DNA from: a virus
Virus record (IMG/VR): IMGVR_UViG_3300036770_004917
Location: 1 to 64,000 of that record
Strand: one strand, 5' to 3'
Length of the DNA stretch: 64,000 bases
Part shown: piece by piece, positions 1 to 64,000 of the stretch
Layout of the letters: the number at the start of each line of letters is the position of its first letter
Position numbering within the stretch: the first letter of the stretch is position 1
The notes under the pieces: generated by a model
The model's database searches: none
The model's input: the letters and a program-made list of their open reading frames with translations, nothing else
What the model was told of the DNA's origin: nothing
Program-made: the position numbers and the translations under genes

Positions 1-1
1 C

Positions 2-66
2 GACCCCCGGCGACGGAAATCGTCAACTAAAGGTTCCCCCTGGAACCCCCTCCAAAGTGTGGGGTC
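2..66 (+). other. Structured non-coding element at the window edge
   Basis: No gene is visible in bases 1-210. This part contains nested inverted repeats: GACCCC (2-7) can pair with GGGGTC (61-66), enclosing the hairpins GACG/CGTC (12-24) and GGTTCC/GGAACC (32-47, loop CCCT). A run of six T follows at 79-84. Together they could fold into a branched RNA that ends an upstream plus-strand transcript cut off by the window. It could also be a small RNA. The pairing is visible in the sequence; the role is inferred. Confidence 0.3.
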
Positions 67-107
67 TTCGGTGATAGATTTTTTCCGTTGAAGAGATAAA
101 CATCTCC

Positions 108-136
108 TTGACTCAACGGGAATGGGTCGATTAACT
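108..136 (+). promoter_or_regulatory. Candidate sigma70-type promoter
   Basis: TTGACT (108-113) lies 17 bases before TTAACT (131-136). The -35 box and the spacing are good, the -10 box is weak. It would drive the gene starting at 211 with a leader of about 65 bases. An inverted repeat lies just downstream of the -10 box. Confidence 0.35.
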
Positions 137-138
137 TC

Positions 139-163
139 GATTCGAAAATCCAGAAGTCGAATC
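139..163 (+). promoter_or_regulatory. Inverted repeat, possible operator or leader hairpin
   Basis: GATTCGA (139-145) and TCGAATC (157-163) form a perfect 7-base inverted repeat with an 11-base loop. It covers the expected transcription start of the promoter at 108-136, so it could be a repressor site or a leader hairpin. The function is inferred from position only. Confidence 0.3.
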
Positions 164-210
164 ACGCACACGCGCGAGACTAGATTCATGTATTCACGAA
201 AGGGGATGAG

Positions 211-651
211 GTGGTCTTCAATAGAAACCACGATATTCCTGCACCAAATTTCACTACAGACCTAGCGTTTGGCGAAAAAGGCGAGGATGTCGTTCGTGAC
301 TTCATTAATGACATCGCCAGCGGCTCTCTTGAGGTGAAAACCGACAGATATCGGAACGGTCGTATGGTCATAGAGACACAACAGAAGCCTAATGCATCAC
401 AAGTGTGGGTTGATTCCGGAATCAATGTCACTACTGCCAAATGGTGGGTCTACCAATACAATCTAGATGGGGCATTTCACGTGATTGCCGTAGACCGAAT
501 AAAGCGTTACCTGCGAGCCAACAGAAACAGGTTTAACGACGAGGCGAAAATTTCTCTCGGCAATCCCAACGACAATCCCGCACGAGGATTTTTGCTGTAT
601 CCCAATGACGTATTGGACCTTCTGACCAATCGCGAGTATGACGCAGGGTAA
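211..651 (+). CDS. Putative PD-(D/E)xK-like nuclease-fold protein
   Basis: A 146-residue soluble protein with a GTG start; a purine-rich stretch (AAAGGGG, 200-205) lies just upstream. The N-terminal half has EKGED, then LEVKTDRY, then an E in the strand MVIETQ. This order, with an E/D-V-K pair between two acidic positions, is the layout of PD-(D/E)xK restriction or resolvase folds. Small proteins of this type are common in phages and plasmids. No signal peptide or membrane segment is present. The start codon is the only one in this frame that follows a purine-rich stretch. The nuclease assignment rests on this short motif alone, so it could also be a catalytically dead relative. Confidence 0.45.
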   Translation: MVFNRNHDIPAPNFTTDLAFGEKGEDVVRDFINDIASGSLEVKTDRYRNGRMVIETQQKPNASQVWVDSGINVTTAKWWVYQYNLDGAFHVIAVDRIKRYLRANRNRFNDEAKISLGNPNDNPARGFLLYPNDVLDLLTNREYDAG

Positions 652-695
652 AATAGAAAGATGCCCAATTGGGCTCCCACCTAGAAGGAGGGGCT

Positions 696-1028
696 ATGTT
701 TCGCTTCAAGCCCAAGACGCTCAAGATTGGTACATGCATGACGAGGATTCCACGGCATGTCCGCATAGAGCACCACCATACGGTGGAGATGGTTTGCGGT
801 TCCTGCACTATGGTTACTCACGATGTCTACCGCTTTGAATTACCTAGTCACCCAAATCAAAAAACGCAAAAATTGTGGCGTAGAAACAAAATCCGCAGCG
901 GCAATTTTGCTCTCCTTGCAAGATGTAGTTTATGTTACGAGATACGCCCATTGGATGCGCTGGCCAACCAGTGGCTATACGATGTGAAGGCAATATCTCA
1001 AAGCGAGTACCTGTCGTGGGCACAGTAA
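696..1028 (+). CDS. Small protein with two CxxC pairs (zinc-ribbon-like)
   Basis: A 110-residue basic protein. The ATG at 696 is chosen over an in-frame ATG at 669 because a perfect AGAAGGAGG ribosome-binding site lies a few bases upstream of it. Two pairs, CGSC and CSLC, about 45 residues apart, could hold one zinc ion as a split ribbon. Several His residues precede the first pair. It begins 44 bases after the nuclease-like gene and is followed within 5 bases by a tRNA gene, so all three may share a transcript. No family was recognised and no function is claimed. Confidence 0.6.
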   Translation: MFRFKPKTLKIGTCMTRIPRHVRIEHHHTVEMVCGSCTMVTHDVYRFELPSHPNQKTQKLWRRNKIRSGNFALLARCSLCYEIRPLDALANQWLYDVKAISQSEYLSWAQ

Positions 1029-1032
1029 ATAA

Positions 1033-1106
1033 GCCTCAGTAACTCAATCGGATAGAGTACCGGCCTTCTAAGCCGTTAGTTGCAGGTTCGAGTCCTGCCT
1101 GGGGCG
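1033..1106 (+). tRNA. tRNA-Arg (anticodon TCT)
   Basis: A cloverleaf can be drawn by eye. Acceptor arm GCCTCAG/CTGGGGC (1033-1039 with 1099-1105), D arm ACTC/GAGT, anticodon arm with loop CTTCTAA giving anticodon TCT, T arm GCAGG/CCTGC with loop TTCGAGT. The discriminator is G at 1106 and CCA is not encoded. The top pair of the anticodon stem is a C-T mismatch. The tRNA reads AGA, a rare codon in many actinobacteria, which fits a phage that supplements its host's tRNA pool. Confidence 0.88.
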
Positions 1107-1107
1107 C

Positions 1108-1518
1108 TCAAAGATTTTCGAACTTCCATACCTGTTCTGGGCAGAAGTTCACTACCGCAGAACCAACGAGCGCCGTGATTAGTTCGGTGTCACCGCCAGC
1201 CCCAACAATTGCCCAGATAACGTCTGGACCAGTTGCACCATCGCGAAGCGACTGACAAACAATGTAGCCAGTGTCAATCATGTCGCTGTCGGGAACATAG
1301 ATTGTTCCTGGGTAATTCAACTCAATATCCAAAATGAATTCATCTTCGGTTGTCCATGTTGGCTCGGGAATTGTCGGTGCTGGAGTCGCAACCGGTACTT
1401 CGGTCGTAGCGGTGGTCTCATCCGTGGTATCCGGAGCATCGGTGCTGTCCACGTATACAGTCTTGGTGCCGCCGCATGCAGCAAGAAAGAGTGCGCCAAT
1501 AATCAACAGCCGCTTCAT
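1108..1518 (-). CDS. DUF732-like secreted lipoprotein
   Basis: A 136-residue protein with a type II signal peptide: basic start MKRLL, hydrophobic core, lipobox LAAC with the lipidated cysteine at residue 15. A Thr/Pro-rich linker (about 25-55) follows, then a compact domain with two cysteines (GYIVCQSL and VNFCPE) that may form a disulfide. The spacing and the pattern before the first Cys resemble DUF732, a family largely confined to actinobacteria. A GGAAGG ribosome-binding site precedes the start. On a phage, such a protein would sit on the outer face of the infected cell's membrane and might alter surface properties or exclude other phages; that role is inferred. It converges with the tRNA, one base apart. 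Confidence 0.72.
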   Translation of the reverse strand: MKRLLIIGALFLAACGGTKTVYVDSTDAPDTTDETTATTEVPVATPAPTIPEPTWTTEDEFILDIELNYPGTIYVPDSDMIDTGYIVCQSLRDGATGPDVIWAIVGAGGDTELITALVGSAVVNFCPEQVWKFENL

Positions 1519-1624
1519 TGTATGCCTTCCGTTTTGACAAGGGCCGCATGCCCGAGCAGAGTCAATCTAGCATTTAATTGCACAACAATACATAAGAAAA
1601 TGAAGTTTTTCTACACTAATAGCA

Positions 1625-1840
1625 CTACGCTCTTTGGCGAATAAGTTCCTGCATTAATGCTATTTCATTCGTTTGTGTTTGTATTATTGAGTAGGAAAGC
1701 GACATTACGTCATGGTCGTCTGTTGTGCGAAGAACGTCATGAGCCATAACCAGAGCCATCTTGTGGTGTTCAATCATCTCTCTGAGAAATTTCACTTCCT
1801 CGGGAGCGAGGTTTGTAATTCCAGAAGTTCGTTTCATCAT
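1625..1840 (-). CDS. Short DUF305-like protein
   Basis: A 71-residue protein. The start at 1840 is chosen because ATG and the TGA of the upstream nuclease gene share four bases (ATGA), which indicates translational coupling. A longer in-frame ORF running upstream from 1840 would overlap that gene almost entirely. The sequence FLREMIEHHKMALVMA and the later Q-x-x-E-I-A-L-M stretch match the metal-binding helices of DUF305, a four-helix ferritin-like family. Full DUF305 domains are about twice this length, so this is a half-size version and may dimerise. No signal peptide is visible. The function in the phage is unknown. Confidence 0.65.
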   Translation of the reverse strand: MMKRTSGITNLAPEEVKFLREMIEHHKMALVMAHDVLRTTDDHDVMSLSYSIIQTQTNEIALMQELIRQRA

Positions 1841-2241
1841 TTCGTTTTGAACTCTGTCCAGGTTTTGTCGCCAATTCCAAAGTACTCGCGTGCATATCCG
1901 GCGCCAATGATGTCCTTGTTGAGGCATGCAGTGGCTGGGGAGGTGATGTCGCCAGACGAATAGATTTCAGCCAACACCCGACCATATTTTTCGTTTTTGT
2001 CGACTACCGTTTTAATGAATACGGTTTCGTGGTTATGTAGCCAATCTTTTGTGAATTCCTTGGCTTTTAGCCCCATCGCTTTCTCGGCAGCATCTTTTGT
2101 TCGTGATTCAGGCGTATTGACTCCATACAGGCGAACGCGAATCTTATGATGAACGCTGAAACCGAGGTCGACCATCAGGTCTACTGTGTCTCCGTCAATG
2201 ACATTAAGAACTTTCCCGGTGTACCAGTATGGGTCAATCAT
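1837..2241 (-). CDS. Thermonuclease (SNase)-like nuclease
   Basis: A 134-residue single-domain protein of the staphylococcal nuclease family, which makes calcium-dependent cuts in DNA or RNA. The calcium loop DGDT (16-19), the strand VRLYGVNTPE (catalytic Arg37 and Glu45) and KYGR (Arg88) line up with SNase residues D19-T22, R35, E43 and R87. The usual Asp before TPE is Asn here, a change seen in many bacterial homologues. There is no signal peptide, so it should act in the cytoplasm or be packaged. It could degrade host nucleic acid. The gene sits between the 652-residue protein and the DUF305 gene on the same strand. Confidence 0.85.
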   Translation of the reverse strand: MIDPYWYTGKVLNVIDGDTVDLMVDLGFSVHHKIRVRLYGVNTPESRTKDAAEKAMGLKAKEFTKDWLHNHETVFIKTVVDKNEKYGRVLAEIYSSGDITSPATACLNKDIIGAGYAREYFGIGDKTWTEFKTK

Positions 2242-2256
2242 TTTCTACCATCTTTC

Positions 2257-4215
2257 CTAGATAAATCGTTCGCGACGCTTCTTTGCCTCTTCTGCACGAC
2301 GCTCCTGCATATCGGCAGAACCCGAGTTGCGGGTACTTGGGGTCTTGGGATTTACCGGAGGAAGGCCGTACGTTTCTCGGTACGCATTCACTTCTTCCTC
2401 TGTTTCAAGTTTGTCGTAACCCTGACCCTTTCCGGTGCGACGACGCTCTTCTGCTTCAATGCGACCCTCCATCGAATCCGCAGAGCCCGTCATTCCACTT
2501 GGGCGCGAACCAGGTTTTGGAGTATTGGCTTCTGCCCTGCGTTCTTGCGTGTCCGCAGAACCAGCCCTGGATGAACTTGGCGAAGACATGGATGGCTTCC
2601 GTCTATCACGATTCTTATCTGGAGCAACATCGCCCTCACGAGTAATTTTCGGGCGTGATTCTCTTGCTTTTGCCTCACGACGCTCGCGGTAATAGTCACT
2701 GATTTTTTTGTCATCTTCGCGAACCATATCTGGTGATATGTACGTTCCGTCAGCGGCAATTTTTCCACCATTGGGCAAACGACCAGGGTTCCAATTCGTC
2801 TTCTGTCCAGGCTTGAGTTTTCTTGTCTCGCCATCAATGAACTTACTGAATGCCTCGCCATCAAAACCTCTAGACGTTAGGTTCTCCCTAATGGAACCAC
2901 GTTCGCGAGTATCGGCGGAACCAATGTCCGTTTGCCAACGCTTGACAATTTTGCCCTGCCTCTGCCGACGGCGCTTATTGGTGTCTTCTTGTTCGGTCGA
3001 CCTGGCGTAGTCAGTTCCTTCTTGAATCGTTCCATCACCATCGGCATCACGTGCATTGGGGTCATAGTTTGCGGAACCCGACGCACCAGCCCCTGCTTGG
3101 CTTCCGACTGTTCCGCCCTGCCTGTTGGCGACAGTGCCTCCCTGCTGAGCAACGGGAGCACCGAGCGCTTTAATGTGGAAATCATAAGCGTCAAGAGATT
3201 TTTTGCCCTTACCCGCTTCCTTGTAGCGGCGATATCTAGCAAGTAGATTTTGGCCCTTTTCTGCGAGTTTCTTTGCTGACTCAATGGTCTGAGGAACAGG
3301 CTCGCCCCATGCGGCTGCAGATAGCGCAAGTCTGGTTGGGCGACCCTTTTCGTCCTTCATTGGGCCACGAGGATTAGTGAAGAAACGAGTCAAAAACGAG
3401 CCCTTGCGGCGCATCTTCTCTGGCGTGTCTGCAGGTCCCTTGACTCCAGGCTTAAGGTTGGAGCCTTCCGTTTTATTGAAGTGCTTTCTGCCAGCAGCAG
3501 TTAGGCCACCCTTTGGGTCACGAAGAACGGGTTTCTTCGCTGCCTTTTCTTCAATCTTGATGTCGAGCGAAGTGTAGCCACCCCTCGATGTGCGTCGCTT
3601 CATTAAACTTTGTTTAAACGATTCGGCTTCATCGCCGAACATCCACTTTGCTTCTTCGTCAGTGAGTTCTTCGTTTTCGGGGAAAAGAGAATCAACCTCA
3701 TCGTCGCTCATTGAATCCATCCAACTGGAAATTCTATTTTCCTCGCGAACCTTTGCGGCCTTCTCTTCTGTTTGGTTTTGTTTTTCTTCCGTGATTGGAC
3801 CACCAACAACCCATGCGCGACAAGTACGTTTGGCAGCACACTTAAAATCAAATGCTTCGCAATACCCAAGTTCGCCAGCAGAATCTATTGCTGCCCACTC
3901 GTCTGGACGCTCTCCCTCGGTAACGCCAGAACTAATGCAGTCTTTCATTTGTGGGGTGACAATGAACATGACGCAATTCCCGCATAGTTGCTTCTTGGCG
4001 GAAGCAACGTCAACATTCCATTCAGCGCCAATTTTCTCCCAGTAATCCTCGTTGGGCTCGGACGGATTGAGCGGCCCATACATTGCAGAATCGATGGCGG
4101 TTTTTCGATTCTTAAGGTTTACGGCAATATCCTTTGTAGCGATAGGACACGAATCCTCAACCTTGAACGATAATTCGCCATTGAGAATCTGCTCATAAAT
4201 AGAATTGTCCATCAT
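2257..4215 (-). CDS. Phage protein with cysteine cluster, DUF6321-like domain and GSAD repeats
   Basis: 652 residues in four parts. Residues 45-140 carry CGNC, then single Cys at 93, 119, 126 and 132, ending RTCRAWVVGGP. This spacing suggests an iron-sulfur (HiPIP-like) or zinc site. Residues 210-335 contain GGLTAAGRKHF, NLKPGVKG and KGSFLTRFF, resembling the phage domain DUF6321. Residues 346-402 hold IKAL followed by DADGDG, a reduced form of the module found in P1, P3 and P4. The C-terminal 230 residues are highly charged and carry four GSAD-x-x-E-R repeats. Its ATG overlaps the stop of the preceding small gene (TAATG). Probably a virion or head-assembly protein, since it lies just downstream of the capsid gene; that is inference. 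Confidence 0.6.
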   Translation of the reverse strand: MMDNSIYEQILNGELSFKVEDSCPIATKDIAVNLKNRKTAIDSAMYGPLNPSEPNEDYWEKIGAEWNVDVASAKKQLCGNCVMFIVTPQMKDCISSGVTEGERPDEWAAIDSAGELGYCEAFDFKCAAKRTCRAWVVGGPITEEKQNQTEEKAAKVREENRISSWMDSMSDDEVDSLFPENEELTDEEAKWMFGDEAESFKQSLMKRRTSRGGYTSLDIKIEEKAAKKPVLRDPKGGLTAAGRKHFNKTEGSNLKPGVKGPADTPEKMRRKGSFLTRFFTNPRGPMKDEKGRPTRLALSAAAWGEPVPQTIESAKKLAEKGQNLLARYRRYKEAGKGKKSLDAYDFHIKALGAPVAQQGGTVANRQGGTVGSQAGAGASGSANYDPNARDADGDGTIQEGTDYARSTEQEDTNKRRRQRQGKIVKRWQTDIGSADTRERGSIRENLTSRGFDGEAFSKFIDGETRKLKPGQKTNWNPGRLPNGGKIAADGTYISPDMVREDDKKISDYYRERREAKARESRPKITREGDVAPDKNRDRRKPSMSSPSSSRAGSADTQERRAEANTPKPGSRPSGMTGSADSMEGRIEAEERRRTGKGQGYDKLETEEEVNAYRETYGLPPVNPKTPSTRNSGSADMQERRAEEAKKRRERFI

Positions 4216-4388
4216 TAGTCCTCGCCGTTACTAAACTTGCCGGGCTTTTTCTTTTTTCTTTTCGACTGCATATCTTCGGAGTCAAGAATCTCCTCAATAT
4301 CATCAGCGCTACCGCGATAATTTTTGAGATGCTTAATCTCGGACCAGTCGTAATCGTCTTCGTCAAACGATGATGTATTTCTGGGCAT
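4215..4388 (-). CDS. Small acidic/basic hypothetical protein with one GSAD motif
   Basis: 57 residues if started at MPRN (4388), where GGAAG lies at a suitable distance. An in-frame ATG at 4412 has no ribosome-binding site and lies right after the capsid terminator. The protein is charged throughout, with an acidic start, the sequence RGSADDIEEI in the middle and a lysine-rich end. The GSAD motif is the same as that repeated four times in the protein encoded next, to which it is joined by TAATG. The two may act together or derive from one ancestral gene. No family was recognised. Confidence 0.55.
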   Translation of the reverse strand: MPRNTSSFDEDDYDWSEIKHLKNYRGSADDIEEILDSEDMQSKRKKKKPGKFSNGED

Positions 4389-4420
4389 GTCTTTCTTCCA
4401 CTTGTGTTGCATAAAGGAAA

Positions 4421-4455
4421 GACCCCCGGCCCGGCTTGCGCCGAAACCGGGGGTC
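4421..4455 (-). terminator. Rho-independent terminator after the major capsid gene
   Basis: Perfect 9-base stem GACCCCCGG (4421-4429) with CCGGGGGTC (4447-4455), with a further CGGC/GCCG pairing inside the loop. Read on the minus strand it is followed by TTTCCTTTAT. It lies 41 bases past the capsid stop codon, so it should end most capsid transcripts and set the level of readthrough into the GSAD genes. Confidence 0.8.
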
Positions 4456-4495
4456 CATACCTACTTCACTGGACTTTTCTATCCAGCGTCACCTA

Positions 4496-5803
4496 TCAGG
4501 CGGGCTCGGCGTCGAAGTCCACCTTGACGAAGGCCTCAGGACGCTTGACGGCGAGAGCCAGACGCTGTTCGGCCAGAACGACGATTGCGTTACGGACGAA
4601 GAAGTCGGCGTGCTGCTCGCTGATGCGGATGCTGGCCTGCTCGCGGTCGTACAACTGAGCGCCGGTTCCGAATGCGCCGACGAGTGCGGTGCCTTCGGGG
4701 ATGGCGGGGGTCTCAACCACGGGGATGCGCCACAACTTGGGCTCGCCACCGAGGGCCACGGACACTGCAACGAGGTACTGACCGTTGCTGTCCTTGGCGA
4801 GTTCGATGTCTTCCCAGTCGTTGGGGTGCATTACGACGCCAGTTGGCTCGTAGTAGGCGAGGAAGGACAAGGTTGCGGCGCGACGAATCGCATCGGCCTT
4901 GGTGTCCGGTACTGGGGTGGTGGCGCCATCGGACCAGGCGTATTCCTGGATGCCGGTGGTGCTGAGTACGCCAGTGAGGTTCTCGCCAGTGCCATCGCCG
5001 CTCAGAATCTGAGCGTCTTCCTGGAGGCGCAGACCGTACATCAACTCGTTGTCGATGATGCTACGAAGTTGTGGCTCATCGGCGAGTACGTTGCGGTGGG
5101 CTGCTTCCCAGTGGGCGATGGTGCGGACGGGAGCCTGCTCGCCTACGAAGGTGAAGGATGACTGGGGCTTGGCACCGAAGGCAGTACCGGCGCCATTGCG
5201 CTCGGCAACGGCAGCGGCATTGTTGGTGAAGCCGGTCATGCGGAAGTATTCAATGACGGCCGCGGTCGTGGTGCGAACTGGGAACAGGTCGCGAACGCGC
5301 TTGGTGCGCATTGGGGGAACCACGATGGGGTCACGCTGAATGGTGCCGAATGAACCAGGGGTGCCGGTGGGTAGACCCGAGTACATGTCCTTCACGTTGT
5401 AGCCACCAGCGGTGAGTACGGTATTGGTGACGTAGGGGGCGCTCATGTTTGCGCCATTACGTCCACCCTGAAGGGACTTGAACTCCATTGAGTTGATGAA
5501 CTCGTCGCCGACTGACTTGAAACTGGCGCGGGGGAATGCTCCACCAGCGGCAGCGGCTGCTGCTACTGAATTGGCTCCACCGTTGTTCCAGGTGTCGACT
5601 TCGCGGAGACCTTCGAGGCCATCGATGAGGCTCTTGATTTCCTTGATGTCGCGCATGTTCTTGTCGAACGCACTCTTCTGTTCAGTGCTTACGACGACGG
5701 TGCCATTCTCAATCTTGAATGAGTCGGCGATTGACTTGTTGTCTGCCATCTTTTGACGAAGTGCGCTCTGCAGTTCGTTTAGGCGGGAAGTGTCTTCTGA
5801 CAT
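4496..5803 (-). CDS. Major capsid protein, HK97 fold
   Basis: 435 residues, the building block of the icosahedral head. Residues 1-95 are a charged helical delta (scaffold) domain ending in a Gly/Ala linker. Two possible maturation sites, ASFK-SVGD (96/97) and MEFK-SLQG (109/110), fall where HK97 gp5 is cut (K103/S104). The rest has family hallmarks: LMYGLRLQEDAQILSGDGTG, then TALVGAFGTGAQLYDR, SEQHADFFVRN and RLALAVKRPEAFV. A GGAG site precedes the start, and a strong terminator follows. Its base composition is visibly more GC-rich than that of the giant genes upstream, as expected for a very highly expressed gene. It is unusual in lying about 47 kb downstream of its protease. Confidence 0.97.
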   Translation of the reverse strand: MSEDTSRLNELQSALRQKMADNKSIADSFKIENGTVVVSTEQKSAFDKNMRDIKEIKSLIDGLEGLREVDTWNNGGANSVAAAAAAGGAFPRASFKSVGDEFINSMEFKSLQGGRNGANMSAPYVTNTVLTAGGYNVKDMYSGLPTGTPGSFGTIQRDPIVVPPMRTKRVRDLFPVRTTTAAVIEYFRMTGFTNNAAAVAERNGAGTAFGAKPQSSFTFVGEQAPVRTIAHWEAAHRNVLADEPQLRSIIDNELMYGLRLQEDAQILSGDGTGENLTGVLSTTGIQEYAWSDGATTPVPDTKADAIRRAATLSFLAYYEPTGVVMHPNDWEDIELAKDSNGQYLVAVSVALGGEPKLWRIPVVETPAIPEGTALVGAFGTGAQLYDREQASIRISEQHADFFVRNAIVVLAEQRLALAVKRPEAFVKVDFDAEPA

Positions 5804-5956
5804 TTTAACTCCAGTTGTTTGGTGGGTTTGTTGGGTGTGCTTTCATTAATGGCTTAGGTAAGCACCCAGCCCTTAAACTCATAGACTAATGTACATCACC
5901 GATTTGCTGGTGCATTGCAACAAATTCGATTTAGTTCAATATTTATGAGAGATTTT
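5804..5956 (-). promoter_or_regulatory. Capsid gene leader region with hairpin
   Basis: A 153-base gap upstream of the capsid gene on the minus strand. It contains a hairpin (GGGTG-t-GCTT with AAGCACCC, about 5833-5866) and a smaller repeat CACCAGC...CGGTG, then GGAG before the start codon. No convincing -35/-10 pair was found, although the length and the change in composition make a dedicated capsid promoter likely. Confidence 0.3.
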
Positions 5957-6142
5957 TTAGTCGCCCTTTCGGGGAATTTCATTGACGTCATTAAGTAATG
6001 TTTCGTACAATTTTTTGTTCTCTTCACTATCGTCAACGGCAGACGAGACAAGAGAAAATGAGTACAGAATTGCGCGTTTCTTTTGGTCATCGGTGTATGT
6101 TCCGTTTGGCCCCATCGCTCGTTGTTGCATTTCATTCACCAT
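5957..6142 (-). CDS. Small hypothetical protein
   Basis: 61 residues, helical and charged, with no recognised motif. Its ATG overlaps the end of the preceding 60-residue gene by 11 bases. An in-frame second ATG four residues later is also possible. The overlap with a neighbour on the same strand and the position just before the capsid gene favour a real gene over chance. There is no strong ribosome-binding site, which agrees with translation by coupling. It could be a small head or assembly protein, but nothing in the sequence proves it. Confidence 0.45.
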   Translation of the reverse strand: MVNEMQQRAMGPNGTYTDDQKKRAILYSFSLVSSAVDDSEENKKLYETLLNDVNEIPRKGD

Positions 6143-6314
6143 CCGCTGGGGGTGTCATATATACGCGAATAATTTCCCCATCTTCATCCATTACGGTTGC
6201 CTCCATTATTGGGCTATTCGGTTCATTGGAATTAGCCCTAATGAATGTGGGAACGAAGCCATTATCTTTCTTTTTTGTCCGTCTGATGCGTGAAGATTTT
6301 GATTGTTTACTCAT
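6132..6314 (-). CDS. Small basic hypothetical protein
   Basis: 60 residues. The first 16 are strongly basic (KSSRIRRTKKK), followed by a short acidic strand-rich part (MEATVMDEDGEIIRVYM). The layout suggests a nucleic-acid or capsid-binding tail on a small beta domain. A weak AGAGA site precedes the ATG. It is the first gene after the end of P4 and is coupled to the 61-residue gene. No family was recognised. Confidence 0.45.
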   Translation of the reverse strand: MSKQSKSSRIRRTKKKDNGFVPTFIRANSNEPNSPIMEATVMDEDGEIIRVYMTPPADGE

Positions 6315-6392
6315 TGGTTGTCTCTTTTAATTGCTGATTTGTTAACTCTCAAAATTCGTGACTTCTTGGGTGATGGGGTATTGAGTGCTCCG

Positions 6393-6409
6393 ATTTCATT
6401 TAATGAAAT
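6393..6409. promoter_or_regulatory. 17-base perfect palindrome
   Basis: ATTTCATT-T-AATGAAAT lies in the 136-base gap between the end of P4 and the two small genes before the capsid gene. Flanking A/T runs extend it. On the minus strand it is preceded by a T-run (GATATTTTTTC), so it might be a weak terminator for the P4 transcript, or an operator for a promoter that serves 6314-4496. Only the symmetry is certain. Confidence 0.35.
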
Positions 6410-6450
6410 TGAAAAAATATCACCAAGGCGCTTGCTGCTCTCCATCTGAA

Positions 6451-9400
6451 TCACTCCCATGGTCCGAATGTCTCATCTGCCAAAATTTTAGTAACGGCAT
6501 CTTTGGCCGTATAGTAACGAGTGTTTTCATCCTCAATATTACCAATTTTGTAGTACAAATATCGTGGAATTTGATGTTCGTTGCCGTTGGAGAAGTCGTA
6601 GACAGTGACGTTTTCCATTTCCATTCTAATCAGTTCTTGCATTAACTGATTGTGGCGTTTAGTAAGTCCATTCCTCAGCGATGAGGATGTTAGTGTTTCT
6701 GCTTGACGAAGAACATCAGCGATTTCATTTCGCAATTGTTCGTACTTATCCCACCCGTCGATGGCAACCTCCGCCCATGCGTGTCCATACCTGATACCCA
6801 TTGCCTCACCACCAGTCCCCAGTGGGATGCCATGAACAATGCGGATTTGGTCGTCAGAGAAATTGAATTCTGGCCCCCTGAGTCGCTGCGCCATAGTGAC
6901 TGCCATTTCGTAACAATCACCATCCCCATCGATTGGGTTTGAGCCATATGCTGATTTAAACCTATTGTCAAAGTTCTTGGATGACCTGGTACTGGCATAA
7001 AGCAACTTTTCAAGAACCGCCGCACGGTTTGGATACATTTCGGCGAACGAATATTCACGCCGGTCGCCATTTGCATTTGTTACGGAAGCAATATAGCCAA
7101 ACATTCTGTCTCTCAAAAACAGAGAAGCGGACTCGGCAAAGTCCTCTTCATATCTCTCCGATTCTCTCGCATATTGAGTTATAAATCTCTGACCAATACG
7201 TGGACCATGAGAACCATCGATGGATGGTGCAATATCTCGATAACTTGTCCCTGGGACGGATGTGGGCTGTTTTGCCAATCCACTGTCAGTTATGACAGCA
7301 AGCGGCACATTGCTCTGTCCAAACAAAATGCCATGCGACTCGTCTCCCTCCATTGCTGGAACCCAGTCGTCCGTAAGTGAACTGAACGCGTACTTGTTGC
7401 TATATGAGATTTCCCTATCATCAATCGCCGTCCGGAAACCAAGTGAGAAATCAACTGAGTGACCAAACTCATGCAACATTATGTCAACGTAGGGTGATTG
7501 CTCTGACGTTTTCCACATAACAATTGAATTGGCGTCGGGGTATGCTGTTCCTGAAACACGAGTGGCATCTATCCCATCTATGTTTCCAGCAAATGCGTCC
7601 GACTTGAAGATTATGTTTGGTCTCGGTATGCGCGGATTGATGTCGGCAATTGTTGTGTGGAAATTTTCCAGCGCAAGAACTATTGGTGCAATTTTTCCAG
7701 AATCACCAGATGGTGGGCGTATGTCATCAAAGGTGAAGACACCGATACCATTTTCATTAACTCTTGGGCTTGCTGCCCCCATACGACTCTTGATGGAGTC
7801 AAGTTCTGCCGCATCATCGATTTCAATAAGCGTCAATGAACCATCGGCATTGCGCACAACTACGGCATTGCTAATACCGGACATTTTGGCACCAGCAGGT
7901 ATGTCACTTACGAATAGGGCCTCGCCTGTTCGTAGCGTAGAAACATCGGCTTGGTGGAATATCTTTTCAGTTCTTCGTGTGGCAAGAATATTGCGGCGAT
8001 TATCTGTGCGCACGATGTCTGGTGGATTTGGTTTAGAACTATCAAATGCGTCTACTGCGAACAAGTGACGAGCAGAGACGCCAAGTCCGTCGTCACTTGG
8101 AACCAATGAATCCAATGAGGCAACGGCAAGCAGGTCTTGCTTGTACTTATCTAATTTATTTCTTTCACCCTTGGGGAAATATCCATCCGGTATGTCTGCT
8201 TCGGTCAATCCATCCAGAAGCGCTTGTGGATTAGCGAGGAACGCGTCTTTGGCGGAGGCATCCATGTATGCCCTGGAGCCATCTTCAGAAATCCGGAGTT
8301 GTGGGGTTAGCGAAGTAATGGAGCGAGTACTACGTCGTGAAACGATGGAGCGAGTTATATCGCTTGCGGTAACTGGATTTTGGCGTCTTTGCATTCCCCC
8401 AGTTGACCGACCCGACCTAGTGGCGGAAATATTACTCATGAATTGTGCCCTACGAACATCTTGCTCAAGGTATGCAAGATTGAATACTCCATTTGGCGTA
8501 TTTGTAATACGACTACTACGAGTACTGCGTAGTGGATTTGCGGGTTGCGTATTTAGGCTATCTATGAAGTCTTGCACCGTTCCAGGCCACTCATATATGG
8601 CCTTTTTTATCCCTTTGTATGTAGAATCTTGATTCACAAGCATAATTTTTTTCAAATCTTCCCCAGCATCGGTGCGGAGTTGATGCATGAGTTGGTTTGC
8701 CCCATATGTATCTAGCCACCATCTCGCCACCCTGTCTCTTTCATCAGCATTTAGACCTATATCGGGGTGGTTGGTGATGACCGAAACCATTGCTAATGCA
8801 TTGGCCCATTCTCCATGTCTGTCAAATCCGCGACCAGTACCCAGGTGTCCAATTACGTCATGGATTCCGTCAGTTCCTTCTAAATTATTAATAGCCCTGC
8901 GCGGATTCTCCAAACTGTCAAGTAGGTATGGTGCAAAGTCGGCGAATTTTGTGTATTTGATTTTTTCTGGTCCAGCACCAACCTCGTCAAGTTTGTCCAA
9001 TACTATTTTATATAGCGACTCTCTAGCAACGCTAATTGCTTCACCTATACTTGGGTCCCAGTCGCGTTCAAATTCCTGAGCCTGCTCAATAATGTTTCTC
9101 ACGGCATCAGCCGATGGTGCTTCTACATATGTCCAATCACGTCTATCGGGGATTATTGAATTGAAAATTGGGTGTGGCTGAGATGTGATTACTGGAATAC
9201 CGTTAGAACTCACACGAATTGATAATGACTCTGCTATTTTTTTACCAGTTTCACCAATTGATATGTCTGGTTCAAGGTCATCAATCTTTTGCCTGATATA
9301 GAATCTATGATTTCTTTGCTCCGCGTAGTAGCGGTCGAGCACATCTCGGGGGACGGAACTTCCAGCGAGAATATTTTTTGCTATCTCTGCTTCGCGTTCA

Positions 9401-12400
9401 TCCAACTCCAGATTTTTAATTATTTCATCTTCGGTTTGCTCAGCAAGTAGGTAGGTGTCTGTTCTTGACCTGGTTGACTGAGTGTCCCTTCTCGCCCTGT
9501 CCTCGTCAACTAGGCGGTTGATTCTATCCAACGCATCTTCGTCGTCATTGCCAGATTGACGCTGTGAGTCAGATGAACGTCGACCACCACCACCAGACTG
9601 GTTTGAAGAAGTACGGCGCCTAGGGTCTGAAGGTGGACCGAAAGCCTTTTCCCATTCTGCCATTTTTTCATCAATGAAGTCTTGTTCTGGCGGGTTGGGG
9701 TCTATGTAAATTTTCGTACCAGGTGTTCCACGGAAACGCATAACCTGTGGACCGACAATAAGTGTTGATTGGATTTCGTCATATTCGTTGGCGAATACGA
9801 GTTTCACGCCTGACTCAATTTTTGCCTTTTCCCCATCGGCGAGATTCAGTGGCTGGAATCTCTGCTTTTCGTCTTCCGTCATTGGTCGGTTCTTGTAAGT
9901 CCTAAACAAAGAACTACGAGTTGAGCGCATTGAGGAAAGTTCCCCCTGCGACGAAATAACTGGGGTCTTGTCACGCTTGCCGGGCTGCAACCTTCCTGTT
10001 GCTGGCTTGCGATTCTTGTCGTCAAGAAAATCACCATGAAGGATGTTTTGCAATTGTGGAAGGCTCTGAGCAACCTCACGGTTTTCGCGTAATTCATCCA
10101 GCGCTTGCGAGTGTAGGGCATCTAGTTCTTCATATTTTCTTGCCGCAGAACTTGCTTCTCTCCATGCCTGAATCGCCGAGAGACTTTTCATGAAGTCTGG
10201 TTCTGCCTCACGTATCTTTTTGAATCTGTCAACGAATGAGCGCTTGTCATCCGCCCTGGCAGACTCAATGAGAAGCATTGAACGATTGGTCATGCCAGGA
10301 ACGCGGAACTTGTTTATTTCATTTGATGCAGAATCCCTCAGGGACTCAATGAAGTCGGCAAACTCCTGCCGTTCTGGTCGTTCTAGTCGCATGTCAAGCA
10401 GTTCGCGATACATTGACGACATATCCTGAATTAGTTGTGTCTTTTCAGAACTGGAGAGGCGTGACGGACTGGACAATCTGTCGCTCAACTCGCCAATATG
10501 TGTCGCAGCACCATACGAGGTGGTGCGCGACATGGACCTTGTTCCAGCAAGACCACGGTCACGAAGGTCTTTGGAAATCATTGATGTTGGTCCATCCCAG
10601 ACGGCGCCCCTTAGCGTGGCGTTGTCAAGCCTGAGTTTGCCTAATGGCAATGAACCAAGGTGCGCATTCGTTAGGTCTGCACCACGGAGGTCGATTGCGC
10701 TGGTACGTAGTGCTTCGGGGTCAAATTTTGCACCAGAGAAATCTGCTTGCCGGAGGTCTGTTCTCCTCATGTCCAGCACGCCGCGAATTTTTACTCCACG
10801 GAAACTCGCACGACGCAATGTGCTGCCACCAAATGACACATCCTGAAGGGTTGAACCAGTAAACCGTGCGCCGTCCATCCATGAATCTGTCATTTTTACA
10901 TCTGACAAAGATTGTTTTATTGCGGAAAAACGGTCCATGTATGATTTAGTGATTGTGGAGCGCCGAAGAGCCAACCACCCAGAGTCAGAGATTTTGGAAG
11001 CAGTAGCATCTAGTCCAGAAATTGGGCTCCCATCCGATGGCGCCTCGGGAATGTCAATTGCCCTTATGCCAAGTGCAATCTGGCGTGCCTTGGCATAGTT
11101 GCTGTCGGCCCTATTGATTGGGGTTGTGCTTTCAGCGTTTACCTTGAATGAATATTTTCCATTTTGGTTTACAACCTGACCCTCTGGAAGCGAAGCAATA
11201 AACTGCTGTATTTGCGGAGAAAATTTTGTTCTATCTGTCCATGAAATACCGGAACCAAGCATTTGTTCTGGCGTAAGTCCAGAATTGTTGAGGTCCGCTA
11301 GGTCAAAATCAACTCTCTCCAATATTGCATCACGCAAATTGATTCCACCCACTGTGGCTTTGGAGAAATCAACACCGCGCATCGATGTTTCGCCAAAGTC
11401 AACATCGACAACTTCACTGCCTTCAAACGCCACCCTCTCAAGGGAAGTGCGTCGCATGTCGCTTCCTCTTGGGATTTGGGTATTCCGAAACGAAACCCCC
11501 CTAAGTATGGAATTACGCAAAACAATAGGATTAGATGTTTTTAGATTATCTGCCGTAACAGAGAAAAAGTTTGCACTAATCCATTCTGAATCAGATAGGT
11601 CGACATCGCTCCCCAAAATCACATTCGATAGTTCTGAATGAGATGTGCGTTTGCCGATTATGTTTTTTCTCAAAATTGTTGCCTTTTTATTAGGCGGTGA
11701 CTCAATCACGAGCCTTTCCGGCAAATTTCTATTTTGAGAAGACCGAGTGGAATTTCCATAGTTAAATGATGAACTGCGAGTTGAGGCAAGAACAGAGCCA
11801 GACACCCTCTGGGCCATTTGCTCTTCCCAGTATTTCTCTACGGCACGAGAACCATCTTTCCCAAAAAACTCATCGAATACCTTACGATTTATGATGTCAA
11901 ATGTTCCATCTTCGCGCCTTACTGCAGCGAGGCTTGCGTTCCCTTCACCCTGTGAATTGTCCCAAAGGTAAAACTCGTCCATATAGCCATTGGTAATCGC
12001 TTTGCGGACTTTGTATTGAAGTTCGGCAGCATACTGTGAAGCGAGATTTGTGGGAAGTTTGACTCCGCCCTGTTGTCCGCGAGTAGCCATTCTCTCTTCG
12101 GCAATACTTGTTGGGACATGGACATAATGGCCGATAACCCTGTATCCGTTATCTCGCCCAATCAACATCTGGTCAACACGCGTGCCTGTTCCGGTGACTG
12201 TATAGTCACGACCTTGCGCTGCAGCCTGTCGCATCCCATACAGCGCCCATTGGGTTGACCAGCCATGTACGGCGCTCGCCCCACGACCACCATCCCAGTC
12301 GGGATGCATTGTCTTAATTATGTCGGGGTCAATGTCGACTGCTGTATCAGCACCCGGAACGCCTGACAAAATTCCGCTTGTGCGTAGTGTTGTTTTGCCA

Positions 12401-14742
12401 GAGCCTGTTGTTCCGCCAATAAACCACATTGTCGGCGTAGATGATGCATTTTCTCCAGTTGCGCGAGCGAATAATGAGTCCAGTGCGAGTTGGCCCAACT
12501 CTCCATTGCGCCGCGCCTCCTCTGCTCTGGCGAGAGCCTCCGTTACATCGGTGTTGTAACGTGACCTAGTAGAAATGCGCTGATTACTTACGAATTGGTC
12601 GACTACATCTGGCGGCAGCCTCAGCAACATCCTGTCCGGAGAGTCGGCAATGTACGTCGGGTTATTGAGTAGCCAGTCATGGGCCTCTTTTTCTGATTTG
12701 GACATTGGCCCGAGAAGCAGATTACTTACACTTCGCGTTGAAAATGAGCGTGCGCGTTCCGACAATTGGGACTGGTTTCGCTCACCAACGAATGTCATAA
12801 ATTCATTTACGCTCATGCCTAGGACATTTGCCATATTGGCGATGGCTGTATTATCAACACGCATTCGCCTGCCTGGGTCATCATCGGTAAATGCAGCAAA
12901 TGACTCAGCAAACCACTCTATTCGTGCAGTTTCCGCATATTCACTTATTCTACGAGCAGAGGCTCTCTCCTGTTCAGAACCCCAAGTTACGGACCGGTAG
13001 AGCGCTTCTGAGAATTTTGCCGATGCATCATTGCCACGACCCTGTTTCAGATTCTCTTGTAGTTCCGAATATAGGGAAATCAGGTAGTCGCGAGCAGGGC
13101 CACCCTGTTTGGCGGCCATAAATTGCCAAGCGTGTGCAAGTTCGTGTCGTATCAATGAGTCGAGGTCTTCGTCCCTAAACATTGAGTCACGAACACGACC
13201 GGTTACTGGGTCAGGAAATGCGCCGGAGTTAAATGCTATGAATCCCGTTGGTGCGTAACCCCCGATTACGCTCTGCCACATACGTGGACCTGCAGTGAGG
13301 TCAATAAATCCCATATTGTCAATATCTGGCTCATACCCAGTCACAACAATTGGAGGCATGCCATAGCGTCTAACCGCATTGCGGACACCTGGATTCCTGA
13401 ATAGTTCATCCTGGATAATTTTTCGTACCAGCAAAGTCGCTTCGTAGTCTGGCTCAGCGGCAGTGATTCGCTCGTAAATCCGTTTTGCATTTTTGCGTGT
13501 GTATGGACTGTTCTTGAGCGCTTGCATCAACTCTTCGTTAGAACCTGGAACTAGTTGGGCAACAAGGTCATTTAGTTCACCGGCGCCCAAGAATTCATAT
13601 TCATCATCCACTGCATCAAGGGCCTTCATTAGTGTTGATGCGTCCCTCTTGCCCATTCTTTCCGAGCCACGCGATATTTCTAGGTCAGCATCGCCAAATG
13701 CAATACGCCCGTCCTCCATGACGGTATTCTGCGTATAAGTTGGTTTCTTTTTACGCGGACTCAAAACATCGCGCAGTTTGGACAAGAGTGGGTCTTCTCG
13801 TTCGGTCGGAACGTCATTTGGGGTAACCCCTATTATCTGGGAAAGAACATTTTTGTCAATTGCGCCGTCAACAGATAGTCCACTTCGTCGATTCTGTTCG
13901 TTGGCGAGTGCCGTTGTTCCAATCAGATTCTGTACACGGCGTCCAGTCCCCTCAGGAATAATGAATCGTGGAATGATGGGGCGTTCAAGTGGGAGTCCTT
14001 CAAAAACGATTCCATCTTTGTCGGCATCTATTGCCCCAGTTACATCAATAAAAACAAATCCGCTCGGCGCAGCGCGAAGCCCACGGCCAATTCGTTTGCC
14101 AACCTTTGGTCCAAGTCCCTTTACCTGCATTGAGTCAGCGCCATGAAGGTCGTCATAAAGTGACTTTTTGCGAGACCTCATTGTTTTTGGTTGATTACGC
14201 TTGACTACGTCCGCGATAAATCGCTCTGTACGTTTTTGCATATTTCGGCGACCAAGGGCAGTGCGGCCTGTCCTATTTGCCAAATCTGTCATATTGGTGC
14301 AGGGCATCCAGATTGTTCTGCCAGAACGGGAAATTCTCCTACTGACGCCAATGCATCCAAGTTGACGCGACCTATCACGTGCGGCCTCGATGTCCGTAAA
14401 GACATCTGGGTCTTCATCGCGTGGTGCGGCCGGTTGATATTGCTTACCAACTACGCCAGAGACAAGTCCGCCACCAGCGAGGGTATCAATTGCGACGATT
14501 CCACGAGAACCGAGATTCTCCCATTGGCGCTGCATGTTGTTGTTGCCGCGCTGTTGACGGCGTGGTGCAGAAATAGGCCCCATGGCAGATGGGCTACTAG
14601 GGACAATTTTGGCCAAAGATTCTGCGCTTGAACATGGACGCCAAACTCCATCGCTCGTCTGATGAGCGCCAGAGCAGCCAAGTTTCTTTGCCTCACGTAG
14701 GGCCTTCATCTTTGCTGCGGTAGTTGACGTAACCGCGTTCAT
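6451..14742 (-). CDS. P4: giant STRS-punctuated polyprotein (2763 aa)
   Basis: An uninterrupted ORF with at least six domains and nine STRS linkers (668, 724, 987, 998, 1607, 1756, 2073, 2138, 2584). In order: two GCxGx...WxPC repeats (20-151); KGLG and the shared DADKDG...LERPIIPRF module (206-262); HELAH metallopeptidase (533-537, AES at 612); zeta-toxin-like kinase with P-loop GGTTGSGKTT (776-785) and DIDPD; pentapeptide-like repeats (1035-1150, 1278-1385); unknown domain with HDVIGH and FDRHGEW (1961-1979); HEFGH metallopeptidase (2424-2428, AES at 2536); C-terminal papain- or transglutaminase-like domain with Cys2610, His2654 and Asp2716. No signal peptide or membrane segment. It lies between the prohead protease and the capsid gene. 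Likely a packaged multi-effector precursor (inference). Confidence 0.9.
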   Translation of the reverse strand: MNAVTSTTAAKMKALREAKKLGCSGAHQTSDGVWRPCSSAESLAKIVPSSPSAMGPISAPRRQQRGNNNMQRQWENLGSRGIVAIDTLAGGGLVSGVVGKQYQPAAPRDEDPDVFTDIEAARDRSRQLGCIGVSRRISRSGRTIWMPCTNMTDLANRTGRTALGRRNMQKRTERFIADVVKRNQPKTMRSRKKSLYDDLHGADSMQVKGLGPKVGKRIGRGLRAAPSGFVFIDVTGAIDADKDGIVFEGLPLERPIIPRFIIPEGTGRRVQNLIGTTALANEQNRRSGLSVDGAIDKNVLSQIIGVTPNDVPTEREDPLLSKLRDVLSPRKKKPTYTQNTVMEDGRIAFGDADLEISRGSERMGKRDASTLMKALDAVDDEYEFLGAGELNDLVAQLVPGSNEELMQALKNSPYTRKNAKRIYERITAAEPDYEATLLVRKIIQDELFRNPGVRNAVRRYGMPPIVVTGYEPDIDNMGFIDLTAGPRMWQSVIGGYAPTGFIAFNSGAFPDPVTGRVRDSMFRDEDLDSLIRHELAHAWQFMAAKQGGPARDYLISLYSELQENLKQGRGNDASAKFSEALYRSVTWGSEQERASARRISEYAETARIEWFAESFAAFTDDDPGRRMRVDNTAIANMANVLGMSVNEFMTFVGERNQSQLSERARSFSTRSVSNLLLGPMSKSEKEAHDWLLNNPTYIADSPDRMLLRLPPDVVDQFVSNQRISTRSRYNTDVTEALARAEEARRNGELGQLALDSLFARATGENASSTPTMWFIGGTTGSGKTTLRTSGILSGVPGADTAVDIDPDIIKTMHPDWDGGRGASAVHGWSTQWALYGMRQAAAQGRDYTVTGTGTRVDQMLIGRDNGYRVIGHYVHVPTSIAEERMATRGQQGGVKLPTNLASQYAAELQYKVRKAITNGYMDEFYLWDNSQGEGNASLAAVRREDGTFDIINRKVFDEFFGKDGSRAVEKYWEEQMAQRVSGSVLASTRSSSFNYGNSTRSSQNRNLPERLVIESPPNKKATILRKNIIGKRTSHSELSNVILGSDVDLSDSEWISANFFSVTADNLKTSNPIVLRNSILRGVSFRNTQIPRGSDMRRTSLERVAFEGSEVVDVDFGETSMRGVDFSKATVGGINLRDAILERVDFDLADLNNSGLTPEQMLGSGISWTDRTKFSPQIQQFIASLPEGQVVNQNGKYSFKVNAESTTPINRADSNYAKARQIALGIRAIDIPEAPSDGSPISGLDATASKISDSGWLALRRSTITKSYMDRFSAIKQSLSDVKMTDSWMDGARFTGSTLQDVSFGGSTLRRASFRGVKIRGVLDMRRTDLRQADFSGAKFDPEALRTSAIDLRGADLTNAHLGSLPLGKLRLDNATLRGAVWDGPTSMISKDLRDRGLAGTRSMSRTTSYGAATHIGELSDRLSSPSRLSSSEKTQLIQDMSSMYRELLDMRLERPERQEFADFIESLRDSASNEINKFRVPGMTNRSMLLIESARADDKRSFVDRFKKIREAEPDFMKSLSAIQAWREASSAARKYEELDALHSQALDELRENREVAQSLPQLQNILHGDFLDDKNRKPATGRLQPGKRDKTPVISSQGELSSMRSTRSSLFRTYKNRPMTEDEKQRFQPLNLADGEKAKIESGVKLVFANEYDEIQSTLIVGPQVMRFRGTPGTKIYIDPNPPEQDFIDEKMAEWEKAFGPPSDPRRRTSSNQSGGGGRRSSDSQRQSGNDDEDALDRINRLVDEDRARRDTQSTRSRTDTYLLAEQTEDEIIKNLELDEREAEIAKNILAGSSVPRDVLDRYYAEQRNHRFYIRQKIDDLEPDISIGETGKKIAESLSIRVSSNGIPVITSQPHPIFNSIIPDRRDWTYVEAPSADAVRNIIEQAQEFERDWDPSIGEAISVARESLYKIVLDKLDEVGAGPEKIKYTKFADFAPYLLDSLENPRRAINNLEGTDGIHDVIGHLGTGRGFDRHGEWANALAMVSVITNHPDIGLNADERDRVARWWLDTYGANQLMHQLRTDAGEDLKKIMLVNQDSTYKGIKKAIYEWPGTVQDFIDSLNTQPANPLRSTRSSRITNTPNGVFNLAYLEQDVRRAQFMSNISATRSGRSTGGMQRRQNPVTASDITRSIVSRRSTRSITSLTPQLRISEDGSRAYMDASAKDAFLANPQALLDGLTEADIPDGYFPKGERNKLDKYKQDLLAVASLDSLVPSDDGLGVSARHLFAVDAFDSSKPNPPDIVRTDNRRNILATRRTEKIFHQADVSTLRTGEALFVSDIPAGAKMSGISNAVVVRNADGSLTLIEIDDAAELDSIKSRMGAASPRVNENGIGVFTFDDIRPPSGDSGKIAPIVLALENFHTTIADINPRIPRPNIIFKSDAFAGNIDGIDATRVSGTAYPDANSIVMWKTSEQSPYVDIMLHEFGHSVDFSLGFRTAIDDREISYSNKYAFSSLTDDWVPAMEGDESHGILFGQSNVPLAVITDSGLAKQPTSVPGTSYRDIAPSIDGSHGPRIGQRFITQYARESERYEEDFAESASLFLRDRMFGYIASVTNANGDRREYSFAEMYPNRAAVLEKLLYASTRSSKNFDNRFKSAYGSNPIDGDGDCYEMAVTMAQRLRGPEFNFSDDQIRIVHGIPLGTGGEAMGIRYGHAWAEVAIDGWDKYEQLRNEIADVLRQAETLTSSSLRNGLTKRHNQLMQELIRMEMENVTVYDFSNGNEHQIPRYLYYKIGNIEDENTRYYTAKDAVTKILADETFGPWE

Positions 14743-14749
14743 TACTGAA

Positions 14750-15091
14750 TCAACCTCGCGTTGCTAGGTGAATCTGAATATCATCTTCTGACGCGCCATC
14801 CATGGACATTGCCATCTCCGTGGCTTCGTCAGAGTCAAATGGATATCTCACCATCCACAGGGATGCTTCCTCAAACTCCTGTGCATATTTCTGCATGACG
14901 TCCGCTTGTTTCTGCAGTTGCCACTCTACAACTTCTTCGACTGAGGCATTTTCTGGGAATTCTCCACTACTAGCCATCTTTATGGCCTCAAAGTAGAGTT
15001 CGCTATTTGTTGAAAATGGTGGATACCTGAGCATTGTTCCTAGAACTCGCTCTTGCTCCATCCATAATTTCATGTTTTCCGATAGTTCCAT
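14750..15091 (-). CDS. Small acidic hypothetical protein
   Basis: 113 residues, acidic and helical, with no cysteine cluster or known motif. It sits between P3 and P4 with gaps of four and seven bases, so it is translated from the same message. Its Glu-rich helices could act as a chaperone or immunity partner for one of its giant neighbours, because antitoxins are often small acidic proteins encoded beside toxins. No sequence evidence goes beyond position and composition, so this is only a suggestion. Confidence 0.6.
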   Translation of the reverse strand: MELSENMKLWMEQERVLGTMLRYPPFSTNSELYFEAIKMASSGEFPENASVEEVVEWQLQKQADVMQKYAQEFEEASLWMVRYPFDSDEATEMAMSMDGASEDDIQIHLATRG

Positions 15092-15095
15092 GGCG

Positions 15096-18000
15096 TCAGT
15101 CTACTCTCTCTCCGTTATTGAGTTTTTTAACGAGTGCTGGGTCTAGTCTGCCACCTGTTTTTATCGCTTCCTCTACAGCGTCTGTCATCCCTAGGCCACC
15201 AACACCACCGTATGTTATCAATTTCCCACGGTTCATAACCAGCATGACTCCACTATCCATTCTTAATGCATCATAACCAAGGAATGGAGCGAGGTAGTTC
15301 TGTAAGAGTCCATTTGTACCCTCAACGAAGTAGCGCAGTGCATCGAGTGCATTGGCTCGTTCGTCTGGGTTTGATGCATTCCGAACAGCGCTAACAAGTT
15401 GTGAAATAACCTGTCCACCCTTTGTTTGCCAACGTGCATCGCCTTCCGGTATGGATGCGTAAAGCCGTTCTTCCAGTAGTTCAGCAAGTTGTTCAGCGGC
15501 TGCTCCAGTTTTTCTGTTACGCCACTCTCTCGGCAACGACGGGTCCTTGAGCGCAGTAGAAATACCACCACTAACGGCATTCATTTCTCTCTTAATTTGT
15601 TCCAACTCAGACTTACGTATGATTTTTGCATCCGCAGGAAGAATTGCCATAAGGCCACCAGGTCCTGGCTGTGTTCCTTTTTTGCCCCTTTGGTTGTCCT
15701 CGGTGACATATCCTCGCCAACCACCATCGGGTGACGTATTCCCACCCTCAATCCGGACAGCCCAGTATTCTCCAGGACCCTGCATTGTCCCACCGTCTCC
15801 AGTGGTGTGTCTTTGGACGTCGTCCATGTACCGTTCGGCGAATGTATGTCCACCGAAACCACGTCTAATTACTATGTTGCCTGAGTCTTTTGCTAGTTCA
15901 AGAAACTCTTCTTCGGTAACGACCGTTGGACGCTCCTGCATGCCATTGAGGTCCCAGATGCTTCCGAGGACTCTGTCGGCTTTCAGGTTGCTGGCCTTGA
16001 GTTCTTTCTCTAGTTTTTGCCTCTTCTTCTCATCTTTTTTGTCTTCCTTGGACAGTTCCCCGGACCTTGGTGCACGAGTTAGAAGTTCCAAGTCAGCAAA
16101 TTTAGACAAACTATCCTTCGATAGCGTTGGGCTGCCATCGTCGGCAAGGACAAATGCTGGAGTTGGCTGAGTTTTCCTGGTATGTGCCTTAAGGATTTCT
16201 GCAGAATCTCTCTTTTTGCCAGCAAGCAACTTAAGTCTATCCGCCTTAATGCGCTTGAGTATTCTGAGTTCCTTGGCAGTTTTGTCGGCTTCTTCCGCAC
16301 GTCCTCCGTAGGAAACCTGGCCCTTCTTCAGTCTCTCCAGGCGTTCCCTACCTTCTTTTCTCTTCCTGAGGCGCTCATTGTGACGCTTTACCCAACCTTC
16401 TGCATCTGGTCTTATGAACTTGGCAAGTGAGAGTTTGCGCCAGAATGAATCGCCACGAATCGCCGATGCGTCATCGTCAGCAATACCAAGTGCACTCTGT
16501 CCCCAAAGTTGAGATGAGTGGTCAAAATCAAGATTCACATCATCACCAACAATGGGACCATCACCAACAATGGAGTCAGCATTGGGTCGCGGATTACCAT
16601 TTGAGTCATAGATAACTCTATCGTCACCCATTCGCCAGCCGAATGCACTTGAATCCGGCAAGTCATACTTTGATGAACCGGATTTTTGGTCGTGATACCA
16701 CTCAAATACTTCAGGGAGTTCACCAGCATCAAACTTTGCCTTCAACTCCTTGTATTCCTTGGAGTTGTAGCGAATTGCCTTATTGTTTTTCCCCTTTTGG
16801 GTAGTTGCCCACTTGCGGAAAACCTGATTTTTTGCGGCTGCGGCACCAGTAAGTGAACTTGGGCTACCGAGTAATTCTTTACGCATTGAAGATGGTAATT
16901 GCTCAGCAACAAATGCAAGACTGTCGCCGCCCTCTTCGTTCCTCCCATTATTTGAGTTAATTCTCGCACCGGCAAGAACTAGAAGTGCCGACGTCTGGTC
17001 ATCAAGCATTTTGATTTTGTCATTTATGTCCTTGAGTTGCGTTTTCTTCAATCCAGGACTCAACTTGTCATTTGCTTCTATTGCGTCGCGCTTCTTGAGT
17101 AGGAGTTCACGAACTTTTCCATGTGTTGCCGAAAGTCGTGCCAGTCCCTTATCGCTGAGTGCAAGGCGCCACTCGCCAGTAACTGGGTCGCGCTGCGTCG
17201 TAAGGAGTTGATATCTCGCGAGGGAAGCAAACTTCTGTGCCTGCCGTTTATTTTTGGCAGTAACAGTTTTTTCCGCTGTCTCGCCCCATAGGTTGAAATC
17301 GGCTATGTCGCCGAATAGGCCAACGAATTCATTGGTTCTTCCGGCGCCCTCAATCGGCGTCAGTTTGGCACCTCTTGTGGTATCAAGCATCGCAATTTGC
17401 TGAATTTCTCCATTTTCATCAATTGATGCAAAGAGGTTGCCAGCGCCACTAACCGCCTTAATGAGACTCTCCTCCATCTCAATTGCTCGCGACTCAGTGA
17501 GTCTGCGTTGCTCTGGAGTAAGGGATTCCCACAATTGGCCGTCTTGTTCGTCAATTCTTCTATGCCCTGGAGATTTCAGTCCGTCAATTGCGGTATCGCG
17601 CCCGCTGCGGAGAGATGAACCCATGTCGATGTTGGCAATTCTCTGGCGCTCTGAAACACTTCTAGTAGATGGTCCTGCACTCCCGATGCGACGACCCGCA
17701 TTTCTGGCACGACGACGTGCTGCAACTTCACGACCCGCAACACGAATTGATGCATTTGGATTGTTCATCAACTCATCGCTAATTAGTCTTCGACGCTTAA
17801 TCTCAGCGTTGGCGCGCTGTAGGCGTTTTCTTAGTCGCTCAAGTTGTTCTGGAGATGGCGAGAGAACAGAAGAACTGCGTGTTGATGCAAGCATTCTCAT
17901 GTCTGCCTCATCGAGGTCATCTGGACCGGTCATGTAGAAATCAATTGCTTCTTGTGCGTCTTCTACACTTGGGAAGGACCTGTCGAGCCCACCGGCAACT

Positions 18001-21000
18001 TGTTCTGAACCTGAATCAAGTTCAAAAATGTTTTTCCACGTACCATCGGCAGTGCGTTCCTGACCATCGACTGAGTAGGAGCCATCTTCGTTGCGGAGGA
18101 TTTCAAATCTGGCATTGCCGTCATTGCTTCTTCCACGACTCACAACCTCGCCATTGGCCGTGTCGCTATATCGTGGGGTGGTGTTGTCTGACCCGGGGCG
18201 ATTAAAATTAACCAACTTGCTGCTGCGTGTTGACTTTTGCAGACTTGCGCCATATCCAGTACCTGGCTCAAATCCACCAGCAAACATCTGTGCATCCGCA
18301 TCAAACGCTGGAGAATATCTGTAATCATTTCTTGTCGGCATGCGTCGCAAAGAAACACCCTGCTCATTGGCGAAGTTGGTATCATTGGCATTCATTGCAA
18401 ACTGGTTGTATCCACGCTCAAATGCGGCGCTTGATTCATATGAGCGTTTTTCTGAACGAGTACTAAGTAGTAGATTGTTTGCATCTTCTTCTGAGATTTC
18501 TGGCAAATCTTCCTTATCGGCATCCCGTATCTGGCGATAATCCCAATCACGAACATCGTCAAGGAATTGGGGACTGCTGGCATAGTCCTGGAAAGAAGGC
18601 TCACCAGCATCCACGTCTATGCCTTGTTCGTCGGCATATCCGGGAACATTGTTTACGGAATTCAACCAGTTATTGTAATATTCGCTAGATTCTTCAGAGA
18701 ATAGGAATCCATCAATAACGCTACCCTCTGGATACTCGCGTCGTCCAAGGTAAGGAACTCTGTCCTCGTTTTGAGCAACTCCTCTACGGCTGCGCAAACT
18801 GCGAGTAGAAGCACGGTCCGCCGCAGCAGAACGCAGGCTTAGGTTGCCACGCCCATCGTCGTCGCCATTCATGCCATTCCAGGCATTGATTCGCATTACT
18901 TGGATGGCATCCCAGTCACGAACATCGTCGAGGAACTGGGGACTACTTTCGTAGGATGCACGAGATGGCGAGACACCCTTTTCTACGCCCTGCTCTTTTG
19001 CGTATGCCGAATTGAGTCTAGTTAGTCGTGCCCATCTGCTGAAGTTGTCTTCAAAGTCGCCCGACTCTTTGTATGCATCAATGACTGCTGGTTCTGGCTT
19101 TCGGTTGCGTCCCAAGCGAGGAATTCTGTCTTCTTTTTCAAGATTCAAATAACTTGAGCGATTGTTTCTGCGTAGCAACCCTGTTGCCTTACTGCGCTGG
19201 ACAATATCTTTGAATTTTGCAATAAATCGTGGCTGACCGGGAGATGGAATGTCAAACATATGTCCACGTTCAGCCATTTGCTGAGTAACAAAATATCCAT
19301 CACTGTCCGCGACGCTCTGCAATAGTTGTTTCAAATTCCCCAGAGGTTTCCTGTATCGTTCTGGCAGTTGCCCAGCCTCCATTTCGCCATTGAAGACACT
19401 TACCGTCCGGAGTGCCGCATCAAATTCATCGCGAGACATAATTATTGAATCAACGCCACCGATGGCATTTTCCACAGTGTCATACAGTGCTGCGATGCTG
19501 TTCGCATCATCGGAATCGGCAAGAGCCTCAACTTCATCAAGATTAATAAGAATGTCGGCTATTGAGTGAAGGTCGTCGCTGAGGTCCCCAAGTTGCGATA
19601 GCGTCATGCTTACTTCAACGTTCGTGTCATCTTCACCATCGCTACGTGCTGAACGGATTGATGCCAATGATGGGCGCTTTCCTGGGAAATTGAACGAGCC
19701 ATCGTTGGTGAATTCGGAAGCCGGTATCTGGAATGGCACTTCACGTCTAATTGATGCTTGATACTCCATATCGTACTTGTCGAGAATTTGCTTAATTGCG
19801 CCAAACATATTCCTATCGCGCAGCGCAGCAACTACGTGCTGATATTCCAATGAATTCGATGGGCCCTCACTTCTGGAGAGTTCGCTCCACCTATTGGCCA
19901 AGATATTGAAATACTCTTCAAGTAATTGCCTGTCAGACATGCGTTCAAAATCCGCATAGTGAAAACCATCTGCCGGTCGTGCCAGTCGGAGGTCTCCATC
20001 GCGTTGAGCCAATGAAGCGGAGCGTGAACTCTTGATTCCATTGTTTCTGTCAGCCATCGTTCTTCTCGTGGAGAGGAGTTGACGGCCCGGTTCTGCGGAT
20101 GTCAAATACTCAAGAACGTCGTCGTATTCCATGTCCTCTGGGCCGTCTACGTACTCCCGAATGGCTGCCTCGGCATCATCGATGGTTGAATAGGTTCCAT
20201 CGATATTGTTCATGGATAGTCGTGAATCGTTTACTTCCACCCCGGAGAAACCAACCAGATTCCATTTGCCATCTGAGTCGCGCTCTCTTCCGACAATCAC
20301 ATAGTCGCCATTTGGGGTGAGAACGATTTCTGCATCAAAACCGCCCGATGAATCGCTGCCACGCATCACAACCCTACCGTCGACGGCATCCGAGAAGCGG
20401 GGGGTGGTGGAGTTTTTGCGCGAAACCGGACTCATGACCACTGACCTGGTTGACGGTCCGTGCAAATCTTTATCGAATGTGTCGCGAGGCTGACTGAATC
20501 TGAAAATTGATGGAATTAGTGTCCTTGATTCACTGCGACTTACTTTTTCGCCACCCGGCGAAACATCGCTTCCCGAAACATTCACCCGAGCACTGGGCTC
20601 ATATCCTTCGAATCTGTCCGCAATATCTTTTGCCATCTTCTGACGAGCGCTAATGGTATCCACAAACAATTTGCGCATCTGTGGGGGGACTCCAGCATCG
20701 CCCATTTCTTGGTCAATCTTCTGCAGATTCAAATGCTCAACACGTCGCATGGCGACGACTAGGTCATTGTTTGATACGCGGCCGTATAGGTTTGAGATAT
20801 GCTGACCACGAATCGGTGCGCCAGGCATGTAAATCATAGTGGCGACGTCATCCCATGGAGCATCTGGGCTAAATTCTGGCTTCTTGCTTCCACCCTGTGC
20901 CCTATATGGTCCAGCCCCACCGGTATCTACTGTATAAATAACACCAATTGGGTCAACCATCTTGTTATTGCCACCACTCCAAGCATCTCTGACCTGAAGA

Positions 21001-24000
21001 AGCATGTCAATACCCATGTCCTGCTTTGCTTGGGCACGCACTCTGCCTGATGGGCTTGATGTATTTTGGAGATTGTCAACCTTTTCGCTGACCACCCAAG
21101 TGTCTCCGGCCTTGTCTTTGATTATTGCCTTGTGGGGAACCCCTGCACCGGCAACTCTATATACTGCAGCACCAGCAACTTCTGCTTCTGCATGACCATC
21201 AGAACGTCCGCGCTTAGCAAAGAAAATTCGTCCAGTGCTATCGTCCTCGAACCAATATCCCTCATTGAGTCCAGTTGGCCCTGGGATGCGGCGCATTGTA
21301 TTTAGGTCATCCCATGTTGGCAGCGACACACCGCTTACAACCGGCCCACTATATGGCGAGGCGCTGCGGGTTGAGGCGACACCAAAAATTTCCTTGAGGT
21401 CACGAGGTGTGACAATGTCATTGCCAATGCGTATGTAGTTACCAGCGCCCATATTTCGTGCATTTAGGAGATTGCGAATCTCTCCAGAATCAGTGACACT
21501 TGGAAGAATTGTGTCTACCCAGTTGTCCCAATTGTCTGAGCCGAGCGAAGGGGTAGCAACTGAGCGGGCAGACCGCGTTGACTCAGTTTGTGGTTTTGCC
21601 TGCTTTGCAAAATCTTGCACGCGCTTGCGCAATTCATCCTTAATCGCTTTTCCGCGTGGGGTGTTATACCCTTGCAGGTGGTCGAGGACGTGGGCGGTGA
21701 TTGATGCAGCACTCAACTTGCCCCAGGAATCATTCATGGATGTCAATCCCGCAAATGTGCCATAGGATTGGTGCGGACCACCGTTGTTTTGGTCACCCTT
21801 AAGCGGTATCGCTAAGACGTCGGCCCTAATCATTCTTGCAAGTTCATACAATGGCGCTTTAGAAATTTCACGCAATTCTTCTGGGGATAGTGGCTCGCTG
21901 CCGGTTCTGGCGGCCCGTCTTCCACGCTTAATGCTGCGGTCGAACAGAAGTGCGCTAACTGCCCTATTGACCTGGTTGTCGCTGGGCGATGTCTTTCCTT
22001 GCCGGGCAAGCCAAATTCTTGCAACCTGTTCCAAATCAATGACATCGTCGGCCTCCATTTTCAGGAGGTTTGCCAATGTGGGCAATCCGTCTGCATCAAG
22101 AGAGTTAATATCATCATTTGGCACAATGCCGGAACGGAGACTGCGCGGGAATGACTGTCCCAAAAGGTCACGTGGATTGAAGGGCTTAATTCCTTGTCGT
22201 TTATTTCTCTCGGCAATAGCACCTTCAAATCGCGTATCTGGGTTTCCGCCGATTCCCGCCCTGCTGCCTTCGTTGATAATGTCATCAAGTTCTTTGTCTG
22301 ACATCTCTTCGAAGTTGATACCTAGTAGTCGCTTGACATCCATTGGGAGGTCATCTGCACGGCTGGCCCCTTGGCCTGTTGCGCCCGGACCTGTGAATGA
22401 ACGAGCCGAACGAGTCGATGGCACCCTCTGGGCATCTTCGAGGTTTGCCCCATCAAAATACGATTCGCCAGTATCGTCAGGGAATTTGGCATCAGTCAAA
22501 TTTGCATCAGTAAAGTCGCTATCGGAAATTCGTGATTCCGTGAAATCAACATTCTCCAGATTTGCTCTAATAAATTGTGTCCCCGTAAAAGATGAACGGC
22601 CAAAGCCTGCCCCTGCCAGGTTGGCATTTGTGAGGTCTGCTTCGTTAAAACTTGCACCACTCACACCTTGGCCCGAGGTCTCTGATAGATTTGCTCCCGT
22701 CAGATTTGCCCTATTGAACCAAGTATTTGAGATATTGGCTCGGTTGAGATTTGCTCCACTCAGATTGGCCTCAGTGAAAGTTGCACCATTAATATTCGTG
22801 CCTGACAAATCAGCATCCGTCAAGTTTGCCTTATTGAAATTTGCAAAATCAAATGTTGCTTCTCTTAGGTCCGCCCCACGAAGGTTGGCCCCAGTAAATG
22901 ATGCATCGTAGAGATTTGCTCCAGTGAAGTCAACAGATACGAGTTCCGAATCTGACATGTCGGCACTATCAAGGTTGGCGTTTTTGAAATTTAGACCAGT
23001 CAATCGCATTCCGGACATATCTGCGCCACTGAGGTCTCGGTCACCTTGAAGTTCTTCGAGAATCTGCTCTTCCGTTGGTGCTGCGCCCTTCCATTTTGTT
23101 GATTCCAGGCGAGAAGAACGCAGGCTGACTGATTCGCGCCTACGTTGGTCGCGGCTTCTTAGTGTCTTGTCTGGGGCATGCTTACCACCACGCTCGTATT
23201 TGAAACCCTGCTTTTTGATGTCGTTAAGAATGCGCCCAAGGAAGTCGGGGTTCGACTCCAACTCCCGAACCCAGTTGTCGTCTACATCTTTATAGGTATA
23301 GGTTCGGCCGCCATTAAAGGTAACAATTAGTTCCTTGGCATCATCGTCCCATGAGATTTTTTCAACAGCACGCGAACCCTCGGTGTTGATTTGAGTTTTT
23401 CCACCCTTGCCAACCCTGCTTGCACCAGCGCGACGTGCGTTCATTATCGCCCCTCTGGCACGGGCTGGGTCGAGTGGGTTGCGGCTTGCAGTAGCGCCAC
23501 TCGGTACGAATCTTGAAAGCCTTGATGAATCGTCCCCAAGAAGCACCTGAATCTGCTCACTCACGGCAGAAACGTCACTATCGGTCAGTCGACCTGCACG
23601 ACGCAATTTTTCATTTTCTTCGGAACTTCCCTCAAGGAGTGAAGAAATTTTTCTGCCAAGATTTTCGGGAACCGTAAAACGTGGGATGATGGGACGCTCT
23701 AGGGGCGTGCTCTCGAATACGATTCCATCTTTGTCGGCGTCAATTCGGCCAGTTACGTCAATGAACACCAAACCGGCTGGGGCGGCACGAAGTCCACCAC
23801 CAAGGCGGCTTCCGAGACGCTGGCCCAATTTTTTGACCTCAATAAGACCACCAGTAATATCTCTATTTTTGATGAGAGACTTATGGGCGACATCGTTCAT
23901 GCCAACAACCCGCTGTGCTCCCCTGGAGATTGTGGCATCAACCTTCGCTTGCATGTGTCGCGAGGAAATACCGTCAATACGCGAACGTACTAAGCCTGTT

Positions 24001-24467
24001 TTGGGATTAAAACCAATTGCTCCGCTGCGCAGCATGGCTGCGAATGAATAGGAGCCAGAGTCCGATTTAAATGCTAGCGCCTTGAAAGATACGGCATTTT
24101 GTCGGCCACCCAAACCAAATGCGCGTAATTGAAAGTCGCGAGCAGATGGGGTAACGGACCACGCATTAGTGCGATGCGACTCAACGTAGGAGCGCTTTCC
24201 TGGAGTAAATGATGCTCCACTAATAACTGCATCAAGCAGGCCCTTGACAAATGTGGGGCTATCATTTCGCAGGGCTGTTGGTGTTGACTGGATGATTCCA
24301 GAAGGTAGAACTTGCTCTAGCGATTTATGTTCCTGAGAGTTTGCCCAATTCGCCCACTCCTCCGCCTTTCGGTGTGCTCCGTGGGCGGAAAACGTCATTC
24401 CGTCCTTGACGACAATTCCATAGGTAGAATTATCGCTTGCGTCCGTCAGGATGACATATTGCTTCAC
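15096..24467 (-). CDS. P3: giant STRS-punctuated polyprotein (3123 aa)
   Basis: GTG start sharing GTGA with the upstream stop, with a perfect GGAGGT five bases before it. Nine STRS linkers (684, 963, 1032, 1339, 1887, 2002, 2079, 2195, 2267). In order: N-terminal region with SFKAL (127-131); DADKDG...LERPIIPRF module (205-264); KTSC domain (350-430); about 200 residues of classical A(D/N)Lxx pentapeptide repeats (477-680); a kinase-like domain with FFAKRGRSD (about 1046-1290), resembling the N-lobe of HipA or PI4K-type kinases; two copies of a TTPR(F/Y)SD domain; three copies of a YxSSPQFLDDVRDWD repeat; a charged helical region; a C-terminal ADP-ribosyltransferase-like domain (IRRG 2867, QGPGEYW 2896, LGYDAL 3063). 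Probable internal-head effector precursor. Confidence 0.9.
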   Translation of the reverse strand: MKQYVILTDASDNSTYGIVVKDGMTFSAHGAHRKAEEWANWANSQEHKSLEQVLPSGIIQSTPTALRNDSPTFVKGLLDAVISGASFTPGKRSYVESHRTNAWSVTPSARDFQLRAFGLGGRQNAVSFKALAFKSDSGSYSFAAMLRSGAIGFNPKTGLVRSRIDGISSRHMQAKVDATISRGAQRVVGMNDVAHKSLIKNRDITGGLIEVKKLGQRLGSRLGGGLRAAPAGLVFIDVTGRIDADKDGIVFESTPLERPIIPRFTVPENLGRKISSLLEGSSEENEKLRRAGRLTDSDVSAVSEQIQVLLGDDSSRLSRFVPSGATASRNPLDPARARGAIMNARRAGASRVGKGGKTQINTEGSRAVEKISWDDDAKELIVTFNGGRTYTYKDVDDNWVRELESNPDFLGRILNDIKKQGFKYERGGKHAPDKTLRSRDQRRRESVSLRSSRLESTKWKGAAPTEEQILEELQGDRDLSGADMSGMRLTGLNFKNANLDSADMSDSELVSVDFTGANLYDASFTGANLRGADLREATFDFANFNKANLTDADLSGTNINGATFTEANLSGANLNRANISNTWFNRANLTGANLSETSGQGVSGASFNEADLTNANLAGAGFGRSSFTGTQFIRANLENVDFTESRISDSDFTDANLTDAKFPDDTGESYFDGANLEDAQRVPSTRSARSFTGPGATGQGASRADDLPMDVKRLLGINFEEMSDKELDDIINEGSRAGIGGNPDTRFEGAIAERNKRQGIKPFNPRDLLGQSFPRSLRSGIVPNDDINSLDADGLPTLANLLKMEADDVIDLEQVARIWLARQGKTSPSDNQVNRAVSALLFDRSIKRGRRAARTGSEPLSPEELREISKAPLYELARMIRADVLAIPLKGDQNNGGPHQSYGTFAGLTSMNDSWGKLSAASITAHVLDHLQGYNTPRGKAIKDELRKRVQDFAKQAKPQTESTRSARSVATPSLGSDNWDNWVDTILPSVTDSGEIRNLLNARNMGAGNYIRIGNDIVTPRDLKEIFGVASTRSASPYSGPVVSGVSLPTWDDLNTMRRIPGPTGLNEGYWFEDDSTGRIFFAKRGRSDGHAEAEVAGAAVYRVAGAGVPHKAIIKDKAGDTWVVSEKVDNLQNTSSPSGRVRAQAKQDMGIDMLLQVRDAWSGGNNKMVDPIGVIYTVDTGGAGPYRAQGGSKKPEFSPDAPWDDVATMIYMPGAPIRGQHISNLYGRVSNNDLVVAMRRVEHLNLQKIDQEMGDAGVPPQMRKLFVDTISARQKMAKDIADRFEGYEPSARVNVSGSDVSPGGEKVSRSESRTLIPSIFRFSQPRDTFDKDLHGPSTRSVVMSPVSRKNSTTPRFSDAVDGRVVMRGSDSSGGFDAEIVLTPNGDYVIVGRERDSDGKWNLVGFSGVEVNDSRLSMNNIDGTYSTIDDAEAAIREYVDGPEDMEYDDVLEYLTSAEPGRQLLSTRRTMADRNNGIKSSRSASLAQRDGDLRLARPADGFHYADFERMSDRQLLEEYFNILANRWSELSRSEGPSNSLEYQHVVAALRDRNMFGAIKQILDKYDMEYQASIRREVPFQIPASEFTNDGSFNFPGKRPSLASIRSARSDGEDDTNVEVSMTLSQLGDLSDDLHSIADILINLDEVEALADSDDANSIAALYDTVENAIGGVDSIIMSRDEFDAALRTVSVFNGEMEAGQLPERYRKPLGNLKQLLQSVADSDGYFVTQQMAERGHMFDIPSPGQPRFIAKFKDIVQRSKATGLLRRNNRSSYLNLEKEDRIPRLGRNRKPEPAVIDAYKESGDFEDNFSRWARLTRLNSAYAKEQGVEKGVSPSRASYESSPQFLDDVRDWDAIQVMRINAWNGMNGDDDGRGNLSLRSAAADRASTRSLRSRRGVAQNEDRVPYLGRREYPEGSVIDGFLFSEESSEYYNNWLNSVNNVPGYADEQGIDVDAGEPSFQDYASSPQFLDDVRDWDYRQIRDADKEDLPEISEEDANNLLLSTRSEKRSYESSAAFERGYNQFAMNANDTNFANEQGVSLRRMPTRNDYRYSPAFDADAQMFAGGFEPGTGYGASLQKSTRSSKLVNFNRPGSDNTTPRYSDTANGEVVSRGRSNDGNARFEILRNEDGSYSVDGQERTADGTWKNIFELDSGSEQVAGGLDRSFPSVEDAQEAIDFYMTGPDDLDEADMRMLASTRSSSVLSPSPEQLERLRKRLQRANAEIKRRRLISDELMNNPNASIRVAGREVAARRRARNAGRRIGSAGPSTRSVSERQRIANIDMGSSLRSGRDTAIDGLKSPGHRRIDEQDGQLWESLTPEQRRLTESRAIEMEESLIKAVSGAGNLFASIDENGEIQQIAMLDTTRGAKLTPIEGAGRTNEFVGLFGDIADFNLWGETAEKTVTAKNKRQAQKFASLARYQLLTTQRDPVTGEWRLALSDKGLARLSATHGKVRELLLKKRDAIEANDKLSPGLKKTQLKDINDKIKMLDDQTSALLVLAGARINSNNGRNEEGGDSLAFVAEQLPSSMRKELLGSPSSLTGAAAAKNQVFRKWATTQKGKNNKAIRYNSKEYKELKAKFDAGELPEVFEWYHDQKSGSSKYDLPDSSAFGWRMGDDRVIYDSNGNPRPNADSIVGDGPIVGDDVNLDFDHSSQLWGQSALGIADDDASAIRGDSFWRKLSLAKFIRPDAEGWVKRHNERLRKRKEGRERLERLKKGQVSYGGRAEEADKTAKELRILKRIKADRLKLLAGKKRDSAEILKAHTRKTQPTPAFVLADDGSPTLSKDSLSKFADLELLTRAPRSGELSKEDKKDEKKRQKLEKELKASNLKADRVLGSIWDLNGMQERPTVVTEEEFLELAKDSGNIVIRRGFGGHTFAERYMDDVQRHTTGDGGTMQGPGEYWAVRIEGGNTSPDGGWRGYVTEDNQRGKKGTQPGPGGLMAILPADAKIIRKSELEQIKREMNAVSGGISTALKDPSLPREWRNRKTGAAAEQLAELLEERLYASIPEGDARWQTKGGQVISQLVSAVRNASNPDERANALDALRYFVEGTNGLLQNYLAPFLGYDALRMDSGVMLVMNRGKLITYGGVGGLGMTDAVEEAIKTGGRLDPALVKKLNNGERVD
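17889..20411 (-). repeat. Duplicated TTPR(F/Y)SD domain inside P3
   Basis: Residues 1353-1455 and 2095-2193 of P3 are diverged copies of one domain of about 100 residues. Both start TTPR(F/Y)SD, pass through G-x-V-x-x-RG and a strand-rich DG(D/S)Y...V.G.ER..DG.W segment, and end in a helix (DA.EAI..Y) before GP(E/D)D. Each copy directly follows an STRS linker (1339 and 2079), so the unit appears to have been duplicated as a cassette. Unknown function. Confidence 0.7.
18276..19133 (-). repeat. Triple tandem domain repeat inside P3
   Basis: Residues 1779-1860, 1901-1983 and 2006-2064 of P3 are three related units. The first two share EDR(I/V)P.LGR, then a helix, then (E/D)EQG(V/I), then SSPQFLDDVRDWD. 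The third keeps NEQGV and Y.YSPAFDAD but lacks the first part. STRS linkers at 1887 and 2002 separate them. This is protein-level repetition with diverged DNA, so the duplication is old. Confidence 0.75.
22428..23039 (-). repeat. Pentapeptide-repeat array inside P3
   Basis: About 200 residues (477-680 of P3) made of repeated five-residue units with Leu or Phe in the centre, such as GANLS, KANLT, DADLS and RANLE. Such arrays fold into a right-handed square beta-helix that can mimic DNA; some, for example MfpA and Qnr, bind DNA gyrase. The array ends exactly at an STRS linker. Target here unknown. Confidence 0.9.
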
Positions 24468-26500
24468 TTGTTACCTCCAAGAATTGCGACCAGAATGTCT
24501 TGTTGCCGCTCGAGAGTGTCCAGCCGTTGCTTTGAAATTGCTGAAATAATGTCGAGGTGCGATGTTTCTGCTTCGCTAAGACGCCCATCTCTTTGTAGGC
24601 GTTGTTTATAGTTTACAAAGTTGAATGCTCGCGCCCGTGTAAGTAATCGTTTAATTTCTTCCAAAAATATACGGCGCTGCTGCGCCTTCAACTCTTTGAA
24701 GTACTGTCCGTATACCCCAGTATTGGAGAGGCTGCCCATCTCGGCGACGGCATTTTTTTGTCTATCTACAATACTAATTTTTGACAATTCAGTTAATTCT
24801 GATGCAAGGTCAGACGTAACTGGAGTATTTTCGTCAGCATTTTTAAAGACATCAATTGTTGCTGGATTCCTGTTATTGGTTCCATTAACAAAGTCGGACA
24901 CGAGTAGCGCCGCCATCTTTTTTGGCGATGCTTCGTTCAGGAGTACGTCCTTGTTGGCGTCACGACCCTGGAAAACATTCTGAACCGAGTCAACGATATA
25001 CGGAGAGCGTTTTCCGCTGCGAATCTGATAAACATCCGGTGACTCAACTCCAAGGTGTTGCTGGAAGTCTGAGGCAAATGAATCATCCAGGTGACTGAAG
25101 TCGGAGCGACCCTGCCGCAGCAAATAGGATTTGCCATTAGCACCAACTAGTCGTTCAAGTCCATTGCCTAGATTGCGTCGCTTAAAGGTGTTGTTTTCCG
25201 ACAAGACTTGCTGAAGTATCTCGGGCGCAATCTTGGCTAGCGAACCACCGGCTGCGATATGAGTAAGCGCCTCTGATATTGAAGTAATTTTGTCTGATAT
25301 TTCCGCGACTGATGAACTGTCTCGCGATTCAAGGAGTTCCGTTGTTGGTTTCTTTGACAGTAGTTCTTTGACCCAGCGTTCTGTTTGGCGTCCATTTTTT
25401 TCACGAATCAATTCGTGTGGGCGGACGATTCCTACGAATTTTTCAGAGTACTTAATGCCATCACCAGTTTCCTCAACCACCTTCTGAAGCCGTGCGGATG
25501 GGTTGGTGCTGTTGTCTATTGATGCCGCCATATTGACTGTACGGCCCAGTTTGCGGCGTTCGCCAACGGTGAGTGGCCGTACCTTTTCTAGGCTTATTAC
25601 TGAACCGCCAGGAAGAACCCAGGACACATTTGTCACGCCAGTATTGGACAGTAACCCGAGTTCATCCTGACCGATGGATGGAACATCATTGATGCGCAGC
25701 AGATACGTTGCGCCCTCCATGTCTCTGTTGTCGGGAATTGCCCTCAATATCTTGGGACTTACCACTGGTTCAAGAACAAATCCATCGCGCCTCACTAGGC
25801 GTGCTGCATTGATATCTGGTGCGCCCATCTCCCTGGCTAGGCGCTCCACTTCGGCGAGTCGGGCAATGGGATTTGCATCAGAAACTCTTGGAATCTGTGG
25901 TCTGCGGGAATCGATGATTGAGTCGCCATACTCACCAGCGCCGAGGGGATTGCCCTCTAGTGACTGGGCGATGGCCCGCTCTCCACGCCTGACCGCCCGC
26001 GCAATTGCGGCGATTGCACGCCCCAGTGGTCCGGGGAGGTCAAACAACTTCTGACCACACGTAGATAGTTCATTATCAGTGAAGCGCCCACCGTACTGAT
26101 ACCCTTCTGGGCACCGTGCCGTCCTATCTCGGGTGCTCATTCTGCCACGGCCGCCACCAGGAAGCCCTGGGGTCAGTGCGGTGAAGATTCCGGAACGAAC
26201 TGGGCTCCTGAGTGGTGAAATATCACCCGGCAGCGCATATGAGCCCGCTGCTTGTAGTGTTTGGCCAATTCGGCCAGTAGAACCAATGAGGCCAACACGC
26301 TTTACGTTGTAAGAGTCACGCAGCCCACCAACATGGCAGAGGGCCTTGAATGAAACAACATTGGGGGTTGACGCTGCGGAGCCGTAAAAAATAGAACCTG
26401 CAGCCAAGGATTTCGAATTGTGGTCCAATATGACACGACGAACGAGAACCTGGCTATTAGGGCAGCACTTGCTCGGCTTTGTCATGTCAATTGTCTTCAT
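24464..26500 (-). CDS. Head-associated protein with module B and kinase-like C-terminal part (678 aa)
   Basis: Started at 26500 because ATG and the upstream stop share ATGA; an ATG three codons earlier is possible. Residues 51-54 are FKAL. Residues 130-180 form module B, with RCPEG, RFTD and a Cys, then a basic helix RAVRRGERAI, closely matched in P2. A middle part contains GGSVISLEKVRPL. Residues from about 447 read GNGLERLV...GKSYLLRQGRSD and then GVESPDVYQI, which parallels the kinase-like domain of P3 (GRIFFAKRGRSD, then GVPHKAIIKD), so a HipA/PI4K-like nucleotide-binding lobe is possible. No STRS linker occurs, apart from one STRD. It is joined to P3 by a stop-start overlap and probably travels with it into the head (inference). 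Confidence 0.65.
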   Translation of the reverse strand: MKTIDMTKPSKCCPNSQVLVRRVILDHNSKSLAAGSIFYGSAASTPNVVSFKALCHVGGLRDSYNVKRVGLIGSTGRIGQTLQAAGSYALPGDISPLRSPVRSGIFTALTPGLPGGGRGRMSTRDRTARCPEGYQYGGRFTDNELSTCGQKLFDLPGPLGRAIAAIARAVRRGERAIAQSLEGNPLGAGEYGDSIIDSRRPQIPRVSDANPIARLAEVERLAREMGAPDINAARLVRRDGFVLEPVVSPKILRAIPDNRDMEGATYLLRINDVPSIGQDELGLLSNTGVTNVSWVLPGGSVISLEKVRPLTVGERRKLGRTVNMAASIDNSTNPSARLQKVVEETGDGIKYSEKFVGIVRPHELIREKNGRQTERWVKELLSKKPTTELLESRDSSSVAEISDKITSISEALTHIAAGGSLAKIAPEILQQVLSENNTFKRRNLGNGLERLVGANGKSYLLRQGRSDFSHLDDSFASDFQQHLGVESPDVYQIRSGKRSPYIVDSVQNVFQGRDANKDVLLNEASPKKMAALLVSDFVNGTNNRNPATIDVFKNADENTPVTSDLASELTELSKISIVDRQKNAVAEMGSLSNTGVYGQYFKELKAQQRRIFLEEIKRLLTRARAFNFVNYKQRLQRDGRLSEAETSHLDIISAISKQRLDTLERQQDILVAILGGNK

Positions 26501-27132
26501 TTGTCGCATCCACAGTCTTCATCAAAAGGTGCATCCATGACGATGCTTTTGCCCATCATGTCATCGCCTTCAATTTCCCAGTTGGCGTCATCGCGCAGGT
26601 ACTTGCAGAACTCCATTTCCATGTCGGCAAAATCTCGCAGAACCAGAAATGCATGCTTTATGTCATCCTGTGTCACAACGTAGTTTTCCTCAACGTCCAT
26701 CATGTCTTGTTTGATATTGAGGAATTCTGAGAAATAAAAGTCTTCGCTGAGCGACTTCTTGCCACCGAAGCGAGAATTCATTCGTTTTTTCCAGTCGGCA
26801 TCTGACCAAATTGAGCCATTGACGACATTCTTCAGTTTACGACGACAGTTCTTCATGCCGGGGTGATGACAGCCCTCATTCGGCCACAAACCAGTAGTTT
26901 CGTGATGGAGCCAAGCGCAGATATTATTCAGTGGGTACAACTCTGGGTGGTCGGCAAGAATGACCTTGCAGCGTCTAAATCCACCAGGCTTGCGCATAAT
27001 TGGACGCCAGTATCGTAGTAGGCGTTCGAGGTTTCCGCGACGTGGGCCTCGGCCCTTAAGGATGTCTCCGGTAATTCGTTCTTGCGGTAAGTCTAGAATT
27101 ACGTCCTGTGGCGCCTTGTAGTTGTACTTCAT
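26497..27132 (-). CDS. Conserved phage protein with Cys/His cluster
   Basis: 211 residues. The central part reads GRGPRRGNLERLLRYWRP, then C-x4-HH, then C-HH and C (Cys72, His76-77, Cys88, His89-90, Cys96), a dense set of metal ligands consistent with a zinc site. The N-terminal half is basic and rich in Trp/Tyr; the C-terminal half is acidic and ends in DCGCDK. The style of sequence is familiar from phage head regions, but no named family is claimed. It follows the 113-residue gene and overlaps the start of the 678-residue gene by four bases. A structural or assembly role fits its neighbours. Confidence 0.6.
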   Translation of the reverse strand: MKYNYKAPQDVILDLPQERITGDILKGRGPRRGNLERLLRYWRPIMRKPGGFRRCKVILADHPELYPLNNICAWLHHETTGLWPNEGCHHPGMKNCRRKLKNVVNGSIWSDADWKKRMNSRFGGKKSLSEDFYFSEFLNIKQDMMDVEENYVVTQDDIKHAFLVLRDFADMEMEFCKYLRDDANWEIEGDDMMGKSIVMDAPFDEDCGCDK

Positions 27133-27143
27133 TATTTCCTACT

Positions 27144-27485
27144 TTAATCCTGAATGTTTTGGAACATGGTTTTTAGAATCAACTTACCATTGGATGTTTC
27201 CCAGAATAGGCCATGTACAGATGGCGGCAGTCGTAAAACATTATACTGCAAATAAATGTAGGGAATGAGGTCCCCCTCGAATAGTCGTAGAGACCCATTT
27301 GTCATAAGTGATTCTGTGTCGTCGTACGTCATTCGTCTATCTGCGTATGGGTCTTGTCCTGTTAGTAACTTTCGCACAAATCCAACACATTGGTCAGCGG
27401 TATATTTTGAAGTTCCTAATTGTGGGCCGGAATCTCCAAAAAAATCATTTATTTGTTTTTTGTATTTTTCATCAGTCATTTTCAT
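27144..27485 (-). CDS. Small hypothetical protein
   Basis: 113 residues. ATG overlaps the TGA of the 1084-residue gene (ATGA), so translation is coupled. It has a charged N-terminal helix and a more hydrophobic C-terminal part (YIYLQYNVLRLPPSVHGLFW). There is no signal peptide and no known motif. Because it directly follows the metallopeptidase-like 1084-residue protein, it could be a partner of that protein, but the sequence does not show this. Confidence 0.6.
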   Translation of the reverse strand: MKMTDEKYKKQINDFFGDSGPQLGTSKYTADQCVGFVRKLLTGQDPYADRRMTYDDTESLMTNGSLRLFEGDLIPYIYLQYNVLRLPPSVHGLFWETSNGKLILKTMFQNIQD

Positions 27486-30400
27486 GGATTGAAAGCCTCA
27501 CTCATTCTGTCTGATGGCAACCGACCAGAGAAGACCCACTGCATCAATTTATTAAGCACCTGAAGTTCTTCGTTGGTGAGTTCCCGCGTAATGAGGCCGG
27601 AATCAGCAATCTGCGAGAATGGTATGCCCATAAAGTCGGCGACAGCGGACTCGGCTACAAATTCACCAATTGACCATTTTGTACTGCCCAGCCATGTGGT
27701 TGGGTCCGTCAGGGTCGCCTGGTACGACGAATATCCCTGTGCTGGAAGTGAACTAAGTCCAGTGCCCCCTGCGCTGGATTGGACCCCAGCCGGAAGACCT
27801 ATCTTTCTGGCAATATCATTTATTATTTTAATTTCTGATTGATTTAGTGGCGACAGTTCAGTTCTTCCCGTTTTGGGCATAATTTCAAAATTTTCCCATA
27901 AACGGCTTGACATAGTGCCTGAATTAATTGCATTAGCAACTGCAGATAAACTGTCATCTATTCCTGTAAACAATTTTTCGAGAACATCATCAATGGGCAT
28001 TTCCATAAATTCTGAAAGTGAAATGTCGCCAAAACTACTCGGTAGGTCAACGGCATCGGGCTCGGAACGGCTCGACATTGCCTGTTCAATATTTTGAACT
28101 CCCATTTGTAGTTGTTTTTCTGTTTCGCGGACGAGTGACGAGACCCCAATCAGTGCATCAATTAGTGGCTTAACATCTTCCGGTCGCCCACCGCCCATAA
28201 CGTTTCCATCATCTCCCTTGATGTCGGGGAAACCAAGAGTTGACAAAACAATCGCAGGCGATACCTTTCCTAGGGTTAGGCTGTCACTGCCATCTGATTC
28301 AAACATTCTGATTCCGCGCATTATGTTGCGGCGAGCACTTTGTTCTCTTTTTTGAATTGCTGGATTGATGAGAAGTGATGCAATAGCGGGCGTTATTGAG
28401 TCACCTGCCTTGAATTCAAGAATACTGTCCAGTCCGAGTATTCCAGATACTTCAGGAATGCTTGCCTGCATTTTATTTAGCAAATCCGCCATATAGCCGT
28501 TCAATGCAACGGGTTTGTCACCCATGAAAATTGGTTGACCAAGCCACGACTCCATTTGTTGAATAAATTGTTCAACCATTTCGGCTTTTGCCTGTTTTAC
28601 CAAATCATCAAAATTGCTTTTGCCAATAGAATCTGGATTCTTGGCCATAAAACCCGCGACACTAAATGGCCCAATTGCCCCCATTGCCCGAGCAGCGTCA
28701 TATCTACCGACTCCTGGCGGCTGCATCTTTATTATTTCTATTGCTGATGTGATAGTTGATGTTAGGCCAACCAAAGACTCTGATGTTCCGTTTAACTTTT
28801 GAAAATCAGGAATCAATCTCCCTGCTGTACCTCCTGTAGTCAGCATGAGAATGTCGCGCCTCAGTAGTTCAGGGCTATTTTGTGCGTATTCTCGTATTTC
28901 GTCCTTGAAAACATCTGTATAAAATGCCTCGATAGGTAGTTGCTTCTGCAACTCCTTAAATGTTTCTGGAGTAAGTCCTGCCTCTTTTTGCCTGTCTATA
29001 TACCTTTGAAGGTATTCGTCGCGAAGTTTTTGTGCTTTTTTGCGATTACTTTCCAATATTCTCAGGAAATGCAAACCATGTGCCGACTCGTGAACTCCAA
29101 CCAACTTGGAGTTCACTGTCAGCCATTTGTCCAGTAGTTCTTCGCCATTGGCGAGATGCATTTTTAGTCCTGGAGAGTTAAGAGAGTTTTGGTACGCCTC
29201 TCTTGTTTTGCGTAGCGATTTCAGAATATCCGCAATACTGCCTTGCTGAATTGCTCTTAATGTTCGTGAAACAAGTAGGTCTTTATCAAATGAAGAGTCA
29301 ACTTGTGCGATTGCATCAGCGGAATTGTTGACCACATTCCATATTGTCTGCAGCAAATCCTGTCCAAGTGCCGAAGATGGAACTTGTGATTCCGCTCCGA
29401 TTAAATTATTCCCCTGAAGTAGTTGGTTTATGATTTCAGACATCGACGCAATTCCAGGTTCAATATCCAATCCATATTTGTATTGGAGCGCGTTCATTAT
29501 TTTTGACTTATCCGGCATTTCATTCAAGTCATCTCTTAGTGCTTTGCTTATGGCATATGAAAGTGCAGTAAAGTTGCGCTTATCTTGCTTCATCAGTAGT
29601 CCGAGAAGGTATATACGTGAATTTTGCTTATCTGTTTCAGCCGAATAACCAATAGTCATTAATGGTTTTCTATTTTTTTTGGGTAGCAAGCGCGGTCCCT
29701 CATCGCTGAACTTTTGACTAAACTCCCAATCTTTTGCCCCCAGCGGAACAGACGTATAGCCACCTGCCCCTTGGGCGGCGATACGTGGGTCCATTGACCT
29801 CAGTCTCCACGTAACCTCGTTCCTACTGGCATCATCGCCAAACATCAATAAAAACTGATTAATATATGCCAGTTCCCATGGTTTCAAAGAATCACTATCC
29901 GCTTTTGAATCCAAGAATTCAATACTTGAGCGAGCCTTGTCGTTTGGACTTAGTCCGAAAGATGGGATGAGTCTTTTCAGAATATCCATTGCATCTTTGC
30001 GTGTCTTTATTTTTTTGCCGTCGTTATGACGGCGTGAAACAATCCCGGCGACGTCATCTATCGCACTTAGCATTTCTTCGCGCGTAGCGGAACGGTCTGC
30101 TGCCTTATCGGCTCGCCTGGTGGTAATGCTCCTCAGGCTCGTATTTGTAGAACTATCCGGCAGAAAATCAAACCCTGGTATGAATGGGCGCATTGTTGGT
30201 AGTCCATCATCCACAAAACCATCACCGTCACCATCTACTGATGGTTTTCCGCTCAGAAGTGGTCCGAGAGCCTTGAATCCGACAATACCCCTCATGTTAA
30301 AAACTGATTTCCGTGAAAGAACTGTCTTCTCCATCGGAAGCGAACCAGTTGAAGCAATTTTTCTGCGGAACTCATCGGCACGAATTCTGTAGTCTTTTCT

Positions 30401-30736
30401 TTTGACTTCTTCCTCACCCAAACTCGTGATTATCTTTGCGCCAACGAGCAAATCATCACCTATCGGCTGTGTTTTTTTGAGAAATATTCTGTTCCACTTG
30501 TCTCGTTCTTCTGGGGATGAGCCAGGAGACCATAGAAACTTATGAAATTTAGAAAACTTAAGTTCTTGTATTGTCGGCGTTGTAGTAATGAAATGGAAAA
30601 ACTTAACAAAATCAATTTGTCCATCCGGGGAAACGACGGCGCCATCAAGCATCTGCTCACCATATGGCCGCAGAAGGTAATAGACCTTATTCCCTTCGTA
30701 TGCCCCAACGAGAATGGCTTTTGTTTTTACAGCCAT
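27482..30736 (-). CDS. Large protein with HESAH metallopeptidase-like motif (1084 aa)
   Basis: ATG at 30736 with AAGGAG six bases upstream; it overlaps the end of P2 by ten bases. Residues 153-157 are GFKAL and 168-190 are a variant of the P1/P3/P4 module (DGDGDGFVDDG, then MRPFIPGF). Residues 549-553 are HESAH, followed by a long helical region. GEFVAESAVADF at 1024-1035 could supply the third zinc ligand, as in the other metallopeptidases of this block, although the 470-residue gap is long. It is visibly more AT-rich than the giants and lacks STRS linkers, so it may belong to the same packaged set but be used as a single protein. Function beyond a likely zinc site is unknown. Confidence 0.7.
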   Translation of the reverse strand: MAVKTKAILVGAYEGNKVYYLLRPYGEQMLDGAVVSPDGQIDFVKFFHFITTTPTIQELKFSKFHKFLWSPGSSPEERDKWNRIFLKKTQPIGDDLLVGAKIITSLGEEEVKRKDYRIRADEFRRKIASTGSLPMEKTVLSRKSVFNMRGIVGFKALGPLLSGKPSVDGDGDGFVDDGLPTMRPFIPGFDFLPDSSTNTSLRSITTRRADKAADRSATREEMLSAIDDVAGIVSRRHNDGKKIKTRKDAMDILKRLIPSFGLSPNDKARSSIEFLDSKADSDSLKPWELAYINQFLLMFGDDASRNEVTWRLRSMDPRIAAQGAGGYTSVPLGAKDWEFSQKFSDEGPRLLPKKNRKPLMTIGYSAETDKQNSRIYLLGLLMKQDKRNFTALSYAISKALRDDLNEMPDKSKIMNALQYKYGLDIEPGIASMSEIINQLLQGNNLIGAESQVPSSALGQDLLQTIWNVVNNSADAIAQVDSSFDKDLLVSRTLRAIQQGSIADILKSLRKTREAYQNSLNSPGLKMHLANGEELLDKWLTVNSKLVGVHESAHGLHFLRILESNRKKAQKLRDEYLQRYIDRQKEAGLTPETFKELQKQLPIEAFYTDVFKDEIREYAQNSPELLRRDILMLTTGGTAGRLIPDFQKLNGTSESLVGLTSTITSAIEIIKMQPPGVGRYDAARAMGAIGPFSVAGFMAKNPDSIGKSNFDDLVKQAKAEMVEQFIQQMESWLGQPIFMGDKPVALNGYMADLLNKMQASIPEVSGILGLDSILEFKAGDSITPAIASLLINPAIQKREQSARRNIMRGIRMFESDGSDSLTLGKVSPAIVLSTLGFPDIKGDDGNVMGGGRPEDVKPLIDALIGVSSLVRETEKQLQMGVQNIEQAMSSRSEPDAVDLPSSFGDISLSEFMEMPIDDVLEKLFTGIDDSLSAVANAINSGTMSSRLWENFEIMPKTGRTELSPLNQSEIKIINDIARKIGLPAGVQSSAGGTGLSSLPAQGYSSYQATLTDPTTWLGSTKWSIGEFVAESAVADFMGIPFSQIADSGLITRELTNEELQVLNKLMQWVFSGRLPSDRMSEAFNP

Positions 30737-33700
30737 GGCGTCTCCTTGTGCGCGGTCATTGGTGGTGATAGTAGGTCGGCAAAGATGAGTCCATCCTCTG
30801 TGTAAGCAGACTTGGCGCCACGACCGGTTGACGGCTTTCCGAATAGGCGCTTAGCAAGTTTCCGGAGAAATGCAGCCTGCGACTTACTGATGTAGCCTTC
30901 ACTGAGGGCATAATCAATGACCCATCCAGAGGAATCATTCCGTAATGTTTTGCGTAGTTGAGATAATACACCAGCAGTTCCATTTTTCTTGAATGCACCA
31001 CTCAGGTCTCTAGTTAGTTGTTCACCATCAATCTGCTTGCCGATTCCTCGTGCTATGTCGGACGTAAAGCGCGTCCCCGTGCGTTGCGTTTGACGACTAC
31101 TTCGGGTGCTTGTCAATTCTCGTGTGTCCGGACGGGCGATTCGCTTTGCGGCTGCAATGTTTGCGTTGCGGCCACGGCGTCTTTCATCTGACATCGCAAC
31201 AAGTCGGTCAATGGTTTCTGAGAAAGTCTGTTCTTCAATTCTGGAAACACTGTCAAGCATCTCCCTAATGGAGGCACGTTTTTCATCAGACATATCCGAC
31301 CACGCCCGTGGCGTCGGCATATCGAACGTGAGGAGTGCGTCGAGTGCTTCTTCTGAGCCAAGTTCGTTGATTATCTGGGAACGAATTTCGTCCTGCTGCC
31401 TTCTTACGCTGGCAACAGCATCTGATGCAATTTGTTCCATTTCTTTCTGCTGGGCCTTTGTTGCACCACGCAGGATTCCTTCTGCTAGTGCCCGATTTCC
31501 ATCATCTTCGATTTCCCCATCTGGTCCGGCAGATGGGCGTGGGTCAATCCCTAGTTCGGCCATGGCCGGATAGTCATCAGAAAATGCCCTTGGTTCTCGC
31601 GATGAGCGTGTTGAGGCAACCTCACTACGTGCAACGCCGAAAATGTCCTGTGTAGTACGTGGGCGTTCGCGAGTAATGAATCCACTGGTCCTGCGTCCAC
31701 CCCTAGTACGCGCATAGGCGCCATCTGGAATATAGGCACCACTATCTCGGACCTCTTGATAGTTGGCGTCCAGGTCATCGTCAGTTTTCCTAACGAAGTC
31801 GTCAAATTCATCCTTGGACATGTCTGGAACAGAGTCATCTTTGACATAATCGTCTTCCAGTCCCAACTTGGCTTCCTTGATGCCAACCTGATTCTGGTAC
31901 GACTTGGCAAGATTTAGGGCATCAAAAATACCAACATCTATCTCCTGGGTATTGATGGTTAGTTTTTCGCCCTCTGGTAAATCCTGGTTAAACATGTGAA
32001 CTGCCGCCCATCGGTGGTGGCCATCAACAACATATCCATCGTTGGAGGTGATGATTGCTCCCTTGGCCCACCATGCTTCGGCAAACTTGGGCTTACCCTT
32101 ATCCATCACTTGATTGCCGTTTTCGTCAAGGACCGGAACCTGCCCGTCGTATTTGCCGTCGAGCCATTCTTGCCGCAGTTTGAAGAATTCCTTACTACCG
32201 CGCTTGATGCCCTTGCTTTCGGACCACTTCAGGAAGGCGGAATAGGATTCATCAATGCCATTGAGCATTCCGCTGACTTTTTCTGCCTGAATTTCAGACT
32301 GCGATGCGGTGTAATCGTCAGGGCTCACACCATTCTTGGTGGTGACAATATCCTCGCGTCCGGCCTTGCGCCTTAGATGGTCCATGAAGTTTGGAACAAA
32401 ATCAACTTCAGTATCTTTCCAATTTACAAGGTCGTAGAATTCTTTGCGCTCATCTTCGGTCAGGGGGCCCTGGCCTTCCGGGTATTCTCCCTTTGGATTC
32501 GGATGACGCTTCTTTAGTTCGTCAAATCTCTCACGCTGTTCTGGCGTCAGGTCCTCACGCGCCTCCCACGAAGTCTTTACGAGGCCTGCTTTAGCGGCTC
32601 GTGCCCCAACAGTATCGTCACCTTTCAGGCGACCACTGATTTGTGGCATTCTCATGCGCTTGGTGCCAATGTTCTTACCGCAGAAGATATTGCTATTTGG
32701 AACGTACATTCTGCATGCATCAATTTTGTACATTGCTTTTTCTTCTTCAGATAGGTCATTGCGCAATTTCAAATATGAATCAATTTCTTTTTGGAAGTTT
32801 TTTATTCCCTTTTTGAGTTGTTTCGCTTTTGCATTATCACCAAGTTCAACGTTGTATCCCAGCGCCATAAGTGCAACCGCTGACTCTGGTGTCTCCGCTT
32901 TATATACTGGCTGTCCATCCGTAATGCCAGTTTTCCCCTCAACCCTAGATAGGCCAAGAGTTTTGAGTTCATCTTCACCCATTTCGTGAAGTGCTCCGCG
33001 CTTATTCTGTTCAATGCGCTGAATCTCATCAAATCGCTTTTGCGCTGCAGTCGTTGGGACCGCCTCTGCTTGTGGCGATGTCCCTGCTTTTTCTGTCACT
33101 CTAGCCTTTGTGGCCTCGCGCCTGTTTTCGCCGACAGCCTCACGTGCGGTGCGGGAACTTCGCGTCGACCGTGGGGTGGCCCCTCTGTCCTGACCACTTA
33201 TCTTTTGGACATAACCGAAACCTTCCTTTTGTTCGTATAGGTCCTTATATATGTCCCTTGACATGCGTTGCGCCAACGGTATTCCATCTGCGTCTTCTTC
33301 AAAAAGTGCATCAATATGCGATTTCTTTGCGTCCATGTCCATGGAACCAGCACCATCAACGCGCTCAAACATTCGTTCTTTGCCAAGTACGGCAGCCTTA
33401 ATCCCCCAATGCTCCTGATAGGCCTTGCCGATTGCAAGTGCGTCTTGGATTGGGGCATCAATGACCACTGATTTGAGTTTAAGTTTGGCCCGTTCATCCT
33501 GCCCGTGGTTGTAGGCAATAAACGATGCCCATCTGTGGTGGCCGTCAACGACATATCCATCGGATGTTGAGATTATGGAGCCATTCGTAAACCAGGGCTG
33601 GGAGATAATCCCCTGCGTACCGCCCTCTCCGATTGGGTCTCCATCACTATTGAGTTTACGACCCTCCCCATCAATTAGGGGCACCGCAAATGCACTTCCA

Positions 33701-36700
33701 TCGGGCTTTGGTTTTCCGTACAACCACCTATCGCGCATGTCGTAATATTCATCGCTACCATATTCAATTTCTGGGTGAATATCTGCCATGTATGCCTTGA
33801 AGGAATGGTCATGGTTTTTCATACTTGTAACCATTCCGCCAGTCTTGGACATTTGAATTTGCCCTTGCGAAACAGCGAGACTCTCTGGGTCTATCCCATC
33901 CTGGTCGTAGATTACTTCATCTGGATTTTTGTCAGGGTTTACCTTGGCGGACAGTCTCTTGACATACTGCTTGAACTCTTCGGTGAGGTTTGCCTCAGTA
34001 TCGTTCCAGTCGACCATGGAATAAAACTCTTCCATCTCGCCATCTTCGAACGTGCTAGGACTTACGGTGCCATCTTTATTTAACTTGGCATGTTTTGCCT
34101 TTAGTTCATCAAACCGAGTTTTTTCTTCTGGAGTCAACTTGGTTAGATTGCCATCGGCATCGCGTCTTCCGGCTTTCCAATCAACCTTAACAACGCCAGC
34201 CTTTGCAGCACGTGCCGCTGCCGTATCTTCGCTTCGCATGCGCCCAGCAATTTGGGGCATATCTGCGCGCAAGGTGCCAAGTCCGCCTTCGCACCAAAGA
34301 TTTGTTCCACCTGCATATAGTCGGCATGTATCAATAACGGCGGTCAGGTCCCTGTTTTCCGACTTGAGGAATTCGTCTAATTCTTTTTGAAGTTTTGCCG
34401 ATGCTTGCACCAGTAGTGTGGGGGATGGGGCATCGGGGCCGAGTTCGACGTGATAACCAGCAGCAATTAGGGCAGCGGCAGTCTCAAGGTCATTGGCAAC
34501 GAACACTTCCTGGCCATCAATGAGGGCCATATTGCCAGAACGCTCAACCCCAAACTTTTCAAACAATTCGTCATCATCTAGTTGATGGAGGCCACCATTG
34601 TTTTCGGGCTTACCTAATCCAGATACGTCTTTATAAATATCTGCTATTTTTCGCTTTGCGGGCGGTGTTGTTGATGTATTTCCAGACGTGCCACGAACTT
34701 CTCTTGGTGAAGATGCCGACCGAGTACTTATTGAATCGGGGTCAGACACCGAACGTGAAACACGTGACTCAATGTCACTCGCAGTAGTTGAACGTGTCGT
34801 CGTTCTTGCTGAACGAAGACCTTCACTCCTTAGTCTTGCTTTTTCCGCATCGGATAGTTCCCTTGCATGAGCATTCGCATCCGGCATTCTTTCTGATGTT
34901 CTGGCTACGCTAGCAATATGGTTGACTGCTTCCGAAATTAGAATTGGGTTACTGGAGCCGTCACTGTCGTCCTTGAATGTCTCTTCAAGCACTCTCACCA
35001 ACTCGGGCGAGAACCCTGTGTATCTTTCCGTTCCTCGTCCTGCCTCGTTGCCCTTCCATGTAACAATGAGTTCGTTGGTGGAGTCATCATAAGTAATTTT
35101 TTCAATTAGTTTGGAGCGTCGTACATCGATTTGCGTTCTTTGACCCTTGCCCACGCGACTGAGCCCTGATGCACTTGTAGTCCTGCCCTTTTCTACTTCC
35201 CTATTAATTAAATCGACCGTCTTGGGGTTGACGGGCTTGACATCAATTTGCTGACCCGACCCTGTGTCTGGCGTGTCGGTTGTGCTTACTGTTGGGAAAA
35301 CATCCGAATCTGAACTCAATGTTGTTAATCGGCCATTGGTGTAGTAGTCGTTGCGGCGCTTGAGTGATTCGGGAGTATAGATAGACTTCCCACTTACGTC
35401 TCGTGGATTTGGCTCATTTCGTGCTGAGAATCTCCTGGTACTCGCGCCATGCGCGTCGTATCTGAGGCGCTGAAATAGTTTTTCCTCGGGCGATGAATTT
35501 TGGTCAATGTGGGACAGATTTGTGAATGAATCAATATCACTAATATCAAATCCATCAGGATTACCGAAAATTAGTGGTGGTTCACCACCACGAGACTTAT
35601 GGTCTGCTTGTGCTTTTCTTGCCGCAAGAACAAGACGCATTCTATTGAATGGGGCAATAAGGTGTTGTGCCTCTTTGGGCACCTTGTCCATATCTCCGGT
35701 CAAAAGTGCGTCCAGAATTTCATCAAGGTCATTGTCAATAAAACTTTGTCGCAATACATTCTTTAATCTATCGCGTCCACCTATTTCATCAGCGTCTATT
35801 TTGTAATTATTTAACTCAAGTGAGTCAACCTTAATTGCCTCAATGTCACTGGTACGAATTCCTCCACCAATTACCGCTTCGGCAGACGGTCCAGATGAAG
35901 TACTGCGTGATGAGCGAGTAGACGTTGATGGGGTGCCAAATGCCGCGTAGGTGCCACTGGCGACACTGTCGAGAATTCCTATTGTCTCACGCATGTTGTC
36001 AATTTCTGAATTACCAGAATCCGGCCCAGAAACATGAGCAGCAAGAACTTCAGACCTATTGGTTGAGAGCATTGGTGTTGCTTGGCGAGCCCCATCCATG
36101 ATGTCGCCCTTGGTGTAGGCGGTTCGTCGTGCAGTTTCTGGCACCATTATTAGTTCAACTGTCTTACCGCCAGATTTGAATTCCGCGTGCTGACTAAATT
36201 CTGGTCCCTCGGAGAAAAATCTTGCACTGCGCGCCATGCCGTCAGGTGGCAAACTGTCTAGATAGTCTTGAATTTCTTTTTGGCTCATCGCATGTACGAG
36301 GTAACCAAATTGTGAGCGTAGATTATCTGGCGTTGAGTCCGACAAGCCGTTATCGCTTTCAAAGGATTTTTGCAGCGAAGCAGCGAGACTTCCAGGCTTA
36401 TTGTCAAAAATATTCCCAAGAACACCATCACTCAATAAGCCACCAAGTTGTTCTGGGGTTATGGCGACTCGTGGGCGGTCATCAAATGCCTCGTGGTATT
36501 TGAAAACGGCTTCTTCTACTGTCTTTGTCAGTTCGTCGGCAGTTGATGAGAATATGAGTTGTTTTGTTTGGTCGGAAATTTCATTGAATAGATTCCAGAA
36601 GTCTTCATTTTCCACACCGCCATCACGAACTTTCTCAAGTTCATCCCGCAACTTTGAAATTTCTGCCGCTTTTGCTGCGCGCGTCTTGTCGGCCGTGACC

Positions 36701-39700
36701 ATTCTTCCAATTCGACCACTGTTATCGACTGGCTGAAGGAGTGAGCCAGCGTCAGTATTTGTTGACTCGGTGCCAAAGAATGAACTTCCCGATTCCCGGA
36801 ATGCGGCGCCAACCGACGAAGAGCGGGTCGTCTGGAGTAATCTTGCTGACGCGTCGCCACTTGCTCCGCGGGTTGTGCGCTGCGGGATTTCGGTTTTGCC
36901 TATCTCGGTATCCAGTAAGCGCTTTAGGGCACGCTTTTCGGAATCCGCCAAAGAACCGCGCTCTGCTTCCACTGAATCAATTGAATCAGCAAGGTCGCCA
37001 AGAACTTCAGACTTTGTCTTTTGGCGACTTGGCATCAAAACAACAGTTCCATCAGTATCAACCTTCATGACCTCAAGGGTTCCTGGTGGAATGAGGATTC
37101 CGTCAGTGTCTCCATCATGGCCATTTTTGGTATGCATTGCACGCGTTCCCGCAGGCATCGTAACCATAACTCGCTTAGCAGTTGTTGGGTCTGCAAACTT
37201 GAGACCATCAGCAGACTGTCCGTCTATCAGTAGACCGCGAATTGGTCCACTGTGGTCAATTTTTGCACCAGGGGTTAAGTCTCCATCAAGTTCCATTGCG
37301 GCAACAAATGACATATCAGTATCTGTTGTTGAGAGTTCCAGTATGTCCAGAGTTGGTATGACCGTATCGCGAAGTTGATTTTCTAACAGTTCGTCCTGGC
37401 TCTTTGGGTCTGGTGTGCTCATTGTCCCAGCACCATCGCGCAAACGCTGGCGCGCCCTTGCTGATGTATCTATGGCGCTACGGAGGCTCTCAGTATCGCC
37501 GCTTACCGCATCACTTACAGTTAGCCACGCAGGCCTCATTTCCACTGGCTCATCAGACTCAATGACGTCTTTTTGCTCAGCGTTTAGTTTTTCTATTATT
37601 TCATCAATCTTGCGGCGACCAACAAGCGCAGGGTCGGACCTAAGTGTTGCGCTTTCAATTTCTTCTTGTGTTGGCTTGTAGTTGGGATTGAGTTTCCGCT
37701 TTTCCTTCGATGTCATGCCAGGAGTGTCACGAATACTTCCTGGCTCATAGGGGCGTGAGGTGGCATCAAATCCATCCCTACCACCTACGGCATCCCCCGC
37801 ATGGTTGGCTATTTCTCGTGACCAGTGGGCCAACTCGTCGTCATCAACTTCAACTATGTCGTCATAGCCGCGCGACTTCCTCTTATTGATGGCACTATTG
37901 CGAAGTCCCTTTTGCTTTGGCCGCAATGCTGAATCAACGCGACGCATATATTTTCCAGGTTGTGGATTAATGCCGCGTGCTTTGTACTTCTCAACCTCCT
38001 CGTCGCTAAGTTTGGACTTCCTAGTGTTCACGTCAAGAATCTGACGCATGCCCTTAATAGCGAGCCACATGCGGGCCTGCTCATCCGCCGTTAGCGGTTC
38101 AGTTTTGGATTTTTCAATAAGTTTCCTGTATTCGCTTTCAAGTTTTTCGTAACGAGCATCCATTTGCTCTGGAGTCATTTTCCAGTAGGCGTCTTTGGCT
38201 TGCCTTATTTCACCAAGTGGGTCATTGGGGTCTGGCCCACCCTCTTCTGGGCCTAGGCCAAATGCAACATCTACGAAACGACTGATTTCATCGGGGTTTT
38301 GTTCAATGGGGAGGTTATGAATACTCTCTGGTTGCCACTGAGTTTCATCATCAAAGTACATATGGCCCGCAAGGTCCATCCAGCGAAGGTCAACCTGTCT
38401 TGGTTTTGCCGCGCCTGCTTCTGGCGCCTCGCCACCCTGTACTCCATCTCCATAGTTGTTATTAATAACAATATTTATTGGAGCATGAATGTTTACATTT
38501 ATAACCGTTCCACCATTTCCTGGCGGAGCGGTTGGTGGCCCGGTATTTGTTGGTACGTCCGGCACTGGCGGTGAGTCTGGCGTAGGGGGAACTAAATCAA
38601 CTTCTGGAGGAACATCATATGGGATATCTCTGACTTTTTTGGTATTGATATTTTCGGGCAAAAACCACGCAATAGAATCATCAACCTCGGGTCCGCCCAG
38701 GATTCCAAGTTCACGCTGAGCAAAAACTTCAGCCGTTCCTTCAACCAACGCCCGTTGCAATGCCTGGCTAACATCCCCGCCTTCCCGGGCTGCTTTCTCC
38801 GCATCAGCCAGTTCACTCTGATATCGTTTTCCGGCGAAAATGTTAACTAATGATTTCTCAAATCGATGCGCTCCACCTGGTGGGAATTGATACCTATTAT
38901 CTCCCCTAAACATTAGACTAGAAACAGCCTCGGCCCACTGCTTATTTGTCCAGGTTGATGGTGGTTCAATAAAATCAACCAATCCATTTGGCGTATCTAT
39001 AGTAAACTTTCCGTTTTTTTCGTATATGTCAATGATATTTTGCTGCACGGCATGGTATTGCATAACATGACCAAACTCGTGAAAAGCAACATGTCGTGCT
39101 TTTCCGCGCACTGGGTCAAGCCCAAGTGCTGCTTGTAGGCGTGCTGCACTGGTGTCATTTGCGTATCCATCAGCGCCAACGATTTCGGCATATAGCATTG
39201 CGTCGCTAATATCCTCTAAAGCACTTAGTAATAGTGCTCGTTTTTGTGCTTCACTGGCAGCGCCTGGAGCATCTATAAATATTGAACCATCATCAGTAAT
39301 TTTGAACGTGTCTTCATCTACCGCTGCCGCATGCAATGCCATTCCAAGAGCATTAAATGACATCGGTACTTTGATATCGCCATACTCATCATATTGCGCC
39401 ACAGTTGAGCCCTCGACTCCAAGGAATTCCTCGTTTGGCGTAAGGTCGTATGGCATCAAGGCGCGAAGTTCGCCAACTCTTTCTGTTGCATCTGGATATT
39501 TGTCTTGCAGGTAGACGTACGATTTGAGAAATTCACGCTGTGCGGCGTGATGTCTTTCGCGAATTGCCTGAACATACTTTTGGGCTACTTCACGCTCTTT
39601 TGGGTCACTGCTTGTCAGGAATGGCTTTACTTCATCCGGGATAAATTTAGCGATGGCCCTATCCATCATTTCGTTATAGCGCTTAGTATTTGCTGCTATT

Positions 39701-40833
39701 GATTCTGGTGAGAAATCGCCTTCCCATATGAATTCTTCACCGCCAAGACCAGCATCTGCAAATATTCCTCCACCAAGCGTTGGGTCATTTTGTCTTTGTT
39801 CTGCCGCAGATTTGCCAAATAGAAACTTCCTAAACGCCTCATCGGCTTCGGCCTCCCTGCCAGGACCATACTTTTCACGGAATAGTCCGTGAAGCCCCTG
39901 AATGAGGTCAGCATTGGCGGAAGACGATGCTTCATCGGCGGTGACTCCGAATCTCTCAAGCAATCCATCAACTCTGGCATTAAAATCGGCATCGGCGAGT
40001 TGAGTTGCTTCGCGTGGCTGAACTGCGTTTGCCCTGGTTGCCTTGAAACGATTTTGTTGCTCACGCTCATATGGTGTGAGGCTTCTCCCGTATTGCCTGA
40101 CTTCTGCTCCGCGCTCAGCCATTGCATCTAGGCGTCTACCAACACGGAAAGCGGCCCTAACCACGCTCCCCAGTCCAATGGTATTGCAGTTGGACATATC
40201 AATGTCAGTGAATTGGTTGGCGTTCGGCGTCCCAGGTGGGCAACGCAGTTTTCCATTAGCATCAATGATGCCGCCCGCCGCCTGGAATGCCTGAGTTGAT
40301 ACGCGCCCCATTGTTGAGCCAATACTGCGGCCCAATTCCTTAATCCGAACTTCGTTTTCTATTTCGGTAGTCAACTCGCCATCGGAGTCTCTTTTATATT
40401 TACGAAGGAATACGCCAGGACGACTTGAAATTTCTTCTTGTGATTTTTTGATTGCGGCGAGTGCTTCTTCTCGCGTTTTGGGACCAGGTGGGTCAATCCA
40501 GCCAAACTTTGCGCCCTTTGGAGAAGTCAACTCAGCAAACGTGGTTGTCAACTTAAGGATTTGACCGGGCTTTCTTTTGGCCTTGGGGTCCCAGTCAAGT
40601 TTTAGTGTTGGCTCATCATTATTTTCGCCAGTCTCGTCACGTTCAGCACCAGAACCTTCGGCTTTTGCACCTTCTGGTAGGGCCTTAACTGCAATATTGG
40701 CATTGAGGGTCGGACGAGCAGCGGAATGCATCCGTAGTTCTTTGAAATAAAGACAGACCTCATTGACATTGCGGTCGCTGAGACGACCAACCTTGCGGCT
40801 TATGTGCCTATGAGGGATTCCTTTACCCGCCAT
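30727..40833 (-). CDS. P2: giant STRS-punctuated polyprotein (3368 aa)
   Basis: The ATG at 40833 is preferred over an in-frame TTG at 40845 because GGAG lies six bases upstream of it. Five STRS linkers (1638, 2036, 2556, 3074, 3242). In order: VKAL (49-52); module B, with RCPPG, QFTD and Cys (197-240); HEFGH metallopeptidase (585-589, EGTAEVF at 698); a Pro-rich hinge followed by NVNIHAPINIVINNN (about 778-793); a charged helical region; a possible ADP-ribosyltransferase segment with PAGTRA and IPPGTLEV (1171-1268); a KTSC domain (1891-1956); two tandem ParB-like domains, each with GYVVDGHHRWA (2430 and 2937); a helical C terminus. It is the largest gene of the window and lies between the Met-rich protein and the 1084-residue protein. 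Probable packaged precursor (inference). Confidence 0.88.
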   Translation of the reverse strand: MAGKGIPHRHISRKVGRLSDRNVNEVCLYFKELRMHSAARPTLNANIAVKALPEGAKAEGSGAERDETGENNDEPTLKLDWDPKAKRKPGQILKLTTTFAELTSPKGAKFGWIDPPGPKTREEALAAIKKSQEEISSRPGVFLRKYKRDSDGELTTEIENEVRIKELGRSIGSTMGRVSTQAFQAAGGIIDANGKLRCPPGTPNANQFTDIDMSNCNTIGLGSVVRAAFRVGRRLDAMAERGAEVRQYGRSLTPYEREQQNRFKATRANAVQPREATQLADADFNARVDGLLERFGVTADEASSSANADLIQGLHGLFREKYGPGREAEADEAFRKFLFGKSAAEQRQNDPTLGGGIFADAGLGGEEFIWEGDFSPESIAANTKRYNEMMDRAIAKFIPDEVKPFLTSSDPKEREVAQKYVQAIRERHHAAQREFLKSYVYLQDKYPDATERVGELRALMPYDLTPNEEFLGVEGSTVAQYDEYGDIKVPMSFNALGMALHAAAVDEDTFKITDDGSIFIDAPGAASEAQKRALLLSALEDISDAMLYAEIVGADGYANDTSAARLQAALGLDPVRGKARHVAFHEFGHVMQYHAVQQNIIDIYEKNGKFTIDTPNGLVDFIEPPSTWTNKQWAEAVSSLMFRGDNRYQFPPGGAHRFEKSLVNIFAGKRYQSELADAEKAAREGGDVSQALQRALVEGTAEVFAQRELGILGGPEVDDSIAWFLPENINTKKVRDIPYDVPPEVDLVPPTPDSPPVPDVPTNTGPPTAPPGNGGTVINVNIHAPINIVINNNYGDGVQGGEAPEAGAAKPRQVDLRWMDLAGHMYFDDETQWQPESIHNLPIEQNPDEISRFVDVAFGLGPEEGGPDPNDPLGEIRQAKDAYWKMTPEQMDARYEKLESEYRKLIEKSKTEPLTADEQARMWLAIKGMRQILDVNTRKSKLSDEEVEKYKARGINPQPGKYMRRVDSALRPKQKGLRNSAINKRKSRGYDDIVEVDDDELAHWSREIANHAGDAVGGRDGFDATSRPYEPGSIRDTPGMTSKEKRKLNPNYKPTQEEIESATLRSDPALVGRRKIDEIIEKLNAEQKDVIESDEPVEMRPAWLTVSDAVSGDTESLRSAIDTSARARQRLRDGAGTMSTPDPKSQDELLENQLRDTVIPTLDILELSTTDTDMSFVAAMELDGDLTPGAKIDHSGPIRGLLIDGQSADGLKFADPTTAKRVMVTMPAGTRAMHTKNGHDGDTDGILIPPGTLEVMKVDTDGTVVLMPSRQKTKSEVLGDLADSIDSVEAERGSLADSEKRALKRLLDTEIGKTEIPQRTTRGASGDASARLLQTTRSSSVGAAFRESGSSFFGTESTNTDAGSLLQPVDNSGRIGRMVTADKTRAAKAAEISKLRDELEKVRDGGVENEDFWNLFNEISDQTKQLIFSSTADELTKTVEEAVFKYHEAFDDRPRVAITPEQLGGLLSDGVLGNIFDNKPGSLAASLQKSFESDNGLSDSTPDNLRSQFGYLVHAMSQKEIQDYLDSLPPDGMARSARFFSEGPEFSQHAEFKSGGKTVELIMVPETARRTAYTKGDIMDGARQATPMLSTNRSEVLAAHVSGPDSGNSEIDNMRETIGILDSVASGTYAAFGTPSTSTRSSRSTSSGPSAEAVIGGGIRTSDIEAIKVDSLELNNYKIDADEIGGRDRLKNVLRQSFIDNDLDEILDALLTGDMDKVPKEAQHLIAPFNRMRLVLAARKAQADHKSRGGEPPLIFGNPDGFDISDIDSFTNLSHIDQNSSPEEKLFQRLRYDAHGASTRRFSARNEPNPRDVSGKSIYTPESLKRRNDYYTNGRLTTLSSDSDVFPTVSTTDTPDTGSGQQIDVKPVNPKTVDLINREVEKGRTTSASGLSRVGKGQRTQIDVRRSKLIEKITYDDSTNELIVTWKGNEAGRGTERYTGFSPELVRVLEETFKDDSDGSSNPILISEAVNHIASVARTSERMPDANAHARELSDAEKARLRSEGLRSARTTTRSTTASDIESRVSRSVSDPDSISTRSASSPREVRGTSGNTSTTPPAKRKIADIYKDVSGLGKPENNGGLHQLDDDELFEKFGVERSGNMALIDGQEVFVANDLETAAALIAAGYHVELGPDAPSPTLLVQASAKLQKELDEFLKSENRDLTAVIDTCRLYAGGTNLWCEGGLGTLRADMPQIAGRMRSEDTAAARAAKAGVVKVDWKAGRRDADGNLTKLTPEEKTRFDELKAKHAKLNKDGTVSPSTFEDGEMEEFYSMVDWNDTEANLTEEFKQYVKRLSAKVNPDKNPDEVIYDQDGIDPESLAVSQGQIQMSKTGGMVTSMKNHDHSFKAYMADIHPEIEYGSDEYYDMRDRWLYGKPKPDGSAFAVPLIDGEGRKLNSDGDPIGEGGTQGIISQPWFTNGSIISTSDGYVVDGHHRWASFIAYNHGQDERAKLKLKSVVIDAPIQDALAIGKAYQEHWGIKAAVLGKERMFERVDGAGSMDMDAKKSHIDALFEEDADGIPLAQRMSRDIYKDLYEQKEGFGYVQKISGQDRGATPRSTRSSRTAREAVGENRREATKARVTEKAGTSPQAEAVPTTAAQKRFDEIQRIEQNKRGALHEMGEDELKTLGLSRVEGKTGITDGQPVYKAETPESAVALMALGYNVELGDNAKAKQLKKGIKNFQKEIDSYLKLRNDLSEEEKAMYKIDACRMYVPNSNIFCGKNIGTKRMRMPQISGRLKGDDTVGARAAKAGLVKTSWEAREDLTPEQRERFDELKKRHPNPKGEYPEGQGPLTEDERKEFYDLVNWKDTEVDFVPNFMDHLRRKAGREDIVTTKNGVSPDDYTASQSEIQAEKVSGMLNGIDESYSAFLKWSESKGIKRGSKEFFKLRQEWLDGKYDGQVPVLDENGNQVMDKGKPKFAEAWWAKGAIITSNDGYVVDGHHRWAAVHMFNQDLPEGEKLTINTQEIDVGIFDALNLAKSYQNQVGIKEAKLGLEDDYVKDDSVPDMSKDEFDDFVRKTDDDLDANYQEVRDSGAYIPDGAYARTRGGRRTSGFITRERPRTTQDIFGVARSEVASTRSSREPRAFSDDYPAMAELGIDPRPSAGPDGEIEDDGNRALAEGILRGATKAQQKEMEQIASDAVASVRRQQDEIRSQIINELGSEEALDALLTFDMPTPRAWSDMSDEKRASIREMLDSVSRIEEQTFSETIDRLVAMSDERRRGRNANIAAAKRIARPDTRELTSTRSSRQTQRTGTRFTSDIARGIGKQIDGEQLTRDLSGAFKKNGTAGVLSQLRKTLRNDSSGWVIDYALSEGYISKSQAAFLRKLAKRLFGKPSTGRGAKSAYTEDGLIFADLLSPPMTAHKETPWL
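31861..34662 (-). repeat. Tandem ParB-like domain duplication inside P2
   Basis: Two units of about 400 residues. Each has a short N-terminal part (GLHQLDDDELFEKFG / ALHEMGEDELKTLG), then ID(T/A)CR.Y with a second Cys, then MPQI.GR and ARAAKAG, then GYVVDGHHRWA. The last motif is the signature of the ParB/sulfiredoxin fold, where it forms part of the nucleotide site. An STRS linker at 2556 separates the two copies, and further linkers bracket the pair. Confidence 0.8.
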
Positions 40834-40856
40834 TCCGGGCTCCAATCCCGACTGTA

Positions 40857-42425
40857 TTACTTGTCGTCGCCGACTTCTGTTTGCAGAAGTTCAAACTCCA
40901 CGAGGCTCTTAAGGAACTCTCCTTCAGAGTCACCATCAACAGAGATACTCTTTTCGCCCGCAGCCCATTCTGCTGGAATCAGTTTTTCCATACCGAGTTC
41001 CATTGCGCGCTTCATGATGTGACGCTTGGCAGCAGGAATATCTTTCGCTCTGCCGTGAGCCATAATTGCGTTGCGTAGGTCAGCCTCTCCGGAGATTGGG
41101 AAAGAGCCGTCTTCCATTGCTTCACCAGACTCAGCCATTTGCTGGCGTGTCTCTTCGGAGAAGGCGCGCTTGAGTGAAATTTCTGCAGCCTCGGCCTCAA
41201 TCTCATCAACATCGTCCGGCTCCCACTTGTCCCACCCGAGAACCTCGCCATCCAGGGCAACGTAAACGTCATAGGACTTGCTGTCAAAACCGTCCACTTC
41301 CACCTGATAAGCATCAAAGCCCTCAAACACGCTGGGCTCAACCGCCATGACGGTTCCAGGAACCGACTTAACGGCAATCTCAGCAGCCTCGTTGAAGTCG
41401 ATGAGTTCAATGTCGTCCATAAGTGACTTCTGCTCAAAAATGCTGTCGTCAAGACGATGGAAACCAAGAACCTCTGCAGTTGTTCCGTCAATGAAAACTT
41501 CATTCACGTAGCCAGACTTGGTCTGAACGTCAACGACAAACATGTCTGCTTCTGAGGAATAGCCAGAGTCAATTACATCGCCCTTGAACATTGTTTCAGC
41601 AAGACCCTCGACATGCAACAAGCCGGGCAGACCCTTCTCTGCAACACAACCACCAGGGCAGTCATCGCAGACAGAGATAGAGCCAGGGTAAACCTTGCGC
41701 TCAATTGCGCACATAAACCCATTGAGTCCAATATCGGCTGACTTTGTACCGAGCGAACGGAGGCGCTTCAGGCGGGCTGCTTCAAGGTCTGGAGTCATTC
41801 CAGAAGCAGCAGGACGCATGGGCATTACATCGCCCATCTCATCTTCGTCTTCCTCATCCTCCATCATTTCCTCGTCTTCGTCACCCTCCATCATCTCTTC
41901 GTCCTCTTCCTTGTAGGACATCATGCGCTTGCCCCAGCGCATACCCTTGGGGGTTGCCATTGGCTCCATGTCTTCTTCTTCGTCCATCATGTCGCCGTCA
42001 GCCTCGGGCATGGGCATGCGCATGCGCATACCACCCTTGCCGTTCGCATACATTTCTTCGTCCATCTCTTCGTCCATCATGGGCATACGCATGCGCATGC
42101 CACCCTTCTTCATGGGCTCAAGGTAATCGGATACTGCGGAATCCTCTTCGTCTTCCATATCAACATCCATGCTCATGCCCATTTCTTTCTTGGCACGACG
42201 CATCATGAGCATCTTCTTGTACTCCTCTTCGGACATCTCATCCTCGGGCAGTTCGGCAACTTCGTTAACGGGCACCATCTTGACCTCGACGGCCATTGCG
42301 CCACACTTTCCACATACCTTGGAGCCAGCCTTGTAGCCACACTCTCCACCTGCAAGGCCTTTGGCGCACTTAGCAACCGCACCATCACTGTCAATTTTTA
42401 CGATTGCTTTTTGCTCATAACTCAT
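40857..42425 (-). CDS. Met-rich acidic head protein with PepSY-like repeats and DUF6582-like end
   Basis: 522 residues, good AAGGAG site. Residues 20-41 hold four Cys (C, C, CGKC), a zinc-ribbon candidate. Residues 58-205 are extraordinarily rich in Met, Asp and Glu, with GGMRMRMPM present twice (108 and 131). Residues 238-260 carry four more Cys. Two PepSY-like repeats follow (about 284-325 and 345-400, the second with VPGTVMAVEP and EVLGW). Residues 421-487 (FSEETRQQMAESG, GSFPI, HIMKRAMELG) resemble DUF6582, a domain of phage head proteins. LGTK-SADIG at 226-232 looks like a maturation cleavage site. Position between P1 and P2 in the head block suggests a scaffold or internal protein. Metal binding is possible but unproven. 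Confidence 0.65.
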   Translation of the reverse strand: MSYEQKAIVKIDSDGAVAKCAKGLAGGECGYKAGSKVCGKCGAMAVEVKMVPVNEVAELPEDEMSEEEYKKMLMMRRAKKEMGMSMDVDMEDEEDSAVSDYLEPMKKGGMRMRMPMMDEEMDEEMYANGKGGMRMRMPMPEADGDMMDEEEDMEPMATPKGMRWGKRMMSYKEEDEEMMEGDEDEEMMEDEEDEDEMGDVMPMRPAASGMTPDLEAARLKRLRSLGTKSADIGLNGFMCAIERKVYPGSISVCDDCPGGCVAEKGLPGLLHVEGLAETMFKGDVIDSGYSSEADMFVVDVQTKSGYVNEVFIDGTTAEVLGFHRLDDSIFEQKSLMDDIELIDFNEAAEIAVKSVPGTVMAVEPSVFEGFDAYQVEVDGFDSKSYDVYVALDGEVLGWDKWEPDDVDEIEAEAAEISLKRAFSEETRQQMAESGEAMEDGSFPISGEADLRNAIMAHGRAKDIPAAKRHIMKRAMELGMEKLIPAEWAAGEKSISVDGDSEGEFLKSLVEFELLQTEVGDDK

Positions 42426-42540
42426 TGTTGCGACTCCTTGTAGTTTGGACCACAGCGAACTGTTTTACTCCATTGGGATAGTAGTCGCGGCGACGACCTC
42501 CCGGTGGAAAGGTTAAATATAAATTGTCTCCTGGGTTTAG

Positions 42541-42563
42541 AGTATACAGCAATTATGTGCTGT
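42541..42563 (-). promoter_or_regulatory. Candidate promoter element and hairpin before the Met-rich gene
   Basis: The 155-base gap between P1 and the Met-rich gene holds, on the minus strand, the hairpin ACAGCA/TGCTGT (42546-42563) followed at once by TATACT, a good -10 box. No -35 box at normal spacing was found. It would give a leader of about 100 bases and allow the Met-rich protein to be made independently of P1. Confidence 0.35.
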
Positions 42564-42580
42564 CATTTCTGCAACTTTTG

Positions 42581-45500
42581 CTAATCATTCAGGGCAATCT
42601 CTACCTCGTCGCCGTTCTCATTTATCTTAGTAATTGTTCGTGAGTGAACTGGTTCTGCTGTTCTGTTGATGAATGTGGCCATGGCAGCCTTCGCCATTAG
42701 TTCTGCCATTTCGCCAAATAGGGCCATCCTTGCTTCGCCACCCCGCTCCACCTGTCTGTCTAGCGCAACATAAAGTGCTTCAATAATTTCGTCAATTTCG
42801 TCTTGCGTTAAATACAGGGCACCAGCATTGGTTCTCCTGTCGCTCAATTTCCCGGATTTCTGACGGGTCAATGTCTTCTTCAATAAGTTCAGGGCGGCAG
42901 AATGACGCGGGTCATCGGCCTTGCTTATCTCCCTATCAAGCGAATTAAGGAGTTCGTTGAATTTCGTACGCTCTGCACGTATTTCTGCCCTGCCTTCCTT
43001 GACCGAAGACCGAGTGGAGCGAGTACTTTGCATAACCTCATTTTTGCGTGCAGCAAAATATGCATCAATGGCACGACCACGGATGCGTGGTACATATCTG
43101 GTTTTTGGAACAATGTCCATTTCGGGCATTGAGCGGACAAGGGGGGCCCCACGCCCTGGTGCCTTGTCAATGAATTCATCAGTCATTAATTCATTGCGCA
43201 ATTTATTTAGATAATCACGAGTTCCAGATGCCCTATCAATACTATTTTGTACATACTTTTTGCCAATTACGGAAGCACGCGGAGCAAATCCATTGGGTTT
43301 TCCATCCATCGCGTCAACGACAAAATCACTAGTCAGGTAATCATCCAGAATGTCAATTGCGTCATCAATATTTCCGATACCAAAATCAATCCCAGCACCA
43401 TCAGCATCCGCGAATAATTTCTTGACATCGTCCCATACCTGAGAGTGCCGATTGTCCTGATATCTGGTTGAATAAACCGAATCAAGTTCACTCTGGTACT
43501 CCCCTATGATGCTTCCAATTCCTGAAGCAATTCGCTGCCTGCGAACCCTGGCAGCCGTTGGGTTGGACGGGGTGCTGACGGGAGAATCCTCACCTCTAGT
43601 GGGCGATGGTGCTGTCGCTTTTGGTGGTGCAGTAATGTCTACTGGCAATTGGATTCCACTGCGAGTCGGGCGGACGGGAGACTGAACTCTTGATGACCGG
43701 ACAGGAACAGGAGGCAAGTCCAGGTCTTCGTCCTCAAGACCTAGTTCTCGCCGCTTATCAATGGCATCAAGAAGTTTTTGACTTGAGGCCATAATGTCAT
43801 CCCATATCAAGTTAAGGTCGTTGTCGGGTATTTCGCTAACTCCAGTCCTGCGCTTATCTGCTTCAGGCCTTAAGCGGCGCACTACGTCTGCTGCCTGCAT
43901 GTGGTTTAGGTTGCGGAAATCATTGTAGAAGACACTTCTTGACTCATTATCTAGAATATCTCTTGTTTTCATGCCAAGTGATTCCCAAGATTTTGCAAAA
44001 TCCGGAGTTGCGGCAGTGCCAGAACCGTTGCCGTAAATAACACTCTCGTAGTTATCACGACGCTTGAGGTTGTCTTGGACCATATTGAGTGCATCCATAA
44101 CTTCGCGAGCCTGCTTGATGGCATCGCTTTGTCTCAGGCCCTTATCCCCACCACCCTGCACCATGTTCTCTTTAATCCATGACAATTTGTCCAACGGTGC
44201 CATATCCGCATAGTCCGACGGTGCCATTTCTGCAAATGGTGTTCCTGCTTCGTCACCACCCTTTCTTGGCGCCAAAGACCCAACAGCAGAACGTGTTGGT
44301 GTGGAGAATTCCCTAATAGCATCCAACGACTTCCATGTTGCTATTGTTTTAAATTTCTCGTTAGCAAGTGATTGCGCAACTTTCATATTTGAACCTTGCG
44401 CCCAATCAAGAAGTTTTTGGCGACGCTCTTTATTTAGCGAGTAGGGTGCCCCTGAGTTGAACAGTGAGTTCACGTCAGTTCCGTTTGTCTGAGGGAATTC
44501 GGTTGCATCAAATTTTAATTTTGGTGATGATGCTGCATGGTCAAGCAATGCAGCACTTGCCGTGCCATCACTCATATTCGATGAACGAAGAGCAGTTATA
44601 CCATCACGAATAAACTCATACTCTGCTGGCGACATACTGAATGCAGTCTTGAGTCCACCACTCTGTCCACCAGCAATAAGTTTGTCATAGACATCAATCG
44701 CCGAAGTGATTTCGCGATTATTGGCAAAACGCTTTCTCAATTCTGCCAGTTCATCACGAACTATTCCAGCATCATTGTTGTCCAAAATAATGCTAATGGT
44801 ATTTGATGGCGTTTTTGGAAGAGGACGATACATGGGTGCTATTCCATCTGGCAAAAGGCGCGCACTCCTAGAATCCTCTAGTGCATCAACGATGTTAATC
44901 GCGGCAGCAGCCTCTTGATTCGCAAATAGTTTCTTAGCAATTGAGTGAGCCCTGATTGGGTCAACGGGAGCAACCTCGTCCCTGGATGATGCCGAATAAG
45001 CACCTGCAAGATTCTTTATTAGAGATGTTTCCGTAGAACTTAGTTTCACTCTCCGGGCATCTCGTTCAAGGAGTTGGGCAAGCCCTGGGACAAGACCGCG
45101 ACGGCTGCCATCTGGCGATACCGTATAACTGGAATCTTTATCAAGTTGATTTAGCGATGCGTCAACTGTCTTTCTGCTTTTAAGGAAAGTATCAATAACC
45201 TCATCATTCATTCCGCCATAGCGATAAATGCCGCCATTCCTGCCGATAATGAGTTCATTGCGGTTCCCATCGTATGCGACGAATGAAACATTGGAATTAG
45301 CGAACTTGCTTGAGCGACCAGGGAATAATTGTTCCGAATTTCGCAAATCAGTACCCATTTTGACTGTTGCCTTACTCGTTATCCGAGGGGATGCAACACT
45401 CCGAGTTGATGGGGATATCGCCAATACGGCTTGTTCGTCTAGTTCTGTAGCGGTTGTATTAATGACGGCTTGTTTTGCATCGGCCAGTTTTCTCTTGCGA

Positions 45501-48500
45501 CGAACGGAGAGGATTGCATTTTCGAGTATGTCTGATGCAGATTTATTGATGAACGACCTATCTTCATCATCAATGTCTCTTCCATTGATGATTGAGTCAA
45601 CTTCAAGCATGTCAATGTAGGAGCCAACCTGGTCGTTGCTTGCTAGTTGATTGAGTTCTTCTGCTAGTTCTGACGCTGAGGTGCGATTCATTCCTACTGG
45701 GCGAGACGTGCCACGTGGCCCGGTGTCAAATAATGACCGCTCCAATGCTGAGTCATATTCAAGAAGTGACAAGACATCCGCCCAGTCCTCTTCGGTAAGT
45801 CCAAACCTTTCGGCTGCATCGTTATAGCCTGATGCTTGCTTTTTCGCTTTTTTGTATGATGCTGAAGTGAGTGCTGCCTGACGCTCTTCGCGAACAAGGT
45901 GCTGGGCTGCAGCAAATATTTCATTTACTTCGCGTTCAATAGCCAATATTGACTCATCAAGAAATGCTGAACGATTTTCCATTTCGGCATTCGGCCATTC
46001 ATAATTAACGGCATCAAATTGTGCATCTAGTTCTTTCAACTCATCTCGTGAGTCATTCAGTTCATCTAGCAATCCACGAACTCTTCCGACTATTGCGTCA
46101 GTTGAACCTGCGCGGAAATCCTCTACCGTATCTCTCCATACAGCGGGTATCCGAGTACGTCCGCTACGGGTACTTGCTGGACGATTGGCATTAAGAAGTT
46201 GTTGGTCATCGGGGATAACTGCCGATATGGCATTACCACTCACTAGGTCACGAAGGACCAATTTATTAACACCATCTCGCATTCGCCCAACCGAAGCAAC
46301 CGAATATCTAGCGTCACCCTGTGATGCTAGGGATTGCATGAAGTTATCGGGGAGAATGTCACCAGGTTTGACATCGCTGCCAAATGATATATAAGACATT
46401 GAGCCATCACTATTTTGGGATGACAATGGACGACCGAGCGGCCTGAGTTCGCCACCGGCTCTCATTGCCGAAAGACCATTTATGTATTGTTCTTTCGCAT
46501 TGTTGCCTGGGGCGATAGTGCTTCTCGTAATATTGAGCCATTCCCGAGAAGATGGACCTTCTTTGCGTTTTCCGGGAATCTTGGTTGCCCGGCGCTTTTG
46601 CTCCTGTTCTTGCCTGACTTGTTCTGGCGTCAATTTTTTCATGTCACCAGTAACTTTTTTGTCCCCAGTGACATTCCACTTTTTGCGATTCTTGCCGCGC
46701 TTGGAGCGTGTCGATGGGATGTTACTACCTTGTGCTGTATCGTCGATTTCGTCGCCCATTTGTGTTGCGATACTTTGTCCACGGACACTGCGCGTACCAC
46801 CATATTCATACCCTTCGCCACGTGGTGTTGGTGCATCTGTTTCACCCTCCACTCCACGGATAATGTCACCAATCGCGCTTTTTTCTGAATTTCCGAGAAC
46901 ACCAATGGATAGAGTTTTATCCTTCTTCGGGATTTCCTGAACTCCGGTGCGTCTAGCAAAATCAATCTCGTCTTTATCACTTATGGAATAAGCAAGAATG
47001 TCGGCGCCAGTTTCAGCATAGATACGCTCAATTGCATCTATTTGTTCTTCGGTAAACCGAACATCGCCAGCCTCGAAGCCAATATATGGCCTTATCTGCT
47101 CAAGTACTTTTTCGCCTCTTGAATTTATTTTTTCAGTAATATTCCCACGACTCATGCGGAATCGGACCACCCCATCGTCGTAGGCGTTAAGGTAGTCGTG
47201 TTCGTCTCCGTGCTCACCAATAACTGGATAAAGCGTCCCATCTGGATACAGCCATGCTCCAAAAAAGTCAGAATTAATAAACTCATCCACGGTCATGAAC
47301 TTCATCTGTAGCGGTCGTTTTTCCGAACCCAAACGAGCAGAGTCGTCAGCCTTTGCCCTCATCCGTAGTTCATCACCAATTGCTGCCAATATGTTTGCCG
47401 CCCCCTCATCTGGCTTTCCTCTCATATCAACAATCGCTCGTATGTCCTGCTGAAGGTCTCTCAGCATTTCTGGCGTCATTGATGGCGAACGCAGTGGATA
47501 ATCGGCACGACCACTCAGGAATCTAATTTCCCTCAACGTAGCCCTATTCAACTTCCCGTTGTCTAGTGACTTTGTTATATCGTCAAGGAGTTTGACTAGG
47601 GCTGCATTATTAGCGAGGCGTTTTTCTTGCATTTGTTTTGTAATTTGCTCACGCCTCTGCTGCATGTCTGCCTTCATGACGGCCAGGGCCCTTTGTTCTC
47701 TTGGGGAGATATATGAGCGAGTAGAGCGGGTAGAGGATGACGCAAGCCCATCCGTGCCAGTCGTTCTGCCACGCATTCTCTTGAACAGTCGGCCGATTCC
47801 GCCCGGTTCGCGCTCTGTCAGGGAATGGTCTCCCGAATTGGCAAAAATCTCTGGAGCAACGAGTCCGAAAGACCGAAGAAGTTTGCCATTTTTATTCATA
47901 TCCATTATTTCTGACGCACTAAACCAACCGATTTCAGTGTTTTCCCCATCTCCGATTTTCACATCAGATAGGTCTCGTCTGCCAACTTCGTAGACATGGG
48001 TGTCGTATGCCCAATCCGGAGCACGTTGGTCACGGTAGGAATAAACCGGCAATAGCCCCTCCAAGTCACCGCCAACTTCCTCCCTAAATTCCGTCACCGC
48101 TGTCTCCATCGGAATTTCAGAACTGTCCTTATCCTTATGGACACCACCAGGGAATGACCATTGTCCGCCCCCAGAACTCATCCATGGGGCACGTCTGGCT
48201 AGTAGGTATTCATAATCTCCGGATAGCCCCCTACGGCGTCGCACCAAGGCGCCAGATGCGCCATACCGTCCATTGAATTTTTGGCCAGTAATGGAGAAGT
48301 AGTACCCCTCCCCAGTCTCCTGATTTGAGCCGCCACCTCTTGGTGCAAAGAATGGATATGCGGGTGGCTTTAGTTTGCCTGCACGAAGAAGGGAAACTTC
48401 CCTGCTGGATATTCTGTCCGCATAATAGACACCATCATCACTCTGCAGAATTTTGTATTTTTCCCACGGGCTTGCCGTCTTTTCTTCTTCTATTTCCGCA

Positions 48501-51500
48501 AGACCCTCGGCAATATCTTCATCTCGCGATAATTCACCTCGACGGCGAGCAACTCTATTGCGGCGGGGGGATTGCTCATCGTTTGCTCGCATCGTTCGCG
48601 AGCGAGTACTAGGCATTCCCGTTGATGTCCGCGCATCCCTGTCCGAACTTAGTCTCGCCCATTCTGGGATGAAATCTGGTTTTTCTACGAAGTCTTCCGT
48701 TCCAAGGAATTCCTTTATTTCTTTGGCAGAAGGGGTCCTGGATGTTAGGTCAAACTCACCGATGGGGAACAATGCCGGAATGGTATCGCCGCCATAATCA
48801 CGGCGTTTGCGGCTGACTGATACTGCTGGAGCATCAGAAAGTTGCACTATGTTAGCAATGGCGTCAATTTGTTTGTCATTTAATCCTATTGCATCGATAT
48901 TTACGTTTCCGGGGGGACCGAAAAGTAGGCGAACGAGGCCATCATCGAATGCATCGCTGTATTCATACTCGGCATCATGTGACATAACCGGATAGATGCG
49001 GCCATCAGGGTAAATCCAGGCGCCATGCCAATGCGAGTTAGCAAAATCTTTTGCAGTAATAAAGTCGTTTGCAAGTACTCTTTCTTCGCCACCAAGTCTT
49101 TTTGGCCTATCTCCTATCGCGCGTTCAATCTGGCGAACAATTCTTTCTTTTTCTGGAGAGGGCTTAACTAGCGCATTCGTAAGAGAAAGAAGTGCTTTAT
49201 TGGTTCTATCTTCGACAAAACCATAAAGTGGGCGAACGTTTTGCCTCATTGATGAATTGACGGCTTTGAGCACGTACTCCACGTACCCCCGTTCGCCATC
49301 TACCGTCCCTATGGGGCCAATTATTTCTCGCAATTCTTCTGTGCTCAGGTTTTCCACTGCGTCGCGAATCTGTTGCACTGCATTACGCAATTCGGCATTA
49401 CTCTCCAGCATGGAGCGAGAATGTTCGTCCCCCAATTTTGCGACTTTTGTCATTCTTTCCCGCGAACGTTCCCTATTTTCTTGGACTTTCCGCGTCTTTT
49501 CGTCTTCTGCGCTAGTTGTCGTGCTGCGCGTTGACAGGCTGTACCTGGCGCTACGAGTACTTCCAGAATTTTCTTTGTTCCACTCGTTGGCAACTCTCTC
49601 AAAATATCCAGTTGCTGCATTCAGTGCGTCTGTGTCTGATTCTGTTCCGGTCCGTGCACTGCTCGCGAATTCAATAGATGCAATAGGTTCAACTTTTTCA
49701 AAAACCTGATATTCGCGTTCACTGCGGGGGAAACCAATTGGCCCTGCGTACATGGTGGCTTGCGACTTAGGAACCGCCGCCAAATAGACTCGGCTTGCTC
49801 CTTCATCATTTCTGTCACGAGCGTAACCGATACCAATTCTTATATCTGCTGGATAGTAAGAAAGATGTTCGCGGCCAGATTTTGCGTAATCATGGAATTG
49901 TTTATTATCGGCAAGCCATTGTTCTCTGGCTGCAATCGTCTTTTTTAATCGTTCAATCTGTTCAGTGTTTACACCAACTTTTTCAAATTCTTCAAGTTCG
50001 CTACGAGTTATTTCAAGGTCTTTTTCCGCCTGCTCGTAAGCGCGAATTAGCAGATTGCGACCAGCCTCATTTGAGCGCTTAGAATTTTTGGCACCACCGA
50101 TAATTTCGGATGCCTCGCCAAAACCGGCAGTGAATTGGGGGTCCAGTACGCCGCCATCAAGTACGGGGACACCAGTATGCGTCAGGAATAAGACATCTTC
50201 GTTTTCAAAATCACCATACTGCTGACCGGGGTTCTCTGACTCGACAGCACCAGTGATGAGGGCGCGACCTCTTTCGGCCAAGCGAACGAATTCTGGGTGG
50301 TCACGGAGGTTGTCCATGTCCACGTTTCGTGGAGTTTCTCCGCGCTCAAACTGCTCAATAACCCTAAGACGCTCGACAGCATCTTCTCGTAGTTCTATTA
50401 AATTATTTCTATAACGATTAAAGGCCTCTCGTTGCTCTTCTGGCGTTTGAACCTCACTAAGTTCTTCTTTGGTGAGATTGGTCATGCTTCCACGACTGCG
50501 CCTACCACTAACGCGTGGTTCCGCTACATCAAAATCTTTCCCTAGCCAATCGCCTGTTTCTTCCCAATGGGCAATTGCTTTTTCAATGGAATCTAGTTCT
50601 TTCCCCAATTGGGAGTAATAGCCCTCAAGCGCCGATTTCCCAAAAATCCTGCGATATTCAGGGTCTTCCTGGCGTAGTGATGTTCGTTTCCGTGTTGACC
50701 GGAGGCCATCAATGGATACGCCATTGTCGTTCCTCTTGGTAACCCTGGGAGCATCAACTGAATCAAGCAACTCATTTCTAATTAGAATTCCGTCAAGAGA
50801 ATCCCCCGCCAGGCGGGCAAGCATGTCATCTGATGCTTCGGTCAATGGGGTCTGGCGCACAGAACGACTTGACCTACTGGAGCGAGTACTTGGTGGGTCA
50901 AGTTTGTCAAGCAACTCGTCTATAGGGCCGTCGTAGTCTCTGATTGTTTCTTCAAAGCGTCCCCTTGCGCGTTCTGGTTTGTCTGGCGAGGCAACAATAC
51001 CAAGCCAACGTGCAGCAATCTCCATTAGGTTTGACCGAATAAAGACTTCCCTATCTTCATCGGTGAGGCTCTCTAGGCCCGGTAATTCTCGTAATTTATT
51101 CCAGAAATCCTTATCGCGAGCAAGCGAAATCAGGGCAAGGATGTTTCCCCACTCACTATGTCTGTCAAATGTATTTCCTAGAGCGAAATGACCCATGAGG
51201 TCATGGAGCATTGCAAGTGGTGAGACTAAGTAATTGCTTAGTTCGCCATGGACCTCCGGCACTGCATGTGGGTCTGACATGAGTTGTAGATATCCATGGA
51301 TAAAAAAGTCATTATCTATCAGGCGCTTGGCAACTTTTGCACGTTCATTGCGCGGCACTTTTTCCAATTCCGGAATAATATAATGCTTAAGAAGCATCGC
51401 CGCTATCTCGTTAGTGCGTACACTTAATGCCACATTTACGGATGGCAACTGTTCTTTTAGATGTTCTCTGTATTTTTTGTTAAAAAATTCATGGAAGGGG

Positions 51501-52549
51501 AGTTCTTCTCCATCATCGAAGGGGCGCGCAAGCCGAGGTTTTTTCCTACCTTCAGGGTCTTTGATAAAAATGGAATCAAAGAATTTATGCCAGCGTCCAT
51601 ACTTCTTGCGTGGCTCTACCTCGTCAAAAATTGACAGAATCGTCTCGCTGTCTGGAATCTCCGTATTGTGGTAATCCCTATTGTCAGGGAGCAAACGGCG
51701 CAAGACCGTATTCGTTGGCATTCTCAGCGAGATTGTTCCATCGTCGTGTACTCGGAGTTCTGACCCCTCGATGATGTCATCAATGGTCATGTCTATATCT
51801 GGGTGCGACCCAAAACCATCAATGAGTTTTTCCCGCCTAAGAATGCCGGAACGTTCACGACGACCCATTGATTGCCAGTCGTCTCGCATGGCTTGGAGAT
51901 TCATTATCAAGTTGGAAACTTGATTTTTAATGCGTTTCTTTTGGTCATCCGTCCAATCGCCGGACTCCATGAGGCGCTTCTCTAATCCATTACGAATATC
52001 CACCCAGAACTGACTGTCGCTAATCGCCTCGTCGCCGTCTGTTCCTTTTTTGGGCCTCTGTGTCGGCTCAAGGATGTCTCCTAGGGGGATTCGTTCTCTG
52101 ATGCTTCGTGTACTTCGTACTACGCGACCGACATTCGGACCCGGGCGCACGGACGTATCAATTGCGCCATCTACTTCGGCGTTGCTTGCAATACCAACGC
52201 TTGAGTCTTTATCAATTCTTGAAACAATGCTCTGCAGTTTTTCCTGGCTAAATGAGATATCGGTATTGCCAGCACGCCGCTTGCGCTCAATCTCTTCAGA
52301 GTCGCCCTGGGTAAGTTTTGCAACAGACTTTGCAATACTGCGTGGAACGATGAATCTAGGAATAATGGGTCTTTCAAGGGGTAATCCCTCAAAAACAATC
52401 CCATCGTTATCGGCGTCTACTCGTCCTGTGACGTCAACGAACGACATCCCAGGCGGCGCAGCACGAAGGCCACCACCAATACGCTGACCGAGTTTTCCGC
52501 CCAGTGCTTTAGATTCGGCGTCTAGCCCTAACTCAGCAAAGCCGGGCAC
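42581..52549 (-). CDS. P1: giant STRS-punctuated polyprotein (3322 aa)
   Basis: GTG start two bases after the protease stop. Ten STRS loci (146, 554, 997, 1006, 1314, 1606, 1946, 2126, 2381, 3175). It begins almost at once with SKALGG (13-18) and the DADNDG...LERPIIPRF module (18-66). Then: the unknown domain with HDLMGH and FDRHSEW (449-467); a segment with FLTHTG, LDGGVLDP and SRVYLAAVP (788-927), reminiscent of Arr-type ADP-ribosyltransferases; two copies of a GAWxYPDGxxYPV domain (about 1160-1266, 1748-1890) with a Nudix hydrolase between them (REEVGG at 1489, preceded by FPGGV); a KTSC-like domain (2415-2470); helical regions to the end. No signal peptide or membrane span. It is the first gene after the protease, as a packaged substrate would be. 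Confidence 0.9.
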   Translation of the reverse strand: MPGFAELGLDAESKALGGKLGQRIGGGLRAAPPGMSFVDVTGRVDADNDGIVFEGLPLERPIIPRFIVPRSIAKSVAKLTQGDSEEIERKRRAGNTDISFSQEKLQSIVSRIDKDSSVGIASNAEVDGAIDTSVRPGPNVGRVVRSTRSIRERIPLGDILEPTQRPKKGTDGDEAISDSQFWVDIRNGLEKRLMESGDWTDDQKKRIKNQVSNLIMNLQAMRDDWQSMGRRERSGILRREKLIDGFGSHPDIDMTIDDIIEGSELRVHDDGTISLRMPTNTVLRRLLPDNRDYHNTEIPDSETILSIFDEVEPRKKYGRWHKFFDSIFIKDPEGRKKPRLARPFDDGEELPFHEFFNKKYREHLKEQLPSVNVALSVRTNEIAAMLLKHYIIPELEKVPRNERAKVAKRLIDNDFFIHGYLQLMSDPHAVPEVHGELSNYLVSPLAMLHDLMGHFALGNTFDRHSEWGNILALISLARDKDFWNKLRELPGLESLTDEDREVFIRSNLMEIAARWLGIVASPDKPERARGRFEETIRDYDGPIDELLDKLDPPSTRSSRSSRSVRQTPLTEASDDMLARLAGDSLDGILIRNELLDSVDAPRVTKRNDNGVSIDGLRSTRKRTSLRQEDPEYRRIFGKSALEGYYSQLGKELDSIEKAIAHWEETGDWLGKDFDVAEPRVSGRRSRGSMTNLTKEELSEVQTPEEQREAFNRYRNNLIELREDAVERLRVIEQFERGETPRNVDMDNLRDHPEFVRLAERGRALITGAVESENPGQQYGDFENEDVLFLTHTGVPVLDGGVLDPQFTAGFGEASEIIGGAKNSKRSNEAGRNLLIRAYEQAEKDLEITRSELEEFEKVGVNTEQIERLKKTIAAREQWLADNKQFHDYAKSGREHLSYYPADIRIGIGYARDRNDEGASRVYLAAVPKSQATMYAGPIGFPRSEREYQVFEKVEPIASIEFASSARTGTESDTDALNAATGYFERVANEWNKENSGSTRSARYSLSTRSTTTSAEDEKTRKVQENRERSRERMTKVAKLGDEHSRSMLESNAELRNAVQQIRDAVENLSTEELREIIGPIGTVDGERGYVEYVLKAVNSSMRQNVRPLYGFVEDRTNKALLSLTNALVKPSPEKERIVRQIERAIGDRPKRLGGEERVLANDFITAKDFANSHWHGAWIYPDGRIYPVMSHDAEYEYSDAFDDGLVRLLFGPPGNVNIDAIGLNDKQIDAIANIVQLSDAPAVSVSRKRRDYGGDTIPALFPIGEFDLTSRTPSAKEIKEFLGTEDFVEKPDFIPEWARLSSDRDARTSTGMPSTRSRTMRANDEQSPRRNRVARRRGELSRDEDIAEGLAEIEEEKTASPWEKYKILQSDDGVYYADRISSREVSLLRAGKLKPPAYPFFAPRGGGSNQETGEGYYFSITGQKFNGRYGASGALVRRRRGLSGDYEYLLARRAPWMSSGGGQWSFPGGVHKDKDSSEIPMETAVTEFREEVGGDLEGLLPVYSYRDQRAPDWAYDTHVYEVGRRDLSDVKIGDGENTEIGWFSASEIMDMNKNGKLLRSFGLVAPEIFANSGDHSLTEREPGGIGRLFKRMRGRTTGTDGLASSSTRSTRSYISPREQRALAVMKADMQQRREQITKQMQEKRLANNAALVKLLDDITKSLDNGKLNRATLREIRFLSGRADYPLRSPSMTPEMLRDLQQDIRAIVDMRGKPDEGAANILAAIGDELRMRAKADDSARLGSEKRPLQMKFMTVDEFINSDFFGAWLYPDGTLYPVIGEHGDEHDYLNAYDDGVVRFRMSRGNITEKINSRGEKVLEQIRPYIGFEAGDVRFTEEQIDAIERIYAETGADILAYSISDKDEIDFARRTGVQEIPKKDKTLSIGVLGNSEKSAIGDIIRGVEGETDAPTPRGEGYEYGGTRSVRGQSIATQMGDEIDDTAQGSNIPSTRSKRGKNRKKWNVTGDKKVTGDMKKLTPEQVRQEQEQKRRATKIPGKRKEGPSSREWLNITRSTIAPGNNAKEQYINGLSAMRAGGELRPLGRPLSSQNSDGSMSYISFGSDVKPGDILPDNFMQSLASQGDARYSVASVGRMRDGVNKLVLRDLVSGNAISAVIPDDQQLLNANRPASTRSGRTRIPAVWRDTVEDFRAGSTDAIVGRVRGLLDELNDSRDELKELDAQFDAVNYEWPNAEMENRSAFLDESILAIEREVNEIFAAAQHLVREERQAALTSASYKKAKKQASGYNDAAERFGLTEEDWADVLSLLEYDSALERSLFDTGPRGTSRPVGMNRTSASELAEELNQLASNDQVGSYIDMLEVDSIINGRDIDDEDRSFINKSASDILENAILSVRRKRKLADAKQAVINTTATELDEQAVLAISPSTRSVASPRITSKATVKMGTDLRNSEQLFPGRSSKFANSNVSFVAYDGNRNELIIGRNGGIYRYGGMNDEVIDTFLKSRKTVDASLNQLDKDSSYTVSPDGSRRGLVPGLAQLLERDARRVKLSSTETSLIKNLAGAYSASSRDEVAPVDPIRAHSIAKKLFANQEAAAAINIVDALEDSRSARLLPDGIAPMYRPLPKTPSNTISIILDNNDAGIVRDELAELRKRFANNREITSAIDVYDKLIAGGQSGGLKTAFSMSPAEYEFIRDGITALRSSNMSDGTASAALLDHAASSPKLKFDATEFPQTNGTDVNSLFNSGAPYSLNKERRQKLLDWAQGSNMKVAQSLANEKFKTIATWKSLDAIREFSTPTRSAVGSLAPRKGGDEAGTPFAEMAPSDYADMAPLDKLSWIKENMVQGGGDKGLRQSDAIKQAREVMDALNMVQDNLKRRDNYESVIYGNGSGTAATPDFAKSWESLGMKTRDILDNESRSVFYNDFRNLNHMQAADVVRRLRPEADKRRTGVSEIPDNDLNLIWDDIMASSQKLLDAIDKRRELGLEDEDLDLPPVPVRSSRVQSPVRPTRSGIQLPVDITAPPKATAPSPTRGEDSPVSTPSNPTAARVRRQRIASGIGSIIGEYQSELDSVYSTRYQDNRHSQVWDDVKKLFADADGAGIDFGIGNIDDAIDILDDYLTSDFVVDAMDGKPNGFAPRASVIGKKYVQNSIDRASGTRDYLNKLRNELMTDEFIDKAPGRGAPLVRSMPEMDIVPKTRYVPRIRGRAIDAYFAARKNEVMQSTRSTRSSVKEGRAEIRAERTKFNELLNSLDREISKADDPRHSAALNLLKKTLTRQKSGKLSDRRTNAGALYLTQDEIDEIIEALYVALDRQVERGGEARMALFGEMAELMAKAAMATFINRTAEPVHSRTITKINENGDEVEIALND
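46880..49072 (-). repeat. Duplicated GAWxYPDGxxYPV domain inside P1
   Basis: Residues 1160-1266 and 1748-1890 of P1 share F(I/M)T.(K/D)(D/E)F.NS, GAW(I/L)YPDG, YPV, a His, DDG(L/V)VR and (D/E)(K/E)QIDAI. Each copy lies in its own STRS-bounded segment (1006-1314 and 1606-1946), with the Nudix segment between them. No known family was recognised. Confidence 0.75.
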
Positions 52550-52551
52550 TA

Positions 52552-53934
52552 TTATTTTTTTGAACCACCAGCCTGGCCATAGAGAACATCGTCAATTGTG
52601 AGGGCGATATTCTCTAGTGCGGTGATTGCTTCCTGTGTAAGGCCGTTGGAGATATGAATTCCCTGGTGGTCAACCTCAGCGTCGAGACGGTGATAATCAA
52701 TTACTGGGTCAAGCAAACTCTTTACATGGAATGCTTCTTCCGGCGTGCATAGGACGGTAAAAACCTCTTCTTCTACTGGGTCCTGTTTTGAGCCGGTTAA
52801 ACCCTGAAGTAGGTCAATTGCGTATTGCAGTTTCTCTGCGGGCAGTGCCGAACCGCTTGTTGCCACATCAATGATAATGTCTGCCGCTTCATCCATTGCC
52901 TCATCTAGAGACTTGCCGCCAGAAGACAGAAACATCATTCCTGTCGGCATGCCAGAACCTGGCTTGACACTCATTGGCATTGATGGCATTTGTGATGGAA
53001 CGACAACTGGTGCTGTTGGCATTGTGCTCTGCTGATTACGCATGCCAATTTTTTCTGGCTTACCAAACATATATTCGCCTGTCTCTTCCTCGCGATGGTA
53101 AGACAGGCGATAGGTGACTGAGTTGCCATTTCCGGCATCACGATTGAAAGTAACTGAATTCTCCGTTGCGTGAATGATGTCCAGGGGCAATCGCGACCTG
53201 CTCATTAGTTCCATGGCAAGTGCATTGCGTGCCTCATCGGGGAGTACTCGCGCTTCACCTTCACCAAAGATGTCCTCGCGCTCCTGTTGGCGCTGTGGCG
53301 CTATTGCGGATACCTGACGCACGACTTGGGGTAGAACTGGCCGACCTACAATTGCGGCCCCACTAGGGATTCCGGGCATATGATGCATGCGAGGCATTGG
53401 ATTCCCGCACTTTTCTGCTTCGTCGCTCTTGACGGAGATGGTGCCAGTAAGTTGGTTAGCGCCATGAAGAACTGGACTAACCTCATACAATTCAACTTCA
53501 TGAAGAATATTGGCCTGTGTACCGGGGTCAAACGTAGCATTGAGCGTCTTGTACCCAATACTCCACTCTTGCTCCTGGCCAAAGAATGCAACACTAGCAA
53601 AGGCTTCGCGACCCTTTTCGGTGGCCAGGTTGAATTGAACCTTCGCAAAAAGTCCACCCACGCCAGCCTGCTTCATCTTCATTGGTAAACGAGGGTCGCT
53701 TGCAGGAACCTCGTAAATTTCAAGAACCTTGCCGATGGGGTCATTCCAACTATGCCCCCAGACCACCCGAGGCTTGCGGCGCTTGAGGCTTTCAGTAAAG
53801 GCGCCAGTAGCGACAACATCGCCGACCGAGTCCTTGTTGCCAACTGCGGCCACAAAGCACTCAACAATGCCTTGTGCCTCGTCAATGTTTATCTGGCCAT
53901 TCAGTGCCTTGAAACTAATTTGGTCTGTAGACAT
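52552..53934 (-). CDS. Prohead maturation protease, S78-like, with long C-terminal extension
   Basis: 460 residues; AGGAG four bases before the ATG. Residues 10-165 are the serine protease of HK97-type heads: catalytic His61 in WGHSW, Ser125 in QEWSIGY, and an acidic residue in HEVELYEVSPVLHGA (146-160). It cuts the delta domain from the capsid protein during maturation. Families of this type are usually about 200 residues. Here about 290 extra residues follow, with a Met/Pro-rich stretch (about 305-345) and a helical end, which may act as scaffold. Residues 7-11 read SFKAL, the same signature found in most of the block's large proteins, so it may be a self-cleavage site. Its gene stands directly between portal and P1. 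Confidence 0.9.
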   Translation of the reverse strand: MSTDQISFKALNGQINIDEAQGIVECFVAAVGNKDSVGDVVATGAFTESLKRRKPRVVWGHSWNDPIGKVLEIYEVPASDPRLPMKMKQAGVGGLFAKVQFNLATEKGREAFASVAFFGQEQEWSIGYKTLNATFDPGTQANILHEVELYEVSPVLHGANQLTGTISVKSDEAEKCGNPMPRMHHMPGIPSGAAIVGRPVLPQVVRQVSAIAPQRQQEREDIFGEGEARVLPDEARNALAMELMSRSRLPLDIIHATENSVTFNRDAGNGNSVTYRLSYHREEETGEYMFGKPEKIGMRNQQSTMPTAPVVVPSQMPSMPMSVKPGSGMPTGMMFLSSGGKSLDEAMDEAADIIIDVATSGSALPAEKLQYAIDLLQGLTGSKQDPVEEEVFTVLCTPEEAFHVKSLLDPVIDYHRLDAEVDHQGIHISNGLTQEAITALENIALTIDDVLYGQAGGSKK

Positions 53935-54006
53935 ACTGCTCCTAACGACATTCTCAATAATAGTTCTACCTGCTGTTTATTGGTGCAACTAGGGGTAATT
54001 AGATGG

Positions 54007-54044
54007 AGTTTCAGTAAATAAATGTAGCCAACTTTACTGAAACT
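54007..54044 (-). promoter_or_regulatory. 12-base inverted repeat at the portal stop codon
   Basis: AGTTTCAGTAAA (54007-54018) and TTTACTGAAACT (54033-54044) are perfect complements with a 14-base loop. The stem includes the portal stop codon. On the minus strand no T-run follows, so it is not a standard terminator. It may stabilise the portal message, act as a processing site, or partly stop readthrough into the protease gene. Confidence 0.6.
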
Positions 54045-56094
54045 ACGGGCGACTAAATTCCCAAGCCCGTCGCGCCTCGCCGGAAGCAACCTTTGGTCGG
54101 GTGTTGGCTATTGCGTCAATGAAAATTGACGTAATGGAAGAGCGTAGGGCGGTATTCCGTGCGGATTCTTCCTGAATCCCATATGAGTTGTAGATTGCCG
54201 AACCAACTTGTGAATGAATCCCGTCAATGATTTCTTTGATTCGTGTCATTTGTGATTCAATGTTCACAACAGTGTCCTGTGCAGCGGGAATTCTGTATCC
54301 ATCAGACTTTTCGGAGTAAAGTGCTTGGGAATCACGAATTATTGTTGATAAAACCGGCTTGATGTCTTCGTCAATTTGCTTATGCCATACATCCAGGGAT
54401 AGGACGGAATCAACATCCAGTGAGCCCTGCATTAGTGACTTTCTGGATTTCTGGCCGCCAACCTTCTCTAACACCACGCGCTGCATGCGCTCCAGGACTC
54501 GCTCTATTCCTCTATCGAGGATTTCTGTCCATCTTGAAAGTGATGTTTCATTGGCGTCGTCCTTGGTGGATATCTCATGGCTTGTGGCGCTCATCATGCC
54601 CATGCCCTGAGGCATGCCTCCCTGCATTGGAGGCTGTGGGGCAGCAGCACCCATCGACTCTATGGCCATGGCACCAGCCATCGTGGTTGGGTCTGGTGGT
54701 GCTCCGGCAGCCATATCAGGCGGCATTGCTGCCATATCGCCACCAGGCATTCCTGGAGGCATACCCGGCGCTCCAGGGGGCATTCCTGGTGCTCCTGGTG
54801 GCATTCCAGGACCGCCCGCTCCTGGCATTGGCATTCCGGGCTGTGCAGGCGCCATTGGCTTCTTTGTATTGGCGATTGGGGTGAGGTTGGGATTCATGAG
54901 GAGGCTGTCGGCTAAATCTGCCTCAACATCCTTGCGACCAGTTCCAGTTCTATACTCGTTGACAGAAATCAATCCAGCGCGCAATTCCTCTAGCAGGTAT
55001 CTCTCTACTTCCTGTTTTGCAATAATTAGAACAGGGACACTGGATGTATCAAAATCAACGTAGTGCTCGGGGTCAAGTTCATCAAAGGCGCGCGCAAGAA
55101 CTTCGAGGTGTGGAGACATTGTCTCGTTCCAGAAAACACGAATTTCTTCACTGGCATTCGAAAACGTTCTGCCTGCGGCATTACCAATTACTGATTCTGG
55201 AACGCCAAATGAAGAAAGGATTTCCTCTTTAGTAATTTGGCGCATCTGGATATAGGCGGCATCTCGTGGATTCGATGAGGTATCAACGAAGTCGACGCCA
55301 TCATCGGCAGAAATAACCGTCGTTTGACCAACGCGACCTAAATTACCTCTAAACCTATTGCGTAGTTCGTCTTTATCATCATCATCAATTTCGCCACGCA
55401 AAACAAGCAGGCCACCGGGTCGCCCGTCATTCAGTAAGTAGTTTCTGTTATATAACTTGGCAAGGTTCTCAATTTCAATGGCAATGCCTGCCGACTCCAT
55501 CGGAGTGAGCGAAAGATACGGGTCAATTGGATGCGGCCTACGAATCCAGCAGACATCTTCTGGCTTCATAATAACCTTGTCGCCATTAGGCATTAAAACT
55601 TCGTACCCAGACACAAATGTCTTGGGGTCTGGGATTGGGGATGTTGATTGCGGGGGAAGGAGGTTTAGGCCTATGACTCCACCGTCGCGCCCGCGAACTT
55701 TCTCAATGAATACACCACGTGTGCCGAGCAGTAATTGCGATGAAACCCTATATCTGAATATAAATGAATTTTCACCAATATTTGATTTGGTATTTAGGAT
55801 GTCTAGCAAACTACTATTCTTCGCTGCCTTACCCTTGACAATCATTCCTTCGGGAGAATTGTCTTTACGCAAAATTATTGGCAACCGTGCCTGATTCCCG
55901 GCAATCGCATCAATGCAGCGCGCTACCCACGTAACCTTCTGCATGCCCTCGCGGTATGCCCGTTCAATATCCCATGGGTCGCGGTAGCCCTTGCCAACGT
56001 AGGACGAGTTTTGCGCGACTGTTCCACCAGGTCCAAATGCAGATTTCTGCCCCTGGTTGTCAAGCGACTTATTGTCGGTTTTGTTCCAAGCCAT
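54043..56094 (-). CDS. Portal protein, HK97 family
   Basis: 683 residues; forms the dodecameric DNA channel at the head vertex. The core (about 35-420) has family features: DPWDIERAYREGMQKVTWVA at the start, RYRVSSQLLLGTRGVFIEK, a wing with GGLLVLRG, and QITKEEILSSFGVPESVIG near the clip region. Residues about 428-500 form a Gly/Met/Pro-rich insert with repeated PGMPPGA units. A charged helical C-terminal part of about 170 residues follows, longer than in typical HK97 portals. It is divergent from the terminase gene and is followed by the protease after 108 bases. There is no strong ribosome-binding site; coupling to the small upstream gene, two bases away, may help. Confidence 0.93.
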   Translation of the reverse strand: MAWNKTDNKSLDNQGQKSAFGPGGTVAQNSSYVGKGYRDPWDIERAYREGMQKVTWVARCIDAIAGNQARLPIILRKDNSPEGMIVKGKAAKNSSLLDILNTKSNIGENSFIFRYRVSSQLLLGTRGVFIEKVRGRDGGVIGLNLLPPQSTSPIPDPKTFVSGYEVLMPNGDKVIMKPEDVCWIRRPHPIDPYLSLTPMESAGIAIEIENLAKLYNRNYLLNDGRPGGLLVLRGEIDDDDKDELRNRFRGNLGRVGQTTVISADDGVDFVDTSSNPRDAAYIQMRQITKEEILSSFGVPESVIGNAAGRTFSNASEEIRVFWNETMSPHLEVLARAFDELDPEHYVDFDTSSVPVLIIAKQEVERYLLEELRAGLISVNEYRTGTGRKDVEADLADSLLMNPNLTPIANTKKPMAPAQPGMPMPGAGGPGMPPGAPGMPPGAPGMPPGMPGGDMAAMPPDMAAGAPPDPTTMAGAMAIESMGAAAPQPPMQGGMPQGMGMMSATSHEISTKDDANETSLSRWTEILDRGIERVLERMQRVVLEKVGGQKSRKSLMQGSLDVDSVLSLDVWHKQIDEDIKPVLSTIIRDSQALYSEKSDGYRIPAAQDTVVNIESQMTRIKEIIDGIHSQVGSAIYNSYGIQEESARNTALRSSITSIFIDAIANTRPKVASGEARRAWEFSRP

Positions 56095-56096
56095 AA

Positions 56097-56306
56097 TTAA
56101 TCAGAGCCCAGCAGATATCCGTATATTCCGCAATTTACACCTGCCACGATAAGGGCCAAAGGGGGCAACAAAAGACCTGCTCCAATGGCTGTGAGCAATA
56201 CAAACAATACCATTAAAAAATGAGCGGAAAAGGAACGAGTCACGATACGCTCCCTTTGTAGATGAACTCTTAACCGAAGTAGTAATTTTGCGATAATTGT
56301 TTTCAT
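56097..56306 (-). CDS. Small membrane protein
   Basis: 69 residues: a basic N terminus (KLLLRLRVHLQRER) and two hydrophobic stretches (FLMVLFVLLTAIGAGLLLP and LALIVAGVNCGIYGYLL) separated by a short turn. Two membrane spans with positive residues at the front would place the N terminus inside. Size and layout recall small holins, but nothing else here supports lysis. No ribosome-binding site precedes ATG, so the message may be leaderless, as is common in actinobacteria. Ends two bases before the portal start. Confidence 0.5.
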   Translation of the reverse strand: MKTIIAKLLLRLRVHLQRERIVTRSFSAHFLMVLFVLLTAIGAGLLLPPLALIVAGVNCGIYGYLLGSD

Positions 56307-56382
56307 ATGGTATGGTTCTTGTGTGCCTTAAAGTGATTCACGAGATGCAATCTAATACATCGCGGGCCGTCCGGAGTGGAAG
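56307..56382. promoter_or_regulatory. Divergent promoter region between portal and terminase units
   Basis: The 76 bases between the leftward head genes and the rightward packaging and recombination genes must carry both start points. On the plus strand TAATAC (56353-56358) could be a -10 box about 25 bases before the terminase ATG. No clear -35 box was found on either strand, so a phage sigma factor or activator is possible. Confidence 0.4.
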
Positions 56383-57687
56383 ATGACTGACTGGAATAAA
56401 GTTCTCCAATTTTTGGAGCCAAAGCAACCATCGTTCTGCCCGGAAGAACCGTCACTCACGCAAAAAGTTTTCCTCCGAACATATTCGCTAGAAGCATTAT
56501 TTGGCGGAGCAGCAGGTGGTGGGAAATCGTCAGCATTATTAATGTCAGCGTTGCAATATGTAGATGTTCCTGGCTATTCTGCAATTATTTTCCGTCGTAC
56601 ATATGCCGACTTGGCCCTTCCTGGAGCCATCATGGACCGGTTCATTAATTGGATGTCCACCGTCGATGATGTTCGCTGGAACGCCAATAATTACACCGCA
56701 ATATTCCCTTCTGGGGCACGACTTTCCTTTGGTTACCTAAATAACCAACAGGACTTCTTGCGCTATAAGGGTGCCGAATTCCAGTTTATCGGCATGGACG
56801 AGGTGACCGAAATCAGGGAATCGGACTACCGATATATGTTCTCTCGTCTACGTCGCCCGGCTTCAGGCCCACTGGCCCAAGTCCCCCTCAGGATGCGCTC
56901 AGCCTGCAACCCTGCACCAAACTGGGTGCGCCAGAGATTCATCGTAGAGGGGCAAAGCGAGGGTCGCATTTTCGTACCATCAAAATTGTCCGATAACCCC
57001 GGCATTGACGCCGACTCTTATCGCACGGCACTGCAGGCACTGGACCCACTTGAGCGTCGCCGCCTAGAAGAGGGCGACTGGTGGGCCACTACCCTCGGGT
57101 CGATGTTCCAACGAGAGTCAATTGTGATTATCGACCAGACCGATATCCCCAAAATTACATCATCGGCCCGTGCCGTCAGATTCTGGGACCTTGCCGCAAC
57201 GGAGCCTTCTCACTCAAATCCCAACCCCGACTGGACCGTTGGTACATTAATGTTATTCGATGGCGGAATTGCGTATGTCCTTGACGTACGTCGTGCGAGG
57301 GTACGAGGCGAAAAGGTGGAGGAATTGATTGCTCAGACCGCCTACGAGGATGGGCATGCCGTGGCAATTCGCATGGAGCAAGAACCCGGGTCATCGGGCA
57401 AGGGGCTAGTTGACCAATATGCTCGGTACGTTCTTCCGGGATTTGATTTTATGGGAATCAGGTCAACGGGCGACAAGGTAACCAGGGCGCGACCATTTGC
57501 GGCTGCCGTGGCCAACGGCAATGTTAGGTGCGTCCGTGGCCCCTGGCTCACCGACTGGCTTGATGAGTTATCCACCTTTCCTGAAGCGTGCGACCACGAC
57601 GACCAGGTAGACTCTGCCGTCGGTGCATTTACACATCTTGCTGGTTTGGGGTTGCCCCAACGCAAGCGAGTGGGTATCATCGTCTGA
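56383..57687 (+). CDS. terL: Terminase large subunit
   Basis: 434 residues; the motor that pumps DNA into the prohead and cuts concatemers. N-terminal ATPase: Walker A GGAAGGGKSS (41-50) and Walker B with catalytic Glu in FIGMDE (135-140). C-terminal RNase H-like nuclease: Asp269 in RFWDLAA, Glu332 in RMEQEPGSSGKG, and the acidic cluster DHDDQVDS (404-411). GGAG precedes the ATG. It is the first gene of the rightward unit. No small terminase subunit was recognised nearby. It is transcribed away from the portal, which is unusual, since most phages keep both in one operon. Confidence 0.95.
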   Translation: MTDWNKVLQFLEPKQPSFCPEEPSLTQKVFLRTYSLEALFGGAAGGGKSSALLMSALQYVDVPGYSAIIFRRTYADLALPGAIMDRFINWMSTVDDVRWNANNYTAIFPSGARLSFGYLNNQQDFLRYKGAEFQFIGMDEVTEIRESDYRYMFSRLRRPASGPLAQVPLRMRSACNPAPNWVRQRFIVEGQSEGRIFVPSKLSDNPGIDADSYRTALQALDPLERRRLEEGDWWATTLGSMFQRESIVIIDQTDIPKITSSARAVRFWDLAATEPSHSNPNPDWTVGTLMLFDGGIAYVLDVRRARVRGEKVEELIAQTAYEDGHAVAIRMEQEPGSSGKGLVDQYARYVLPGFDFMGIRSTGDKVTRARPFAAAVANGNVRCVRGPWLTDWLDELSTFPEACDHDDQVDSAVGAFTHLAGLGLPQRKRVGIIV

Positions 57688-57712
57688 CACGCTTAATACG
57701 GAAGGGGTTCCA

Positions 57713-58198
57713 ATGGATGCGCTAGAGCGCATTGCCGATATTCGGCAAATTTTGAGCAACTGCATTAATGATGTTGTGAATTCACCCGACATGGAGGTCG
57801 GCGGAGTCTGCGAGGTGCTATACGCACTCCGTGAACTCAAGAAAGATTTGGGCCTGCTGGATGGTGAACTTGAGCAGGCGGCAATCGGGAAAATGGAAGA
57901 GAACATTATCCTCCTCCCCTCCGGTCAGCAGGTCGAGCGCCGAACAGGAGCAGACAGGAAAGCGTGGGACCACAAGGGTCTTGCCACAATTGTCGCCAAC
58001 AGAATTTACGAATCATCCATTGACATGGACACCGGCGAGGTCCTATTGTCACCAACGGAGATGATGGCAAAGATGCTTGATTACGCCGCACCGTCATATT
58101 GGCGAGTGGGTGAACTTGGGAAAATTGGCGTGTCGGCTGATTCATATTGCGAAAAATCCGAAGGCAAAGTCAGCATTTCCATAACGTCAAAGAAGTAA
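57713..58198 (+). CDS. Phage protein of unknown function next to recombination genes
   Basis: 161 residues starting at 57713, where GGAAGGGG lies at the right distance; an ORF extending 30 codons further upstream would overlap the terminase gene. An N-terminal helical part (LERIADIRQIL...LYALRELKKDLGLLDGEL) is followed by a compact part with LLPSGQQVERRTGADRK and AWDHKGLATIV. It sits 25 bases after the terminase and 15 before the Rad52-like gene, in the layout of a recombination operon. A nuclease-inhibitor or SSAP-partner role is possible but cannot be seen in the sequence. Confidence 0.65.
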   Translation: MDALERIADIRQILSNCINDVVNSPDMEVGGVCEVLYALRELKKDLGLLDGELEQAAIGKMEENIILLPSGQQVERRTGADRKAWDHKGLATIVANRIYESSIDMDTGEVLLSPTEMMAKMLDYAAPSYWRVGELGKIGVSADSYCEKSEGKVSISITSKK

Positions 58199-58213
58199 TA
58201 AAAAGGACCAATA

Positions 58214-59038
58214 ATGGCAACCGCCAAGAAGCAACCCCAAACTAAAACGAATGGAGAGAACGAAGTGGACAGCGAGCCAATCGCAGCAACCAACTATCTA
58301 CAAGAGCGCATTGCGGAGGATTCCTATTACTCCGAGCGACGCGCAAAAGATGAACAAAAGCGCAAAGAAGACCTACATCGTCTTCTCGTCGACCTGAGCG
58401 AGCCCTTCCCTCCCGAAGTTGAGCGGGAACTGAGAAAGGGTGGAACATCCCTGACGTACATTCCCGTTAGTGAGGTGATTACTCGTCTGAATCGCTGCTT
58501 CGGGGTGACTGGATGGTCGTCGGAAATCATACGATGCGAGCGTGACCCGCTTGACCCAGACTTTATTGTTGCTCACGTTCGGCTGAGCACCCACAGTGGC
58601 GATATGTACCCGAATGTAACCAAGGATGGTTTCGGTGGGCAGAAAATCAAGCGAACCAAGGCTGGCGAAATTGTTGACCTTGGAGACGAGTTCAAGGGCG
58701 CTGTTTCCGATGCCCTGAAGAAGGCTGCCCAGCAATTCGGCGTTGCCCTGTATCTCGCTCGTTCTGACGAGGCACTCAGTATTGAAATTGAGCAAGATAT
58801 GGCTCAATCACGCCCACAGATTGACCCCAAAGTCGTTGCACTCTGGGAGCAGTTCCGTACATTGAGTGGCACCTTTGGTGCTGAGCAAAAAGCACAGTTG
58901 GGTCAGTTCTGGAACGAGTACGCCAATGGGGCCCCCAAGCCAACATTGGAGACAGCGACGCCACAAATTCTCATGGCGCTTATTGAAGAATGCACGAGGA
59001 TTAGTTTCCCCGGCTCGCAAGTCATCGTTGAAGAATAA
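58214..59038 (+). CDS. Rad52-like single-strand annealing protein
   Basis: 274 residues. The central domain (about 68-190) matches the Rad52/22 annealing family: SLTYIPVSEVITRLNRCFG, GWSSEI, then KDGFGGQKI and VDLGDEFKGAVSDALKKAAQ, ending FGVALYLA. Such proteins pair complementary single strands during phage recombination and replication. A Lys-rich tail precedes the domain. The C-terminal 90 residues are helical and may bind partners such as a single-strand-binding protein. The exonuclease that would expose single strands is encoded next, three bases downstream. AAAAGGA precedes the start. Confidence 0.88.
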   Translation: MATAKKQPQTKTNGENEVDSEPIAATNYLQERIAEDSYYSERRAKDEQKRKEDLHRLLVDLSEPFPPEVERELRKGGTSLTYIPVSEVITRLNRCFGVTGWSSEIIRCERDPLDPDFIVAHVRLSTHSGDMYPNVTKDGFGGQKIKRTKAGEIVDLGDEFKGAVSDALKKAAQQFGVALYLARSDEALSIEIEQDMAQSRPQIDPKVVALWEQFRTLSGTFGAEQKAQLGQFWNEYANGAPKPTLETATPQILMALIEECTRISFPGSQVIVEE

Positions 59039-59041
59039 TCC

Positions 59042-59830
59042 ATGAACCAACCCGATGGCATCGGGGGGCCGCCATACACGCCTCCCCCATATCTATCCCC
59101 TTCGTCAATGGGCACATTTCGGCAGTGTCCGCAGAAATTCAAGTTCAATAAAATTGATGGGATTCCTGACCGACCGAGCGAGGCAACGCTCCTTGGAAAC
59201 TTTGTCCATGAAATATTGGAGGAGTTCTATGCTCAGCCAATTGATGAGCGGTCGATTGCTTCGGCAAAGGTATTGGCTGCGGAGGTTTGGGCAAAGTCGG
59301 AGTGGGAAAAGCGGATTGAGGGATTCGTAAAGCCCGAGCAGCACCGCCGCTTTCGTTGGAGTGCATGGTGGTGCTTGGAGAATCTGTGGAAGATTGAGAA
59401 TCCAAAGTCAATTGAACCAATTGGCATTGAACGCGAGGTCAATGGGCTACTCGGCAGTGCGACCGTAAAGGGCTTTATTGACAGGTACGAGCGCATCGGT
59501 GATGGCACGATATGTATTTCCGACTACAAGACCGGCAAGACTCCAAGTAAGTCATGGGTTGCAGACAAGTTTGTTCAGTTGCGAATCTACGCTGCCCTCA
59601 TGTCGCAAGATGTGCCAGATGTTGGCCAACTCAAGTTGCTTTACCTAAAGGACGGTGTATCATTCTCCTACACGATTAATGAGGATAATAATCAAGAAAT
59701 CATCAACTACGTAGATGAAACTTATGCAAGCGTCCAATCGGCGTGCCAAAGTGGAGATTTCCCATATGTCCGGTCACGACTCTGCGACTTTTGTGCCTAT
59801 AAATCAATATGCCCAGGATGGAAAAAATGA
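59042..59830 (+). CDS. Cas4/RecB-like PD-(D/E)xK exonuclease with iron-sulfur cluster
   Basis: 262 residues. Cys29 (FRQCPQKF) and the C-terminal triplet Cys248, Cys251, Cys257 (LCDFCAYKSIC) are the four ligands of the [4Fe-4S] cluster found in Cas4, AddB and related phage exonucleases. The nuclease core has His56 (GNFVHEILEEF), Asp147 (GFIDRYE), DYKTG (Asp161, Lys163) and QLRIYA (motif QxxxY). It would resect DNA ends to feed the Rad52-like annealing protein encoded just before it. Context is phage recombination, not CRISPR: no repeats or other cas genes are present. Confidence 0.88.
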   Translation: MNQPDGIGGPPYTPPPYLSPSSMGTFRQCPQKFKFNKIDGIPDRPSEATLLGNFVHEILEEFYAQPIDERSIASAKVLAAEVWAKSEWEKRIEGFVKPEQHRRFRWSAWWCLENLWKIENPKSIEPIGIEREVNGLLGSATVKGFIDRYERIGDGTICISDYKTGKTPSKSWVADKFVQLRIYAALMSQDVPDVGQLKLLYLKDGVSFSYTINEDNNQEIINYVDETYASVQSACQSGDFPYVRSRLCDFCAYKSICPGWKK

Positions 59831-60336
59831 CAAATGTAATTAGTGATGACGCCTTTGCGTATTTTGTTGCGGAAGAAGTAAAAAACAAACTCTCTCCGGC
59901 TCAACGAAATACCTTACTTCAGCGTGAAAACTGGGACCGTTGGCAGCGAGCATTGGTCGCCCTGACCGAAAACCTGAAAGACCAGATTCAGCAGATAGCC
60001 GGAGCAGAGGCAGAAGATGAGCGTCGTTTTGAGGGGATAGGCAGCAAGCGAATGCAGAAGGAGATACGTGGGGCATACGCCGACCGTCGCCTCCGCGTTG
60101 AGAGATTCTTGTTCCATGTAAACAAGCGCCTTGATGAAGTAACCAAGATGATTGAAACAGGTGTTGCGCCAGAAGCAAACCCTTGGGAAGTGATTGACTT
60201 CTTTAAGCGTGCGATTTTTGAGCATCGCAAATTGATGGACGAACACGACCTAGAGCCAACACCTATTGATGAGGCTCTATGGGCTGCGCTGTCTGATAAA
60301 TGGCTTTTTGATAAAATAGATACATCACTTCTGTAG
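59827..60336 (+). CDS. Helical hypothetical protein in the recombination operon
   Basis: 169 residues started at 59827, where ATG overlaps the exonuclease stop (ATGA). The protein is helical and charged: RENWDRWQRALVALTENLKDQIQQIAGAEAEDERR, then a basic stretch, then RLRVERFLFHVNKRLDEVTKMI. No metal site or known motif is visible. Position between the exonuclease and an HNH nuclease suggests a DNA-metabolism accessory, possibly a regulator of the exonuclease. Confidence 0.65.
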   Translation: MTNVISDDAFAYFVAEEVKNKLSPAQRNTLLQRENWDRWQRALVALTENLKDQIQQIAGAEAEDERRFEGIGSKRMQKEIRGAYADRRLRVERFLFHVNKRLDEVTKMIETGVAPEANPWEVIDFFKRAIFEHRKLMDEHDLEPTPIDEALWAALSDKWLFDKIDTSLL

Positions 60337-60348
60337 TAAGGGTGTGCA

Positions 60349-60657
60349 GTGCGTAGACGAAGCAAAAAACGCGAAAAAGAGTACGTGATACGCAGGGAGG
60401 TCGTGGAACGGCTCCTATCCGAGCGTCCATACTGCGAAGCCTGTCCAAAATTTGCCAAATATGACGGGAAAGTCTCATACGTACGGCGCGGAAGCGTAGA
60501 TATCCACGAGATTGTTAGACGGTCTCAGGGTGGCTCAATAATAGATGAACCAAACCTTTTGGCCGTATGTCGTGAATGTCATAATCGCATAGGCCGAGAG
60601 CCTCAATTGGCCTTTGACCTTGGTTTGGCTAAACATGGTTGGGAACGAGATAGTTAA
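60349..60657 (+). CDS. HNH endonuclease
   Basis: 102 residues, GTG start preceded by AAGGGTG. Zinc pairs C29-x-x-C32 and C74-x-x-CH(77-78) frame the active site: DIHEIVRRSQGG (His53) and EPNLLAVC (Asn69). This is the treble-clef HNH fold. Free-standing HNH proteins next to terminases often assist in cutting packaging sites. Here the terminase lies 2.7 kb upstream on the same strand, so that role, recombination nicking or homing are all open. A basic N terminus (RRRSKKREK) would help DNA binding. Confidence 0.85.
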   Translation: MRRRSKKREKEYVIRREVVERLLSERPYCEACPKFAKYDGKVSYVRRGSVDIHEIVRRSQGGSIIDEPNLLAVCRECHNRIGREPQLAFDLGLAKHGWERDS

Positions 60658-60751
60658 GTCGTCACAAATTTGGGGTGATTGTTCACTACGGGGGCGGCGT
60701 AATGTAGTAAAGTCTATTTGTCGTAACCCACACTAGACACGGAGACACAAC
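60658..60751 (+). promoter_or_regulatory. Promoter region of the decoration-protein gene
   Basis: A 94-base gap. TTCACT (60682-60687) lies 17 bases before TAGTAA (60705-60710); TTGTTC/TAATGT is a second, tighter option. GGAG stands before the ATG at 60752. The next gene has its own terminator and a distinct base composition, so an independent promoter here is likely even though the boxes are weak. Confidence 0.4.
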
Positions 60752-61132
60752 ATGAGTTCAGTCCTTACCCTCCAGGTTCCTGGCACGCTTTCAACTTCAA
60801 CTGATGTGAAGGTTGTGGCCCCAGTTTCCGGAAAAATCACCGCTGCCTATGCAGCAGTAACCACCGCCCCCGTTGGTAGCGCACTTACAGCCACGGTGCT
60901 AAACGGCGCCGACACTGCTGTTGCTTTCTCAATTGCTGCTGCCGGAACCACCGATGATGGCACCCTCACTGCTGCCAACTGCTCCTTTGATAAGGGCGAC
61001 GTCATCACTGTTGATGTCACCGCAGTCGGCTCAACCACCGCTGGCGCAAACTTGGTCGTATCGTTGGCCATTGAGGTTGACGCCGAAGAGACCACCCCAA
61101 TCACCATCTCGCCAGACAACCGCTTCGGCTGA
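60752..61132 (+). CDS. Probable capsid decoration or head-fibre protein
   Basis: 126 residues, almost entirely Ala, Thr, Val, Ser and Gly, with no long helix predicted by eye. Short hydrophobic strands alternate with turns, as in a small beta-sandwich: VKVVAPVSGKITAAYAAV, ALTATVLNG, KGDVITVDVTAVG, ANLVVSLAIEV. This style is typical of small virion surface proteins. The gene stands alone with its own probable promoter and a strong terminator, and is GC-rich like the capsid gene, which fits very high expression late in infection. No signal peptide. The structural role is inferred from composition and gene setup. Confidence 0.6.
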   Translation: MSSVLTLQVPGTLSTSTDVKVVAPVSGKITAAYAAVTTAPVGSALTATVLNGADTAVAFSIAAAGTTDDGTLTAANCSFDKGDVITVDVTAVGSTTAGANLVVSLAIEVDAEETTPITISPDNRFG

Positions 61133-61143
61133 GCCTGATAGCG

Positions 61144-61160
61144 GCACCGTCTAGCGGTGC
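61144..61160 (+). other. Small hairpin after the decoration gene
   Basis: GCACCG (61144-61149) and CGGTGC (61155-61160) pair with a five-base loop, 12 bases past the stop codon. No T-run follows. It may protect the 3' end of the message; the true terminator lies at 61210. Confidence 0.4.
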
Positions 61161-61209
61161 GACAAACGAATACCTTTGGGTGCGTAGTTCCGTTACCTTA
61201 GGAGTCACT

Positions 61210-61234
61210 GACGGGAGGGAGACCTCCCGTCTTT
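61210..61234 (+). terminator. Rho-independent terminator after the decoration gene
   Basis: GACGGGAGG (61210-61218) and CCTCCCGTC (61223-61231) form a perfect 9-base stem closed by the loop GAGA and followed by TTTGGCATTTT. It isolates the decoration-protein transcript from the RuvC gene that starts 28 bases further on. Confidence 0.85.
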
Positions 61235-61261
61235 GGCATTTTCTGGTGCTACTGTGCGTGA

Positions 61262-61795
61262 ATGGTTCTCATGGGGCTCGACCTCTCTTTGACGTCTACT
61301 GGTATCTCAATCGATGGGAACACGCAAGCCATAGTAAGTAAATTCAAGGAAACCAAACGCCTTGCAGATATCCGTGACCAGTTGTCGCTTATCTTGGTTC
61401 AATTTGGGGTGCAGGGTGTTGTTGTTGAGGGTTACGCATTTGCGGCACGTAATTCCCAATCACACAAGATTGGCGAACTGGGTGGAGTAGTTCGCTTACT
61501 CCTTCATGAGATGATGATTCCTTTTGTTGATGTCCCACCAACAAGCCGAGCAAAATTTGCTACTGGCCGTGGTAATGCAGCAAAGACAGAAGTTATTTCT
61601 GCAGTTTCAGCAAGAACCGGCTTGATTTGGTCCGGCAAGAGTGCTGACGACGAATGCGATGCATGGTTGCTTGAAGAGATGGGCTTGCAGGCCATTGGGT
61701 TGGGCAAGTACCATTGGCCTGAGAGCAATATGACCGCCATCAAGAATGTTGACTGGTCGCCAATTAAGGAAGGTGTTACACATGGGTCTGCGTGA
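61262..61795 (+). CDS. RuvC-like Holliday junction resolvase
   Basis: 177 residues with the RNase H-like fold of RuvC. Asp7 in MGLDLSLTSTGIS, Glu56 in VVVEGYAF, and the pair Asp130 and Asp133 in ADDECDAW form the expected four-acid site for two metal ions. It resolves four-way junctions and branched DNA before packaging. ATG at 61262 or 61271 (LMGLD) are both possible; neither has a clear ribosome-binding site, and the start lies close to the end of the terminator, so a leaderless message is plausible. It overlaps the next gene by 14 bases. Confidence 0.88.
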   Translation: MVLMGLDLSLTSTGISIDGNTQAIVSKFKETKRLADIRDQLSLILVQFGVQGVVVEGYAFAARNSQSHKIGELGGVVRLLLHEMMIPFVDVPPTSRAKFATGRGNAAKTEVISAVSARTGLIWSGKSADDECDAWLLEEMGLQAIGLGKYHWPESNMTAIKNVDWSPIKEGVTHGSA

Positions 61796-62129
61796 TAATC
61801 CAATTAGTCAGGTTGAGATTGAATCAGAACTCCTTCGCCTGATTGACATGCTTGAAGAGGAGACTGAGGCATTCGAAAAACTTGCCGAGGATGCTGCCAA
61901 AAAGGAAGCCATCTACAAGGCGAATTGGGCAAAGGAATACCTTGCGGCAAAGGGCTCAATCAAGGAGCGCGAAGCGTGGGCTGACTACAAGTTGGCCGAT
62001 GAACAATTTGATTACAAGATTTCGGAAGCCCTCGTTAAGTCTAAGAGGGAGAAATTACTCTCACTGAGAACGTCCATAGATGCAATGCGTACATTGAATG
62101 CCAACGTGCGCGCCCAGGTCATGCCTTGA
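61782..62129 (+). CDS. Coiled-coil hypothetical protein
   Basis: 115 residues, started at 61782 because AAGGAAGGTG precedes it; a longer form would lie inside the RuvC gene. Nearly all helix with heptad-like spacing (IESELLRLIDMLEEETEAFEKLAED...), then KEREAWADYKLADEQFDYKIS. Small coiled-coil proteins in this position are common in phage recombination operons. No enzyme motif is present. The stop overlaps the TTG start of the deaminase gene (TTGA). Confidence 0.65.
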   Translation: MGLRDNPISQVEIESELLRLIDMLEEETEAFEKLAEDAAKKEAIYKANWAKEYLAAKGSIKEREAWADYKLADEQFDYKISEALVKSKREKLLSLRTSIDAMRTLNANVRAQVMP

Positions 62130-62599
62130 TTCCGTCACGCAGGGAACTCAACTGGCTAAAGTCATGCATCCAGTTGGCCCAAACATTTTCTACCTGTTCT
62201 AAAAGACAATATTTTGCAGTTGTGTTGATGGAAAATGGACGGGTCGCTGGCGTTGGCTACAACGGCTCGCCGCCCGGAATTGGTCATTGCAACGAGGGGC
62301 ATTGTCCACGATACGCACAGAACAGCGAACCTGGCTCCAATTACGATAATTGCATCGCCCAGCATGCCGAGGCCAATGCCTTGCTTTGGTCGGACCCTTC
62401 ACTGCGCTCTGGTGGAACCCTAATTGTGAATGGTCCTCCGTGTTTTGGTTGTGCTAAACAAATTGCTTCTGCGAATATCCAAAGAGTTATCTATCTTGAG
62501 GACTCTTCGTATAGTGATGCTGGACGTTCTTTCAATTTGCTAACTTCTGCTGGGATAGAGTTAGTTCAAGTTAGTCAATCGCTTCTGGAGGCGTCGTGA
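62126..62599 (+). CDS. dCMP/cytidine deaminase family protein
   Basis: 157 residues, TTG start sharing TTGA with the upstream stop. Zinc site His80-Ala-Glu82 (QHAEANAL) and PCFGC (Cys106, Cys109) define the cytidine deaminase fold. An N-terminal GYNGSPPGIGHC and a second Cys/His group (HCNEGHCPRY) are typical of ComEB/dCMP deaminases, which turn dCMP into dUMP for thymidylate synthesis. This would help supply thymidine nucleotides during phage DNA replication. Its start and end are both coupled to neighbours. Confidence 0.88.
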   Translation: MIPSRRELNWLKSCIQLAQTFSTCSKRQYFAVVLMENGRVAGVGYNGSPPGIGHCNEGHCPRYAQNSEPGSNYDNCIAQHAEANALLWSDPSLRSGGTLIVNGPPCFGCAKQIASANIQRVIYLEDSSYSDAGRSFNLLTSAGIELVQVSQSLLEAS

Positions 62600-63399
62600 A
62601 TCACAATGTAGACGAATCTTTGTCGAATCTCTTGGTTGATATTGAGACATTGGTTCCATTGGTTGGAAACCCAAGAAGAGGCAATGTTGACGCTATTGCT
62701 GCGTCATACGCCGAATTTGGCCAAGTTAAGCCCGTTGTCATTCGTCCCAATGATGATGGCACTGCGACAATTATTGCCGGTAACCACCAGGTGATGGCGG
62801 CCAAGAAACTTGGATGGACACACATTGCTGCGGTGCAGATGGACGCCGATGATTCACGTGCAATTGCATTTGCCCTTGCGGACAACAGGACATCTGAATT
62901 GGGAAAGACTGACGATTCATTGGTCTCAGAGTTGCTTGGTGGGGTTATAGATGATTACGGTGATTTATTTGACAGGCTTGGTTGGGATGAGTTTGAAATT
63001 GCAGCAATGGAAGAAGAGTCTTTCATGCAAGAACGAACTACAGAATCACGAGAATCGCAACAGTATATTCCTCCGGTGATTCAACCAATTGCCGATATTG
63101 GTGAAGCAATTCTTTCTTCCTTAGTGAAAAAGAACAGTGAAGGGGAATCACAGATAGTTGCCCCTTCAACAGTTGAACATAAGGATGTTGCGGTTCAGGG
63201 TAGCGGTCTTGTAACAAATGCGATGCAAGTTCCCAGTGGGCCTAAGGCAGTCGTTCAGTACACAATTGTTTTCGATGACCCAGAACAGCAGCGCCGTTGG
63301 TATGACTTCATTCGCTGGCTGCGAAATGAGGCAGCCTATGACGGTGAAACGAATGCAGAAAAACTAATATCGTTTATTGATGCGCACTCCGAGTGCTAA
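62596..63399 (+). CDS. ParB-like protein
   Basis: 267 residues, GTG start overlapping the deaminase stop (GTGA). The N-terminal 100 residues form a ParB/sulfiredoxin-like domain: LVPLVGNPRRGNVDAIAASY, QVKPVVIRP, then IIAGNHQVMAAKKLGW. It then has ALADNRTSELGKTDD and a helical part, as in ParB-like proteins that accompany phage DNA-modification or terminase genes. The C-terminal third (QYTIVFDDPEQQRRWYDFIRWLR) is a separate small domain. It may bind DNA or hydrolyse CTP; neither can be settled by eye. It is more weakly related to the ParB-like units in P2. Confidence 0.8.
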   Translation: MNHNVDESLSNLLVDIETLVPLVGNPRRGNVDAIAASYAEFGQVKPVVIRPNDDGTATIIAGNHQVMAAKKLGWTHIAAVQMDADDSRAIAFALADNRTSELGKTDDSLVSELLGGVIDDYGDLFDRLGWDEFEIAAMEEESFMQERTTESRESQQYIPPVIQPIADIGEAILSSLVKKNSEGESQIVAPSTVEHKDVAVQGSGLVTNAMQVPSGPKAVVQYTIVFDDPEQQRRWYDFIRWLRNEAAYDGETNAEKLISFIDAHSEC

Positions 63400-63400
63400 T

Positions 63401-63601
63401 TCACCATTTTCCAAGAGGGCAACTTGAGCCTTTGAGGCGAACCTTAATCTTCATAAAACACCCACACTCTTTGCAGGTTTTTGTGGGGGTGAATAGGCGG
63501 TCGCATGCGATGCAGATATTCCACCGCTTAACTGCAAAATTGGGAGCATCCATATCTCCATCAATGCCTGCGTCGGAGTAGTCATCTGGTTCAAGCGACA
63601 T
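63401..63601 (-). CDS. Zinc-ribbon protein (DUF6171-like)
   Basis: 66 residues started at 63601, where GGGAG lies nine bases upstream; a longer in-frame form would overlap most of the upstream gene. An acidic N terminus (EPDDYSDAGIDGD) precedes a ribbon with ICIAC, KECGCFMKIK and SCPLGKW. This four-Cys pattern ending in CP..KW matches DUF6171, found in tailed phages near structural genes. It is the last gene of a leftward unit that enters the window from the right and converges with the ParB gene one base away. Confidence 0.7.
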   Translation of the reverse strand: MSLEPDDYSDAGIDGDMDAPNFAVKRWNICIACDRLFTPTKTCKECGCFMKIKVRLKGSSCPLGKW

Positions 63602-63932
63602 TTTTGGCATCTCCCTCAAGTGTGAATGTTTTGTGCGAAATTTGACCGACGAGCACCTGGATATACGTCGCCATGCCAGCCAAGCCAACGATATCTATCG
63701 GCGGTAGGCCGTCAGCAATGTACTTGACAGTATTGATGAACTCACTACTAGATGCTTCGTTTTTTGTGACAACAGACAGTGCTGCCGAACGTGACTTTGT
63801 GTCAATTTTCAACTCCCAGAGTCGCCCAAGATATGTGGCCCTAACGGCAACATAGAAACACTCAGTCTCAACCTTAGGTATGTCATTGGGGTCAGTGATG
63901 ACAATTAGTTCTTCAGGGTTTGGTGGAATCAT
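63591..63932 (-). CDS. Small hypothetical protein
   Basis: 113 residues, GAGGAAAG before the ATG. Strand-rich N-terminal part (EELIVITDPNDIP, CFYVAVRATYLGRLWELKIDTKS), then helices with a hydrophobic segment (IDIVGLAGMATYIQVLVG) that is too polar around it to be sure of a membrane span. Overlaps the zinc-ribbon gene by 11 bases. No family recognised. Confidence 0.6.
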   Translation of the reverse strand: MIPPNPEELIVITDPNDIPKVETECFYVAVRATYLGRLWELKIDTKSRSAALSVVTKNEASSSEFINTVKYIADGLPPIDIVGLAGMATYIQVLVGQISHKTFTLEGDAKNVA

Positions 63933-63941
63933 TTTCTTTCC

Positions 63942-64000
63942 TCAGGCTGGGGCAACGAAAAAACCAACGAGAAATCCCACCAAGCCCGTGATTACCGCCA
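63942..64000 (-). CDS. C-terminal end of a membrane protein (cut by the window)
   Basis: The last 18 codons of a leftward ORF, reading AVITGLVGFLVGFFVAPA and then TGA, nine bases before the next start. The peptide is a complete hydrophobic span with Gly spacing, so the gene probably encodes a small membrane protein such as a holin-like or tail-region protein. The rest lies outside the window. Confidence 0.35.
   Translation of the reverse strand, partial: AVITGLVGFLVGFFVAPA

Follow-up and report, generated by a model that had tools for sequence, protein, structure and literature searches.

Four giant proteins encoded among the head genes of this phage carry a repeated four-residue word, STRS, at most borders between their modules, and related phages carry words of their own at the equivalent borders. 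A preliminary description of this DNA had proposed that STRS positions coincide with domain borders, which is now supported by homology blocks, predicted structure and the borders found in relatives; the use by related phages of their own word at equivalent borders is, on sequence comparison, what we add to it. Polyvalent proteins are predicted to bring in many activities together, and a clear border code makes it testable how a chain of some 3000 residues gives working enzymes. A reasonably probable reading is that the four proteins, P1 to P4, are packaged head polyproteins of effector modules, and that STRS is a lineage-specific site, most likely cut by a protease.

Giant proteins of the head gene region and their STRS words

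The window, that is, the whole 64,000-nucleotide stretch analysed, comprises bases 1–64000 of an 86,043-base IMG/VR virus record. P1–P4 lie between the genes for the head maturation protease and the major capsid protein, with the portal gene adjacent, and so stand among the head morphogenesis genes. Towards the right end of the record, genes for a contractile tail can be recognised by inspection, among them a sheath-like ORF and a tape measure ORF of 1470 aa. The main genes are as follows.

4496..5803, minus strand: major capsid protein; K[SA][LI]G conserved around residue 105, a putative prohead-protease site
6451..14742, minus strand: P4, ORF for a 2763-aa polyvalent protein, nine STRS
15096..24467, minus strand: P3, 3123-aa polyvalent protein, nine STRS; pentapeptide and KTSC domains
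30727..40845, minus strand: P2, 3372-aa polyvalent protein, five STRS; two ParB-like units
42581..52549, minus strand: P1, 3322-aa polyvalent protein, 12 STRS; in ten relatives the head maturation protease is fused in front of its counterpart
52552..53934, minus strand: head maturation protease (phrog_80, E 5e-29), its stop codon directly before P1
54043–56094, minus strand: portal
56383–57687, plus strand: terminase, by sequence reading

As in phage-type polyvalent proteins, several unrelated catalytic or effector domains are joined in one chain, with family matches to Zeta toxin, pentapeptide and Nudix and further conserved modules across P1–P4. The portal's nearest isolates are Gordonia and Brevibacterium phages (41–43% identity), and the major capsid protein is 50% identical to its counterpart in Brevibacterium phage Cantare. 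Cantare, Gordonia phage GMA6 and Streptomyces phage Gilgamesh (gp48, 4624 aa) are among the closest isolates, with portals 35–43% identical to the window's and a similar head-gene region; the capsid proteins of GMA6 and Cantare are 48–50% identical to the window's. A search with the whole of P4 found no close relatives in viral contigs, and isolates gave only pentapeptide matches; relatives were retrieved through the capsid protein, which yielded 316 related loci, the best 80 of the 316 being 72–84% identical.

Together P1–P4 contain 35 STRS where composition predicts 0.40 (Poisson P about 1e-54). These copies have 30 distinct DNA spellings, and selection therefore acts at the level of the protein, not of the DNA. 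Among single-substitution neighbours of the word, position 2 is tolerant (SLRS occurs six times against 0.57 expected, and SSRS four times against 0.63), position 1 shows little tolerance, and positions 3 and 4 (R and S) show almost none, which is the pattern of a recognition site with an R-S core. The words might instead be uncut flexible spacers, made uniform by descent and by linker copying during module duplication or exchange. Such spacers would suit the disorder-like composition flanking the words and the low-confidence loops in which sites lie (see below), but the diverse codon spellings indicate that the words are not recent copies, and the intolerance of positions 3–4 also counts against spacers, which we regard as quite unlikely. 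The sites are listed here by residue, with the words found at equivalent places in related phages (G and L numbers).

12730..12741, minus: P4 668; pLDDT below 50; GMAS in G003
12562..12573, minus: P4 724; pLDDT below 50; GMRS in G003
11773..11784, minus: P4 987; pLDDT below 50; GMSS in G003, GLAS in G021; several relatives have a stop codon within about 14 aa
11740..11751, minus: P4 998; pLDDT below 50
9913..9924, minus: P4 1607; SMRS just before
9466..9477, minus: P4 1756; pLDDT below 50
8515..8526, minus: P4 2073; pLDDT below 50
8320..8331, minus: P4 2138; pLDDT below 50
6982..6993, minus: P4 2584; predicted helix end; GMSS in G003
52103..52114, minus: P1 146; SMRS in L206/L214, SSRS in L212
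50879..50890, minus: P1 554
49523..49561, minus: P1 997 and 1006; SGMRS in L008/L012/L013 homologues
48599..48610, minus: P1 1314
47714..47734, minus: P1 1606 and 1609
46703..46714, minus: P1 1946
46163..46174, minus: P1 2126; GMSS 4 aa away in G003
45398..45409, minus: P1 2381; GMSS 6 aa away in G003
43007..43027, minus: P1 3175 and 3178; GMRS/GMAS, GMRS, GGMRS or GLAS in relatives
35911..35922, minus: P2 1642; exception, within a block conserved in six relatives
34717..34728, minus: P2 2040
33157..33168, minus: P2 2560; between two ParB-like units; GMAS 10 aa away in G003
31603..31614, minus: P2 3078
31099..31110, minus: P2 3246
22407..22418, minus: P3 684; SGMSS in G003
21570..21581, minus: P3 963
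21363..21374, minus: P3 1032
20442..20453, minus: P3 1339
18798..18809, minus: P3 1887
18453..18464, minus: P3 2002
18222..18233, minus: P3 2079
17874..17885, minus: P3 2195
17658..17669, minus: P3 2267

Word positions and module borders

Homology was assessed in 18 phages, one of them being the window, by comparing every head-region ORF of 600 aa or more. Only nine of the window's 31 STRS clusters fall inside homologous blocks, against 17.0 expected (P 0.001, below all 1000 shifted controls), and the 14 phages with words of their own have 80 of 261 sites inside such blocks, against 130 expected. Individual modules follow the same rule: P1 633–987 is flanked by STRS 554 and 997 here and, in G001, by GMxS 926 and 1333 of another gene, the Nudix domain lies between words 1314 and 1606 here and 96 and 457 in G003, and the P2 repeat unit between words 2040 and 2560 here and 2507 and 3035 in G003. 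The STRS at P2 1642 lies inside the block common to six relatives, none of which has a word there; either this site was gained recently or it departs from the rule, and it counts against a cleavage code at module borders. As a separate observation, L206 and L214 lack the P1 554–997 module and have instead a GAWxYPDG-type module following HDxxGH, with junctions at SMRS/STRS words; we read this change as a natural module replacement.

That modules move between genes and are bounded by words in both phages would also be expected if the repeat were DNA-level punctuation, a hot spot for module exchange by recombination. At the DNA level the words are not conserved, however (besides the STRS spellings given above, GM.S has 39 DNA spellings in 42 copies), and this codon diversity largely refutes a DNA-level repeat, to which we assign a barely appreciable chance.

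Stop codons in relatives mark some of the same borders. The kinase ORF ends at the equivalent of P4 973–992 in seven distinct relatives, where the window has STRS 987, and in another eight a short ORF ends at the equivalent of P4 192–204, just ahead of the VKGLG within the shared N-terminal unit described below. ParB-like homologues end about 70–80 aa before STRS and so give no close test of that border. Stop codons in place of words argue for separation of the modules and against an explanation by docking or threading. By that explanation, the words would be signals to a portal, scaffold or unfoldase for loading or ejecting the chain module by module, and a single phage-encoded reader would account for their uniformity without proteolysis; their location between folded modules, at a median spacing of 292 aa in the window and 213 aa over 14 phages, is compatible with it. 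We know of no precedent for such words and, as relatives with shorter ORFs have stop codons at equivalent places, we think it improbable.

The preliminary description had set structure prediction as the check on its claim, and this was run on most of P4 with AlphaFold2 models of residues 310–1200 (24 sequences, mean pLDDT 70.8) and 1740–2763 (32 sequences, mean pLDDT 63.9). Seven of the eight STRS covered (668, 724, 987, 998, 1756, 2073 and 2138) lie in loops with pLDDT below 50 (circular-shift P 0.004), while the eighth, 2584, straddles the end of a helix and the start of a loop, with two residues in each, at pLDDT about 74. Several other low-confidence loops of P4 carry no STRS, so the word is not merely loop-like sequence, a further point against uncut spacers. 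The modules that can be set against the words are listed below.

12067..12453, minus strand: zeta-like kinase core, P4 764–892 (Pfam PF06414 Zeta_toxin, E 3.5e-9; Foldseek 1gvn, E 3e-9)
8548..9285, minus strand: HDxxGH block, P4 1820–2065
6454..6984, minus strand: Cys-His-Asp block, P4 2587–2763, by motif only
49580..50791, minus strand: P1 587–990 module, ART/Arr-like by motif only; located in the P4-type ORF of G001 and G003
47891..48217, minus strand: Nudix domain, P1 1445–1553 (Pfam PF00293)

The partition proposed in the preliminary description largely holds, and its STRS coordinates are all correct except P2 2556, which is 2560. The zeta-like kinase had been placed between P4 724 and 987, and both its Pfam core and a model whose fold matches zeta toxins (1gvn) bear this out; likewise, the HDxxGH blocks fall within the segments given for them (1756–2073 in P4 and, at 249–482, 146–554 in P1), as does the Nudix domain. 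The two ParB-like units of P2 (2086–2497 and 2605–3043) are indeed split by a linker, the one at the corrected coordinate. For the 'Arr-like' part of P1 554–997 the borders stand, the module spanning 587–990 and relatives ending in SGMRS at the equivalent place, and for the Cys-His-Asp domain said to run from P4 2584 to the end the block begins at 2587, but both names come from motifs. The 'second metallopeptidase' is placed between the linkers at P4 2138 and 2584; its name is again a motif reading and its border claim is the weakest, the least tested of all because no relatives of this domain were found and the model is poor (low confidence around 2338–2537). No catalytic motif, as read from the sequence, contains a STRS. 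Family-model support was obtained only for the zeta-like kinase, Nudix, pentapeptide and, at the borderline, KTSC; a match to DUF6782, a putative metallopeptidase, at P4 2395–2442 (E 0.003) was below its cut-off. Profiles of the HDxxGH, Cys-His-Asp and P1 587–990 modules had no meaningful sequence relatives in the PDB, and the P4 C-terminal model no Foldseek match. The HDxxGH module, with its invariant HDxxGH...DRHxEWxN, is widespread in phages, with no solved relative found by sequence, and is a good target for structure determination.

Lineage-specific words in related phages

When words were counted de novo in the giant ORFs of the fully read loci, each phage had one dominant word.

GMRSR: G001, G002
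GM[SR]S: G003
GLSSG: G007–G009
R[LF]SSG: G020
RLSSG: G015
GGMRS: G017
GLAS: G021
ISGRM: G004, G005
[IV][ST]GxM: G014
STRS, the same word as in the window: L201

Further words, GFAS and GSKSxT, occur at other loci. The words are concentrated almost only in giant ORFs and are absent from the portal and capsid proteins. Two phages with shorter ORFs between the protease and capsid genes (G018, G019) have no strong word, and no comparable repeated word was found in the large ORFs of the isolates GMA6, Cantare, ChisanaKitsune and Gilgamesh.

At orthologous linkers the words are exchanged. The partner's word lies within 12 aa of a window STRS in 15 of 23 covered cases (65%), against 4.7% after shifting (P 0.001), and over all phages a partner word lies within 12 aa in 63 of 193 cases, against 2.7% after shuffling. 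One-for-one exchanges are seen in P4 at 668 (STRS/GMAS), 724 (STRS/GMRS), 987 (STRS/GMSS/GLAS) and 2584 (STRS/GMSS), in P1 at 3175 (STRS/GMRS/GGMRS/GLAS) and in P3 at 684 (STRS/GMSS). Intermediates occur at equivalent places, SMRS together with STRS in L206 and L214 and SSRS in L205 and L212, and make the words a drifting series. In L201 (contig IMGVR_UViG_3300008120_000987), whose P1 is 76% identical, all four covered STRS are unchanged, with an indel in the linker beside one of them. The word classes agree broadly with the protease tree, in which most forks have weak support, so that the words have changed independently fewer times than there are phages. Even so, the whole word set changes between phages at orthologous linkers, and drift of uncut spacers would not act in concert. 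Words that change at fixed positions would be a natural record of a recognition code evolving in concert, and the border words look like a private cutting or recognition signal.

A putative cleavage code and its candidate enzyme

The words are uniform within a phage, sit between modules, are conserved at the protein level, change as a set and occur in ORFs fused to a protease; taken together, these features make a cleavage code the best explanation. In ten relatives the head maturation protease, present in 17 of the 22 records searched, is fused in frame as the N-terminal portion of word-bearing ORFs of 1645–4736 aa. In the window and G003 the two are separate adjacent ORFs, and the window's protease ends ...GGSKK before its stop codon; G001 reads through ...GGGGSKKGDGAPNTKAAPKTRIKALSGKIG into the unit that opens P1. 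That unit, K[AGS]LGxxxG...D[AG]DxDG...ERPxIPxF with a calcium-loop-like DxDxDG, heads most polyproteins of the clade, and is located at P1 12–66, P3 215–270, P4 205–265, in Q3 (27482–30736) and in relatives. It is perhaps a capsid-targeting propeptide with its border at K[AGS]LG, and together with the position of the genes it suggests that P1–P4 are packaged.

The mechanism we favour would run as follows. P1–P4 would be strings of separately folding effector or enzyme modules, made alongside the head genes and carried into the prohead by the N-terminal K[AGS]LG...DxDxDG unit; they would be cut at the words into individual modules, to be ejected with the DNA. One trans-acting reader, most likely a protease, would keep STRS uniform within one phage, and the head maturation protease, immediately upstream here where it is not fused, is the first candidate. 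A more far-reaching version, which is possible and which we advance tentatively, has self-cleaving polyproteins throughout this tailed-phage clade, the often-fused head protease cutting dozens of modules, the code diversifying in step with the protease, and modules being traded as word-bounded cassettes. Being countable, such a border code predicts the mature termini of about 30 modules in one phage, as well as that matched protease–word pairs work and mismatched pairs do not; the word also splits giant proteins into modules automatically, which helps to annotate many phage effectors.

The choice of enzyme is less straightforward. Phages with different words have protease catalytic domains that share 76–89% identity with the window's, and the putative capsid cleavage site, K[SA][LI]G, stays nearly constant whereas the words change, so that a single enzyme would need to cut a conserved site as well as a variable one. 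By eye, the K[SA][LI]G of the capsid protein did not covary with the word; in the GLAS-type phage and its relatives the capsid K residue appears shifted upstream, not lost. K[AGS][LI]G, which the capsid protein shares with the N-terminal region of most polyproteins, looks more like a classical prohead-protease site than the words do. A near-invariant head protease beside changing words fits a different, faster-evolving reader, which is a serious rival: the words might be cut, during assembly or after ejection, by an embedded metallopeptidase or papain-like module or by a host protease. P4 and P2 do have HExxH-type motifs and P4 ends in the Cys-His-Asp block, and embedded peptidases have been proposed by Iyer et al. 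(2017; PMC5512222) to release polyvalent-protein domains. Against this stand the presence of the head protease in most records and its repeated fusion to the polyprotein, and we consider another enzyme unlikely.

The parallels with known systems are partial. The passages of PMC5512222 cited here describe polyvalent proteins of phages and conjugative elements as giant and multidomain, combining effector, peptidase, ParB-like and other domains, the phage type being predicted to be packaged and injected, and suggest release by peptidases, likened to RNA-virus polyproteins. A term search of that paper returned no repeated linker word or lineage-specific punctuation, both of which the window's clade has, and these passages describe no in-frame N-terminal head protease of word-bearing polyproteins. 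In the giant phage SPN3US many internal head proteins carry a short motif at which the prohead protease cuts them; these substrates are packaged and many are thought to be ejected, but the cuts mainly remove N-terminal propeptides (13 of 14 sites) (PMC10052503), whereas in the window's clade the marks stand between consecutive folded modules of one chain, with dozens in each phage, and close relatives have different motifs.

DarA and DdrB of phage P1 and the N4 virion RNA polymerase are likewise large packaged proteins, the first two processed, and the partial accounts drawn on here describe no repeated word in them. Eukaryotic RNA-virus polyproteins contain their own protease, and repeated cleavage sites lie between their modules; the likeness is an analogy only, as the window belongs to an unrelated dsDNA tailed phage in which cutting is putative. 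Compared with self-processed polyproteins, the window's clade has a repeated specific site at module borders. Searches of the open-access literature turned up no description of such repeated words in the linkers of phage polyproteins. Substrates of prohead proteases of the HK97/T4 type share one motif between capsid and internal proteins, whereas in the window STRS is absent from the capsid protein and the shared element is K[AGS][LI]G.

Outside the window, the tape measure protein (1470 aa, from record base 79525 on; L001/L002) also has two STRS, at residues 44 and 625 of its open frame, which counts against the favoured reading of the word.

Follow-up and report, generated by a model that had tools for sequence, protein, structure and literature searches.

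The megaproteins P4 and P1 of this virus are confirmed to share a real, enzyme-like domain that has no name in the curated libraries searched. We consider it somewhat probable that this is a metal-dependent enzyme with a site like that of COQ4, carried by polyvalent proteins which are packaged in the phage head, injected, and active as infection starts. In terms of sequence, the cluster of invariant His, Asp and Glu residues which defines the domain is found again in hundreds of phages and in some bacteria. The initial annotation did not cover the wider family and the genes around its bacterial members, the agreement in register between the motif and that of COQ4, or the position of the megaproteins among head genes.

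The shared domain of P4 and P1

The window analysed is a stretch of 64,000 bases, part of a virus record of 86,043 bases. Within it, P4 is encoded on the minus strand at 6451–14742 (a reading frame of 2763 aa, which also contains a zeta-toxin kinase and pentapeptide repeats) and P1, likewise on the minus strand, at 42581–52549 (3322 aa, also containing a NUDIX domain). The domain copy of P4 extends from STRS to STRS over residues 1757–2073 (8524–9474, minus strand), and that of P1 covers residues 150–553 (50891–52102, minus strand). The initial annotation had described both segments as bounded by STRS linkers, and these are present at P4 1756 and 2073 and at P1 146 and 554. The two motifs also lie where it had placed them, HDVIGH..FDRHGEW beginning at H1961 of P4 and HDLMGH..FDRHSEW at H449 of P1. 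The corresponding cores are HDVIGHLGTGRGFDRHGEW (P4 residues 1961–1979; 8806–8862, minus strand) and HDLMGHFALGNTFDRHSEW (P1 residues 449–467, H449 to W467; 51149–51205, minus strand).

A one-against-one BLASTP of the two segments gave an E value of 1e-10 with 20% identity overall, the identity being in the motif; thus, the two segments are truly alike, though mainly in the core. On the 86 kb record, a profile that includes both window copies among its rows together with their viral relatives detected the P4 site at 8548–9471 (E value 6.3e-81) and the P1 site at 50891–52000 (E value 1.4e-69). Both sites were also found in that record by a profile of the wider family built without sequences of the branch to which the window copies belong (P4, E value 1.7e-6; P1, E value 0.004). 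The link between this window branch and the wider family is therefore independent of the window, and the earlier claim of a domain common to P4 and P1 holds. Profile searches of the 86 kb record returned no third copy beyond the P4 and P1 sites.

Scans of IMG/VR yielded 25 and then 45 loci, from which 37 non-redundant matched stretches were retained. Of these, 36 come from viral loci, both window copies included, and the remaining one comes from Skog, a distant phage; two of the 37 are partial. In all 35 aligned domains, H1961, H1966, G1970, F1973, D1974, R1975 and E1978 are invariant, and the position of D1962 is nearly so, being occupied by Asp or Glu. The initial annotation had seen a metal-like cluster of three His with Asp and Glu residues. 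A metal or active site is indeed likely here, but the third His (H1976) is variable, and R1975, F1973 and G1970 are invariant instead. The expected combination of a conserved core and divergent flanks was recovered, with a mean pairwise identity in the 35-row alignment of 0.72 over the 21 core columns and 0.20 over the remaining 304. The conserved unit nevertheless extends beyond the core, since a block upstream of it, DGIPxI..P..IPDxRDWSxVxxPS, is retained in most window-branch rows. In P4 this block reads SSNGIPVITSQPHPIFNSIIPDRRDWTYVEAPS (9109–9207, limits approximate, minus strand), and its conserved columns align in the relatives.

Many proteins carry two to four copies of the domain in tandem, with four in L009 and three each in L025 and L005; all four copies of L009 retain the seven invariant residues. 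In the tree, the P1 copy clusters with copies from L073 and L017 (support 100/99), while the P4 copy forms a long branch with no well-supported partner. A single L017 protein, encoded right after the portal and protease genes, contains one P1-related copy and a second copy.

Some copies read HEAIGH in place of the HD form, as might a zincin-type metallopeptidase with a variant HExxxH motif, and HEXXXH peptidases have been described in polyvalent proteins (Iyer et al. 2017, PMC5512222). The second residue is usually Asp and not the catalytic Glu, however, and we regard a peptidase of this type as very improbable. A relation to MPTase-PolyVal (PF18818) was rejected, with hhalign scores of 11.0 and 13.9 at noise level and HDx3H instead of HExxH.

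Relatives in phages and bacteria

The search with the P4 segment led to gp166 of Gordonia phage Skog, which provided the entry point to a larger family, whose consensus reads NDxFRAVHDxFGHaxxGrxFxxxGEeaAw..H..Mf....A.xTETRGQNs....FaxQK. Of this wider family, IMG/VR contains at least 596 confirmed stretches, and 94 come from contigs of bacterial and archaeal genomes; among sampled genomes of one actinobacterial phylum, it was found in only 2 of 296. The window-branch profile matches the Skog protein with an E value of 1e-14, and profile-profile comparison of the window branch with the wider family gave P 4e-13. Both branches share HD-x3-H-x3-G-x2-F-x3-G-E. The window branch does not conserve the ETRGQ and QK parts of the wider family, and since the ETRGQ block is missing there, the chemistry may differ between the branches.

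The initial annotation had assigned the domain to no named family, and the curated libraries agree. Searches with the window proteins and the members scanned, as single proteins and as alignments, yielded no credible match for it in Pfam, in NCBIfam or among PDB sequences, where the best hit was a designed helical protein (E value 0.004). Its remark that the spacing is unlike that of classical HD phosphohydrolases was also correct: the motif is HD-x3-H-x11-E, the separate H...HD...D spacing is absent, and no HD family model matched. The only family containing the domain is PHROG 3170 (function unknown), which the P4 segment matches with an E value of 2.3e-4 and which includes Skog gp166 and proteins of cluster C mycobacteriophages. 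These resemble the window domain in the motif and belong to the same superfamily; they differ from the window branch in being solo or fused to DUF7178 and in having the extra ETRGQ..QK part. Among the papers listed by a literature search, none dealt with PHROG 3170 or DUF7178.

DUF7178 is fused to the solo domain in Rhodococcus phage E3 and encoded by a separate, adjoining gene in Gordonia phage Skog (L077 5896-8472; L028 5339-8468). In Skog, both the DUF7178 gene and the adjoining domain gene are named glycosylase. This name was set aside for gp166, as DUF7178 is carried by its neighbour gp165 and not by gp166 itself.

In bacteria, the domain occurs as a solo gene in several recurrent contexts. 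In Micromonosporaceae (L086-L108, L110, L112, L113), a divergent N6-adenine methylase gene followed by the solo gene was present in 26 of 26 loci, accompanied by a Ser/Thr kinase gene in 24 and a UvrD-like helicase gene in 21, some of the loci being incomplete. This set resembles a putative defence locus; its solo gene is not represented by any PADLOC model. In other actinobacteria and in Paraburkholderia, genes near the solo gene encode S-adenosylhomocysteine hydrolase, homocysteine S-methyltransferase and a Cys/Met PLP enzyme, and the same neighbourhoods include a class-V aminotransferase, a class-I methyltransferase and an MFS transporter; the methyltransferase and some of the transporters were named by eye. 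Clusters from Streptomyces and Paraburkholderia (L361 5532-12858; L362 2628-9662) combine the solo gene with AdoHcyase, class-V aminotransferase, methyltransferase and MFS transporter genes, with an extra gene for a Cys/Met PLP enzyme in Streptomyces or a homocysteine methyltransferase in Paraburkholderia. In Ruegeria-like genomes, the next genes after the solo gene encode a DUF3293 protein and an AdoHcyase-NAD-like protein.

The position of solo genes beside metabolic genes argues for the domain being an enzyme. The contexts suggest that the putative reaction acts on a small molecule close to the metabolism of S-adenosylhomocysteine and homocysteine, or that the domain has a part in the conflict between phage and host. 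The domain is common, its candidate active site is sharply defined, and its free-standing bacterial relatives, of about 200–280 residues, lie in informative gene clusters. These small relatives make the function testable without the 3000-residue phage protein.

A candidate metal motif in the register of COQ4

COQ4, an enzyme of coenzyme Q, contains the motif HDxxH-x11-E; the motif is needed for function, and in the solved homologue 6E12 it binds Mg (PMC9774615); human COQ4 performs an oxidative decarboxylation (PMC11495197). Among 32 collected bacterial COQ4 sequences, the motif takes the form R-x-R-D-x-HD-x2-H-x3-G-x3-D-x2-GE. The phage and solo domains share with COQ4 (PF05019) the HD..H element and, counted from the second His, Gly at +4, Asp at +8 (window branch), Gly at +11 and Glu at +12. 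The wider family also shares, in the same register, an Arg three residues before the first His (-3). The COQ4 pattern HDxxH-x10-13-E is not matched exactly in the window, which has HDx3H-x11-E, while all other motif positions agree; COQ4 thus has one residue fewer between the two His residues, and its gene setting is also different.

COQ4 was a comparison family chosen by hand rather than by a blind library search; against it, a merged 51-column motif profile scored 28.5 (P 5.5e-5). The same profile scored no more than 15.9 against 61 decoy families and no more than 15.7 with 150 column shuffles. The likeness is limited to about 20–28 columns, and all similarity is gone once the motif is masked. 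PF05019 did not appear among the Pfam matches of the window proteins or of 25 members of the window-branch set at E values up to 1, and it was absent from the 25 of 43 Pfam families with the most matches for 93 wider-family members at E values up to 10. With no COQ4 match outside the motif, the results support a site that resembles the COQ4 metal site, and we do not claim membership in the same family.

The hexapeptide HDxFGH is also found in the aromatic amino acid hydroxylases (PF00351), where HDxxGH holds a non-heme iron, and the domain could be a remote relative of these enzymes, i.e., an iron-dependent oxygenase. The window-branch profile matches PF00351 members with P 1.1e-4 and a score of 38.3 (decoy maximum 24.5), and the weak collinear upstream match, confined to the window branch, aligns DGIP..RDWS.V..P with the IP..TGW.I..VPG region of the hydroxylases; the upstream block alone scores 25.9 (shuffle maximum 18.3). 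However, the third iron ligand of the hydroxylases, a Glu about 40 residues downstream, has no counterpart in the form of a conserved acid in the 35 window-branch rows, no member scanned has a Pfam match to PF00351, and in the wider family the entire signal comes from the hexapeptide, with nothing beyond it. The merged motif profile scores 28.4 against PF00351, as high as against COQ4, and again all of this derives from the hexapeptide. A hydroxylase relationship thus seems quite unlikely to us.

Under the preferred, COQ4-like reading, the segment would be an uncatalogued and probably helical domain, predicted to be a metal-dependent enzyme. H1961, D1962 and H1966 would be placed on one helix, D1974, R1975 and E1978 would follow a glycine turn, and the six residues together may form the metal and substrate site. 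Compared with the COQ4 metal motif, of which it would then be a variant, this site has its two histidines one residue further apart.

Megaproteins among head genes

P1 and P4 are encoded between the head maturation protease, which is adjoined by the portal gene, and the major head protein. The portal protein (54043–56094, minus strand; PHROG 2662, E value 5.7e-59) and the protease (about 52552–53934, minus strand; PHROG 80, E value 7.3e-29) were identified by profile, the latter directly upstream of P1, and the major head protein (about 4496–5803, minus strand; PHROG 10, E value 3.2e-69) lies directly downstream of P4. This position makes delivery with the virion likely. The order portal-protease-megaprotein is also found in L017. 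Family members in L026 and L027 adjoin a major head protein 75–76% identical to that of the window, and those in L220 and L226, from the other branch, are near one that is 71–72% identical. In mycobacteriophage I3, gp111 is a member among head genes.

Such locations, together with the structural-protein annotation of Rhodococcus phage E3 gp205, a member fused to DUF7178, would also be compatible with a structural or binding module whose cluster binds metal for stability alone, e.g., in packaging or capsid interaction. Against this are the chromosomal solo copies, which adjoin metabolic genes far from any head genes, the copies in phage regions that have no head genes, and the focus of conservation on charged residues within a short block. 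We consider a purely structural role unlikely.

In the enzymatic reading, P1 and P4 would be made together with the head proteins. To judge from gene order, they would probably be packaged into the capsid and enter the host along with the DNA, perhaps after cleavage at linkers such as STRS, and the domain would then act as infection starts. Other members are found at genome ends: in Bacillus phage P59 within the long terminal repeat, and in Streptomyces phage Dagobah adjoining the terminal repeat. We infer that head-packaged proteins and genome-end genes may be two ways to act at the start of infection. A bolder proposal is that enzymes with COQ4-type sites serve bacterial AdoHcy/homocysteine pathways and methylase-kinase-helicase loci, and that phages adopted them, often in multiple copies, in head-packaged megaproteins that are delivered with the genome and alter a small molecule needed by host defences; we offer this as a speculation whose chances are low.

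Several further features of the megaproteins were observed. STRS, or a near form, occurs 7–13 times in each of four of them (15096-24467, 6451-14742, 30727-40845 and 42581-52549) but not in P5; as a head maturation protease is encoded alongside, STRS may mark cleavage linkers. In P4, a segment with HEFGH at residues 2395–2442 matches DUF6782 metallopeptidases below threshold (E value 0.003) and is possibly a processing peptidase within the same protein. P1, P2 and P4 have in common a module in the N-terminal region, GLRAAPxGxxFxDVTGxxDADxDGIVFEGxPLERPIIPRF (P4 13957–14130, P1 52340–52537, P2 23664–23849, all minus strand; P2 reads VFESTP), also found in the megaproteins of related phages (L005, L017 and L025). 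A looser version, DGDGDGFVDDGLP..RPFIPGF, is present in P5. The module may serve as a signal for capsid targeting or for calcium binding.

The polyvalent proteins described previously (PMC5512222) are, like P1 and P4, huge and multidomain, with kinase, NUDIX, pentapeptide and metallopeptidase-like segments, and are encoded near virion genes. At 2763 and 3322 aa, with several effector domains and virion genes around them, P4 and P1 are of the same kind. The domain itself has no Pfam LPD match in the members scanned, and one member, in a cyanophage polyvalent protein, occurs together with LPD38. Polyvalent proteins are already known to bear unexplained enzymatic domains. The predicted enzyme described here would be one of their effector domains, a known kind to which it adds a domain new to the curated libraries searched.

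What the first reader, a model, noticed from the sequence alone, without database searches (positions are those of the whole stretch)
11785..12561. Zeta-toxin-like kinase embedded in P4 with no epsilon antitoxin next to it
Residues 728-986 have GGTTGSGKTT, then DIDPDIIK, a conserved GTGTR strand and a VHVPTSIAEERMATRG helix, the layout of zeta kinases that phosphorylate UDP-N-acetylglucosamine. No epsilon-like antitoxin gene was recognised. Keeping it inside a polyprotein and a closed capsid may be the phage's way of controlling it.
Basis: partly seen in the sequence, partly recalled or inferred. Interest (0 to 1): 0.7.

Follow-up and report, generated by a model that had tools for sequence, protein, structure and literature searches.

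The report
Zeta-like kinase in phage-head polyprotein
A phage that probably infects actinobacteria carries an apparently intact toxin-like kinase as one cassette of a giant head protein, set off from its neighbours by a short repeated peptide that looks like a cutting site, and beside a small conserved gene that is a candidate safety partner; this suggests that the virus delivers the kinase with its DNA.

Summary
P4 residues 728-986 (window 12561-11785, minus strand) match Pfam Zeta_toxin above its cut-off, and an AlphaFold model superposes on zeta (Z 17.0) and PezT (Z 16.7). Catalytic Lys783, Asp807 and Arg888 are intact.

The domain ends fall exactly between two STRS tetrapeptides. STRS occurs 33 times in four giant head ORFs (0.5 expected) and nowhere else tested, in about 30 codon spellings. 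In relatives the upstream spacer aligns with G[MFL]RS. In most of these relatives the S78 prohead protease heads the spacer-studded ORF. P4 also carries a disordered tag (DADxDG...ERPIIP) that accompanies zeta.

"No antitoxin next to it" holds only for epsilon itself. A 113-aa acidic gene 7 nt upstream belongs to a family found in 23 of 27 zeta-positive records and 0 of 25 zeta-less relatives.

Best reading: a virion-packaged "polyvalent" polyprotein cassette. Iyer et al. (2017) predicted that kind, and P-SS2 virion proteomics supports it. The spacers, tag and partner gene are new details; cleavage, injection, substrate and inhibition are untested.

The parts
6451..14742 (-). P4, 2763-aa giant head-module ORF carrying the zeta-like domain; gene directly upstream of the major capsid protein gene
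   Evidence: ORF; Pfam; gene order; same position in relatives
11785..12561 (-). zeta-type kinase cassette, P4 residues 728-986, exactly between two STRS spacers
   Evidence: Pfam PF06414 42.2 bits; AF2 pLDDT 84.6; VIA Z 17.0 to 1gvn; coordinates
12388..12417 (-). Walker A GGTTGSGKTT, residues 776-785 (Lys783)
   Evidence: Lys present in all 56 homologs that cover the site
12313..12336 (-). DIDPDIIK, residues 803-810; Asp807 = general base Asp67 of zeta
   Evidence: invariant in 56 of 56 homologs; role of Asp67 from PMC3062530
12178..12192 (-). GTGTR, residues 851-855: Thr852 = zeta T118 kept; Thr854 replaces zeta R120
   Evidence: contacts
12076..12120 (-). lid helix with Arg888 = zeta R158
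   Evidence: invariant in 58 of 58 homologs
12562..12573 (-). STRS spacer upstream of the kinase cassette (residues 724-727)
   Evidence: aligns with G[MFL]RS in relatives; low-confidence stretch in the model
11773..11784 (-). STRS spacer downstream of the kinase cassette (residues 987-990); a second at 11740-11751
   Evidence: disordered tail of the model
14143..14742 (-). N-terminal carrier module of P4, two DUF3721-like repeats; a stand-alone head gene in some zeta-less relatives
13963..14028 (-). cargo tag DADKDGIVFEGLPLERPIIPRF (residues 239-260), a disordered candidate head-targeting peptide
   Evidence: also in ORFs 15096-24467 and 42581-52549, with a variant in 2257-4215, and in 36 relative ORFs; 18 of 18 zeta-bearing against 2 of 25 zeta-less N-module ORFs
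14750..15091 (-). 113-aa acidic ORF 7 nt upstream of P4; conserved zeta-linked partner gene (candidate antitoxin or assembly chaperone)
52552..53934 (-). S78 prohead protease, candidate enzyme that cuts the spacers
   Evidence: Pfam PF04586 52.3 bits; heads the giant spacer-bearing ORF in relatives
15096..24467 (-). giant head ORF, 9 STRS spacers, tag, pentapeptide repeats, KTSC
30727..40845 (-). giant head ORF, 5 STRS spacers
42581..52549 (-). giant head ORF, 10 STRS spacers, tag, NUDIX domain
4496..5803 (-). major capsid protein (HK97 fold), directly downstream of P4
   Evidence: Pfam PF05065 167 bits

Best explanation
The domain is a zeta-family P-loop kinase carried as one cassette of a virion-head 'polyvalent' polyprotein. 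Shown by sequence and model: the fold, the intact catalytic core, exact bracketing by spacer tetrapeptides, the N-terminal carrier plus tag, the position next to the capsid gene, and a conserved small gene upstream. Inferred: the tag takes P4 into the procapsid; a head protease (most likely S78) cuts at STRS and frees a kinase of about 29 kDa; the kinase enters the next host with the DNA and phosphorylates a small host metabolite, perhaps a nucleotide sugar or another nucleotide derivative, to slow wall synthesis or rewire metabolism. In the producing cell it is held back by the polyprotein and probably by the upstream partner. The partner lacks the spacer and the tag, so it would not be packaged and the delivered kinase would act freely.
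For: Fold and family: (29 of 29 homologs hit Zeta_toxin). Catalytic residues. Purifying selection: most computable dN/dS 0.07-0.17, though two pairs gave 0.34 and 0.72 and synonymous sites are often saturated. Spacers: STRS 33 copies against 0.46 expected, none in the other ORFs tested; 30 codon spellings among the 35 overlapping copies counted; position conserved as G[MFL]RS; S78 fused at the head of spacer-bearing ORFs, followed by the tag and then the spacers. Tag. Capsid adjacency. Partner gene. Virion precedent: cyanophage P-SS2 ORF030 is MuF plus zeta and gave a mean of 96.5 peptides from purified particles, the highest value seen in the part of Table 2 that was read (PMC2784084). Prior prediction of injected zeta-like kinases: PMC5512222.
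Against: No virion proteome or cleavage data exist for this phage. STRS is absent from the capsid protein, portal and protease, so nothing ties it to the S78 protease here; two HExxH zincins inside P4 are rival cutters. Residues contacting UNAG are diverged. The partner gene is not adjacent to zeta in some divergent relatives, was not found in four zeta-positive records by the profile search (one of these, L042, was found by an iterated profile), and on the capsid tree only five independent contrasts exist (3-4 concordant, 0 opposed, sign test p 0.125).
Confidence: 0.55

Rival explanations
1. Classical UDP-GlcNAc 3'-kinase: a true zeta/PezT activity delivered to poison peptidoglycan synthesis.
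For: Closest fold is zeta/PezT; general base D67, T118, K46 and R158 equivalents kept; many relatives keep conservative versions of the contacts (E100 to D, R120 to K).
Against: This copy has L, T and Q at the E100, R120 and T128 contacts and V at R171.
Confidence: 0.3
2. A polynucleotide- or tRNA-repair-like kinase working with RNA ligases, as some head modules of related actinophages also encode RNA ligase.
For: PNK chains score Z 14.6-15.0; RNA ligase is annotated near the portal gene in Cantare and Gray.
Against: Zeta and PezT align over 195-201 residues against about 155 for PNK; Zeta_toxin 42 bits against AAA_33 22.5, which is below its cut-off; no RNA ligase seen among the ORFs of this record that were scanned.
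Confidence: 0.12
3. Structural relic: a folded spacer in a minor head protein with no enzymatic role.
For: Present in a structural gene; substrate-pocket residues drift.
Against: Catalytic Lys, Asp and Arg invariant in 56-58 homologs; mostly low dN/dS; linked partner gene.
Confidence: 0.1
4. STRS-type motifs are flexible linkers or recombination joints, not protease sites; P4 stays intact in the virion.
For: Motifs lie in hydrophilic surroundings in three of the four ORFs; no match in capsid or portal.
Against: Strict peptide with free codon choice, lineage-specific motif shared between separate giant ORFs of one phage, and S78 in the same chain in many relatives.
Confidence: 0.3
5. The 113-aa upstream protein is a head-assembly or cargo-loading chaperone, not an antitoxin.
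For: In divergent relatives it precedes the DUF3721 carrier gene rather than zeta; many zeta-less relatives have unrelated small genes at the same place; no similarity to epsilon or to any known fold by sequence.
Against: Not found in 25 of 25 zeta-less relatives of the same capsid family, most of which keep the carrier module.
Confidence: 0.45

Closest known systems
Epsilon/zeta and PezAT toxin-antitoxin kinases (PF06414; 1gvn, 3q8x, 2p5t)
   Same: Fold, Walker A, DxD with general-base Asp, GTG strand, lid Arg, C-terminal DEFYLWDN strand; a small acidic gene upstream.
   Different: Domain of a virion-head polyprotein; no epsilon homolog; UNAG contact residues changed; partner gene unrelated in sequence to epsilon as far as tested.
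Polyvalent proteins of phages and conjugative elements (Iyer et al. 2017, PMC5512222)
   Same: Several unrelated domains in one head-linked protein, zincin HExxH motifs, zeta-like kinase already listed as a domain, predicted packaging and injection.
   Different: Four parallel giant ORFs studded with a phage-specific tetrapeptide, a shared tag, S78 protease fused into the cargo chain in relatives, and a linked small gene; none of these appeared in the passages of that paper that were read.
Cyanophage P-SS2 ORF030 (ACT65592, PHROG 16619 minor head protein)
   Same: Zeta-like domain in a large head protein, detected in virions (PMC2784084).
   Different: MuF carrier instead of the DUF3721 module; distant sequence; spacer motif not examined.
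T4 internal proteins and phiKZ/SPN3US ejection proteins cut by prohead protease (PMC5694885)
   Same: Head cargo with propeptides and capsid-targeting sequences, trimmed at a lineage-specific protease motif before ejection.
   Different: There mainly propeptides are removed; here motifs would divide one chain into many cassettes (inferred).
AvrRxo1 zeta-fold effector (structure hits 4z8q and relatives)
   Same: Zeta fold that works on a different small molecule from UDP-GlcNAc and is delivered into another cell.
   Different: Delivered by bacterial secretion, not by a virion; low sequence identity (16-17%).

Membership tests
Zeta_toxin kinase family (PF06414) | Profile match above the curated cut-off | tested here: met
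   42.2 bits against 22.3
Zeta_toxin kinase family (PF06414) | Zeta fold over the whole domain | tested here: met
   Z 17.0, 201 residues, 2.8 A to 1gvn
Zeta_toxin kinase family (PF06414) | Catalytic Lys, general-base Asp and lid Arg | tested here: met
   K783, D807, R888
UDP-GlcNAc kinase (zeta/PezT activity) | UNAG-contact residues E100, T118, R120, T128 | tested here: not met
   L, T, T, Q; only T118 kept (contacts from PMC3062530)
UDP-GlcNAc kinase (zeta/PezT activity) | Phosphorylates UDP-GlcNAc | not testable with these tools
   needs enzyme assay
Epsilon/zeta toxin-antitoxin system | Epsilon or PezA antitoxin gene next to zeta | tested here: not met
   PF08998 absent in own record and 25 relatives, with weak positive controls; PezA was not searched by profile. 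An unrelated small gene is present
Polyvalent protein | Multiple disparate domains in one polypeptide linked to head genes | tested here: met
   Zeta, pentapeptide, DUF3721 and two HExxH motifs beside the capsid gene
Polyvalent protein | Packaged in the virion and injected | not testable with these tools
   only the P-SS2 homolog has virion proteomics
Prohead-protease-processed head cargo | Cleavage at a lineage-specific motif | not testable with these tools
   motif pattern only
Prohead-protease-processed head cargo | Same motif in capsid protein or protease | tested here: not met
   no TRS in capsid, portal or protease

The most novel reading that the evidence does not exclude
A phage lineage packs its head with true polyproteins. 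Toxin-like and other enzymes are strung as cassettes behind a common head-targeting tag and cut apart by the capsid's own maturation protease at a tetrapeptide that differs from phage to phage. A kinase cassette travels with a dedicated, unpackaged antitoxin that spares only the producing cell.
Probability: 0.25. Interest if true: 0.85.

Novelty: new variant of a known kind. Interest (0 to 1): 0.62.

Why it matters
If right, it turns the idea of injected polyvalent proteins into a testable mechanism: the spacers predict exact cut sites, the tag predicts packaging, and the small upstream gene predicts an antitoxin. It would show how a phage stores a kinase related to toxins without harming the cell that builds the virions, and would give a way to read the cassette content of giant head genes directly from sequence in a large family of uncultivated phages.

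Tried and rejected
Single-protein scans of viral contigs with the domain or with whole P4 found nothing; relatives came through the capsid protein. A 29-row alignment was too diverse to scan with; an 11-row one worked and gave one cellular contig, a 4-kb Acidimicrobiia MAG piece that also holds the capsid gene. Searching named phages with the domain gave only Bacteroides phages and P-SS2. P-SS2 ORF030 was first thought to be a capsid fusion, because the paper labels it major capsid protein; the capsid profile did not match and Pfam shows MuF. DNA-level repeats as the cause of STRS were rejected by codon variety. STRS in the capsid cleavage region was sought and not found. Hydrophilic context of STRS was not significant in P4 itself. 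The carrier-module model was too weak to search with (pLDDT 66). Small genes upstream of zeta-less carriers looked like diverged partners at first, but no similarity was found. NCBIfam and PADLOC were not searched.

Full report
What is there. The window is 64 kb of an 86-kb viral record. On the minus strand lies a head module: portal, S78 prohead protease, four giant ORFs with smaller genes between them, and an HK97-type capsid gene; a tail sheath gene lies outside the window, so the phage is probably a myovirus. The nearest named capsid proteins are from Brevibacterium phage Cantare and Gordonia phages, so an actinobacterial host is likely but not shown. The fourth giant ORF, P4, holds the reported domain.

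The domain is a zeta-type kinase. Pfam Zeta_toxin scores 42.2 bits against a cut-off of 22.3; all 29 homologs aligned hit the same family; a profile finds zeta 1gvn at E 2.6e-15. The AlphaFold model (pLDDT 84.6) superposes on zeta and PezT with Z 17.0 and 16.7 over about 200 residues, and on polynucleotide kinase with Z 15.0 over 155. Lys783 and Asp807 are invariant in all 56 homologs that cover them, Arg888 in all 58. Most computable dN/dS values are 0.07-0.17; two close pairs gave 0.34 and 0.72, and many pairs are saturated at synonymous sites.

The substrate is open. In zeta, D67, E100, T118, R120 and T128 contact UDP-GlcNAc (PMC3062530). Here D67 and T118 are kept, but E100, R120 and T128 are L, T and Q, and R171 is V. 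Many relatives keep conservative versions. AvrRxo1, a zeta-fold effector that uses a different small molecule, shows that the fold alone does not fix the substrate.

The cassette structure. The peptide STRS occurs 33 times in four giant ORFs, where shuffling predicts 0.46, and not once in the other window proteins tested (35 if overlapping copies are counted). A broader count that includes every TRS gave 45 against about 5 expected. The copies use 30 codon spellings, so selection acts on the peptide. The kinase lies exactly between the STRS at 724-727 and the one at 987-990, both in low-confidence linker regions of the model. In relatives the upstream STRS aligns with G[MFL]RS, and different phages repeat different spacers, G[MLF]RS, G[MLF]SS or SGRM. 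In most relatives with an S78 match, the protease is the first domain of the giant ORF, followed by the tag and then the spacers. This looks like a polyprotein with protease sites. Cutting itself is inferred, and the protease could also be one of two HExxH zincins in P4.

Carrier and tag. P4 begins with two DUF3721-like repeats found as a head gene in most relatives, sometimes alone. After it comes DADKDGIVFEGLPLERPIIPRF, shared with two other giant ORFs here and with 36 ORFs of relatives. Of carrier ORFs with zeta, 18 of 18 have the tag; without zeta, 2 of 25 (Fisher p 3e-10, not corrected for kinship). In 29 of 57 distinct loci zeta lies in the ORF just upstream of the capsid gene.

The partner gene. 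The 113-aa ORF at 14750-15091 is acidic (23 D/E, 8 K/R) and ends 7 nt before P4. Its family was found in 65 loci, all zeta-positive, in 23 of 27 zeta-positive records and in 0 of 25 zeta-less relatives. A scan seeded with the family alone returned 19 contigs, all with zeta in the next ORF; the seed sequences were themselves zeta neighbours. Caveats: on the capsid tree there are only five independent contrasts, 3-4 concordant and none opposed, sign test p 0.125; in divergent relatives the gene precedes the carrier rather than zeta; many zeta-less phages have other small genes there. Antitoxin and assembly chaperone are both open.

Comparison with what is known. Iyer et al. 2017 predicted zeta-like kinases in injected polyvalent proteins and in MuF fusions. 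P-SS2 ORF030 is such a MuF-zeta protein, and published proteomics found it in purified particles with a mean of 96.5 peptides. T4 and SPN3US give the model for protease-trimmed head cargo with targeting peptides. So the kind is known; the spacer code, the tag and the linked gene are the new parts.

Verdict. Zeta-fold kinase in a head polyprotein: about 0.9. Packaged and delivered: about 0.65. Cut at STRS: about 0.55. Partner is an antitoxin: about 0.35. UDP-GlcNAc as substrate: about 0.3. These numbers are judgement, not computed.

Noticed in passing
window 14750-15091: Small acidic gene family linked to zeta-bearing head ORFs and absent from zeta-less relatives; no known family.
   Followed up: partly
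window 6451-14742, 15096-24467, 30727-40845, 42581-52549: STRS tetrapeptide repeated 33 times in four giant ORFs only; other phages use G[MLF]RS, G[MLF]SS or SGRM.
   Followed up: partly
window 2257-4215: ORF downstream of the capsid gene has a DUF6321 match and a tag variant DADGDGTIQEGTDYARS at residue 390; it looks like another head cargo protein.
   Followed up: no
window 13126-13146 and 7456-7473: Two HExxH metallopeptidase-like motifs inside P4, candidate self-processing domains.
   Followed up: no
L149, L150, L153-L160: S78 prohead protease fused at the start of giant ORFs of 1650-4433 aa in relatives.
   Followed up: partly
L022, L026, L031, L036, L050, L071 upstream of the capsid gene: Zeta-less relatives carry another shared C-terminal domain (RRGAGAFSVSHRPGM) on the same carrier, with unrelated small genes upstream.
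   Followed up: partly
L082 about 5740-6585: Bacteroides phages DAC19, DAC20 and DAC22 encode a stand-alone zeta-like kinase annotated as hypothetical.
   Followed up: no
L163 2614-4539 and 8145-9281: The same record encodes a class II ribonucleotide reductase and a PAPS-reductase-like protein.
   Followed up: no
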